From positions 1 through 39,207 of the forward strand of contig JAJTDQ010000015.1 in the NCBI GenBank assembly GCA_021300505.1: a stretch of DNA of 39,207 nucleotides, in the 5' to 3' direction. Source of the stretch: Cryomorphaceae bacterium (lineage in GTDB: Bacteria; Bacteroidota; Bacteroidia; Flavobacteriales_D; Crocinitomicaceae). The notes under the pieces are model-generated. The model did no database searches. It worked only from the letters and a program-made list of their open reading frames with translations, and had not been told where the DNA came from. This document shows, in pieces, positions 1 through 39,207 of this stretch. The translations under genes and the position numbers were made by a program. How positions within the stretch are numbered: the stretch's first letter is position 1; each line of letters starts with the position of its first letter.

Positions 1-215
1 CCCCCCCCCATCCTCTCGAATCATTCCTTTTCAGAACGGTGCTTTAGATTGTTCCTCCCCCCTCCCCCCCTCCAAAAGGGGGAGATTCCCGCTCCGAGTT
101 CAGAACCAATATGGAGGTTATATTCCGACTCACCATCTAAAGTGGGAAACCTATTCTCCCTTGGTGAGGTATTGGGAAAATCGATACCTTTGTCGCGCAC
201 AAAAAATACTCCACC
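1..215. other. Gene-free leader with C-tracts, upstream of pgk
   Basis: No credible gene is seen here; the short reading frames are low-complexity. The stretch begins with a run of nine C and has further C-runs near 55-72, followed by AAAA and GGGGG near 75-84. The CCCCC...GGGGG pair could form a small hairpin. The rest is the pgk promoter region and leader. The start of this stretch may be the tail of an intergenic region that continues outside the window. Confidence 0.6.
161..192 (+). promoter_or_regulatory. Bacteroidota-type promoter for pgk
   Basis: TTG at 161-163 is followed after 21 bases by TACCTTTG at 185-192. This fits the Bacteroidota housekeeping pattern (-33 TTG, -7 TAnnTTTG). 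Transcription would start near 199, giving a leader of about 17 bases before the ATG at 216. Such short leaders recur in this window. Confidence 0.55.
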
Positions 216-1409
216 ATGGCAGACATTCACACCTATGATTTTTCAGGAAAAAGAGCATTGATTCGAGTTGATTTTAATGTTCCCTTGGACAAAGAAACGA
301 TGGAAGTGACGGACGATACGCGTATTCGTGCCGCGGCGCCTACGATCTTGCATGTGCTGAAAAATGGGGGTAGTGTGGTGTTGATGTCACACCTGGGCCG
401 ACCAAAAAATGGTCCTGAGGATAAGTTCTCGTTGCGCCACATTGTGGATCACACGGCAAAGGTATTGGGTTGTGAAGTGTTGTTTGCAACAGATTGCATT
501 GGTGAAACGGCATTGGCCGCAAGTTCAGCGCTTAAACCAGGACAAGTATTGATGTTGGAAAATGTACGTTTTCATGCGGAAGAAACGGCTGGTGATGTTG
601 AATTTGCGAAGGAACTTGCTAAGAACGGCGATGTCTACATCAACGACGCTTTTGGAACTGCTCACCGAGCTCATGCTAGTACGACAGTGATTGCGCAATT
701 CTTTCCGAACGATAAACTTTTCGGTTTCTTGATTGAAGCGGAAATAAAAAGCGTGGATCGCGTGCTGAACAGCACCGATAAGCCATTGACGGCGATTGTT
801 GGTGGAGCGAAGGTCTCATCTAAAATCACAATCATCGAACGCTTGATTGAAAAAGTAGATAACCTCATCGTTGGTGGTGGAATGGCCTACACATTTGTAA
901 AAGCCAAAGGTGGCAAGGTCGGTGCTTCATTGGTGGAGGACGATTACTTGGATATGGCGCGGAAGATCATCAAAATTGCTGAAGATCGAGGGGTAAATCT
1001 TTACATTCCAACAGACACCATCATTGCAGACGCTTTTGATAACAATGCAAACCGTAAAGAAGTTGCCATCGATGAAATTCCTGATGGATGGATGGGACTC
1101 GATACAGGTTCACAAACTTCAGCAGACTGCCGTGAGATTATCTTGGCGTCAAAACTCATTCTGTGGAACGGTCCAATGGGGGTCTTCGAAATGGAAAACT
1201 TCCAGAAAGGAACTGCAGATGTTGCCATGGCGATCGTTGATGCGACGGCAAATGGTGCTTTCTCCCTGATTGGTGGAGGAGATTCCGTTGCTGCCATCAA
1301 TAAGTTTGGTCTTGCAGACAAGGTGTCTTATGTATCAACTGGTGGAGGTGCTATGCTTGAATATCTCGAGGGCATTGAACTCCCAGGCATCAAGGCCATT
1401 CGCGAATAA
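216..1409 (+). CDS. pgk: Phosphoglycerate kinase
   Basis: This cytosolic glycolytic enzyme transfers phosphate between 1,3-bisphosphoglycerate and ADP to make 3-phosphoglycerate and ATP. The 397 residues match the usual bacterial length. The N-terminal substrate domain opens with the conserved RVDFNVPL at about residues 17-24. It continues with the SHLGRP motif and LENVRFH. The C-terminal nucleotide domain carries [19 protein letters not shown] and the GGGDS loop near residues 353-357, followed by STGGGA. All these family signatures are intact. The ATG at 216 sits about 24 bases after a TACCTTTG promoter element. No other glycolytic gene is adjacent; the next gene is an ECF sigma factor with its own likely promoter. 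Confidence 0.97.
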
Positions 1410-1420
1410 AAATTTCTTTC

Positions 1421-1452
1421 GTGTAACTTTTCACACTCCTCGGGGTCTAATG
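1421..1452 (+). promoter_or_regulatory. Probable ECF-sigma-dependent promoter (autoregulation)
   Basis: TGTAACTTTT at 1422-1431 and GTCTAA at 1445-1450 are separated so that AAC (1425-1427) lies 17 bases before GTC. ECF sigma factors usually recognise an AAC-containing -35 and a GTC-type -10 at this spacing. The site lies directly upstream of an ECF sigma gene starting at 1470, so self-activation is likely. The TAnnTTTG element typical of the housekeeping sigma is absent here. Confidence 0.5.
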
Positions 1453-1469
1453 TCAGTTCGAACAAAAAA

Positions 1470-1955
1470 ATGACAGCAAAGGAGTACAATCTTGCAGTGG
1501 ATCAATTCGCTGACGGTATCTACCGTTTTGCACTCCGTCACCTGAAAAATGAGATGAGCGCAAAAGATATTGTACAAGAAACCTATACCCGCGTTTGGAT
1601 CAAGCATGAAGATGTTTCCTTCGAAAAGGCGAAGTCATATCTGTTCACTACGGCATATCATGCCATTGTTGATTGGTTCAAAACAGAAAAACGTGGCTTT
1701 GCCGATGGACCAATAGCCGAAGTAGCTGGAACGACATCTTCACCTACGGTTGACCTACAAGAAATTTTGCACGAAGCTTTAGAGACATTGCCTATCATTC
1801 AAAAGACGGTGGTGCTACTTAGGGATTATGAAGGCTACAATTATGGGGAAATTGCAGAAATAGCGGGGCTAAATGAGGCTCAAGTGAAGGTGTATATTTT
1901 TCGCGCTCGCAAAGCATTGCAGGCTTATATTCGACGTATTGATTTGGTTGTGTAA
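1470..1955 (+). CDS. RNA polymerase sigma factor, ECF (sigma-70) family
   Basis: This is a 161-residue alternative sigma factor that directs core RNA polymerase to a small regulon. Region 2 spans roughly residues 6-72 and includes the AKDIVQETYTRVW segment typical of ECF region 2.2. Region 4 spans about residues 105-158, with LPIIQKTVVLLRDYEGYNYGEIAEI followed by the helix-turn-helix LNEAQVKVYIFRARKAL. There is no region 3, as expected for ECF factors. The stop codon overlaps the next gene's ATG by one base (TAATG), implying translational coupling to the anti-sigma-like protein. An AAC/GTC-type promoter lies immediately upstream. The signal it responds to cannot be told from the sequence. Confidence 0.93.
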   Translation: MTAKEYNLAVDQFADGIYRFALRHLKNEMSAKDIVQETYTRVWIKHEDVSFEKAKSYLFTTAYHAIVDWFKTEKRGFADGPIAEVAGTTSSPTVDLQEILHEALETLPIIQKTVVLLRDYEGYNYGEIAEIAGLNEAQVKVYIFRARKALQAYIRRIDLVV

Positions 1956-2962
1956 TGGAAAGAAGGGAAATAAATAGCGACAATTACGAAGCATTTTACC
2001 TTGATTATCTCGAGGGAAATTTGAGCGCAGAAGAAAGTGCTCAGCTTCAGTCATTCCTTTTGCTTCACCCAGAATTGGAGCTTGATTTTGATGATGTGCC
2101 TCCCTTATTGCTAGCGCATACCCTACCCCTTCAACATGACTTCAAGCGCGGATTGAAACACGTTGATTTATTGAATGACGCGATCTCAGAACAAAATACA
2201 GAAGAGTTCATCATCGCACATCATGAAGGACTTCTAAGTGAGCAAAGGTCAGAAGAATTGTTTCTTTTTGTTCAAACGAATACTGCTCTTCAACATCTAT
2301 TTACTGCCTATGGGCGCATTCGACTTGAATCCCCTACTCAAGAAATTTATCCGAATAAAGCAGATTTGAAGCGCAAGTCGAGTCGCATTGTTCCGTTGCT
2401 TTATCTTTCCGGTGCGGCAGCGGCTATCGTTGTACTTTTCTTGGCATATCGATTTAATAGCGCTGCAGTTACTCAAGATAATGCTCCCGTTACAGCGCTG
2501 AAGAAAAGTGAACCTAAAACTGAAAAGCAAGGTACAGACGTACAGACTTCGGAGGAGCCACAACCGTTTTCGTGGAATACATCACCAATAGATCTGGATA
2601 ATCCATTTACTCCTCAACAATCACAGCATGACACTGAGTCAGTACCTGATGTAAGGATCAATCCGGAAATTGAACCTCAAGAAACACGAGTGGAAGCGCC
2701 CGAATTGGCGATGGACACACCGATTGTTACTCCACAACCAGAAGAAAATTCTTTAGCAGTGCTGAACACCGCAGAAAAAAACAAAGTGGGCGCAGACGAA
2801 TTTGTCAATCCGATCTTCCCTGTGACGAATGTGCTCACGAATGTATTGAACAAAGAAGTGGATTTTGGCACTACGCGCAAAGAAGTTGCCGATGGCCGAG
2901 GATTTTACATTAAGATTGGAAAGTTTGAGCTATCGCACAATGCGAGCCGCGCTTCTCGTTGA
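1955..2962 (+). CDS. Anti-sigma-factor-like membrane protein
   Basis: This 335-residue protein is likely the membrane-bound regulator of the sigma factor just upstream. The N-terminus (about residues 8-45) has the FYLDYLEGNLSAEESAQLQ and FLLLHPELE pattern of Bacteroidota anti-sigma proteins, with a similar second copy near residues 85-110 (FIIAHHEGLLSEQ). No zinc-binding HxxxCxxC motif is visible. One hydrophobic segment at about 146-168 would span the inner membrane. It is followed by a long low-complexity periplasmic part rich in P, E, Q and T. The start overlaps the sigma gene stop by one base. The sigma-binding role is inferred from gene order and the N-terminal pattern. Confidence 0.72.
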   Translation: MERREINSDNYEAFYLDYLEGNLSAEESAQLQSFLLLHPELELDFDDVPPLLLAHTLPLQHDFKRGLKHVDLLNDAISEQNTEEFIIAHHEGLLSEQRSEELFLFVQTNTALQHLFTAYGRIRLESPTQEIYPNKADLKRKSSRIVPLLYLSGAAAAIVVLFLAYRFNSAAVTQDNAPVTALKKSEPKTEKQGTDVQTSEEPQPFSWNTSPIDLDNPFTPQQSQHDTESVPDVRINPEIEPQETRVEAPELAMDTPIVTPQPEENSLAVLNTAEKNKVGADEFVNPIFPVTNVLTNVLNKEVDFGTTRKEVADGRGFYIKIGKFELSHNASRASR

Positions 2963-3020
2963 TTATTTGAACCCTGCGGGAATTCGGAATTTGATCCTGT
3001 CGGAATTCAGCATTTGATCA

Positions 3021-3064
3021 AGTCCTTTGTCCTTTGTCTTTCAGCGAAGTGGTCCTTTGTCATT
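3021..3064 (+). repeat. Dispersed 44-bp repeat, family A, copy 1
   Basis: This segment, with core TTCAGCGAAG flanked by GTC-TTTGTCC runs, matches the reverse complement of 24382-24425 at 39 of 44 positions by hand alignment. A more diverged same-strand copy lies at about 33045-33088. No reading frame crosses it. Its function is unknown. Confidence 0.7.
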
Positions 3065-3099
3065 AATGGTAGCTTCGAGACTTCCTTCGGAACACCAGT

Positions 3100-3150
3100 G
3101 AATTCAGAGCGATAGTGAGAACGGAGAGTGACCGGAGCATACACTAGTCT
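3100..3150 (+). repeat. Dispersed 51-bp repeat, family C, copy 1
   Basis: It starts with GAATTCAGAGCGA and contains GGAGAGTGACCGGAGCAT. Related copies lie at 32822-32872 and 33250-33300. Copy 1 and copy 3 agree at about 43 of 51 positions by eye. All copies are intergenic and in the same orientation. Confidence 0.7.
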
Positions 3151-3212
3151 TAAAATCTTGATGTCTTAGCATCTTGAAATCCACAATGCCCTTTGTCTTG
3201 ACTCGTCACTAC

Positions 3213-3243
3213 AAAAAAATACCCCGAACTTTCGCCCGAGGTA
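3213..3243 (-). terminator. Rho-independent terminator of the lipoprotein gene
   Basis: Read on the minus strand, a 10-bp stem (3234-3243 with 3220-3229, three G-U wobble pairs) closed by a GAAA tetraloop is followed by seven T. It lies about 25 bases past the stop of the minus-strand gene at 3267. Confidence 0.8.
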
Positions 3244-3266
3244 CCCTAAAAAATGGTGAGATCTAA

Positions 3267-3677
3267 TTATTTCGTTACCAATGTCATAATGTACGTAACA
3301 CCGTTGCTCGTGCTAGAAAGCTTCATTTCATCTTTTGTCAACCTTACTATTGTGTATGTTGTTGCACTACCTGAAGAATCAGTAAACGTAAGTGTCGATT
3401 TATCATCGCTCAATGCCCAAGTACCATTGTCAACGCTTGTTCCAAATATATTTGTTGTAATTGAAACAGTGTTGTCTTTTTTTACATCAATTGACTCAAC
3501 CGTATTGAACGATAAAATGTCATTTCCATTAGCTACCCAAGCGCTGACAGTCCATACATTTACTACACGTGACTTTGCAGAAAGCAATGTAAAATTTGAT
3601 CCTTCATCGTATTTTGCACATGAGCTGATTGTCATTGTTGCAGCAACGATCATTAAAATTCCGAATACCTTTTTCAT
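3267..3677 (-). CDS. Lipocalin-like lipoprotein
   Basis: This is a small 136-residue secreted lipoprotein. Starting at MKKVFGIL gives a signal peptide ending in the lipobox ISSC with lipidated Cys20; a start 22 codons further upstream would add an implausible extension. The rest has the short alternating strands of Bacteroidota lipocalin-like lipoproteins, including a W near VVNVWTV, the GTWALSDDKSTLTF hairpin and a KDEMKLSS strand. It probably forms a small beta-barrel anchored to a membrane on the periplasmic side. The ligand is unknown. The gene stands alone between the ECF locus and the carboxylase gene and has a strong terminator. The lipoprotein assignment is firm; the lipocalin-like fold is inferred. 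Confidence 0.75.
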   Translation of the reverse strand: MKKVFGILMIVAATMTISSCAKYDEGSNFTLLSAKSRVVNVWTVSAWVANGNDILSFNTVESIDVKKDNTVSITTNIFGTSVDNGTWALSDDKSTLTFTDSSGSATTYTIVRLTKDEMKLSSTSNGVTYIMTLVTK

Positions 3678-3791
3678 AGTTGTTTTTTTTGCAAATGTAC
3701 ATAGTATGAACATACATTGCCATTTATTTGAAAAGAATTTCAAAGTTCAATGTACCTTGCTATAATGTATATCCACATCCAATAGAACCAC

Positions 3792-3799
3792 TATCTTTG
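3792..3799 (+). promoter_or_regulatory. TAnnTTTG promoter element for the carboxyltransferase gene
   Basis: TATCTTTG lies 23 bases before the ATG at 3823, the usual distance for Bacteroidota promoters here. No well-spaced upstream TTG is seen (nearest at 3757), so only the -7 element is supported. Confidence 0.45.
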
Positions 3800-3822
3800 T
3801 TCGAACACCCAATAAGAATACC

Positions 3823-5364
3823 ATGAATAAGAACGAAGAGCTGATTCAACGCAGAAAAGATTCAATGACTGGAGGCGGTCAGGCGCGCATCGACAAACAA
3901 CACCAACAAGGTAAATTGGCAGCACGCGAGCGAATAGAATTGCTCTTGGATGAAAATAGTTTCCATGAATTGGGACAATTTGTTGAGCACCGATCTACTT
4001 CTTTTGGGCTCGACAAACAAAAGTTTGCGGGTGATGGTGTAGTCACTGGATTTGGAACTGTTCATGGTCGTTTGGTGTACGTCTTTGCGCAAGATTTCAC
4101 AGTGCTGGGTGGTTCTTTAGCTGAAGCACATGCAGAGAAAATTTGCCGCATCATGGATTTAGCCATGAAAAACGGTGCTCCTGTGATTGGATTGAATGAT
4201 TCAGGTGGTGCGCGTATCCAAGAAGGGGTGCTATCGCTCGCTGGATATGCAGACATTTTCTTCAGAAATACACGTGCATCGGGTGTCATTCCACAGATTT
4301 CAGTCATTATGGGTCCTTGTGCCGGAGGGGCGGTGTATTCGCCAGCCTTGACCGACTTCGTTTTCATGGTGGAAGAAACATCTTACATGTTTGTTACCGG
4401 ACCAAATGTGGTGAAAACGGTGACTCACGAAGAGGTAAGCTCGGAAGATCTTGGAGGTGCAAAAGCACACGCAGAGAAATCTGGTGTAAACCATTTCACC
4501 GCGGCAAACGATGTAGAATGCTTGAAAAAAGTGCGCGACTTGGTGACCTACTTCCCACAGAACGCCAACGAATTAGCCCCACATACCACGCAGTTTGACT
4601 TCACTCACTCAAAGCTCGAAACCATAAAAGGCATTATGCCTGACAATGCTAATGTTCCTTACGACATCCGCAAGGTCGTTGAATGTGTAATCGATGACAC
4701 AAGCTTCCGCGAGGTGCATGAAGATTTCGCGAAGAACATCGTTGTAGGTTTTGCCCGTATCGAAGGACGTTCAATTGGTGTGATTGCGAATCAGCCTGCA
4801 TCAATGGCGGGTGTATTGGATATTGATTCTTCACGTAAAGGTGCGCGTTTCGTGCGTTTTTGTGATGCCTTTAACATCCCATTATTGGTGTTTGAAGATG
4901 TGCCTGGGTTCTTACCTGGAACCGACCAAGAATGGCGAGGAATCATTACACATGGTGCTAAATTACTTTATGCATTCTCTGAGGCAACAGTGCCAAGAAT
5001 TACAGTAATCACACGTAAGGCATATGGTGGAGCCTTCGACGTGATGAATTCCAAAAGCATTGGGGCTGATTTGAACTTCGCTTGGCCAAGTGCTGAAATC
5101 GCAGTAATGGGTGCCAAAGGAGCCGCGGAAATTATCTTCAAACGCGAAATTTCATCTGATCCAGATCCACAAGCAAAATGGTTAGAAAAAGAAGCAGAAT
5201 ATGCTGAAATGTTTGCCAATCCATACCGTGCTGCGGAAAGAGGAATAATCGATGATGTAATCCTTCCAGAAGAAACACGCAAAAAGGTGATCGCAGGATT
5301 CAAAATGCTTGAAAAGAAGGCAGAAGTTCTTCCGATGAAAAAGCACGGGAATATCCCGTTGTAA
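3823..5364 (+). CDS. pccB: Acyl-CoA carboxylase carboxyltransferase subunit (propionyl-CoA carboxylase beta type)
   Basis: The 513-residue protein is the carboxyltransferase of a biotin-dependent acyl-CoA carboxylase. It moves CO2 from carboxybiotin to an acyl-CoA, most likely propionyl-CoA giving methylmalonyl-CoA. The N-terminal domain has [13 protein letters not shown] and the acyl-CoA oxyanion motif SGGARIQEG at about residues 127-135, then [12 protein letters not shown]. The C-terminal domain has the biotin-side motif with [11 protein letters not shown] near residue 400 and [10 protein letters not shown]. The length is normal for PccB/MmdA. Biotin carboxylase and carrier genes are not in the window. 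The same family includes acetyl-CoA, methylcrotonyl-CoA and decarboxylase subunits, so substrate is inferred from overall similarity. Confidence 0.92.
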
Positions 5365-5383
5365 AGGAAAAACTAGACTAAAG

Positions 5384-5414
5384 TTGTCGTTTTCTACAGT
5401 ATTTAGTATCTTAC
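5384..5414 (+). promoter_or_regulatory. Possible promoter of the FIST-kinase-regulator operon
   Basis: TTG at 5384-5386 is followed after 20 bases by TATCTTAC at 5407-5414, a partial match to TAnnTTTG. It lies 16 bases before the ATG at 5430. A small inverted repeat, ACGGGA/TCCCGT at 5345-5359, overlaps the end of the preceding gene but has no T-tract. Confidence 0.4.
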
Positions 5415-5429
5415 AATAAAATATAAAAT

Positions 5430-6617
5430 ATGCTACACTTTTACTCTTCCAGTACGCGCATGGTGAATACACGTCGCGGTGTTCAAGAATGTTTAGAATC
5501 AGCCATGGGCAATGACTTCCAAAACAGTGATTTGTTGATTTTCCACGCTGCTATCGGCCACGATTTTCAAGAAATGGTGGATGAAGCTGCCCAACTAGCT
5601 CCAAATGCGCGCATTGTTGCAGCATCTTGTTGTGGTGTTGTTGGACGTGAAGGAGTAAGTGAATCCATGAAAGACATGGCGCTGATGGCAGTGAAAGGAA
5701 AAGAATTCGCATTGGAGTCGTGCAATGAAATCTACGGCCATAACTCCTATGAGAAGACATTGGAGATGGCGAAAAGTCTTCATGCCGCTCAACCAGGCAT
5801 CAATATGCTTTACTTTTTAGCTTCTGGAATTGATATCGACAACGACAAATGCATCGAAGCACTTGAGTTTGTGTTTGGAGAAGGGGTTACCATCTTCGGT
5901 GCGACATCTTCAGATAACATGAAGGGATATGTTTCTTTCCAGGCCGTGGATAAACATGTATACGAGCACGGTGCATATGTCATCGGATTTTCGGATCCTA
6001 CATTAAAGGTGGAAACGCAAGCAACACATGGATTTGTAGCCATAGGCGAGCCTTTGGTGGTGACGAAGGCAGAAGGACATATTATCAAAGAATTTAACGG
6101 TAAACCTGCATGGACTGAGTATTTGAATCGTTTAGGATTGACGGGCAAAGAAGCTGATTGTGGCGATACCATTCCGCTTGGTGCTTTGGGGGAAAAATTG
6201 TCTCCCGCACTCGCAAAAGAATACGGAAACGAACATCTTCTGCGCGTAGTAACCAAGCACGATGGTGACGATATGCACTATGCAACGACAATTCATGAAG
6301 GTGCCGAGTTGTGGTTGACAACACGTGATGAGGACTTAATTTTCTCTGAAATGGACCGAATTGTTGAAGAAATCACGAAGCGTATGCAGGGCAAGGAGGC
6401 TGTAGCTGTCTTTCACGCAGACTGTTTGGCGCGCGGACGTTTTCTTTTCAACAGAATCATCAAGGAGGAACTTGTCAACCGCATGCAATATCCATTCTAT
6501 AGCAATGGCGAATGTCCACCGTGGTTGGGAATGTATGGCTTTGGTGAGTTTGCGCGTTTGGGAGGAAAAAATACCTACCACAACTACACAACCGCTTTGT
6601 ATGTGATTTATCGCTAA
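5430..6617 (+). CDS. FIST domain sensor protein (NosP-like)
   Basis: The 395-residue cytosolic protein has a FIST N domain (about residues 25-220, with IVAASCCGVVGREGV and TIFGATSSDN) and a FIST C domain (about 225-375, ending with NGECPPWLGMYGFGEFARLGG). No signal peptide or membrane segment is seen. FIST proteins are sensory. The NosP subgroup binds haem, senses nitric oxide and controls a co-encoded histidine kinase. Here a histidine kinase starts six bases after the stop and a response regulator follows, which fits that arrangement. The haem ligand cannot be assigned by eye, so NO sensing is inference; amino acid sensing, proposed for other FIST proteins, is also possible. Confidence 0.85.
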   Translation: MLHFYSSSTRMVNTRRGVQECLESAMGNDFQNSDLLIFHAAIGHDFQEMVDEAAQLAPNARIVAASCCGVVGREGVSESMKDMALMAVKGKEFALESCNEIYGHNSYEKTLEMAKSLHAAQPGINMLYFLASGIDIDNDKCIEALEFVFGEGVTIFGATSSDNMKGYVSFQAVDKHVYEHGAYVIGFSDPTLKVETQATHGFVAIGEPLVVTKAEGHIIKEFNGKPAWTEYLNRLGLTGKEADCGDTIPLGALGEKLSPALAKEYGNEHLLRVVTKHDGDDMHYATTIHEGAELWLTTRDEDLIFSEMDRIVEEITKRMQGKEAVAVFHADCLARGRFLFNRIIKEELVNRMQYPFYSNGECPPWLGMYGFGEFARLGGKNTYHNYTTALYVIYR

Positions 6618-6623
6618 GCGAAT

Positions 6624-8705
6624 ATGCCACACACCTTAAGTCCGGAAGAGCTATATCAAAAATACCTCGACTTACAGTTGAGGGTAACACGATTTTCATC
6701 TATCGAGCAGGAATTGATCAACACGCGTGATCAGCTCGACCATGAATTGGTAATGCACAAGCGTCTACTGGAGTTTAATGCAGAGGCACTTAAGCTCAGC
6801 TCTGAAAAGGATTTTATTCACTTGGTGGCAGAGTCCCTAATCGATGTGTGCGAGTCACAAATTGCGTATGTTTCCTTTATAAACAAAAGAAATACTGAGC
6901 GCTTTTTGGTTTTGGAGGGTGTGCGTAAAAAAGATGAGCCTACTGTAATAGATGAGCTTGAGCACTCGATGGCCGCAAATTCTATTCAAAAGGGTGTGGA
7001 AATTGTGCATCTGGGAGAAGAATCCAACGGTATCATTACGAGTTGCATGTATTCTTCAATTATTCATATCAATGCGCATATGAATATCGTAATTGCAACC
7101 GCTGTCTCAAAGGAAAAAGCGCCTCTCTATCCAGCCATCAAAGATCGTTCAAAAATCTTGTTTTCGTTGTTTGCGCAACAGGTGGAATCCATTCTTTCCA
7201 ACATCATCATTGCACAGCAAAATCGTGAGCAGATGAGTACGATTGCCAATGCACAAATAGAATTAAAGAAATTATCGCTCATTGCCACAAAGGCAAAAAG
7301 TGGGGTAATCATTTCTGATTCTATGGGAAGAATTGAGTGGGTAAACAACTCTTTTGAGCAAACAACTGGATTTAAGCTAGAAGAAGTTATCGGTAAAAAG
7401 CCGAAAGAGTTTCTTCAATCAGATTTAACAAGTAAAGAGGATAAAGAAAAAATGGCTAGTGCCCTAGCGGCAAAAAAAAGCGTTGAATTAACGGTATTGA
7501 ATAAAAGTAAATCGGGACAACACTATTACAACCAATTAGTCATTACACCTGTCTTCGACGAGGAAGGAAATCACATCAATTTTATTGCACTTCAAAAAGA
7601 CATTACTGCTGAAGAGAATTATAAAAAGGAACTGATTCAAATCAATTCACGTTTCGAGTTAATTACAAATGGAGCAAACATCGGTATGTGGGAATGGGAT
7701 TGTGTAAAGAACATTACAGTTTGGAATTCCGTCCTTCATAAATTCTACGGCATCAAAGAAGAGGAGGATTTGAATCGAAATACAGTCTGGTATGATTCGA
7801 TTCACCCAGACGACAAGGAAGATATGGAGGAAAATATGTCTTTGCTTTCATCGGGAAAAAAACACGTTATTGAGCAAAATTACCGGGTGATTCGTCAACG
7901 ATTCAATAATGATATTCGCTATGTTAAGAGCCTATCTCAAGGCATCTGGGACGAAGGAAAAAAGCTTGTTCGTATCGTTGGTTCTTCAATTGATATTACC
8001 GAAGAAAAGGAATACGAGTCGCGATTGATTGATAAAAATACCGAGCTCGAAAAAATCAACAAAGAACTCGACCAGTTCATTTACAGCATTTCACATGACT
8101 TGCGCTCTCCTCTCCTTTCTATCAAAGGACTTTTGACCTTGATCGAAACCTCTGTTGATGAATCAGAATCTAAACTGTACCATGAATTGATTGGAAAAAG
8201 TGTTGGAAGGTTAGACAATACGATCCTTGAAATTCTTGCATACAGCAGAAATGCACGAGTTGATATTCAACGTGACGCGTTTAACTTGAAAGAAATAGTT
8301 GAACAGCTGTTTGAAGATTTATCCTTCATGGCAGCTGAAGGCGAGCCAATAATTGTTTCAGACAGAACGCGAATTGAAACACTGCTTAAAAATTTGATAT
8401 CAAATGCTATAAAGTACCGAAAGAAGAATGCGACCGATTCTTTGGTTCATGTGAAAATGAAGAATGAAGGTGCCTCTTTCATGATTGAGGTAATTGACAA
8501 TGGCGAGGGCATTTCAGAACGAAACCAGAAAAAGGTATTCGATATGTTTTACCGCGCATCTTCGAGTAGCCAAGGCACAGGACTCGGCTTGGCGATGTGT
8601 CAAGAAATCGTCAAAAAACTGAAAGGTGAAATAAAATTAACATCGCAACTTGGTGAGGGAACAACAATTACCTTAATTTTACCTAACAATCCACTAAGCG
8701 CATGA
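6624..8705 (+). CDS. Cytosolic GAF-PAS-PAS sensor histidine kinase
   Basis: The 693-residue kinase has no membrane segment. An N-terminal coiled stretch is followed by a GAF-like domain (about residues 45-195). PAS 1 (about 218-332) ends at KDITAEE and PAS 2 (about 342-460) ends at IDITEEK. A linker coiled coil precedes HisKA, where the phospho-acceptor is His491 in SISHDLRSP. The HATPase domain has the N box NLISNAIKYR, G1 IDNGEGIS and G2 GTGLGLAM, all intact, so it should be active. The PAS 1 domain has a LOV-like layout but lacks the LOV cysteine. The gene lies 6 bases after the FIST gene and overlaps the response regulator by ATGA. The likely input is the FIST protein; the likely output is the following regulator. 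Confidence 0.92.
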   Translation: MPHTLSPEELYQKYLDLQLRVTRFSSIEQELINTRDQLDHELVMHKRLLEFNAEALKLSSEKDFIHLVAESLIDVCESQIAYVSFINKRNTERFLVLEGVRKKDEPTVIDELEHSMAANSIQKGVEIVHLGEESNGIITSCMYSSIIHINAHMNIVIATAVSKEKAPLYPAIKDRSKILFSLFAQQVESILSNIIIAQQNREQMSTIANAQIELKKLSLIATKAKSGVIISDSMGRIEWVNNSFEQTTGFKLEEVIGKKPKEFLQSDLTSKEDKEKMASALAAKKSVELTVLNKSKSGQHYYNQLVITPVFDEEGNHINFIALQKDITAEENYKKELIQINSRFELITNGANIGMWEWDCVKNITVWNSVLHKFYGIKEEEDLNRNTVWYDSIHPDDKEDMEENMSLLSSGKKHVIEQNYRVIRQRFNNDIRYVKSLSQGIWDEGKKLVRIVGSSIDITEEKEYESRLIDKNTELEKINKELDQFIYSISHDLRSPLLSIKGLLTLIETSVDESESKLYHELIGKSVGRLDNTILEILAYSRNARVDIQRDAFNLKEIVEQLFEDLSFMAAEGEPIIVSDRTRIETLLKNLISNAIKYRKKNATDSLVHVKMKNEGASFMIEVIDNGEGISERNQKKVFDMFYRASSSSQGTGLGLAMCQEIVKKLKGEIKLTSQLGEGTTITLILPNNPLSA

Positions 8706-9094
8706 TCCGTTTCCTTCTTATTGACGACGACGATATTATTTCTGTTATTCATCCTGCGACAATTCAGCGCGCAATCAGCGATAGTGATATCGAAATAACA
8801 CCATCTGGCACCGAGGCTCTTGAGCTAATTGATGTACTGATCAAGAACAATGAAACACCACCAGATTTTATCTTCCTAGACATTAATATGCCTGAAATCA
8901 GCGGGTTTGAGTTTTTGGATCGTCTTACGGAGGAAGAAAAAATATTTCTCAAGGATAGTCAAATCATCATGCTTTCGTCTTCGGTAAACCATCAGAATAT
9001 TGAACGTGCGAAGTCCTATCCCATGATTCGTGACTTCGTGTCTAAGCCACTCACCGTAGAATATATTCGCGGTCTCGTAGGTAATACGAACTGA
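8702..9094 (+). CDS. Single-domain response regulator (CheY-like)
   Basis: This 130-residue receiver domain has no output domain, so it likely acts by protein contact or passes phosphate onward. The acidic pocket is Asp8-Asp10, the phospho-acceptor Asp60 lies in FIFLDINMP, the switch Ser lies in MLSSS (about 91-94), and Lys115 lies in SKPL. The start codon overlaps the stop of the histidine kinase gene (ATGA), showing translational coupling with that kinase. A downstream DNA-binding or diguanylate cyclase partner is not present in the window. Confidence 0.92.
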   Translation: MIRFLLIDDDDIISVIHPATIQRAISDSDIEITPSGTEALELIDVLIKNNETPPDFIFLDINMPEISGFEFLDRLTEEEKIFLKDSQIIMLSSSVNHQNIERAKSYPMIRDFVSKPLTVEYIRGLVGNTN

Positions 9095-9130
9095 TTTCAT
9101 TCCATTGTCGTGCATGTGACAGAAGGTTCT

Positions 9131-9138
9131 TATCTTTG
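9131..9138 (+). promoter_or_regulatory. TAnnTTTG promoter element for aspS
   Basis: TATCTTTG lies 35 bases before the aspS ATG. A TTG at 9105-9107 is 23 bases upstream, slightly longer than the best spacing. The element separates aspS from the two-component operon before it. Confidence 0.45.
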
Positions 9139-9173
9139 GACCTTCGTTTCAACGAATCTTAATACTTTCAGAA

Positions 9174-10919
9174 ATGTACAGATCACACACCTGCGGGGAA
9201 CTTCGCACAGCACAAATCGGTCAAACAGTAACACTCTCAGGATGGGTACAGCGCTCACGCGACCTTGGTGGAATGACTTTCGTTGACTTGCGCGATCGCT
9301 ATGGCATTACACAGCTAGCATTCAACATGGAGGTAGATGCTGAACTGTGTGAAAAAGCCCGCAAATTAGGTCGTGAGTTTGTCGTTCAAGCCGTGGGCGA
9401 AGTGATTGAGCGTTCGAGCAAGAACAAAAATATAGCTACGGGTGAAATCGAAATCCGTGTGACAGAACTTCATATCTTGAATGCGGCGAAACTGCCTCCA
9501 TTTACCATTGAAGACGATACAGATGGAGGAGATGAACTTCGCATGCAATACCGTTACCTCGATCTTAGAAGAACTCCCGTACAGCAAAAATTGATGTTGC
9601 GCAACAAAGTTGCCTTGGAAACACGTGTTTATCTAAATGAACAAGGATTCCTTGATGTTGAAACCCCTATATTGATTAAATCAACACCTGAAGGAGCGCG
9701 CGATTTTGTGGTCCCTAGCCGCATGAACCAAGGACAGTTTTATGCTTTACCTCAGTCACCACAAACCTTCAAGCAGCTTTTAATGGTGTCTGGATTTGAC
9801 CGCTACTATCAAATTGTAAAGTGCTTCCGTGACGAAGACTTACGTGCTGACCGTCAGCCTGAGTTTACTCAAATCGACTGTGAAATGGCTTTTGTTGAGC
9901 AGGACGACATCTTGAATACCTTTGAAGGTTTGATCAAGCATCTTTTCAAAACTGTTCGTGGTGTAGATTTTACAGAAGCTTTTCCTCGCATGCAGTATTC
10001 TGAAGCGATGGAACGCTATGGTTCAGACAAGCCAGACATTCGCTTCGGAATGGAATTGATTGATTTGAGCGACCTTGCCATTGGTAAAGGATTCGTGGTA
10101 TTTGACAGCGCAGAAGCTGTGATTGCTATCAACGCTGAGAATTGCGGTGAATTTACACGCAAGCAAATTGACGAGCTAACGGAATGGGTAAAGCGTCCTC
10201 AAATTGGTGCGAAAGGGTTGGTCTATGTAAAATGCAACGCCGATGGCACATATAAGTCTTCAGTTGATAAATTTTATACTCAAGAAGATCTTGCGGCATG
10301 GGCTGAAAAAGCCGGAGCGAAAACGGGAGACTTGATGCTTTTGCTTTGTGGTGACCTTGAAAAAACACGTAAGCAGTTGAATGAACTGCGTTTGCACCTT
10401 GGAAATGAACTTGGTTTACGCGATCCAAATGTCTTCAAACCATTGTGGGTTCTCGACTTTCCTCTTCTGGAATGGGACGAAGAAAGTGGTCGCTACCACG
10501 CGATGCATCATCCATTTACTTCGCCAAAACCTGAGGACATGCACCTCATCCAAACGGAGCCAGGAAAGGTGCGTGCAAATGCCTATGATCTAGCCATGAA
10601 TGGTGTAGAGTTGGGTGGAGGTTCAATCCGTATTCACGACCGCGACTTGCAATCACGCATGTTCGATCTACTTGGATTTACCAAGGAAGAAGCCCAAGAT
10701 CAATTCGGATTCTTGATGAGTGCTTTTGAATATGGTGCGCCACCACACGGTGGTTTGGCATTCGGATTAGACCGTTTGGTTGCTACAATGGGTGGATCAG
10801 AATCGATTCGTGATTATATCGCATTCCCAAAAAACAATAGTGGTCGCGACACAATGATTGATGCGCCTTCCCTATTGAATGCGGCACAATTGAAAGAATT
10901 GGGAATTGCTCTGAAATAA
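9174..10919 (+). CDS. aspS: Aspartate--tRNA ligase
   Basis: This class II aminoacyl-tRNA synthetase charges tRNA-Asp with aspartate using ATP in the cytosol. The 581-residue length is typical of the bacterial type. The N-terminal OB-fold anticodon-binding domain covers about residues 1-105 ([21 protein letters not shown]). The catalytic core has motif 2 with [21 protein letters not shown] near residues 217-237 and motif 3 [12 protein letters not shown] near residue 526. The bacterial GAD insertion lies between them at about 290-410. [13 protein letters not shown] is also conserved. Whether it is discriminating or also makes Asp-tRNA-Asn depends on the presence of AsnRS elsewhere, which cannot be seen here. 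Confidence 0.97.
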
Positions 10920-10990
10920 CTCGAACAAACTGCCTTTTGAGCGTGTTATAGATGCAGAATTGTACACTGCAAACCATCGATTAGCTCTCC

Positions 10991-11755
10991 ATGTCACAGC
11001 ATATTGAACACCTAGAAACAGCGTTGGCGCCTTACCGTCAACAATTGTCAAAGCACCCATTGTATGTTGCGTTGCGAAGACCGAATGCTGTACGCATGTT
11101 CATGGAGGAGCATGTTTTCGCTGTCTGGGATTTTATGTCTTTACTAAAAGGACTTCAGCGCGGATTAACCTGTGTAGACATCCCGTGGAAACCGACAAAA
11201 AATCCCGTTACACGACGATTTATTAACGAAATTGTTCTCGGTGAAGAAAGCGACTTGGATCAGGATGGCATTCCTAACAGCCATTTTGAGATGTACATTA
11301 ACGCCATGAATCAAGTTGGGGCCAATACACAAATTGTCATGCAGTTGGTGAATGACCCGAATTGGAAAAGTAACATTCCAACATTGCCAATTCAAGATAC
11401 AACCAAAGAATTTATGCAGTTCACCTTTTCCGTTTTGGAAGAAAATCAATTGCACACGATCGCTTCTGCCTTTACCTATGGCCGCGAGGATTTAATTCCC
11501 GACATGTTCATCGAAATCGTAAAAGAATCCGAGAAGGCGAGTGATGTATCGTACTCGAAATTTATTTGGTACCTCGAACGTCATATCGAAATAGATGGCG
11601 ACGACCACGGTCCCACATCCCTGAAAATGATCGAAGAACTATGCGGAGATGACGTGCAAAAATGGAGAGAAGTAACGGAAATCGCCGTACTTTCCATGCA
11701 AAAACGGATCCGACTTTGGGACGGCATCGCGGAAAAAATTCAAGCGGAGTGTTAG
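10991..11755 (+). CDS. DUF3050 family protein
   Basis: This 254-residue soluble protein belongs to the DUF3050 family. It shows the family's N-terminal LRRPNAVRMFMEEHVFAVWDFMSLLKGLQRGLT segment in parts (about residues 28-60). It also has the acidic NEIVLGEESD stretch, SHFEMYINAM, and a C-terminal WYLERHIEIDGDDHGP. The repeated His/Glu positions on long helices suggest a haem-oxygenase-like all-helical fold, possibly metal-binding, but no activity is established. It starts 71 bases after aspS and has no strong promoter of its own that I can see, so co-transcription with aspS is possible. Confidence 0.82.
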   Translation: MSQHIEHLETALAPYRQQLSKHPLYVALRRPNAVRMFMEEHVFAVWDFMSLLKGLQRGLTCVDIPWKPTKNPVTRRFINEIVLGEESDLDQDGIPNSHFEMYINAMNQVGANTQIVMQLVNDPNWKSNIPTLPIQDTTKEFMQFTFSVLEENQLHTIASAFTYGREDLIPDMFIEIVKESEKASDVSYSKFIWYLERHIEIDGDDHGPTSLKMIEELCGDDVQKWREVTEIAVLSMQKRIRLWDGIAEKIQAEC

Positions 11756-11849
11756 TTTCAAGTTACCAATTACGAGTTAGTCGCTAGCTTCGAATGCTCA
11801 AAGAGTGTAGAAGTGTCTTTCATCACAGCGGTCTATTGTCTATTTCTAT

Positions 11850-11857
11850 TACTTTTG
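11850..11857 (+). promoter_or_regulatory. TAnnTTTG promoter element
   Basis: TACTTTTG lies 17 bases before the GTG at 11874. No correctly spaced TTG is seen upstream. Its position supports the GTG as the true start, because transcription would begin near 11864. Confidence 0.4.
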
Positions 11858-11873
11858 CAAAAAAAAATTAATA

Positions 11874-13061
11874 GTGAAAAGAATATTCCTCATTTCGTAT
11901 AAAGTAATTGTTCACTTATTAGCGCTTGTAGCTTTATTTTTAATGTTTACCGCTTTGGCAGTAAAAATGAAGTGGACACACGATGCAGGTGATGTGGACA
12001 TCAACAACAGGTATTTTGACAAGGTATCTGCTAAGAATAACAAGGACTTAGATTCATCAGAACAACAGGCACTTCGAGTAAGGATATATCAAAAGATAGG
12101 TGTACTTTCCAATAAGTATCCGAAAAATGCAGAGATCATCCTTACGGCCTACCTCAAGTCAAATGACGTAAGAATTGCAGACCGTATGCTGGATGCAGTG
12201 CGCATCTTTTTGAAAAAAGACAAGTCCGTACAAAAGGCATTTAAAAAAATTGACCATTCCTACAGTAAACAATCGACCTCCCTTTATCCTTGGGCACATT
12301 CGCAAGCATGGAAAGACTTTTGCACGTCCGTTTCGCGGGATAAAGCAGCGATTGATTCGGTTTCTCGAATTACCGGTGTCGAGCCAAGATTGTTGGTCAT
12401 GTGTTTGGTCGGAGAGCAAGTAAGGATGTTCAACTCGGGTCGTGAGAAATTCAAACAATATGTCATGCCGTTCAATCGCCTCATGATGCCGACAAATCGC
12501 GGTTATGGAGTAACTGGAATTTTGCAACACACCGCATTGCGCATCGAAAGTAACGTGTTTAACAAGAATTCTGACTTTTATGCAGGAGATTATTTCCAGA
12601 ATTGTATCAACGTAAACGACTCATTTCCTGATGTCGTAGATGCGAGCATTGAGTCACATAAATTGAAAACGATTCAGCGTTTAATTAAAGGAGGTGATCA
12701 CTATTATTCGTATCTGTATACGGCATTTTTAATTCGACAATACCAGGCTCACTGGGAAAAAGATGGGTACTCTTTGGCTTTTCGCCCGGAAATTATTGCG
12801 ACCCTATTTAATCTAGGATTCCATAAAAGTAAGCCGAGCAAACATCCGAAAGTCGGAGGGTCCAATTTCAATGTTGCTGAGCGCGAATATACTTTTGGCG
12901 GTTTATGCTATGAGTTCTATTACAGTGGTGAGCTCATGGATTTATTCCCTTTAACATCAGAACCAATTACACCGGTTGATAAACTCATTGCTCGAAATCA
13001 AGATTTGATTAAGCGAAAACAAGAGGAGCTGAAAAGGTTAGCTGCTGAAGAATCGAATTAG
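11874..13061 (+). CDS. Membrane-anchored periplasmic protein of unknown function
   Basis: I do not recognise this 395-residue protein with certainty. It starts with GTG. A hydrophobic stretch at about residues 6-32 would be a signal anchor, leaving the rest in the periplasm. The central part (about 165-330) has ITGVEPRLLVMCLVGEQVRMF, RGYGVTGILQHTALRIE and RPEIIATLFNLGFHKSKPS. This pattern of helices with an early Glu recalls lysozyme-like or DUF1402-like folds. That would suggest a peptidoglycan role, but the link is weak. The C-terminus is a charged helix rich in K, E and R. It is probably transcribed alone and converges on the minus-strand pair at 13118-13715. Confidence 0.6.
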   Translation: MKRIFLISYKVIVHLLALVALFLMFTALAVKMKWTHDAGDVDINNRYFDKVSAKNNKDLDSSEQQALRVRIYQKIGVLSNKYPKNAEIILTAYLKSNDVRIADRMLDAVRIFLKKDKSVQKAFKKIDHSYSKQSTSLYPWAHSQAWKDFCTSVSRDKAAIDSVSRITGVEPRLLVMCLVGEQVRMFNSGREKFKQYVMPFNRLMMPTNRGYGVTGILQHTALRIESNVFNKNSDFYAGDYFQNCINVNDSFPDVVDASIESHKLKTIQRLIKGGDHYYSYLYTAFLIRQYQAHWEKDGYSLAFRPEIIATLFNLGFHKSKPSKHPKVGGSNFNVAEREYTFGGLCYEFYYSGELMDLFPLTSEPITPVDKLIARNQDLIKRKQEELKRLAAEESN

Positions 13062-13117
13062 AACTCAGCGTGGTTGATACCGAAATTAATCTTGGCATTT
13101 GTTCCAAAAGACCGCAA

Positions 13118-13429
13118 TCAACCTTTAAGTGTGTTTTCTCGAATAAACCGATCAAATTGAGTGTTAGCTTGAGTGATGGGCAATGAATATACAGGGATTG
13201 TTCCACCGTACATCTCATCAATGAGCTTTTCGATTTGACTAAAAAGTATAGACCGTGTTTGTGCAGTTATAACCGTGTTTATTTGAGTGTGAATCTCTTC
13301 ATCACGGGCTAAATAAGTCACATTGTTCACGTCTATTGTCGCTTTGGTAACAAGTTGTTTTTTCAGTAGCAAGTCTACCAAGCTCCTTGAATCATGACTC
13401 TCTTCAAGATAAATAATCACATTTACCAT
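13118..13429 (-). CDS. CutA-like small protein
   Basis: The 103-residue protein has the ferredoxin-like layout of CutA1 proteins. It opens with a beta strand (VNVIIYLE), then a helix with LVDLLLKKQLV. The C-terminal YGGTIPVYSLPITQANTQFDRFI segment resembles CutA's Y-x-V-P-x-I-x-L-P-I motif and terminal helix. CutA proteins are trimeric and were linked to divalent metal tolerance, though their role is unclear. Similarity is by pattern only, and typical CutA residues around the first loop are weak. It starts 4 bases after the stop of the upstream minus-strand gene, so the two form an operon. Confidence 0.6.
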   Translation of the reverse strand: MVNVIIYLEESHDSRSLVDLLLKKQLVTKATIDVNNVTYLARDEEIHTQINTVITAQTRSILFSQIEKLIDEMYGGTIPVYSLPITQANTQFDRFIRENTLKG

Positions 13430-13433
13430 CGAT

Positions 13434-13715
13434 TCAAACTTTGATTAGTTGAATATCAATGTTTCCAGAAATCTTTAGTTCCATATTTTCAGCCTGAGCA
13501 AAGTCGATTAATGATTTAATATCCTCGAGGACAAGCTTCAATTCTTTAGAACGCATCTCAGATTTATGTAGATCATTTTCGGATCGCTCTTTCATTCCAA
13601 ATGCCCGCAACTCATGAAATTTTATTTTGCTGTTAACAAGCGATAAAAGAACATCAGTCGCCTCGTTTGCTGTGTATTGACCCTTAACAAGAGAATAGGT
13701 GTGATTGTCTTCCAT
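13434..13715 (-). CDS. Small conserved-looking hypothetical protein
   Basis: I do not recognise this protein. Using the ATG at 13715 it has 93 residues; an in-frame TTG at 13736 would add seven. The N-terminal half forms likely strands and a helix (YSLVKGQYTANEATDVLLSLVNSKIKFHELRAFG, in parts). The C-terminal half is a long helix with SKELKLVLEDIKSLIDFAQ, ending in two short strands (LKISGNIDIQLI). No signal peptide, cysteine or membrane segment is seen. It sits 4 bases upstream of the CutA-like gene and is probably co-translated with it. Confidence 0.65.
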   Translation of the reverse strand: MEDNHTYSLVKGQYTANEATDVLLSLVNSKIKFHELRAFGMKERSENDLHKSEMRSKELKLVLEDIKSLIDFAQAENMELKISGNIDIQLIKV

Positions 13716-13736
13716 TTCAATGTGTGTTTCATGCAA

Positions 13737-13894
13737 AAGTCATAAGAGTAATTCATATATTTATATTTATAATATAGTTGTTTGTATAAGCAAATTTTAT
13801 GAACGTATGCATAACGTAATTTCAGTAGTGCAACATTCGGCTTAAGAACCTCGTCGTTTTGTTGTAACTTTCACTTTTAAAAATCATTTTCAGC
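13737..13894. promoter_or_regulatory. Divergent promoter region
   Basis: These 158 bases separate the minus-strand pair from the plus-strand T9SS gene. The left half is strongly A/T-rich (TATTTATATTTATAATATAG). Near 13864-13874 TAACTTTC resembles the TAnnTTTG element for the plus-strand gene. No operator could be identified. Confidence 0.35.
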
Positions 13895-15448
13895 ATGAGG
13901 TCAATTGTATTTGTATTCTTATTGCTTTTTGTGCGGACTTTCGGACAGGATTCCCTTTATTCAAAAGTCTATCACACGAGCAACATCGATTTGAAGGGTC
14001 AGTCTGTTGCAGCTTCGGGTGATGGTGGAATGGTTGTCGCAGCGCAGTACAATTGGATGCAATCAGCAGTTTTTCGCATCGATTCTCTGGGAAATACCCT
14101 TTGGGCAAAAAATTTAGTGTCATCAACAGGTGTGGTGCAATGGGATAATGTGTTGATCAAAACCATTGAAACTTTGACCGATTCGAGCTACATCGTTGCT
14201 GGAGAGTGTATCAGTTCAGATGGTTCAAAGCTACATGCCGTATGCGCGAAGATTTCATCAAATGGCGATACGCTTTGGACACGAACGGTAACAAATCTGA
14301 GTATGCAATATAGTACCTACCAATCGGCAGCAGCTACAGTTGATTCGGGTGTTGTATTGGTGGCGAAAACTAGCACCTCAACTTCAGCGGGTTATTTTAT
14401 TGTAAAATATTCGGCAAACGGCGATCTACTTTGGTCGAAGGTGGTTGAAGGACTTCCTGTAGCGGATGCTCCTTGCGTAATACAAACATTAGCCGACAGT
14501 TCGATATACGTAAGTGTACCGAACAGTGCGAATGAGTGCGTTGTTATGCGCCTATTTTCGGACGGAACAATGGATTGGGCACAGCGATATCCTGATCTAG
14601 TTATTCACGACATCGAGCGTGTTGATTCTACGGTCGTTTTTTCAGGGATTTCTACTACACAGTATTTACCAATATTGATAAAATCAGACGTAGATGGATC
14701 CCTTCAATGGGCAAAGAGTTATGCACCAATGTCCGGTGGTGGGCTCATCGATGTATGTGTCCGTCAGGATTCAAGTTTTGTGCTTACTTCCGGCGAGCAA
14801 GCGTTCATGGGATTTGCGCTTTCAGCCGATCAAAATGGCTTGGGAGAGCTGGAGTTGAATTTGGCTTTGGCAACTTTTGCTGTACTTGAATCCGCACACA
14901 ATGGTGTTTTTCTCGTTGGAAATGGCCCGATGTACGGGGTCAAAGTTGGGTCATTGATGACCAACTATCACATTGGAGTTGTTCGAGCCGATTCTCTGTT
15001 AAATACTACTAAAGGTGGATTTTTCAGTTGCAGTTGGGGAGTAGGAACGACTACTTCAAGTGACCTTCCCATTACCCCATTGTCATTTACGCCTCAATAT
15101 TCCGGCAATTTGTCCATGATAAGTGCTTCATTCCAGTACAACGACTTAGCTCTGAATAGCTACATCGGTTGTGTGGACTTTTTTGGTGGATTGGATGAAA
15201 ACAGCATAGAAAAGGAACTTTCTGTATTCCCAAACCCTTCGACTGGGGTCTTTCAGTTAGAGCAAGAGTCACAGCACTCAATTGAACTAACGATTACCGA
15301 TGTGAGTGGTCGAATCATCCTGGAAAAGTCTATGCAATCCTTGCACAATACGGTTGATTTAAGTGCTGAGCCATCGGGCATTTATTTCTATCATGCTAAG
15401 CGTGATGATGGTCAAACGAAAAGTGGGAAACTTGTTGTGATGCAATAA
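13895..15448 (+). CDS. Secreted T9SS cargo protein with beta-propeller-like repeats
   Basis: The 517-residue protein starts with a signal peptide (MRSIVFVFLLLFVRTFGQ). The body has repeated units of the form D-S-G-D-x-L-W (SLGNTLWAKN, SNGDTLWTRT, ANGDLLWSKV, DGSLQWAKS) spaced about 50-60 residues apart. This is typical of delta-60-type or PQQ-like beta-propeller blades. The last 75 residues form a type A T9SS sorting domain: LSVFPNPSTG, then TDVSGRI and SGIYFYH, ending KLVVMQ. The protein should be exported by Sec, then released or attached at the cell surface by T9SS. Its ligand or activity is unknown. It has no operon partner; the next gene has its own promoter element. Confidence 0.85.
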   Translation: MRSIVFVFLLLFVRTFGQDSLYSKVYHTSNIDLKGQSVAASGDGGMVVAAQYNWMQSAVFRIDSLGNTLWAKNLVSSTGVVQWDNVLIKTIETLTDSSYIVAGECISSDGSKLHAVCAKISSNGDTLWTRTVTNLSMQYSTYQSAAATVDSGVVLVAKTSTSTSAGYFIVKYSANGDLLWSKVVEGLPVADAPCVIQTLADSSIYVSVPNSANECVVMRLFSDGTMDWAQRYPDLVIHDIERVDSTVVFSGISTTQYLPILIKSDVDGSLQWAKSYAPMSGGGLIDVCVRQDSSFVLTSGEQAFMGFALSADQNGLGELELNLALATFAVLESAHNGVFLVGNGPMYGVKVGSLMTNYHIGVVRADSLLNTTKGGFFSCSWGVGTTTSSDLPITPLSFTPQYSGNLSMISASFQYNDLALNSYIGCVDFFGGLDENSIEKELSVFPNPSTGVFQLEQESQHSIELTITDVSGRIILEKSMQSLHNTVDLSAEPSGIYFYHAKRDDGQTKSGKLVVMQ

Positions 15449-15487
15449 TTTTCAGGTATGACACGCACTCAATCTTGTGCTTTGATG

Positions 15488-15495
15488 TACATTTG
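15488..15495 (+). promoter_or_regulatory. TAnnTTTG promoter element for the cystathionine synthase-type gene
   Basis: TACATTTG lies 25 bases before the ATG at 15521. No correctly spaced TTG was found, so only the -7 element is supported. Confidence 0.4.
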
Positions 15496-15520
15496 TTGGC
15501 ATAACTAAATTCTCAATTTC

Positions 15521-16660
15521 ATGAAATTCGCAACAAAAGCCATACATGCCGGCGTGCATCCCGATGAATCAACAGGAGCCATCATGACACCCATCTACCA
15601 AACGTCAACATACGTGCAAGATGGTGTTGGAAATCACAAGGGATATGAGTACTCGCGTACCTTAAATCCAACACGCCATGCACTTGAGAAGAACATTGCG
15701 GCAATAGAAAATGGAAATTTTGGGGCTTGTTTTGGATCAGGATTGGCTGCGATTGATTGCGTAATCAAGATGCTTAACCCTGGCGATGAGGTCATCTCAA
15801 CAAATGACCTTTATGGAGGAAGCTACCGTCTTTTCAAAACAATCTTTGAGAAGTATGGTATCAAATTTCATTTTGTGGACATGCAAAATCCAGTGGGAGT
15901 TGAGGCGCATGTAAACGAACACACAAAGTTGATTTGGGTTGAAACGCCGACGAACCCAATGATGAACATTATTGACATCGAAGCAATGGCTGCAATCGCG
16001 AAAAAAGCAGGAGCATTATTGTGTGTAGATAATACGTTTGCAACACCTTACCTTCAGAATCCCTTGGATTTAGGCGCAGACATCGTGATGCACTCTGTAA
16101 CGAAATACCTTGGCGGTCACTCCGATGTGGTGATGGGTGCCTTGGTGTGCAACGATGAAGAATTGGCTAAAGAAATGTACCGCATTCAAAATTCAACCGG
16201 AGCTGTTACGGCACCAATGGATTCTTTCTTGGTACTTCGTGGTATCAAAACATTACATTTGCGCGTTCAACGCCATTGTGAAAACGGAGAGAAATTAGCC
16301 AACTTCTTGGTGAACCACCCGAAAATTGAAAAAGTATATTGGCCAGGCTTCCCTACGCATCCAAACCATGATGTAGCGCGTAAACAGATGCGTGGATTTG
16401 GTGGTATGATTTCATTTACTATGAAAGGAAATCGTCTTGAAGATGCTTTGGAAGTAGTGAAAAAAGTGGAAATTTTTGCTTTGGCGGAATCATTGGGCGG
16501 TGTTGAATCTTTGATTGGTCACCCAGCAACAATGACGCATGCCTCTATTCCGAAGGAGGTACGTGAAAAAACAGGGGTGGTTGATTCATTAATTCGCCTT
16601 TCTGTCGGTGTCGAAGATGCAGATGACCTTATTGCCGATTTGACGAAAGCCTTGGGTTAA
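15521..16660 (+). CDS. metB: Cystathionine gamma-synthase/lyase family PLP enzyme
   Basis: This 379-residue cytosolic PLP enzyme belongs to the Cys/Met metabolism family. It probably makes cystathionine from an activated homoserine and cysteine, or cleaves it. The N-terminus has KAIHAGVHPDESTGA and PIYQTSTY. GYEYSRTLNPTR binds PLP phosphate, SGLAAID follows, and the PLP lysine is Lys195 in HSVTKYLGGH. ETPTNPMMN and the C-terminal ESLGGVESLIGHPATMTH are also conserved. Synthase, lyase and O-acylhomoserine sulfhydrylase are hard to separate by eye, so the symbol metB is the best guess. An SDR gene follows after 5 bases and is likely co-transcribed. Confidence 0.88.
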   Translation: MKFATKAIHAGVHPDESTGAIMTPIYQTSTYVQDGVGNHKGYEYSRTLNPTRHALEKNIAAIENGNFGACFGSGLAAIDCVIKMLNPGDEVISTNDLYGGSYRLFKTIFEKYGIKFHFVDMQNPVGVEAHVNEHTKLIWVETPTNPMMNIIDIEAMAAIAKKAGALLCVDNTFATPYLQNPLDLGADIVMHSVTKYLGGHSDVVMGALVCNDEELAKEMYRIQNSTGAVTAPMDSFLVLRGIKTLHLRVQRHCENGEKLANFLVNHPKIEKVYWPGFPTHPNHDVARKQMRGFGGMISFTMKGNRLEDALEVVKKVEIFALAESLGGVESLIGHPATMTHASIPKEVREKTGVVDSLIRLSVGVEDADDLIADLTKALG

Positions 16661-16665
16661 TTCGC

Positions 16666-17367
16666 ATGGCTACAAAAGTGTATGTGACAGGCGTTTCGCG
16701 CGGTCTGGGTAAAGCTGTTGCTGAAAAGTTCTTGAAAGAAGGATATTCGGTTGTTGGTATTGGACGATCGTCAGATATTCATCATGTTAATTATACGTTT
16801 CTTGTCTGTGACTTGTCCTTGCAATCAGATATTGATAAAATTCAGTTTGATACGACATGTGATGAAGTTATTCTCATCAACAATGCCGGTCAGATAGGCA
16901 ATCTTCAGCGCATAAGCGATCAAATTGAACCGGATTTCGAGGAAGTAATGCGGGTCAATACCTTGGCGCCAATGTATCTTTCATGGTCTTGCTTGCAACA
17001 AGTGAAGGGTGCTATAAAGATTGTGAATATTAGTTCAGGTGCATCAACCCGTGCAATTCCCGGATGGGCGGCATATTGTGCGTCTAAGGCGGCGATCGAT
17101 CGATTTTCAGAAACCATTCAACTGGAAGAAAAAGAGAAAGGTCGCGACGTTAACGTGTGGTCTGTTGCTCCTGGGGTTATTGATACCGCCATGCAAGAAA
17201 AAATTCGTTCGGCTTCTGTGGAGAACTTTTCCAGTTTAGAGACCTTTCTTGACCTTAAAAAGAACGATGAATTGACCAATCCTCAAGTCACTGCTGATAA
17301 GCTTTTTCGATTAATCGTTCTAGAAGAAATCGACCGTGTTGTTTGTTCGCTTCGTGAGATTGAATGA
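16666..17367 (+). CDS. SDR family oxidoreductase, sepiapterin/benzil reductase-like
   Basis: The 233-residue protein is a classical short-chain dehydrogenase with an N-terminal Rossmann nucleotide site TGVSRGLG (residues 8-15) and NNAG at 72-75. The catalytic residues are Ser123/Ser124 (NISSG), Tyr137 and Lys141 (YCASK). The GIGRSS segment after the second strand suggests NADPH. The C-terminus, with PGVIDTAMQ, then FLDLKKNDELTNPQ and a final helix, follows the sepiapterin reductase/benzil reductase pattern. The substrate is probably a dicarbonyl or pterin-like compound, which is inference. It begins 5 bases after the upstream PLP enzyme, implying one transcript, though no pathway link is obvious. 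Confidence 0.85.
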   Translation: MATKVYVTGVSRGLGKAVAEKFLKEGYSVVGIGRSSDIHHVNYTFLVCDLSLQSDIDKIQFDTTCDEVILINNAGQIGNLQRISDQIEPDFEEVMRVNTLAPMYLSWSCLQQVKGAIKIVNISSGASTRAIPGWAAYCASKAAIDRFSETIQLEEKEKGRDVNVWSVAPGVIDTAMQEKIRSASVENFSSLETFLDLKKNDELTNPQVTADKLFRLIVLEEIDRVVCSLREIE

Positions 17368-17480
17368 ATTAAGACAACTAATTTTTTCTGTTAAATTGCT
17401 CTTTTGTCATCTTGTTTTTTAGAAAGTAAGCAAACCATTATGTAATTTAGAGCGGTTATAAACAAGGATATTTACTTCAA

Positions 17481-19664
17481 ATGTTAAAAATGAAAACTTT
17501 GAATTCGTGGATTATTGGATGTTTGTTAATTGCTAGCCAAGCAGTTATAGCTCAAACATCTACGATTGACCCTACAAATTGCCGTGATGGGGAAAAGGTT
17601 GAGTATTGTATTCAGCACAAGAAGTTGCAACAAAAGATTCAACAAAACCCTGCATTTGCGCAGTCGCTTTTGGATGATGAGGTGCAACGCATCAAAGACC
17701 AGAATTCAGGTGGAAGTGTCCCGAAAGGAACTGTCTATAAAATCCCAGTGGTGTTTCACGTGCTACACAGTGGAGGAATTGAAAACATCAGCGATGAACA
17801 GATCTTCAATCAAATGGAAATCTTAAACAGAGATTTCCGACTTCAAAATGCAGATGCTGGAAACGTACAATCAGACTTTCAAGGAATGCCGGCTGATGTG
17901 GAAATCGAGTTTGTCTTGGCTACGAAAGCTCCGAATGGTGAATGTTTCAAAGGAATTACGCGTACGTTGTCAGCAATGAGTTATGACGGAGCGGATGGAG
18001 ATGCACAGGTCGATGCAATTGTTGCTGGAAATGACGTCTACCAAGGTCAATGGTCGGGAAGTAAGTACCTGAACATCTTCGTTTGTGGAGAAATTGGTGG
18101 TGCAGCGGGATACACAATGAAACCTTTCGCTTCTGGATTTGGTGGTGAAACGATGTACAATGGAATTTGGATTTTGCATGACTATGTTGGGGCAATTGGA
18201 ACTGGTTCAACTGGAACAAGCCGCGCCATCACACATGAGGTTGGTCACTGGTTAAATCTTGATCACACGTGGGGAGGAAATAACAACCCAGGAAATGCAT
18301 CAAGCTGCAGCACCGACGATGCTGTAACAGATACACCAAATTGTATTGGCGTAACATCTTGCTTGTTGTCAGCAAACACATGTAATTCAATCAACTCGTT
18401 TTGGACGTATGATGTACGCGACAACGTTGAGAACTATATGGACTACTCTTACTGTTCGAAAATGTTTACTCAAGGTCAGGTGACACGCATGCGCAGCGCG
18501 TGCACGTCGTCTACTGGTGGTCGAAACAAACTTTGGACAACAGCAAACCTTACGGCAACAGGTGTCAATTCGCCACTGGTGTTGTGTAAAGCTGAATTTA
18601 CGTCGAATAAAACCTCAGTTTGTGTTGGTGATTCTATCGAATTCACAGACGACTCTTACAATGTGGTAACGGGTTGGACTTGGACTTTCCAAGGTGGTGT
18701 TCCAGCAACATCGACAGCACAGAATCCCGTTGTTACCTACTCAACACCAGGACTTTACACCGTAACATTAACTGCAACGGATGGAGGCAGCTCCGATTCA
18801 GAAACAAAAACAAGCTATGTTCGTGTATTGCCAGCATCCGCATCACTTCCATTCTTGGAAGGATTTGAATCTTATACAACATTGGCAGGTAACGAAAGTT
18901 GGGAGGTTTACAATCCTAACAACAACAATGCTTGGACCATTGAAACTACTACAGGACATTCAGGAACAAAATCTGCGAAAGTGGTGAACTTCGGACAGGC
19001 TGGGTCTAACGTAGATGAGCTCATTTCTTCACCAGTTGATCTTTCGGGTGTTGTTGGTTCTGTAACCTTGAGTTTCCGCTATGCATACCGTAAAAGAGCA
19101 ACAGCAAACAATGAGTGGTTAAAAGTCTTCATTACCAACGATTGCGGTGGCACATGGTTGCAACGCAAAACATTGGGTGGTAGCAGCCTTTCTCCATTAG
19201 TAAGTACATCTTCTTGGAAGCCAACGACAACGGCAGATTGGACAACAGTTCACATGATTAATATTTTCAGTGATCAGTGGGTTGATAACTTCCGATACAA
19301 GTTCCGCTTCGAAGGAAATGGAGGAAACAACATGTATTTGGATGACATTAATATCTATCAAGGTGCTCCTTCAGACAACTTAGTAACTGCTGGTTTGGCT
19401 GACAATGGAATGATTCAAGATCTCTCTTTGTTCCCGAATCCAACAGAAAATGAGTTGAACATTCAGTTCTCGGCGTTGAATGCTGAAAAAGCGGTGATCC
19501 AACTAAGAGATATTTCTGGAAAATTAATCCGAACTGAAGTGATTAATGCGGCATCTGGATCAAACTTAGCGATGATGTCTGTGGAAGAATTGGCTTCAGG
19601 AAGCTATTTCATGACGTTAATACTCGGAGATGTTCAACAAACGATGCAGTTTGTAGTGAAATAA
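17481..19664 (+). CDS. Secreted M43 (cytophagalysin-like) metalloprotease with PKD and T9SS domains
   Basis: The 727-residue protein has a signal peptide ending near residue 25; translation could also begin two codons later at MKTLNS. The M43 peptidase domain covers about 60-345. Its zinc site is HEVGHWLNLDH (His252, Glu253, His256, His262), with the downstream ENYMDYS Met-turn. Many paired cysteines surround this region. A PKD domain follows (about 368-450, with TGWTWTF and PGLYTVTLTATD). Next is a jelly-roll or MAM-like beta-sandwich (about 455-630) and a type A T9SS sorting domain (LSLFPNPTENELN). It should be a secreted zinc endopeptidase cleaving extracellular protein. A near-identical architecture follows in the next gene, showing tandem duplication. 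Confidence 0.93.
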   Translation: MLKMKTLNSWIIGCLLIASQAVIAQTSTIDPTNCRDGEKVEYCIQHKKLQQKIQQNPAFAQSLLDDEVQRIKDQNSGGSVPKGTVYKIPVVFHVLHSGGIENISDEQIFNQMEILNRDFRLQNADAGNVQSDFQGMPADVEIEFVLATKAPNGECFKGITRTLSAMSYDGADGDAQVDAIVAGNDVYQGQWSGSKYLNIFVCGEIGGAAGYTMKPFASGFGGETMYNGIWILHDYVGAIGTGSTGTSRAITHEVGHWLNLDHTWGGNNNPGNASSCSTDDAVTDTPNCIGVTSCLLSANTCNSINSFWTYDVRDNVENYMDYSYCSKMFTQGQVTRMRSACTSSTGGRNKLWTTANLTATGVNSPLVLCKAEFTSNKTSVCVGDSIEFTDDSYNVVTGWTWTFQGGVPATSTAQNPVVTYSTPGLYTVTLTATDGGSSDSETKTSYVRVLPASASLPFLEGFESYTTLAGNESWEVYNPNNNNAWTIETTTGHSGTKSAKVVNFGQAGSNVDELISSPVDLSGVVGSVTLSFRYAYRKRATANNEWLKVFITNDCGGTWLQRKTLGGSSLSPLVSTSSWKPTTTADWTTVHMINIFSDQWVDNFRYKFRFEGNGGNNMYLDDINIYQGAPSDNLVTAGLADNGMIQDLSLFPNPTENELNIQFSALNAEKAVIQLRDISGKLIRTEVINAASGSNLAMMSVEELASGSYFMTLILGDVQQTMQFVVK

Positions 19665-19683
19665 AAAGAATAGGTTAAAATAT

Positions 19684-19711
19684 AAGGGTCTTCGTGAGAA
19701 GGCCCTTTTTT
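19684..19711 (+). terminator. Rho-independent terminator after the first M43 protease gene
   Basis: AAGGGTCTTC (19684-19693) pairs with GAAGGCCCTT (19698-19707) through ten base pairs with one wobble, closed by GTGA and followed by a T-run. It lies 20 bases after the stop at 19664. It also covers a GTG that could be mistaken for the start of the next gene. Confidence 0.82.
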
Positions 19712-19723
19712 AATGGAAGAAAT

Positions 19724-21886
19724 ATGAGATTTATTGTAGGAATAGTAGCTCTAATGATCGGAGGAATATCTTTCGCGCAACAAGAAAAGACGTGTGGAAC
19801 AGATCTGATTCTTCAACAGTTAAAGGCGCAATACCCAGATTTTGAGCAGCGCATGCACCAAGGTTTGACGCATGCCGCCAATGGAGATGGGGAACTGCCT
19901 AAATCAACCATTAATGTCCCTGTCGTTGTGCACATCATACATGACAATGGTGTTGGAAACATATCCGATGAACAAATCTTTGACGCCTTAGCAGTATTGA
20001 ATTCCGATTACAACCGTCAAAATTCGGATGCGAGCAATACGCGCAACACGCCTACAGCACCTTTTGCTTCGCAGGCAGGATTGATGGATGTAAAATTTCG
20101 CTTGGCTCAAATTGATCCGAACGGCAATTGCACCAATGGTATCGTAAGGGTAAATGCCCCAGGACTCACCTACAACGCAGATGATGCGTGTAAGTATGCA
20201 GCCAATGGAGGCTCAGACCAATGGCCAATGGATAAGTACCTCAATATCTGGGTGGTGAACTCGATTGCTGGTGGCGGAACAGGAATCATCTTAGGTTATG
20301 CTTACCTCCCGTACTTTCCGAATGGTGAGAACTACGGGATCTTGATTCGTCACGATGCATTTGGGACTATAGAGACGGCCTCTACAGCGGATGGACGCAC
20401 CCTGACACACGAAATGGGTCACTTGCTCGGTCTTCAACATATCTTTGATGCAGGCTGGAACGGTACAGATGGCTGTCATACTGATGCCTGTAATCAGGCA
20501 GGTGACTATTGTTGTGACACACCTCCGCAGCAGCAATCCTACTGGGGTTGTCAGGTAGCGCTGAATTCGTGTAATGAAGTACCTCTGAATGACTCCTATG
20601 GATTTGATGCCTTGGACCAAATCGAAAATTACATGAGCTACAATTCCTGCCAGAACATGTTTTCTAATGATCAAATAGGAATCATGTCACAAAACTTCAT
20701 TGACATCAACTTTATGGCTGCGATGATTACCCCAGCGAACATCATTGCGACTGGTTTAAACAACCCACAGATACTTTGTAAATCAGATTTTGATGCATCG
20801 ACCACAAGCATGTGTCCAGGTGATTCAGTGATTTTCAATGATAGAAGCTTTCACAATCCTACGTCATGGAACTGGAATGTATCACCAGGAATTCAAGGGA
20901 CAGATTGGGACTTTTGTTTAGGAAGTTCAAGCACAACACAAAATCCTTCTATTCGCTTCTATTCTCCTGGTTTTTATACTATTGCCTTGACCGTGAGCGA
21001 TGGAACAAACACAGCAACAGAAGAGAAAACATCTTTCATCACCGTGCTTCCAAGTGCACAAGCATTGCCATTTTGGGAAGGATTTGAATCCATCACCAAT
21101 CTTGCAAATGAACCATTTTGGACGATCAACAATCCAGGTGGAAATAACGGCTTTCAGCTTGAGCCTGGCGCCGCATATACTGGGAATCAATCCACTCGTT
21201 TAAATAACTTCGGACAATCGGGTAGTAATGTTGACGAGTTGATTTCATCGTCTGTTGATCTTTCTTCCATTCCATCAACTGGCACTGTAACCTTAAGTTT
21301 CCGCTATGCATACCGCAAACGCAATTTGTCCAATGATGAATGGTTAAAGGTATACATCAGCAAAAACTGCGGTGACTCTTGGGTGCAAAGAAGAACAATT
21401 CACGGAGACAATTTATCCCCTTTTGTGGCTACGTCCAATTGGACACCATCCTTCCCGAGCGACTGGGTAACAGTCCACATGACCAACATCACAACCGACT
21501 TTTTCGTGGAGAATTTCCGCTTTAAATTTCGATTCGAAGGAAATGGGGGAAACAACTTCTTCATCGACGACATCAACATTTATCCAGGCGCACCATCGGA
21601 TGAACTTGTTTTAGGACTCGCGAATGAATTGGGACTTGCTGAACTTTCCGTGTATCCTAATCCAGCTGAAAATGAGGCCAACGTGCGCTTTACATTGCCT
21701 TTGGCAACTCCTCTATCAGTGGACGTCTGTGATCTAAGCGGTAAAGTGATCTCACATTCCACGATCAATGGTGCTGAAGGAATCAACATCGTTACCATCC
21801 CATTGACAAACCTCGCGAGTGGCACGTATCAATTGCGCATTAGCGATGGAGTTGGGGGCAAGGTGTTGCCATTGGTGGTGAGGTAA
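19724..21886 (+). CDS. Secreted M43 (cytophagalysin-like) metalloprotease with T9SS domain, second paralogue
   Basis: I place the start at the ATG at 19724, giving 720 residues and a clean signal peptide (MRFIVGIVALMIGGISFAQ). A GTG ten codons upstream lies in the terminator loop and is rejected. The M43 zinc site is HEMGHLLGLQH (His229, Glu230, His233, His239), with ENYMSYN as the Met-turn and a Cys-rich loop (CHTDACNQAGDYCC). A PKD-like domain, a beta-sandwich with the same SFRYAYRKR and FRFEGNGGNN motifs as the upstream gene, and a type A sorting domain (LSVYPNPAENE) follow. The layout copies the upstream protein, but the sequences differ throughout, so the duplication is old. The terminator between them suggests separate transcription, although no promoter is obvious. 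Confidence 0.92.
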   Translation: MRFIVGIVALMIGGISFAQQEKTCGTDLILQQLKAQYPDFEQRMHQGLTHAANGDGELPKSTINVPVVVHIIHDNGVGNISDEQIFDALAVLNSDYNRQNSDASNTRNTPTAPFASQAGLMDVKFRLAQIDPNGNCTNGIVRVNAPGLTYNADDACKYAANGGSDQWPMDKYLNIWVVNSIAGGGTGIILGYAYLPYFPNGENYGILIRHDAFGTIETASTADGRTLTHEMGHLLGLQHIFDAGWNGTDGCHTDACNQAGDYCCDTPPQQQSYWGCQVALNSCNEVPLNDSYGFDALDQIENYMSYNSCQNMFSNDQIGIMSQNFIDINFMAAMITPANIIATGLNNPQILCKSDFDASTTSMCPGDSVIFNDRSFHNPTSWNWNVSPGIQGTDWDFCLGSSSTTQNPSIRFYSPGFYTIALTVSDGTNTATEEKTSFITVLPSAQALPFWEGFESITNLANEPFWTINNPGGNNGFQLEPGAAYTGNQSTRLNNFGQSGSNVDELISSSVDLSSIPSTGTVTLSFRYAYRKRNLSNDEWLKVYISKNCGDSWVQRRTIHGDNLSPFVATSNWTPSFPSDWVTVHMTNITTDFFVENFRFKFRFEGNGGNNFFIDDINIYPGAPSDELVLGLANELGLAELSVYPNPAENEANVRFTLPLATPLSVDVCDLSGKVISHSTINGAEGINIVTIPLTNLASGTYQLRISDGVGGKVLPLVVR

Positions 21887-21930
21887 TACTAGTTTTCCGC
21901 ATCTCTTCATTCCTCCACTCTAGTTTTTCT

Positions 21931-22011
21931 TCGCTCCCGCTCTCAACCTCACACTTCAGCTACTTCTTTTTAATCCTTCACCAAGTGCGATATTTCAGAC
22001 CTTAGCCCACC
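21931..22011 (+). repeat. Direct repeat, family D, copy 1
   Basis: The unit runs from TCGCTCCCGC through CTCAACCTCACACTTCA and GATATTTCAGACCTTAG to GCCCACC. It recurs at 22088-22190 in the same orientation with scattered changes. The uninterrupted copy is about 81 bases long. Confidence 0.72.
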
Positions 22012-22084
22012 AAAACAGAGTGACCCTTCGATATACTCAGGGCAAAAAGTGAAGTGCGAGAGCGTTGAAGCTCCACTCTGTTTT
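22012..22084 (+). repeat. Long inverted repeat, possible terminator
   Basis: AAAACAGAGTG (22012-22022) is the exact reverse complement of CACTCTGTTTT (22074-22084). The intervening 51 bases include a smaller hairpin, CCCTTCGATATACTCAGGG-like, at about 22024-22042. The right arm runs into five T, so it could end transcription of the protease gene upstream. Confidence 0.5.
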
Positions 22085-22087
22085 TAT

Positions 22088-22190
22088 TCGCTCCCACAAC
22101 TTGTCCCGATACTTCGGGACTCAACCTCACACTTCAATTACTTCTTTTAAATCAATCAACAAGTTAGATATTTGAGACCTTTGGCCCACT
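22088..22190 (+). repeat. Direct repeat, family D, copy 2 with hairpin insertion
   Basis: This is a second copy of the unit at 21931-22011. Between its TCGCTCCC and CTCAACCTC parts it carries about 23 extra bases holding the perfect hairpin GTCCCGA-TACT-TCGGGAC (22103-22120). Such short CCCGA/TCGGG hairpins are frequent between genes in Bacteroidota. Confidence 0.7.
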
Positions 22191-22235
22191 AAGAGGGGAA
22201 GATTCGTTAAGAAAAATCCCTATCTTCATTCCCTC

Positions 22236-23624
22236 ATGTCAGACACGCGCCAAATTTTCACGCTGAAGCAAGTGGTTTCCTCCATTCGAAAGACCTTAGA
22301 GGAACGCTACCAGCAGTTGTATTGGGTGAAGGCGGAGATGCATAAACTTAACCGCTTTCCCAGTGGTCATGCTTTTCCTGAATTGGTGCAGAAGGAAGAT
22401 GATCGTATCGTAGCACAGATTGGAGCAACCATTTGGAGTCAGAATCTACAACGCATACAAAAGCAATTTGCGGAGGTGGTGAAGGAACCTCTTAAAGAAG
22501 GAACTACGCTCTTGATGCAAGTGAAAATTGTGTTTCATGAAACGTACGGACTAAGTCTTCAGGTGTTGGACATTGACCCAAGCTACTCGCTGGGTGAATT
22601 GCAGAAGGAACGTCAGGAAACGTTGAAAAAGCTTCAGGCGGAAGGCATTCTGAATAAAAACCAATTCCTCGATTTTCCCCTTTTGCCCAAAAGAGTTGCC
22701 GTAATTTCTGCGGATCAAAGCAAGGGACTTTCGGACTTCATGCAGGTGTTGGATCAAAACTCACGCGGATACCGTCTGTTCACAATGTTGTTCCCCGCCT
22801 ACCTGCAAGGTGACTTGGCGGTGACATCTATCCAAGAACAATTGAAAAAAATCGAACGTGTGAAGAAGCACTTCGATGTGGTGGTCATCGTTCGTGGTGG
22901 TGGTGGTGAAGTGGGAATGTCGTGTTACAACAATTTTTCGCTCTGCAAGTCGATTGCGACCTTCCCCTTACCAATTTTAACAGGCATTGGTCACTCGACA
23001 AACATGACGGTCGCCGAAATGGTGGCCTTTCGCAATGCCATCACTCCCACCGAACTGGCTGACTTTCTCCTTGAAGCGTTTGATGCCTTTGCTGTTCCTG
23101 TTTTGAATGCGCAAGATCAAATTTCCTCTGGTGCACGTCAACTCTTGGAAACAACGGGTTTACACTTTACCAATGAAACACGGCTTTTCCGCAATGCAGT
23201 GAGACGCTGTAGTGAAGCCAATAAAAACCAGTTGCACAAGATCAGTGATGCCTACCGATCGAATGCGCAAGGCATGGTCCGACGACACAGACAATTGATG
23301 GATTTCTCAAACAAGGAACTCAGTCGGGCAGCGCGATTGGTAATTGAACAAGGAAAAGAAGCTGTGAATGCCGTGCCTGGAGACTTGAAGCAACGCTCGA
23401 CTTCTGCGCTTTCGAATGCGATGAATCTGGTCAATCAAAAGGAAAACTTGGTGCGCCTCATGGATCCGGTGAATGTGCTGCGACGTGGCTATTCGATCAC
23501 CACAGTTGATGGCCATACGGTGAATGCTAAAACGAACATCGAGGAGGGCACCATCATCAAAACACAATCATTTGATTTGGAAATAGAATCAACAGTGACT
23601 AAAAAGAAAATACATGGAAAATGA
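22236..23624 (+). CDS. xseA: Exodeoxyribonuclease VII large subunit
   Basis: This catalytic subunit of exonuclease VII degrades single-stranded DNA from both ends into oligonucleotides in the cytosol. The 462-residue protein has an N-terminal OB-fold (about 1-115, with LYWVKAEMHKL). The catalytic domain has FPLLPKRVAVISA, then FDVVVIVRGGGGEVGMSCYN and PILTGIGHSTNMTVAEMVA, typical XseA motifs. Coiled-coil helices and a C-terminal segment with DPVNVLRRGYSIT follow. In many XseA proteins the GGG segment is followed by D-L; here E-V-G is seen, as in some Bacteroidota. It overlaps xseB by 11 bases, so both subunits are translated from one transcript. Confidence 0.95.
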   Translation: MSDTRQIFTLKQVVSSIRKTLEERYQQLYWVKAEMHKLNRFPSGHAFPELVQKEDDRIVAQIGATIWSQNLQRIQKQFAEVVKEPLKEGTTLLMQVKIVFHETYGLSLQVLDIDPSYSLGELQKERQETLKKLQAEGILNKNQFLDFPLLPKRVAVISADQSKGLSDFMQVLDQNSRGYRLFTMLFPAYLQGDLAVTSIQEQLKKIERVKKHFDVVVIVRGGGGEVGMSCYNNFSLCKSIATFPLPILTGIGHSTNMTVAEMVAFRNAITPTELADFLLEAFDAFAVPVLNAQDQISSGARQLLETTGLHFTNETRLFRNAVRRCSEANKNQLHKISDAYRSNAQGMVRRHRQLMDFSNKELSRAARLVIEQGKEAVNAVPGDLKQRSTSALSNAMNLVNQKENLVRLMDPVNVLRRGYSITTVDGHTVNAKTNIEEGTIIKTQSFDLEIESTVTKKKIHGK

Positions 23625-23811
23625 GATGACTTACACAGCGGCATTTGATGAATTGCAGCAAATCGTTGCAGACATGGAAGATGGGGAAATTACTGTCGAC
23701 GACCTGGCAGTGAAAGTAAAGCGCGCAGCTGAATTGATCAAAATCTGTAAGCATAAACTGACTTCCGCGGAGGAGGATGTGAATGCGATATTAAAAGAAT
23801 TGGAGGGGTAA
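23614..23811 (+). CDS. xseB: Exodeoxyribonuclease VII small subunit
   Basis: The 65-residue protein is the small subunit that binds along the coiled coil of XseA. It shows the family pattern: TAAFDELQQIVADMEDGEI at residues 7-25, then DDLAVKVKRAAELIKICKHKL and an acidic end (SAEEDVNAILKELE). The ATG at 23614 lies inside the end of xseA; a second in-frame ATG four codons later is possible. The gene is followed by a run of eight G at 23825-23832. Confidence 0.93.
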   Translation: MENEMTYTAAFDELQQIVADMEDGEITVDDLAVKVKRAAELIKICKHKLTSAEEDVNAILKELEG

Positions 23812-23918
23812 TGATAATTTGTATGGGGGGGGTAGATTTCTGTATCTTTTGAGGCGATGCTGGAAAGACAGCGTGTGTCAATCCTAAAATCAGAACCGAT
23901 TTATTTTTTATATTTAAT

Positions 23919-24314
23919 TTAACGCTTTATTTTGCCTGTCCAGCTGGAGATTCCTCCTTCAAGATTATAGACGTTTTTAAAGCCTTTTTTAATCAATAGA
24001 TCTGCTGCTTCGGCGCTACGTCCACCCGCATGACAATAGACGATATACTTCTTCGATTTATCGAGTTTAGCAATCTGCGTTTTGAAGTCACTGCTGTAGA
24101 AATCAATGAACAATGTCGCACCATCGATAAATCCGCCACTCACCTCCATTGGTGTGCGCACATCAAGCACCACAACGTTCGGATCCTTCATCAACTTGAG
24201 CATCTCTGCTTGATCGATATTCTGAACTGTATTCGAAGATTGAGAATTTGAATTGCATGACTGAAAGAACGCAACGAGCAGAATAACTAGGCTTAGTAAA
24301 TGTGTTTTTTTCAT
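23919..24314 (-). CDS. Rhodanese-like domain lipoprotein
   Basis: The 131-residue protein has a lipoprotein signal peptide with FFQSC (lipidated Cys20), a short Ser/Asn-rich linker and one rhodanese domain (about 33-131). The rhodanese core shows VVLDVRTPMEV and the active-site loop CHAGGRS with catalytic Cys94. It ends with VYNLEGGISSWTG. The single domain and a six-residue loop after Cys fit sulfurtransferases of the PspE/GlpE kind. It would act on the periplasmic face of a membrane, moving sulfane sulfur to an acceptor such as cyanide or a thiol. It is transcribed away from cysS and faces xseB. Confidence 0.9.
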   Translation of the reverse strand: MKKTHLLSLVILLVAFFQSCNSNSQSSNTVQNIDQAEMLKLMKDPNVVVLDVRTPMEVSGGFIDGATLFIDFYSSDFKTQIAKLDKSKKYIVYCHAGGRSAEAADLLIKKGFKNVYNLEGGISSWTGKIKR

Positions 24315-24381
24315 GATTCTTTAATTTGGTTTGACGAAAGTAAGGACTTTGAAAGAGTAATAAGGTGACTTTTGTTACTTA

Positions 24382-24425
24382 AAGGACAAAAGACCGCTTC
24401 GCTGAAGGACAAAGGACAAAAGACT
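24382..24425 (-). repeat. Dispersed 44-bp repeat, family A, copy 2 (inverted)
   Basis: Its reverse complement matches 3021-3064 at 39 of 44 positions by hand alignment, including the core CTTCAGCGAAG. The two lie 21 kb apart in opposite orientation. Confidence 0.7.
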
Positions 24426-24470
24426 CGTGAATAACTCGTAACACGCAATTCGTAACTCACGGTCCCAACT

Positions 24471-24491
24471 CGTAATTCGTAATTCGTAATT
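24471..24491 (+). repeat. Tandem CGTAATT repeat (three units)
   Basis: Three perfect copies of the 7-mer CGTAATT follow related AACTCGTAA and GCAATTCGTAA stretches. The array is short and imperfect outside these three units. Confidence 0.7.
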
Positions 24492-24608
24492 TATAATTTG
24501 ATACTTCGCAATTCACGATTTGATTGCTTCGCTAATTGCCGCAGGCATCAAATTGCCTTTGGCATCAAATTCCGCGAGGATCAAATCCTTAATTCTAATA
24601 CTAAACAC

Positions 24609-24616
24609 TACTTTTG
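24609..24616 (+). promoter_or_regulatory. TAnnTTTG promoter element for cysS
   Basis: TACTTTTG lies 18 bases before the ATG at 24634. This position excludes the upstream in-frame ATG at 24520 as the start. A correctly spaced TTG was not found. Confidence 0.42.
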
Positions 24617-24633
24617 TCTTAAAATCCCACACA

Positions 24634-26100
24634 ATGAACAATCGGCAGGGCAAACTAAGCATTTACAATAGCCTTTCAGGCCAAAAAGAGCACTTTGAAC
24701 CCATTCACGATGGCCGTGTTGGTATGTACGTCTGTGGGCCGACATTGTACAGTGAGCCACACATGGGGAATATGCGTACGTTCATGAATTTTGACATGAT
24801 CTACCGTTACCTTCTATATGTGGGATACCAGGTAAAGTATGTCCGAAACATCACCGATGCGGGACACATCACAAATAGCGCGGGAAATACCGAAGATAAT
24901 ATTGGAAAAGCAGCACGGCTTGAGCAAGTGCAATCCTTGGAAATCGTGTACAAGTTCAACGTGAAGTTTCAAGAATTGCAGCGCTTGTACAATTTATTGC
25001 CTCCAAGCATTGAGCCTGCTGCAACGCAACACATTCAGGAGCAAATCGAGCATATTGAACAGATTATCGCCAACGGCTTTGCCTATGTGGTGAATGGATC
25101 AGTGTATTTTGATGTAAGAAAGTACAGCGAGAAATTCGAATACGGAATTTTGAGTGGACGCAAGGTTGATGAATTGGCGGAAGAGACGCGAACCTTGAAT
25201 GCTCAGGATGAAAAACAGTTTTTCGCTGACTTCGCACTTTGGAAAAAAGCCAATCCAGACGATATGCAAGTATGGCGTTCACCATGGGGTGATGGAAATC
25301 CTGGGTGGCATATCGAATGTACAGCGATGAGCACGAAATACCTCGGCTCCCATTTCGATATTCACGGTGGCGGTATGGACCTCAAGTTTCCGCACCACGA
25401 AGACGAAATTGCACAAAACTGTGGATCATTGGGCTGCAATCCTGCGAAGTACTGGATGCATGCAAATATGCTCAATGTGAATGGTCAGAAAATGAGTAAG
25501 TCCTTCGGAAACTATTTCTTACCAAAAGAAATCGTAGATGGGACAACCGCCTTGTTTACAAAGCCCTTTGCACCAGATGTGATTCGTTTTTGCATGATGC
25601 AAGCACATTACCGCAGCAACTTAGACCTTTCTGAAGACTCATTGAATGCTGCAGAAAAAGGATTTGCTCGATTGTGTGACGCTTTGTCCTTGACGGAGAA
25701 AATCAATACTGGAGCAAACTCTTCATTTGATGTTCAAGTACTTGTTGATTCCTTCTATGCGGCCATGGATGACGATTTCAATGCGCCAATTTTAATTGCA
25801 AACTTGTTTGAAGCGGTGCGCTATATCAACTTGATCAACGACGGAAAAGAGGCCATCACTGCCGCTGACTTGACTTTGCTCCGCAATGAATTGAATGGAT
25901 TTGTGCATGATGTCCTTGGTCTCAATACGGGTGGTGGAAACAGTGATTCAAAACTTGCTCCTGTGATGGATCTTGTTCTTGAATTGCGACAACATGCCCG
26001 TGAAAATAAAGATTGGACGACCTCCGATCGAATTCGCGATGGATTGGCAGCTGCAGGGATTGTTGTGAAAGACGGAAAAGAAGGAACAAGCTGGAGCTGA
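24634..26100 (+). CDS. cysS: Cysteine--tRNA ligase
   Basis: This class I synthetase charges tRNA-Cys with cysteine in the cytosol. I chose the ATG at 24634 (488 residues). The 38-codon extension upstream reads through repeats and the promoter element. The N-terminus has YVCGPTLYSEPHMGNMRT, holding the zinc Cys and a HIGH-type motif. GWHIECTAMS and HGGGMDLKFPHHEDEIAQ supply further zinc ligands and active-site residues. KMSKSFGNY is the KMSKS loop. The C-terminal helical anticodon region is present. The length is near the usual 460-500. Confidence 0.96.
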   Translation: MNNRQGKLSIYNSLSGQKEHFEPIHDGRVGMYVCGPTLYSEPHMGNMRTFMNFDMIYRYLLYVGYQVKYVRNITDAGHITNSAGNTEDNIGKAARLEQVQSLEIVYKFNVKFQELQRLYNLLPPSIEPAATQHIQEQIEHIEQIIANGFAYVVNGSVYFDVRKYSEKFEYGILSGRKVDELAEETRTLNAQDEKQFFADFALWKKANPDDMQVWRSPWGDGNPGWHIECTAMSTKYLGSHFDIHGGGMDLKFPHHEDEIAQNCGSLGCNPAKYWMHANMLNVNGQKMSKSFGNYFLPKEIVDGTTALFTKPFAPDVIRFCMMQAHYRSNLDLSEDSLNAAEKGFARLCDALSLTEKINTGANSSFDVQVLVDSFYAAMDDDFNAPILIANLFEAVRYINLINDGKEAITAADLTLLRNELNGFVHDVLGLNTGGGNSDSKLAPVMDLVLELRQHARENKDWTTSDRIRDGLAAAGIVVKDGKEGTSWS

Positions 26101-26179
26101 TCTTCAATTAATTCCGTTATCAATTTGATTTTTAATATTAAAGTCTTAACTTGAGGTGAATTAATGAAACCACCTCATC

Positions 26180-26578
26180 ATGAAAGACACACCCCTTATT
26201 GCAAAGTCATTTGAATTTTCCGTTGGCATCATCAACCTTTGTAAGGTTTTGCATTACCGCAACGAGTACACCTTAAGTCAACAACTCATGCATGCCGGCA
26301 CTTCCGTAGGTGCAAAATTGCGTGAATCCAGCAACGCCCAGTCCAAAGCTGAGTCCATCCGCAAATTGTATGAAGCCCAGAAAGAATGCGCCGAAACAGG
26401 CTACTGGCTTGATTTATTGATTGAAACGGATTACCTCAGAGAGAATGAGTGTGACGACATTAAGGTACGTGCGAGTGAGTTGACATTGCTCGTTCGGGAC
26501 ATCATCAGCAGCACACAGCGCGAGTCTAAAATAGCAGCCACCAATCATGTAGAGTTCAAGGTCGGTAAAGAAAAGTGA
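26180..26578 (+). CDS. Four-helix bundle protein (23S rRNA intervening-sequence protein family)
   Basis: The 132-residue protein belongs to the small four-helix-bundle family first found inside 23S rRNA intervening sequences. Typical features are SLS-like helix starts (YTLSQQLMHAGTSVGAKLRESSNAQSK in parts, residues 34-60), then KLYEAQKECAETGYWLDLLIE and a C-terminal helix with LTLLVRDIISS. It is all-helical and likely pentameric by family knowledge. The biochemical role is unknown. Here it is a free-standing gene between cysS and polA, not inside an rRNA. Confidence 0.85.
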   Translation: MKDTPLIAKSFEFSVGIINLCKVLHYRNEYTLSQQLMHAGTSVGAKLRESSNAQSKAESIRKLYEAQKECAETGYWLDLLIETDYLRENECDDIKVRASELTLLVRDIISSTQRESKIAATNHVEFKVGKEK

Positions 26579-26629
26579 AATCTTCTTGACCTTTCCCGTA
26601 CATTCATGTGCCAAACAGAAATTTTAAAA

Positions 26630-26637
26630 TAGTTTTG
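26630..26637 (+). promoter_or_regulatory. TAnnTTTG promoter element for polA
   Basis: TAGTTTTG lies 32 bases before the polA ATG at 26669. No well-spaced TTG was seen. Confidence 0.35.
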
Positions 26638-26668
26638 TACTCTGCAATTCAATTAATTCGGGAAAACA

Positions 26669-29414
26669 ATGATTTCAAAATCCGTTGACAAAAAACTCTT
26701 CTTGCTCGATGCTTATGCGTTGATTTATCGCGCGTACTTTGCATTCGCAAAAAATCCCCGAATCAATTCCAAAGGTCAGAATACCTCTGCAGCCTTTGGC
26801 TTTACCAATGTGCTGATCGACATCATCAAAACGGAGAAGCCAACCCATCTTGCAGTGGTTTTCGATCCGCCAGGTGGTTCAGTGCACCGCATTGCAGATT
26901 TTGAAGCGTACAAGGCACATCGCGAGGACATGCGGCTACGAGGCGGATGACGTGATCGGCACCATCGCAAAGATTGCCGAAACAAAGGGATATACCACGT
27001 ACATGATGACACCTGATAAGGATTATGGTCAGTTGGTGTCAGAAAATACATTTATCTACAAGCCAGGAAGAATGGGGAATCCACCCGAAATTCTCGGTGT
27101 CAAGGAGGTGTGCGAGAAATTTGAAGTTGAAAACCCAATGCAGGTAATCGATATCCTTGGGTTGTGGGGTGATTCAGCCGATAACATTCCAGGTATTCCA
27201 GGTATTGGTGAAAAAACTGCGAAGGCCTTGATTCAGAAGTACGGTTCGATGGAGGCTTTGCTCGAGAATGCACACGAATTGAAGGGGAAGCAACAAGAAA
27301 ATGTCATCAACTTCGCCGACCAAGGACGTGTGTCCAAAATGTTGGCGACGATCATTACCGATCTTGAGGTAGACTTCGATGAGGAGGCATTGATCATGTG
27401 TGATGTGGATGCTGAAAAAGTGAAGGATGTCTTTACAGACCTTGAGTTTCGAAACCTTGCCCGCCGCGTCATCGGTGAAGAAATTGTGGTTACAGCTTCG
27501 GCAGCTCCAGCGTCTAAAAACAAGGGGGATAGCGCACAGCTCGATTTGTTTGGTGTGCAAAGCATGCTCGTTGATCAAGATCCAACACCGACCGCAGACT
27601 ATAAAACGATTGCTACAGAGAAGCCAAGTTATCATCTCATCACTTCTCCAGAGGAACGTAAAGAGCTTTTGGAAATCCTTCTTCAGCAAAAAGAGGTGTG
27701 TTTTGATACGGAGACAACGGATCTCGATGCTTTACATGCCGATTTGGTAGGAATGTCGTTTTCATATAAAGCGCGTGAAGCATTTTACGTTGCCGTACCA
27801 AAAGAGTTCGAAGAAGCAAAGTCCATCGTTAAAGAGTTCGAGCCATTCTTCCATTCGACCTCAATTGAAAAAATTGCACACAACATAAAATACGATTTAA
27901 AGGTGCTAAACCGTTACGGAATTCATGTGGCTGCACCAACATTCGACACCATGATTGCCCATTATTTGATTAACCCAGAATCAAAGCAGGGCATGGACTT
28001 CTTAGCGGAATTCTACTTGAAATACCAACCTATTTCCATCGAAACATTGATCGGTAAAAAAGGGAAAGGTCAAGGAAACATGGGTGATTTAAAGCCTGAA
28101 GAAATCTCTGATTATGCGTGTGAGGATGCAGACATTACCCTACAACTGAAGAAGACGTTTGAGCCAGAAATTCAAAAAGAACACTTGAAGGAGTTGTTTT
28201 ACACTATGGAAATGCCACTTGTTGAAGTATTGAAAGACATGGAGCAAGAAGGCATTGCAATTGATGTTCAGGCGCTCAACGACTATTCCGCCGATTTAGA
28301 GAAACACTTGGTGATTCTGGAGAAATCAATTCGCGACGCCGCAGGAACAAATTTCAATGTGGATTCTCCAAAACAGCTGGGTGAAGTGCTTTTCGACTAC
28401 TTAAAAATTGATCCCAAAGCGAAGAAAACGAAAACTGGTCAATATGCCACATCAGAGGATGTATTGGTCAAGTTAGAAAAAGCACATCCAATCATCCCGA
28501 TGATATTGGAATACCGTCAGTTGCGCAAGTTGAAAAGCACCTATGTGGATCCGTTGCCAACATTGACTGACCGTGTCGATGGACGAATTCACACCAACTT
28601 CATGCAGACGGTGACAGCAACCGGACGACTAAGTTCGAACAATCCGAACCTTCAGAATATTCCGATTCGTACGGAAAAAGGACGTGAAATTCGTAAGACT
28701 TTCATCCCACGTGATGCGAATCATATCTTGATTTCAGCGGATTACTCGCAAATTGAATTGCGCATTATTGCTGCCTTGAGTGGCGATATACAAATGATTG
28801 AAGCGTTTAGAAGTGGACACGACATCCATACTGCGACCGCTTCCAAAGTATTCAATATCCCGATGGAGGAGGTTACGCGTGAGCAACGAAGTGCTGCAAA
28901 AGCGGTCAACTTTGGAATCATCTATGGCCAGTCCGCATTTGGATTGGCACAGAGTTTAAATATCTCAAGAACGGAAGCAAAATCTATCATCGACAGCTAT
29001 TTTGAGCAGTTCGGCGCACTCAAATCCTATATGGATCGTGTGATGGTGGATGCCCGTGACGATGGGTATGTCGAAACCATCATGAAACGCCGACGTTACC
29101 TGCCAGACATCAATTCAGCCAATGCCGTTGTTCGTGGCTTTGCTGAGCGAAATGCCGTCAATGCTCCTATTCAAGGTTCAGCTGCTGACATCATTAAAAT
29201 GGCGATGATTCGCGTACACAATGCATTGAAAAATCACCATCTAAAGACGCGTATGATTCTACAAGTACACGATGAATTGGTGTTTGATGTGCCTACAGAT
29301 GAAGTTGAGGTGGTGAAAGCACTGGTAAAGGAAAGTATGGAACATGCCGTTGAAGTTGGAGTTCCATTGGAGGTTGAAGTTGGTTCTGGTGCGAATTGGT
29401 TAGACGCCCATTAA
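26669..29414 (+). pseudogene. polA: DNA polymerase I, broken by internal deletion and frame change
   Basis: Two frames together encode a family A DNA polymerase. The first 88 codons (26669-26932) are the start of the 5'-nuclease domain, with LFLLDAYALIYRAYFAF and FDPPGGSVHR. One base later, at 26934, GYEADDVIGTIA continues in another frame and stays open to 29414. PolA proteins normally have about 26-28 residues between these points, so roughly 80 bases are missing. The rest is intact: helix-hairpin-helix (PGIPGIGEKTAKAL), proofreading exonuclease with DTETTD, HNIKYD and YACEDAD, and polymerase motifs ADYSQIELR, KAVNFGIIYGQS and QVHDELVFD. The first frame stops at 26950. A Klenow-like product from an internal start is possible. 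A consensus error is equally possible. It overlaps the convergent helicase gene by 4 bases. Confidence 0.88.
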
Positions 29415-32400
29415 TCCGTAAACAGTACCTTCCATCCTCTATTTTCAAGCACTCTCGTTAGGGTTACGAGCTCATGTGCATCTGAAATTTTTTGGTAAAT
29501 CTGACTAAAAGACAATGTGTTTTTGTTCACCTGTGGACTTAGGTTCATCGGGAAATCCAATGATGCTTCTGGAAGAAATTCCATTTCGATATGGGCTAAA
29601 AATCGGCGTAACAAATCCAGAGCCTCGTTGTCGGAAATTTTGAAATCCGAAGACTGCACAGATGAAACGAAATCGATGCTTCGTTTCGCACGCGTAAGCA
29701 ATACATTCAAGCGTTTTGATCCATTTTTAGTGTTGAGTGGGCCGAAACGCATATGAAATTCACCATCCACATTTCGTCCGTAACCAAGACTGATAATCAA
29801 GCGGTCACATTCCTCGCCTTGAACATTTTCTAGTGCTTTAAAAAAAGCAGTTCCTTCCATGATCCGTTGTTCCAGGATTATTGAACATTGAGGGGATAAG
29901 GACGAAAAAATCGCCGCAAGTTGTGTTTCGGAGAATGCAACCACTCCCAAATGTTCCTCTTCAAAAAGGGCTACTTCTAACAATTTTGCAACTTCCTGGG
30001 CTTCCACTTGATTTTGCCGATCATCATAAACACCTTGCGCACAATAATGCAGACGAATCGGTGCTGATGTTGCTTTTGCCGATGGAAAGGCAATCAACTC
30101 ATTATTATAGAAATTTCGGTTTGAGAAACAAATCAATTCTGGATGTTCACTGCGGTAGTGGTGCCGCAATAACACATTTTTCCAATGAAAAGAAGCCTGG
30201 TGTAAAAGATCTATGGTCTCTTCTGATTGGGACTTAAAATAGGTCGATGGGCCCATTTGTTGCTCATCCCCTGCAACGAGGATTCTACCCGAACGTTGGA
30301 TTGTGCCCACGGCATTCTGCAGCGGAATCTGACTGGCTTCATCGAAAATCGCGGCATCAAATAAGCCTTGCTGAAGTGGAAAACATTTTGCCACTTGGGC
30401 TGGGTTACTCAACCAAAGAGGTTTAATCAGCTGAATCCAAATTCGTGCTTCAGAGGCAAACAACTCCCGCAATGATGGATAGTTTCTCGACTTCCCGAAC
30501 TCCTTCACCAAAATGGACTTCCCTTTTTTTAATTGTGCCTTCAAGGCTTTCTCTTCTTGAGACAACTTGGAAGAAGTGGTTTGAAGGATGCGCTGGTAGT
30601 GCATAAACAGATCGAACTGTCTCCGTTCTATTAACTGTGCAAATTGAACAGCTTCGGTGTCTTGTTCAGTGATGATGGTTTCACATTTTTCGCGAATTCT
30701 ATCATCAGAAAAATTCTCAAATTGTGGAAACTGTGCTACCAATCGCGTGTAATTGCATTTGCAAATCGCAGCTTCATAGCTTTCGAAAGTGGCGTAATTA
30801 TTCAGGTTTCGCAACAAGGCGTCCGAGACATTTTTTAAGTCTTTTTGTTGCGCGAGAATTTCTGAAAGCTGTCCAGAAATTTCGGAGATTACTTCAGCGA
30901 TTTGTGAATTTTCTATCCATCTAAAATGATTGCGAAGATCACTGAATAAAGTATGGAGTGAGGAATTTTCTTGCGCCAAAACTTGACGGTGCTCTGATGG
31001 GATTTTCATCCAATCGGAAAGAGATTCTTCTGTGAAATGTTGAATTTGCAAATGAATCAATTCCAACTCATTTTCCACGTCAAATACACCTATTTCGCAG
31101 AATTCGATTTTTATCTGCGCTATAGAAGCTTCATGATGTAAAAATTGGCGCCATTTATTCAATGCTTCAAGGGCTCCTTCAACGGGAATTGTTGCTATTT
31201 TTTTCCATTGAGAACGGAAGCGCTTTCGCCCAAAAAAAGAGGTATCCTTCGCCAATTCTGTCAAACGCTCGGTCTCGGTCAGGGTGGGAATAAGCTTCCA
31301 ATTGACTTTTTCACCAGTCATTGAGGCGAGGGTAATTTGCTGCTGCAAATAGTTTTTTCGCAACTTCAAAAAGCGTTTTTGTTCTTTCGATCCTGCACTT
31401 AAAATTGGTGCATATTTTCGGAATGACTCACCCTCAAATTGTTGACAAAGTGCGGCCTTTTTCATCGCACTATGCAGATCTATCCAAGAGACAATCGAAA
31501 AGAGTCTATTCAGTCGTGACAGTTCCTTGATCCATTTCTCAATGTGCTGATCCAAGACGTGTAAAGCACCACCATTCAACACAAAGCGTTGCAGCGTTGA
31601 TACAACGTTGGTCAGCTTGTGTTGATATAAATTTTCAATCGTACCCTTGTGTTCAATCCACTCATCCATTGTTGGCAAATCGCTTACATATGGTAAATGC
31701 TCGAACTTGTGTTTACTTGCTATCGCGTGAAAAGTGGCATAATTCACTCCGCCAATCAATGTTTCCGAATTCAACAAATCGAGTTGCAGTTGCAGTTGAT
31801 GCAGGTATTGTTCAGAAAGGAACAGCGGATTTTCAGAGTTTGGTGTGAACGACTCAAGTCGAAGCCAAGCGGATTTCAATTCAGCGAGTACATCTTTCGA
31901 AATGGTTTCGGAAGTGGAGATAAAACATAGGTGTCCAAGTCCAAAGGCATTCAATTTTCGTTGAATGACCTCTAGCGCCACACGTTTTTCTGAAACTACA
32001 AGAACAGAAAAGCGATCCAAAAGGAGCTTCGCTACGAGGTTGGATAAGACCTGTGATTTTCCTGTTCCTGGTGGACCCTGAACCACTACATGTCCTGTTT
32101 CTATGGATTTTAAAACCTTCAACTGGTCTGGATCGGCAGGAAAAAGGAGCGCTTTATTCAGCACAAAGGGAGAGACTAAATCTTGCGCCGTATCACCCAA
32201 GAGTTGTTTCAAGGCATCATTCAACGATAAAGAAGCAAGTTCCTCTAGTTCACGAATGATTTCAAAGCGATGATGGTGAAAATTTCCAAGGAAATGGGGT
32301 GTTTCTTGCACTTCAAGGAAACCAGCATTTCGCAACAGAGCTGCCAAATTCTCCAATGATGTGCATTGGTCACAATCCACTTGAAAAACATTCTTCAGGC

Positions 32401-32770
32401 GAATTTTTACAAATGGATTGACAAAACCATTTTCTGTATCAAACTGAAGTCGAACTGTTTCATTGACTTTATTGATCACAACATCCACCGGCAGAATCCA
32501 CAATGGAGAATTCACAATACTGTCATTCACCTTCCAAGAAATGTGACCCTGCGCAATACTCAAAGGGAAAATTCCTTGTTCACGACGTGTTTTCGTTGCC
32601 TGTTGTACAAGAGATTTAATGATTCCTGAAAAGGGAAAGTCTTGTGTAATTGAAGTGTCATTTAACTCCATTGCCACGCCTCGTTCTAGGTTGACCAATA
32701 AATCAGACGCGTTGAATTGACTCGCATCTACGAGCAATTGATGTATCCGTTCTGTACTGATTTGCGTCAC
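29411..32770 (-). CDS. Large SF1 (UPF1-like) helicase/ATPase
   Basis: This protein of about 1,119 residues is a superfamily 1 helicase-like ATPase of the AAA_11/AAA_12 (DUF4011-related) kind. Counting from an in-frame TTG at 32785, the Walker A motif GPPGTGKS is at 237-244 and Walker B FDEASQ near 815, followed by VAGDEQQMGPS. The C-terminal RecA domain holds HHYRSEHPELI and LLTRAKRSIDFV (motifs V/VI). About 500 residues of helical insert lie between Walker A and B. The TTG is rejected because it overlaps TATCTTAG, a -7-like element; GTG five codons later is used. The activity is likely nucleic acid unwinding in repair or defence. Such genes often sit in defence loci, but no defence partner is seen here. 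Confidence 0.82.
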   Translation of the reverse strand: MTQISTERIHQLLVDASQFNASDLLVNLERGVAMELNDTSITQDFPFSGIIKSLVQQATKTRREQGIFPLSIAQGHISWKVNDSIVNSPLWILPVDVVINKVNETVRLQFDTENGFVNPFVKIRLKNVFQVDCDQCTSLENLAALLRNAGFLEVQETPHFLGNFHHHRFEIIRELEELASLSLNDALKQLLGDTAQDLVSPFVLNKALLFPADPDQLKVLKSIETGHVVVQGPPGTGKSQVLSNLVAKLLLDRFSVLVVSEKRVALEVIQRKLNAFGLGHLCFISTSETISKDVLAELKSAWLRLESFTPNSENPLFLSEQYLHQLQLQLDLLNSETLIGGVNYATFHAIASKHKFEHLPYVSDLPTMDEWIEHKGTIENLYQHKLTNVVSTLQRFVLNGGALHVLDQHIEKWIKELSRLNRLFSIVSWIDLHSAMKKAALCQQFEGESFRKYAPILSAGSKEQKRFLKLRKNYLQQQITLASMTGEKVNWKLIPTLTETERLTELAKDTSFFGRKRFRSQWKKIATIPVEGALEALNKWRQFLHHEASIAQIKIEFCEIGVFDVENELELIHLQIQHFTEESLSDWMKIPSEHRQVLAQENSSLHTLFSDLRNHFRWIENSQIAEVISEISGQLSEILAQQKDLKNVSDALLRNLNNYATFESYEAAICKCNYTRLVAQFPQFENFSDDRIREKCETIITEQDTEAVQFAQLIERRQFDLFMHYQRILQTTSSKLSQEEKALKAQLKKGKSILVKEFGKSRNYPSLRELFASEARIWIQLIKPLWLSNPAQVAKCFPLQQGLFDAAIFDEASQIPLQNAVGTIQRSGRILVAGDEQQMGPSTYFKSQSEETIDLLHQASFHWKNVLLRHHYRSEHPELICFSNRNFYNNELIAFPSAKATSAPIRLHYCAQGVYDDRQNQVEAQEVAKLLEVALFEEEHLGVVAFSETQLAAIFSSLSPQCSIILEQRIMEGTAFFKALENVQGEECDRLIISLGYGRNVDGEFHMRFGPLNTKNGSKRLNVLLTRAKRSIDFVSSVQSSDFKISDNEALDLLRRFLAHIEMEFLPEASLDFPMNLSPQVNKNTLSFSQIYQKISDAHELVTLTRVLENRGWKVLFTD

Positions 32771-32821
32771 CTTGCTAAGATACAAAATTCGGCGGCATTG
32801 AAAATGCTATCGCATGCCACC

Positions 32822-32872
32822 GAATTCAGAGTGAGAGTGAGAATGGAGAGCGACCGAAGCATACATCATTCC
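32822..32872 (+). repeat. Dispersed 51-bp repeat, family C, copy 2
   Basis: GAATTCAGAGTGAGAGTGAG and GGAGAGCGACCGAAGCATACAT match the copies at 3100-3150 and 33250-33300. Similarity with copy 3 goes on beyond 51 bases into TTGTACTTCGAA and AGCG(A)AA parts. Confidence 0.7.
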
Positions 32873-32912
32873 TTTGTACCTTGTACTTCGAAGCTCAAAG
32901 AGCGAATAAGGA

Positions 32913-32988
32913 CCATTGTCCAATTAAGAATTTGATGCTGCGCAAATTTGACGCCATAGGCGATTCAGAATTTGTTGCTACGCAATTG
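32913..32988 (+). repeat. 76-bp direct repeat, family E, copy 1
   Basis: It begins CCATTGTCCAATT and ends CAATTG, and includes the mini-hairpin CGCCATAGGCG. Copy 2 lies 184 bases downstream with the same length. Confidence 0.75.
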
Positions 32989-33044
32989 AAAATTTGTTCC
33001 CTTCGGGAATTTGAAGAAATCATAACAGGAGCGAAGAAAGATCA

Positions 33045-33088
33045 AGTCTATGTTCTATGCTCCTTCAGCGAAGCGCCTTGTCCGCCGA
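33045..33088 (+). repeat. Dispersed repeat, family A, diverged copy 3
   Basis: GATCAAGTC at its left edge and CTTCAGCGAAG in the middle match the family A copy at 3021-3064 in order and spacing. The segments between differ more than in copies 1 and 2. Confidence 0.5.
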
Positions 33089-33096
33089 GGCGAGGT

Positions 33097-33172
33097 CCAT
33101 TGTCCAATTTAGAATTTAATTGCTGCGCAATTTGACGCCATAGGCGATTCAGAATTTGATGCTTTGTAATTG
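33097..33172 (+). repeat. 76-bp direct repeat, family E, copy 2
   Basis: This is the second copy of 32913-32988, sharing TTTGACGCCATAGGCGATTC and flanks, with about nine differences by eye. Confidence 0.75.
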
Positions 33173-33249
33173 GATGTTTCAAAATACGAAGGACAATCAA
33201 GTCTTTCTATTTTTGAGTCTATAATCATTTAGACCTTATCACACACACC

Positions 33250-33300
33250 GAATTCAGAGCGAGAGTGAAAACAGAGAGCGACCGAAGAATGCACCAGTCT
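33250..33300 (+). repeat. Dispersed 51-bp repeat, family C, copy 3
   Basis: GAATTCAGAGCGAGAGTGAA, then GAGAGCGACCGAAGAATGCA and CCAGTCT, match copies 1 and 2. Confidence 0.7.
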
Positions 33301-33652
33301 ATTGTCTTTCCGTCCATTGTACTTCGAAAATCAAGGAGCGAAAAAACTTTGTCTTTTATCGAAGGGTTTAGTGGAAGTTTTTCTTCTTTATCATTGTTTT
33401 GTGCAGAAATCAACGAAATTTCCTTACCTTTCTTTGATGAAATTTACACTGCCCAGCGCTAAAGGCTTTGATAATCAAGTAGAATTAGTGTCTAAAGACA
33501 TCAAAAACTCAACTGTGGATAAATTTTCTTCCTCCAAAAAAATAAATATAGAACGAGATATTATGTTTCAAGGTGAGTTCATCACTTTTGAAATGCCACA
33601 CTTCAGTTCAATAACAATGTGTTCAATTAAACGAATGATACAATTTTAATCC

Positions 33653-34078
33653 ATGGATAAACTTAAATACGCAATAGTTTGCGTGGATGATGACCCGACT
33701 ATACTTCAGATGATTAGTTTTCAACTACAGAAGTATGTAGATGAAGAATGCACTTTAATTGAGTTTTTTACCAGCCCGATTAAAGCACTTGAAAGTATTG
33801 ACGATTTGATTGGGGAGGATATCGATATAATTTTCATTGTTGTTGACTACCAAATGCCGGAAATGAATGGTGCCGAACTAATAAGAAACATTAAAATTAA
33901 TCATCCCGAGATGAAATGTATCATGTTGTCTGGGCAGGCGAATGCAATTCAGGTCGACGACCTTGTAAATGATAATCTTCTGGACTCATTTATTCCAAAA
34001 CCATGGAATGAAGAAGATCTAATTAAAGCTATAATTCCATTTCTGGAGGATCGTGATTTAATACTTAAAAAGCCATGA
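33653..34078 (+). CDS. Single-domain response regulator of the sensing cluster
   Basis: The 141-residue receiver domain has acidic residues Asp12-Asp14, phospho-acceptor Asp65 in VVDYQMPEMNG, Ser93 in MLSG and Lys116 in PKPW. The C-terminal tail is only about 15 residues, so there is no DNA-binding domain. It probably acts by protein contact or within a phosphorelay. Its stop overlaps the start of the outer-membrane protein gene (ATGA). It is the first gene of a same-strand cluster that ends with a histidine kinase, its probable partner. Confidence 0.92.
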   Translation: MDKLKYAIVCVDDDPTILQMISFQLQKYVDEECTLIEFFTSPIKALESIDDLIGEDIDIIFIVVDYQMPEMNGAELIRNIKINHPEMKCIMLSGQANAIQVDDLVNDNLLDSFIPKPWNEEDLIKAIIPFLEDRDLILKKP

Positions 34079-35157
34079 AATACTCTGTAAAAAGAAAGAG
34101 TCACTTCCTCGTGATTCTTTTTATGACTATTCTTTCAGTAACCGTGAATGGACAAAAAATTGAAACTCAGTTCAATGGATTCGGCCATTTAGAGTTTATC
34201 GCAGATTATTCCGATGCTACAAATGCTGCTTTTGCCATCGGCGAACATGACTTTTTTGTCAATTCTAAATTGAGTAAAAGGATTTCATTTTTAGGAGAAT
34301 ATGTGATTCGATTCAATGGTAAATCAGCAACATCATTTTTACCAAGTATAGAGAGATCATTACTAAAATTCAACTATTATAAAAATCATAATTTGATTGT
34401 TGGTAAAATCCATACACCGGTGAACTATTGGAACGATAGCTATCATCATGGCCGGTTATTTTTTCCAACAATAGATCGCCCTTTGGCATTTAGTTACATC
34501 ATACCTTTGCATACACTGGGTTTGCAGATTCAAGGCCAAAATCTAGGGAAGTGGAATTTTGGATATGACCTTGTCGTTGGAAATGGAATCAACAGTACCG
34601 ATGGAATCAATACTGGGATTGACTTTTCATATACTGCGGCATTTCATATAAAGCCATTTGAAAACTTTAGACTGGGCATGTCACATTTCTACGAAAAGAC
34701 AAAAAGTCATAATCCGGGAACCCACAGCGGTCACTCAACAGTGTATCCGCATTACGAAGGAGAAACATATACGGGGCCAATGACTTTAAATCTTACAAGT
34801 GCTTCTCTTTCCTATTTTGGCAATCGACTAGAACTTTTGAATGAAGCATCGTACAATAGAACATTCACCGACTCGTTAGGTGCAGCTAATAATTGGTCTA
34901 ACTTCTCCTACCTTGGCTACAGAGTGACTGACAATTCAATTCCCTACATGGTTGCAGACTTCATTAACATAGCTGAAAATGACCTCTATGTCCACCCTTT
35001 CGATCTATTAAAACTCTGTCTAGGTTATCGTCATGAATTTAACCATTTACTGAGCCTTAAGACACAAGTGGAATACCTGACTTCCTTGCATCAACATGAA
35101 GACCATTCTCATGTACAGCGTTTCTCATTCAGAGTACAGTTCGCATATGGGTTTTAA
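34075..35157 (+). CDS. Outer-membrane beta-barrel protein (porin-like)
   Basis: The 360-residue protein has a signal peptide (about 1-26, ending VNGQ). Alternating hydrophobic strands follow, such as RISFLGEYVIRF, KWNFGYDLVVGNG and FRLGMSHFYEK, and a final strand ending in aromatic Phe (RFSFRVQFAYGF), which is typical of outer-membrane barrels. His-rich stretches (HNPGTHSGHSTVYPH, and HQHEDHSH near the C-terminus) would lie in loops or turns and could bind metal. No TonB box or plug domain is seen. It resembles short phosphate-selective porin-like proteins, but I do not recognise a named family. The start overlaps the response regulator stop, and a PstS-like gene follows after 10 bases, so it may admit the sensed solute. 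Confidence 0.75.
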   Translation: MKYSVKRKSHFLVILFMTILSVTVNGQKIETQFNGFGHLEFIADYSDATNAAFAIGEHDFFVNSKLSKRISFLGEYVIRFNGKSATSFLPSIERSLLKFNYYKNHNLIVGKIHTPVNYWNDSYHHGRLFFPTIDRPLAFSYIIPLHTLGLQIQGQNLGKWNFGYDLVVGNGINSTDGINTGIDFSYTAAFHIKPFENFRLGMSHFYEKTKSHNPGTHSGHSTVYPHYEGETYTGPMTLNLTSASLSYFGNRLELLNEASYNRTFTDSLGAANNWSNFSYLGYRVTDNSIPYMVADFINIAENDLYVHPFDLLKLCLGYRHEFNHLLSLKTQVEYLTSLHQHEDHSHVQRFSFRVQFAYGF

Positions 35158-35167
35158 ATTGTCTATC

Positions 35168-35605
35168 ATGAAAATACGATCTCTACTCTTTATTTCACTG
35201 CTAACACTGCTATCTCAGTCTACAATAGCACAAAATGGTGACATGAATAATTTGGTGATTATCGGAAACAACATTGGTACTGTTTCTTTGAAGAAAACCA
35301 CGTTAATAAATGTATTAAAAGGCCGTTTAGATTCTTGGAACAACAATGTTACCGTTAAAATCGTGCTCCCTTCTCAAAAAAACGAGTCAGCCGCACTAAC
35401 AGCAAAAGTGTTTTACGGAACAACGGTCAAAGGCATGCAAAAATTTTGGTTGTCCTTGGTTTTTCAAGGAAGAGCAAATCCACCAATTTTCTTAGACACC
35501 GACGAAGAAATCATCATTTTTGTTCAAAAAAATCCAGGTTCAATAGGTGTGATCCATGAAGGCGTCGATTACCCTAAGAGTCTAAAAATTAATATTATCA
35601 ATTAG
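35168..35605 (+). CDS. Small PstS-like periplasmic binding protein
   Basis: I use the ATG at 35168, giving 145 residues with a signal peptide ending TIAQ at residue 22. The mature part resembles the phosphate-binding-protein-like (PstS, PBP-like) fold but is only one lobe long. It contains LKGRLDSWNNNVTVKIVLP, MQKFWLSLVFQGRANPPIF and NPGSIGVIHEG. The equivalents in PstS-like proteins are the F-x-G-x-x-x-x-W, yW-x-x-x-x-F-x-G and pGaIGY patterns. No ABC transporter genes are nearby, so a role in signalling, not uptake, is likely. The ligand could be phosphate or another oxyanion. It lies between the outer-membrane barrel and the kinase. Confidence 0.75.
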   Translation: MKIRSLLFISLLTLLSQSTIAQNGDMNNLVIIGNNIGTVSLKKTTLINVLKGRLDSWNNNVTVKIVLPSQKNESAALTAKVFYGTTVKGMQKFWLSLVFQGRANPPIFLDTDEEIIIFVQKNPGSIGVIHEGVDYPKSLKINIIN

Positions 35606-35614
35606 AGAACAATC

Positions 35615-37327
35615 ATGCTTAGAGGCCTTTCTATTCAAATTTGGTTACCCTTTACGGTTTTATTCTTGATTATCACGATTGCATTTAATTTATACTATCC
35701 AAAAAAACAAGAAGACTTTTATATTAAAAATAAAAACAACGAACTCAAGGAATTAGCGAAAACGGTTGGATTAGGTGTCGAACTTTCATTAAGTGAAGAT
35801 AACTTTCAAGGTCTCAAAAAGACACTCGACTTTGCGTCTGGAAGAAAGGATTTTGAATTCATTGCCATTGTCGTGCGAGAAGGTTTGACCGAAAGGGTTT
35901 TTACAAGTTATCCTATCCTTCCTGAAAAAGAAATCTTAACGAAAAAATCGGAAAAATACATTTACCAACGCAGCAAATTCTCTAGTAATGAATTTCATGG
36001 ATACATATTAATTGCCGCGTCTAAACGGAAAATGTCCGAAGAGCTTTCTGCACTTAACCGACCGATATACTTTTCTACTCTCATCATATTCTTTTTAACG
36101 TTTATTAGTTATGTAGCAATTGCAAGACGAATAACTCGGCCCTTGAATCAACTCGTAAAGATCACCGAGGATATGCGGGTTGAAAATTTCAATAACTTTC
36201 CATTGCATCAATTTACTCGTGATGAAATCGGTAAGTTAGGGCAATCCATTTATGATCTGCAACAAAAACTCATTGAACAACGGAATCAAAATAAGGAATT
36301 ATATGATGGATTGGAGCACGAGATAAAACTTCGAACGAAAGAACTCGAGCAAGCAACAGATGATCTTATCGAATCACAAAGGGCTGCTTCACTTGCGAAT
36401 TATACTATGAATGTCAATTCTGGTACAGGCAAATTCCCCGAGCTTCTATTCAAGCTGTTGGAAATCGATCAATCCGAGAGTCTTTCATTGGAAACACTAA
36501 AAACATTCGTCCACAAGGATGATTACCTTTCATTTTCCTCTCTTATTGATCACCCAAGTGAGGGGTCAAACTTTAAAAATGAATTTTGCTTAATCAGCAC
36601 GAGTGGCAATTCATTTTGGCTTTCGATAAGTGGATTAATAAAAAGAGATGTTCATTCGACTAATCTTATGATTAGTGGATTATTACAGGACATTACTGAA
36701 CGAAAGAGCTATGAAAACGAGATTAAAAAATTATCATTGGTTGCTCAGAACACCTCCAATTGTGTCATAATTACAGATGCCTACCGAAAAATAATTTGGG
36801 TTAACGAAAGTACATTGAAAATTACTGGTTACAGCCGTGATGAGATTATAGGTAACACGCCTAAAATGTTTCAATGTGAAAAAACTAATCCTAAAACAAT
36901 AGACTTTATTCGCGAAAAACTCGATGAAAATGAAAGGGTTAACTGCGAAGTTCTCAATCGTTCAAAAGATGGGAGGGATTATTGGCTAGATTTAAATATT
37001 GTTCCCCTTTTCAATGAAAGTGATGATCTTTATGGTTATATCGCCGTTGAAACAGACATCACTCCAATCAAAGAAGCATCGTTGGAACTTGAAGAGCGAG
37101 AGAAGCAATTGAGAGATATTTTGGATAATTCATCTGAAATGATTCATACGTTGGACAAAAAAGGAAATCTGCTTTGGGTTAATCAATCGTGGAAAGACAA
37201 CCTTGGTGTATCTGATTCTGATCTTCATAATCGCAATATCTCTGAATTTTTCGATCATAAAACGAAATTAGAATTTACTTGGCCAATATTACGCAGATTG
37301 TTAATGCAGAACGAGAACTTAACATGA
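35615..37327 (+). CDS. Sensor half of a split histidine kinase (HAMP-PAS-PAS-partial PAS)
   Basis: The 570-residue protein has TM1 at about 8-26, a periplasmic sensor domain at about 28-147, TM2 at about 148-168 and a HAMP domain to about 222. A coiled coil follows to about 262. PAS 1 (about 262-367) ends at DITERK, PAS 2 (about 374-490) ends at TDITPIK, and PAS 3 starts at about 498 (NLLWVNQSWKDNLG). PAS 3 breaks off near residue 553; the last 17 residues (after KLEF) look out of frame. The C-terminal kinase region is in the next frame. About 45-50 residues of PAS 3 seem missing at the junction near 37276. The stop overlaps an ATG of the next frame (ATGA). It could be a real split kinase, a decayed gene, or a consensus error. 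Confidence 0.82.
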   Translation: MLRGLSIQIWLPFTVLFLIITIAFNLYYPKKQEDFYIKNKNNELKELAKTVGLGVELSLSEDNFQGLKKTLDFASGRKDFEFIAIVVREGLTERVFTSYPILPEKEILTKKSEKYIYQRSKFSSNEFHGYILIAASKRKMSEELSALNRPIYFSTLIIFFLTFISYVAIARRITRPLNQLVKITEDMRVENFNNFPLHQFTRDEIGKLGQSIYDLQQKLIEQRNQNKELYDGLEHEIKLRTKELEQATDDLIESQRAASLANYTMNVNSGTGKFPELLFKLLEIDQSESLSLETLKTFVHKDDYLSFSSLIDHPSEGSNFKNEFCLISTSGNSFWLSISGLIKRDVHSTNLMISGLLQDITERKSYENEIKKLSLVAQNTSNCVIITDAYRKIIWVNESTLKITGYSRDEIIGNTPKMFQCEKTNPKTIDFIREKLDENERVNCEVLNRSKDGRDYWLDLNIVPLFNESDDLYGYIAVETDITPIKEASLELEEREKQLRDILDNSSEMIHTLDKKGNLLWVNQSWKDNLGVSDSDLHNRNISEFFDHKTKLEFTWPILRRLLMQNENLT

Positions 37328-38811
37328 TCTCGAATTTACAGAAAATCCTTATGGACATTTCCATAGACTTTTTAAATGTTGATCCTCTTGAAACCAAAGA
37401 GATCGTTTGGAAATCGATTGAAAAAATTGGGAAATTTCTGCAAGTTGAAGTTATTTCAACAATTAATTTGTTAGATGAAAGAAGTATACTTCAGGATACA
37501 TTGAATCAAGCAGATACCGAAAAAATCAAGCTGTCAGAGAACGCTAATTCAACTGAAAATATCCCGAATGGTAATCACTTAGCTCAAAATCGAATATTGA
37601 TTCCATTAATACGCGATAACAATACTGTTGGAGATCTTATTTTAATTTTTCCAAGTTCTAGAATAATTTTACCTCAAGAAATAGAACTCTTAAAGCTATA
37701 TGCGACAATGCTTGTTAACATTGAAAACAGGTACTTATCTGCTAGTGAATTAAGCGACGCTAAGAAAGAAATTGAAGCGATGAATTCAACGCTTGAATCG
37801 AAAGTCCTCGAAAACACGAAGCGAAATCTTGATTTATCGAAAACAATTGTAGAACAAGAAAAAATGGCAACAATCGGTGAGATTTCAGCAGGAATTGCAC
37901 ATGATTTGAATACTCCATTAGGTGCGATCAAAATTGGGGCTGAAAGTATCAGCTACTCACTAGAATCACTTTTCAAACTATTTCCAAAGCTGTCAGATGA
38001 GGAAATTAAGTTATTGTTGGAACTATCACGCAACAGAAAAATTGAAGTTTTCGTTGGTGGACTGCAATTAATGCGTGAATCAAAAGATATGATCGAATTT
38101 TTACAGAACGATCTTGGACTTGATCATTTGAACATAAAAAAAATAGCAGAACTTTTTGTAAAGTGTAGGATAAACAGGGAAGACAAAGAATTGATTTTCA
38201 ATATTATGCGTTTTCAAAATACGGAAACCTTCCTTGAGACACTATCAACAGTATTAACTACCTATTCTATGCTTTCCTCAGTAGGAGATTCAGTTACGAA
38301 AGCCACGGATGTCGTTCAAAATGTAAGATCATTCATCAAAAAAGATATATCAAGTGGAATCAAAAGGAAAGAGATTAACTTAAAAGATAATATCCGGATT
38401 GTATTAAACATTTTTAATTACGAATTCAAGAAGAACGTGAACCTCGAGGTTGACATAGCTGACCAACTTATTATAAAAGGTTTCGATGTCAAACTTTTCC
38501 AATTATGGTCTAATCTGATTAAGAATGCCATAGATGCTATGGAAAAAACAACAGACAAAAAGCTAATCATCAAAGGCTTCGAAAAGGAAGGAAATATACT
38601 TGTATCTATCTCTAACAATGGGGAAATGATCCCACAAGAGATTCAGGACCATATATTTAAAAAGTTCTTTTCGACTAAAAAAGAAAAAAATGGAACTGGA
38701 CTGGGATTAAGCATTGTTCAAAATGTGATACATGAGCATAGCGCGAAAATCACTTTAAATTCGAATGAAGAATTAACTACATTTACTGTTCAATTTAAAA
38801 AGATTAGCTAG
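37324..38811 (+). CDS. Kinase half of the split histidine kinase (GAF-HisKA-HATPase)
   Basis: From the ATG at 37324 this encodes 495 residues. The same frame is open further upstream and there reads ANITQIVNAEREL, the exit of a PAS domain, showing that it was once fused to the preceding protein. A GAF-like domain covers about 1-140, followed by a coiled coil. The phospho-acceptor is His193 in GIAHDLNTPLG. About 95 helical residues are inserted between the two HisKA helices (roughly 220-315). The HATPase domain has NLIKNAIDAM, SNNGEMIP and GTGLGLSIV. The G1 box has Asn where Asp is usual, a change common in this kinase group. It should phosphorylate the regulator at 33653. Confidence 0.85.
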   Translation: MISNLQKILMDISIDFLNVDPLETKEIVWKSIEKIGKFLQVEVISTINLLDERSILQDTLNQADTEKIKLSENANSTENIPNGNHLAQNRILIPLIRDNNTVGDLILIFPSSRIILPQEIELLKLYATMLVNIENRYLSASELSDAKKEIEAMNSTLESKVLENTKRNLDLSKTIVEQEKMATIGEISAGIAHDLNTPLGAIKIGAESISYSLESLFKLFPKLSDEEIKLLLELSRNRKIEVFVGGLQLMRESKDMIEFLQNDLGLDHLNIKKIAELFVKCRINREDKELIFNIMRFQNTETFLETLSTVLTTYSMLSSVGDSVTKATDVVQNVRSFIKKDISSGIKRKEINLKDNIRIVLNIFNYEFKKNVNLEVDIADQLIIKGFDVKLFQLWSNLIKNAIDAMEKTTDKKLIIKGFEKEGNILVSISNNGEMIPQEIQDHIFKKFFSTKKEKNGTGLGLSIVQNVIHEHSAKITLNSNEELTTFTVQFKKIS

Positions 38812-38816
38812 TCTCA

Positions 38817-39207
38817 ATGATTAAACGTTGCATTTTTTCATTTGTCATCTTGTTGACCCACCAAGTCAACGCACAAGGATTGTATTTTCCACCTAACGTT
38901 GGTGATCAATGGGATACCATACATCCGCAAACATTGGGATGGTGTCAACCGAAAATAGACAGCCTGTATGCCTACTTGGACACCAACAATACCAAGGCTT
39001 TTATCCTTTTGAAGGACGGGAAAATCGTTCTTGAGAAATATTTTGGAACACACACGGCAACAACTCCATGGTATTGGGCATCGGCAGGAAAAACAATCAC
39101 CTCCTTCATGGTGGGAATGGCTCAGCAAGATGGTTATTTATCCATTGAGGACACTACGTCGCAGTACCTCGGGCAAGGTTGGACAAACACCACACCTGCG
39201 CAAGAGG
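38817..39207 (+). CDS. Serine hydrolase (beta-lactamase family), 5' part only
   Basis: The reading frame starts at the ATG at 38817 and runs off the window; 130 codons are visible. It begins with a signal peptide (MIKRCIFSFVILLTHQVNAQ). The visible part has AFILLKDGKIVLEKYFG and then SAGKTITSF, where Ser89 and Lys92 form the SxxK nucleophile motif of class C beta-lactamase-like serine hydrolases. QDGYLSIEDT follows, as usual in this family. It is probably a periplasmic or secreted peptidase or esterase. The gap from the kinase stop is 5 bases, but its base composition is less A/T-rich than the cluster, so it may be an older neighbour. Confidence 0.85.
   Translation, partial: MIKRCIFSFVILLTHQVNAQGLYFPPNVGDQWDTIHPQTLGWCQPKIDSLYAYLDTNNTKAFILLKDGKIVLEKYFGTHTATTPWYWASAGKTITSFMVGMAQQDGYLSIEDTTSQYLGQGWTNTTPAQE

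Follow-up and report, generated by a model that had tools for sequence, protein, structure and literature searches.

A porin, a one-lobe PstS-like protein and a membrane histidine kinase as a candidate VpvABC-like sensing cassette in Bacteroidota

Introduction

Bacterial receptors have mostly been studied as though sensing starts at the inner membrane. In Vibrio cholerae, a signalling module of three components has been predicted: the porin VpvA, the periplasmic binding protein VpvB and the membrane diguanylate cyclase VpvC (PMC12456836, excerpted text). The same work suggests that vpvAB may be a sensing unit conserved across Pseudomonadota and later joined to the diguanylate cyclase. The operon search of that work was confined to Pseudomonadota, and neither 'Bacteroid' nor 'histidine kinase' appears in its main text as excerpted. 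YfiBNR likewise has an outer-membrane part, a small periplasmic protein and a receptor with a periplasmic PAS domain; YfiB is an outer-membrane lipoprotein and the output is c-di-GMP (PMC4655355, excerpted text). In AioX-AioS-AioR, a periplasmic binding protein is the first component of a histidine-kinase system with oxyanion ligands (PMC5908839, excerpted text). For VpvABC with porin, PMC12456836 was the sole match of our literature search, and searches on kinase, Bacteroidetes and diguanylate-cyclase themes had nothing on the present cassette among the matches listed.

Here 'window' refers to the whole 39,207-nt stretch analysed, contig JAJTDQ010000015.1 of assembly GCA_021300505.1 from a Cryomorphaceae bacterium, and the cassette occupies 33653..38811 on the + strand. 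An earlier note on this DNA had proposed a sensing system spanning the envelope; its observation is partly confirmed and its interpretation partly supported. Its statement that no described system has such an outer-membrane partner does not hold, as VpvABC has a porin partner (PMC12456836, excerpted text). The cassette represents a VpvABC-like module, already proposed in Vibrio, in a Bacteroidota form whose output differs.

Results

The response regulator (RR) and porin genes overlap by 4 bases, and gaps of 10 and 9 bases separate porin from periplasmic binding protein (PBP) and PBP from kinase (Table 1). The coordinates of the five same-strand frames first read here are borne out, but not the count of five genes, because a single gene accounts for both kinase frames. 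The regulator is a lone receiver, as first described; in 7 of the 32 order-set loci introduced below (L033, L034, L036, L037, L039, L040 and L052), a receiver gene lies directly 5' of the porin.

Table 1 Features of the cassette in the window.
Feature	Coordinates	Strand	Basis or remark
Receiver-only response regulator (RR), 141 aa	33653..34078	+	Pfam Response_reg, 4.8e-16
Outer-membrane porin-type barrel, 360 aa	34075..35157	+	Predicted model; start signal-peptide-like by sequence reading
Most conserved porin stretch, residues ~110-145	34402..34509	+	Invariant columns (67 sequences), model
One-lobe PstS-like periplasmic protein (PBP), 145 aa	35168..35605	+	Sequence profile
Kinase TM1, PAS-like periplasmic sensor domain (residues ~28-147), TM2 start	35615..36070	+	
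HAMP domain, kinase residues 169-219	36119..36271	+	Pfam HAMP, 1.3e-05
Broken histidine kinase, N-terminal part, 570 aa in frame (sensor, HAMP, PAS domains)	35615..37327	+	
Kinase lesion region	37276..37298	+	blastp against unsplit relatives L097 and L082
Broken kinase, C-terminal part (HisKA, HATPase_c)	ATG 37324..38811	+	Frame open from 37261

The 34075 protein, first read as an outer-membrane barrel, indeed comes out as a porin-type barrel in the predicted structure, with ~16 strands and OprO/OprP as the nearest fold. The strand number is a feature of Porin_O_P and also of general porins, and identity to OprP and OprO (phosphate and pyrophosphate porins) is 10-11%. Pfam Porin_O_P (PF07396) gave no match to the window porin at E ≤ 0.1 and was reached weakly by 2 of 67 porin family members (best 0.0026, under the cut-off); searches with the family against Pfam, NCBIfam and PDB profiles gave no confident family assignment. 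H113, W119, N120, H125, R127, R135 and H146 are invariant in 67 sequences, and the conserved stretch consists of a strand end and a long loop that the model places between strands 105-113 and 146-157. The His-rich loops of the earlier reading thus stand in part: H113, H125 and H146 belong to the invariant set and H124, H191 and H217 are >90% conserved in 67 homologues, but most remaining loop histidines are rare across the family. A conserved charged loop on a modelled OprO/OprP-like, channel-forming fold suggests a solute, and the porin part of the sensing unit would admit or select a small one.

The 35168 protein has the PBP-like match that the earlier note had called for, as a one-lobe PstS relative by sequence profile rather than by predicted fold. 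Pfam PBP_like_2 aligns with it at E of 0.019 over profile positions 92-153 of 267, below the family cut-off, and is matched at E ≤ 1 by 14 of 30 PBP family members (best 6.1e-07). When the one-lobe family was compared by hhalign with five two-lobe PstS-like proteins of ~305 aa, E was 2.1e-11 against 0.056-0.52 in reversed and shuffled controls, and the profile aligned with residues 114-210. A PDB profile search with the family gave weak PstS matches only. The start is signal-peptide-like on sequence reading and has no lipobox cysteine.

The protein aligns to the inner part of two-lobe PstS but falls outside the PstS/ABC substrate-binding class, being half the size (145 aa), aligning with one inner stretch and apparently lacking a second lobe, and having no adjoining permease and ATPase genes. 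Among the gene neighbours in the window, read by eye, there are no ABC permease or ATPase genes beside the PBP, in agreement with the first reading; one ABC ATPase family occurs at four loci, at scattered positions 3 to 5 genes distant. SGT, which we take to be the phosphate-loop motif of PstS-type proteins, is missing from 73 of 73 one-lobe proteins, making phosphate itself less likely as the ligand, and an anion is our best guess for the ligand class.

The membrane kinase has its own periplasmic domain, as first read: a sensor domain, PAS-like in the predicted model, lies between transmembrane segments and is followed by HAMP and PAS domains. The GAF domain also assigned to it is not borne out, as neither half matches GAF in Pfam at E ≤ 1; GAF is present in the kinases of some relatives, such as L078. 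In the C-terminal part, HATPase_c is matched at 6.7e-20 and HisKA at 0.00098, below the Pfam cut-off, so that HisKA with a phospho-accepting histidine, HATPase_c and a receiver partner are all present, with HisKA weak and the gene broken. Among 48 family members, 18 carry NNG as a variant of the G1 box.

Both kinase halves are matched by 26 single ORFs of relatives (~18 distinct genomes), a comparison taking in unsplit ORFs only. The two relatives whose alignment reaches the break, L097 and L082 (the same as L040), carry 39 and 48 extra residues there, indicating a lesion in which 39-48 PAS residues are missing with a frame change; the last PAS domain of the N-terminal part is incomplete. Split kinases were sought separately in L070-L149, and none was found among 71 sensor-bearing ORFs, 12 of which lack HATPase and have no HATPase ORF ≤1500 bases behind. 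As judged from sequence, the two frames are one kinase gene broken by a lesion, not a designed gene pair. This copy may therefore fail to signal if the lesion is genuine rather than introduced by assembly.

Gene order was examined in two locus sets, an order set (L033-L064) and an independent porin-first scan (L070-L149), with ~8 genomes common to both. In the order set, the porin adjoins the PBP in 31 of 32 loci, the remaining one (L063) starting inside the PBP at a contig start, and the receptor lies behind the PBP in 29, the other three (L041, L057 and L058) ending at or just after the PBP. In L059, the porin is in two frames. In the porin-first scan, the PBP is next in 78 of 80 loci (L116 and L121 end there, at a contig end) and a sensor-bearing gene follows in 71. 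Among the nine loci without it, six are at a contig edge and in L081 the contig runs on for 275 bases; in L076 and L131 there is room for a receptor but none follows. Scanning of 56 third-gene ORFs found HATPase_c in 47; L076, L094 and L131 were wrong frames and were dropped or replaced, the L094 receptor lying at 8523-10874. All three genes are present in three further relatives of the genus (L177-L179).

In 299 genomes of the order, the PBP is found in 32, the sensor in 33 and both in 31, adjacent in every one; the exceptions (G119, G201 and G285) are all at contig ends. Fisher's test gives 1.2e-38 for this co-occurrence, overstated in strength as genomes were treated as independent. Conservation of the order is far beyond chance. 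The earlier note had staked its proposal on recurrence of the order in other Bacteroidota and on a PBP-like 35168 protein; with a conserved order and a one-lobe PstS-type relationship, the proposal survives on both counts.

Across the phylum, there were six porin matches outside its own genome, with the PBP adjoining the porin in five. Three carry this sensor (L180, L181 and L182, in the last of which it precedes the porin). The kinase of L185 has a different periplasmic domain, L183 has no receptor adjoining the porin/PBP pair, and L184 has an interrupted porin, with no PBP found. The cassette order is thus not universal across the phylum. Hosts are Bacteroidota plus Gemmatimonadota bins. L102 and L103 seem to come from a single organism filed under two different phyla, which calls for caution with the phylum assigned to any one metagenome bin.

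The output behind the sensor varies. The 71 sensor ORFs comprise 59 with HATPase, 3 with adenylate cyclase, 1 with SpoIIE, 7 cut by a contig end and 1 (L111) with a HisKA match only, and in the further locus L181 the sensor is coupled to an MCP domain. Four output changes fall on the porin tree (57 labelled rows), a quick tree with four long branches (L181, L183, L185 and L068) in which unscanned or cut receptors were left unlabelled.

Pairwise distances over 42 loci gave Spearman coefficients of 0.72 for porin-PBP, 0.71 for porin-sensor and 0.62 for PBP-sensor. By the same measure, the kinase catalytic domain gave 0.24 with porin, 0.26 with PBP and 0.20 with sensor; bootstrap intervals of the difference were 0.26-0.64 and 0.18-0.54. 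With the periplasmic part alone, the values were 0.58 and 0.48. Because porin, PBP and sensor diverge in step, HATPase only weakly so, and outputs vary, the three behave as a sensing unit with an exchangeable output. Shuffling of domains, as happens in kinases generally, could account for part of the low HATPase correlation.

Discussion

The cassette is likened to VpvABC by gene order and description: a porin gene comes immediately before that of a periplasmic binding protein, and the third gene encodes a membrane-bound receptor, which has HAMP in the window. In place of a diguanylate cyclase, there is here a histidine kinase that has a receiver nearby, so we do not class the window cassette as VpvABC itself. 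The host belongs to Bacteroidota, and the sensor profile had no match in Persicobacter or in the Pseudomonadota receptors examined. Compared with YfiBNR, the outer-membrane part is a modelled porin-type barrel rather than a lipoprotein, and YfiR is not known to be a PstS-like lobe. AioX is a full-size binding protein, and we know of no outer-membrane partner in its cluster.

We think it likely that the cassette is a trans-envelope sensor made of a porin, a one-lobe binding protein and a HAMP-type receptor. The porin would let in or select a small solute, most likely anionic, and the one-lobe protein would bind it and dock onto the kinase at its PAS-like periplasmic domain. The docked state would then be relayed via TM2 and HAMP, and the kinase would set phosphorylation of the neighbouring receiver protein accordingly. 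The sensing unit with outer-membrane, periplasmic and inner-membrane parts that was first proposed is supported, as are the conserved order and the lack of an ABC transporter set beside the PBP.

In this genome, the cassette could instead be a decaying remnant without function, a reading that we regard as possible though clearly not the leading one. It is consistent with the broken kinase, with the patchy distribution (32 of 299 genomes of the order), and with L111, a locus of a related genome whose receptor likewise has no HATPase match. However, the remaining frames are open and conserved, and in a metagenome-derived genome as fragmented as this one (174 contigs, 85% complete) the lesion may stem from an error of assembly or consensus. 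Decay would be limited to this copy and leave the system untouched. Algoriphagus marincola (L078) has an unsplit cassette with HATPase confirmed.

It is rather unlikely that the cassette senses the state of the envelope, the porin or its assembly state holding the one-lobe protein at the outer membrane and freeing it on envelope disturbance, so that it inhibits or activates the receptor as YfiB and YfiR do with Pseudomonas YfiN. A single lobe means that half of the normal binding cleft is missing, and the nearest folds of the modelled sensor domain include a LapD-type domain, a type that takes protein input. The three-compartment layout is that of YfiBNR, but YfiB is a lipoprotein rather than a porin (PMC4655355, excerpted text), and the predicted OprO/OprP-like channel with its conserved charged loop suggests a solute.

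We give little credence to the porin being a passenger for general uptake, with the one-lobe protein and kinase alone forming the sensor, as in AioX-AioS and in GltB-GtrS, also a binding protein and kinase system. While such systems are established (AioX, PMC5908839, excerpted text), the porin is linked as tightly as the one-lobe protein, co-diverges with the sensor at 0.71 against 0.62 for the PBP, and is retained through output exchanges. That the kinase frames form a true split sensor/kinase pair, translationally coupled through the 4-base stop/start overlap (ATGA) at 37324-37327, is highly improbable given the break inside a PAS domain, the residues missing relative to unsplit relatives and the absence of any such split in 71 sensor-bearing ORFs.

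A dedicated porin and a binding protein of half size are here inherited along with the periplasmic sensor domain, and the output on the cytoplasmic side is exchanged, which suggests that the VpvAB idea extends past Pseudomonadota and c-di-GMP. With Algoriphagus, Hymenobacter, Spirosoma and Maribacter as cultured hosts, the VpvABC ligand question can be approached with different read-outs.

More speculatively, the porin and one-lobe protein might be a widespread, phylum-crossing sensing head for any output, be it kinase, adenylate cyclase, PP2C-type phosphatase, chemoreceptor or c-di-GMP enzyme. The lobe would have no cleft of its own, its site being completed only on meeting the sensor domain or the periplasmic face of the porin, and the ligand would be read as a periplasm-spanning complex. 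On Pseudomonadota plasmids, one-lobe PBPs and barrels related to the window pair by profile comparison lie beside GGDEF/EAL or MCP genes; the barrel comparison comprised nine barrels, with L158 omitted and L066 lost because of a differing frame start. In L150, L156 and L159, a barrel-size gene comes after the PBP instead of before it.

Genes of the cassette

Reading frames of the cassette in the window
Feature	Position	Strand	Remark
Receiver-only regulator	33653-34078	+	Pfam Response_reg
Porin-type outer-membrane protein (barrel)	34075-35157	+	no Pfam match
Small periplasmic protein, one-lobe and PstS-like	35168-35605	+	Pfam PBP_like_2, sub-threshold
Histidine kinase, first frame	35615-37327	+	one of two kinase frames
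Histidine kinase, second frame	37324-38811	+	one of two kinase frames

The overlaps and gaps that the earlier note had given between the same-strand frames agree with the coordinates. In the cassette, the Pfam search of the window proteins reported Response_reg, HAMP, PAS domains, a weak HisKA, and HATPase_c, and no GAF domain in the kinase, where one had been proposed. The window comes from a metagenome genome of 2.4 Mb (174 contigs, 85% complete), in which a search found the small protein only once.

The two kinase frames, previously taken as separate genes, are on sequence comparison the halves of one broken gene, as single ORFs of relatives match both halves (n = 26, about 18 distinct genomes). 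The break is inside a PAS domain. In the two relatives whose alignment reaches right to it, 39 (L097) and 48 residues (L082) separate the match to the first half from that to the second, and we interpret the break as either a frame-changing deletion or an assembly error. No other kinase split likewise was found among 71 sensor-bearing ORFs of other loci, as none of the 12 without HATPase has a HATPase ORF close behind.

Conservation and co-divergence

The gene order of the cassette is conserved, so the recurrence in other Bacteroidota that was in question is observed. A search with the small protein found it in 32 of 299 genomes of the order. The barrel is present in 31 of the 32 loci fetched with flanks, once in two frames (L059); in the remaining locus, L063, the contig starts inside the small protein. 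The receptor is present in 29, and the other three loci run out at the small protein or immediately after it.

Named genomes were also scanned separately with the barrel alignment. Out of 146 relatives, 80 loci were retained; they come from Bacteroidota and Gemmatimonadota, plus a few bins under other names. The small protein lies directly behind the barrel in 78, and the other two loci end there. With a profile built from only the sensor part, HAMP excluded, a sensor-bearing gene was found beside the small-protein end in 71 loci, and no other ORF of the 80 loci matched at E 1e-3. Among the nine loci lacking it, six are at a contig edge and L081 has 275 bases left, while in L076 and L131 the profile found no receptor despite room.

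Across the wider phylum, few genomes have the barrel (7 of 395, the window's own counted) and the order is looser. In the six other loci, the small protein adjoins the barrel in five and the sensor is present in three. The sensor is upstream of the barrel in L182, the kinase of L185 has another periplasmic domain, no receptor adjoins the pair in L183, and in L184 the barrel is interrupted and the small protein was not found. Separately, two Persicobacter megaplasmids (L068, L069) carry a porin and a one-lobe protein with a receptor-like gene behind them; in L068 this gene contains GAF domains only (Pfam, E<=1e-3).

In the 299 genomes, the sensor profile occurs in 33 and the small protein in 32; both occur in 31, adjacent in all 31 (Fisher 1.2e-38, treating genomes as independent). 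The three exceptions (G119, G201, G285) are all at contig ends; such cases aside, wherever the sensor domain occurs, so does the small protein.

Barrel, small protein, and sensor diverge together, as their distances correlate with Spearman coefficients of 0.62-0.72 (42 loci; 0.58 and 0.48 are the corresponding values for the sensor's periplasmic part alone). In contrast, the HATPase domain tracks the three weakly (0.20-0.26, 42 loci), although it is in the same polypeptide as the sensor and its distances are comparable in mean and spread.

The outputs behind this constant sensor are exchanged. The 71 sensor-bearing ORFs of loci L070-L149 carry HATPase (59), an adenylate/guanylate cyclase domain (3; two Maribacter and one Segetibacter), or SpoIIE (1), or are cut by contig ends (7); the remaining one, in L111, has a weak HisKA match only. 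Beyond the 71, in L181 this sensor is joined to an MCP domain (E 3.4e-51). At least four output changes, with cyclases in two places, are placed on a quick tree of 73 barrels (57 with checked output) that has some long branches. The L111 receptor (8398-10152), from a related genome, shares the cassette's sensor without a HATPase match, and its near twin L112 differs.

Proposed mechanism and similar known systems

We favor the cassette as a solute sensor in which porin, one-lobe protein, sensor, and kinase probably act in series. The components, their linkage, and their joint divergence are observed. The protein contacts, signal direction, ligand, and phosphotransfer partner that we infer would be as follows. 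The solute that the porin would admit or select is small and probably anionic; the one-lobe protein would bind this solute and dock on the sensor domain; and the change would pass via HAMP and the kinase to the receiver protein. The main rival, by analogy to the three-compartment YfiBNR system of Pseudomonas, is that the cassette would sense the state of the envelope, which we consider unlikely.

The earlier note knew of no described system with such an outer-membrane partner, but PMC12456836 describes one, VpvABC of Vibrio cholerae, with a porin, a periplasmic binding protein, and a diguanylate cyclase as receptor. There it is a predicted three-component module whose signal is not known, and vpvAB is proposed as a sensing unit that may be conserved in Pseudomonadota, the phylum that the operon search covered. 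As described there, VpvABC shares porin, periplasmic binding protein, and membrane receptor with the window cassette, whose output is a histidine kinase rather than a diguanylate cyclase. Because this defining output differs, the cassette is not a VpvABC member; it is a variant of the porin, binding-protein, and receptor kind, likened to VpvA and VpvB by description. Nothing on the Bacteroidota form was found in the literature searched, a scope excluding most subscription journals.

A Pseudoalteromonas one-lobe protein matched 22 plasmid records and that of the window three Pseudomonadota records; 13 Pseudomonadota stretches among them were examined (L065-L067, L150-L159). In seven of these (L067, L151-L154, L157, L158), the barrel and one-lobe genes have a c-di-GMP or chemoreceptor gene as their neighbor, with the chemoreceptor on the opposite strand in L067 and L157 and upstream in L158. 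The Bacteroidota profile recognizes the one-lobe protein of each of the 13 stretches (E 6e-8 to 5e-23). When profiles are compared, nine of the barrels match jointly (E 2.3e-12, against 0.056-0.52 for controls); taken singly, they score weakly or not at all. On an Alteromonas macleodii plasmid (L150, 3917-8315), the one-lobe gene adjoins an ORF of ~387 aa and type IV CRISPR csf genes.

Neighboring genes

Kinases/regulators, a lone receiver, and a haem-NO-binding protein recur as neighbors in at least five loci; ABC ATPase, DnaX-like, and phosphodiesterase families each appear in four, their positions scattered. In five loci, including L136 (5562-6098), the one checked by Pfam, the haem-NO-binding (HNOB) gene lies upstream, separated from the cassette by a few genes. 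In L040, the receiver gene and porin are immediately preceded by a second large kinase gene (2-3304), which resembles the window kinase halves.

Just upstream of the window cassette, at 32818-33345, are short interspersed repeats, mostly of 30-70 bases, with 51 matching genome places at E<=1e-3, the query itself counted. Downstream, a beta-lactamase-family gene (38817-39207, cut by the contig end) starts 5 bases past the kinase stop and might share the cassette transcript. A second sensory unit, at 5430-9094, has in a row a FIST-domain protein, a PAS histidine kinase, and a protein judged receiver-like by eye.
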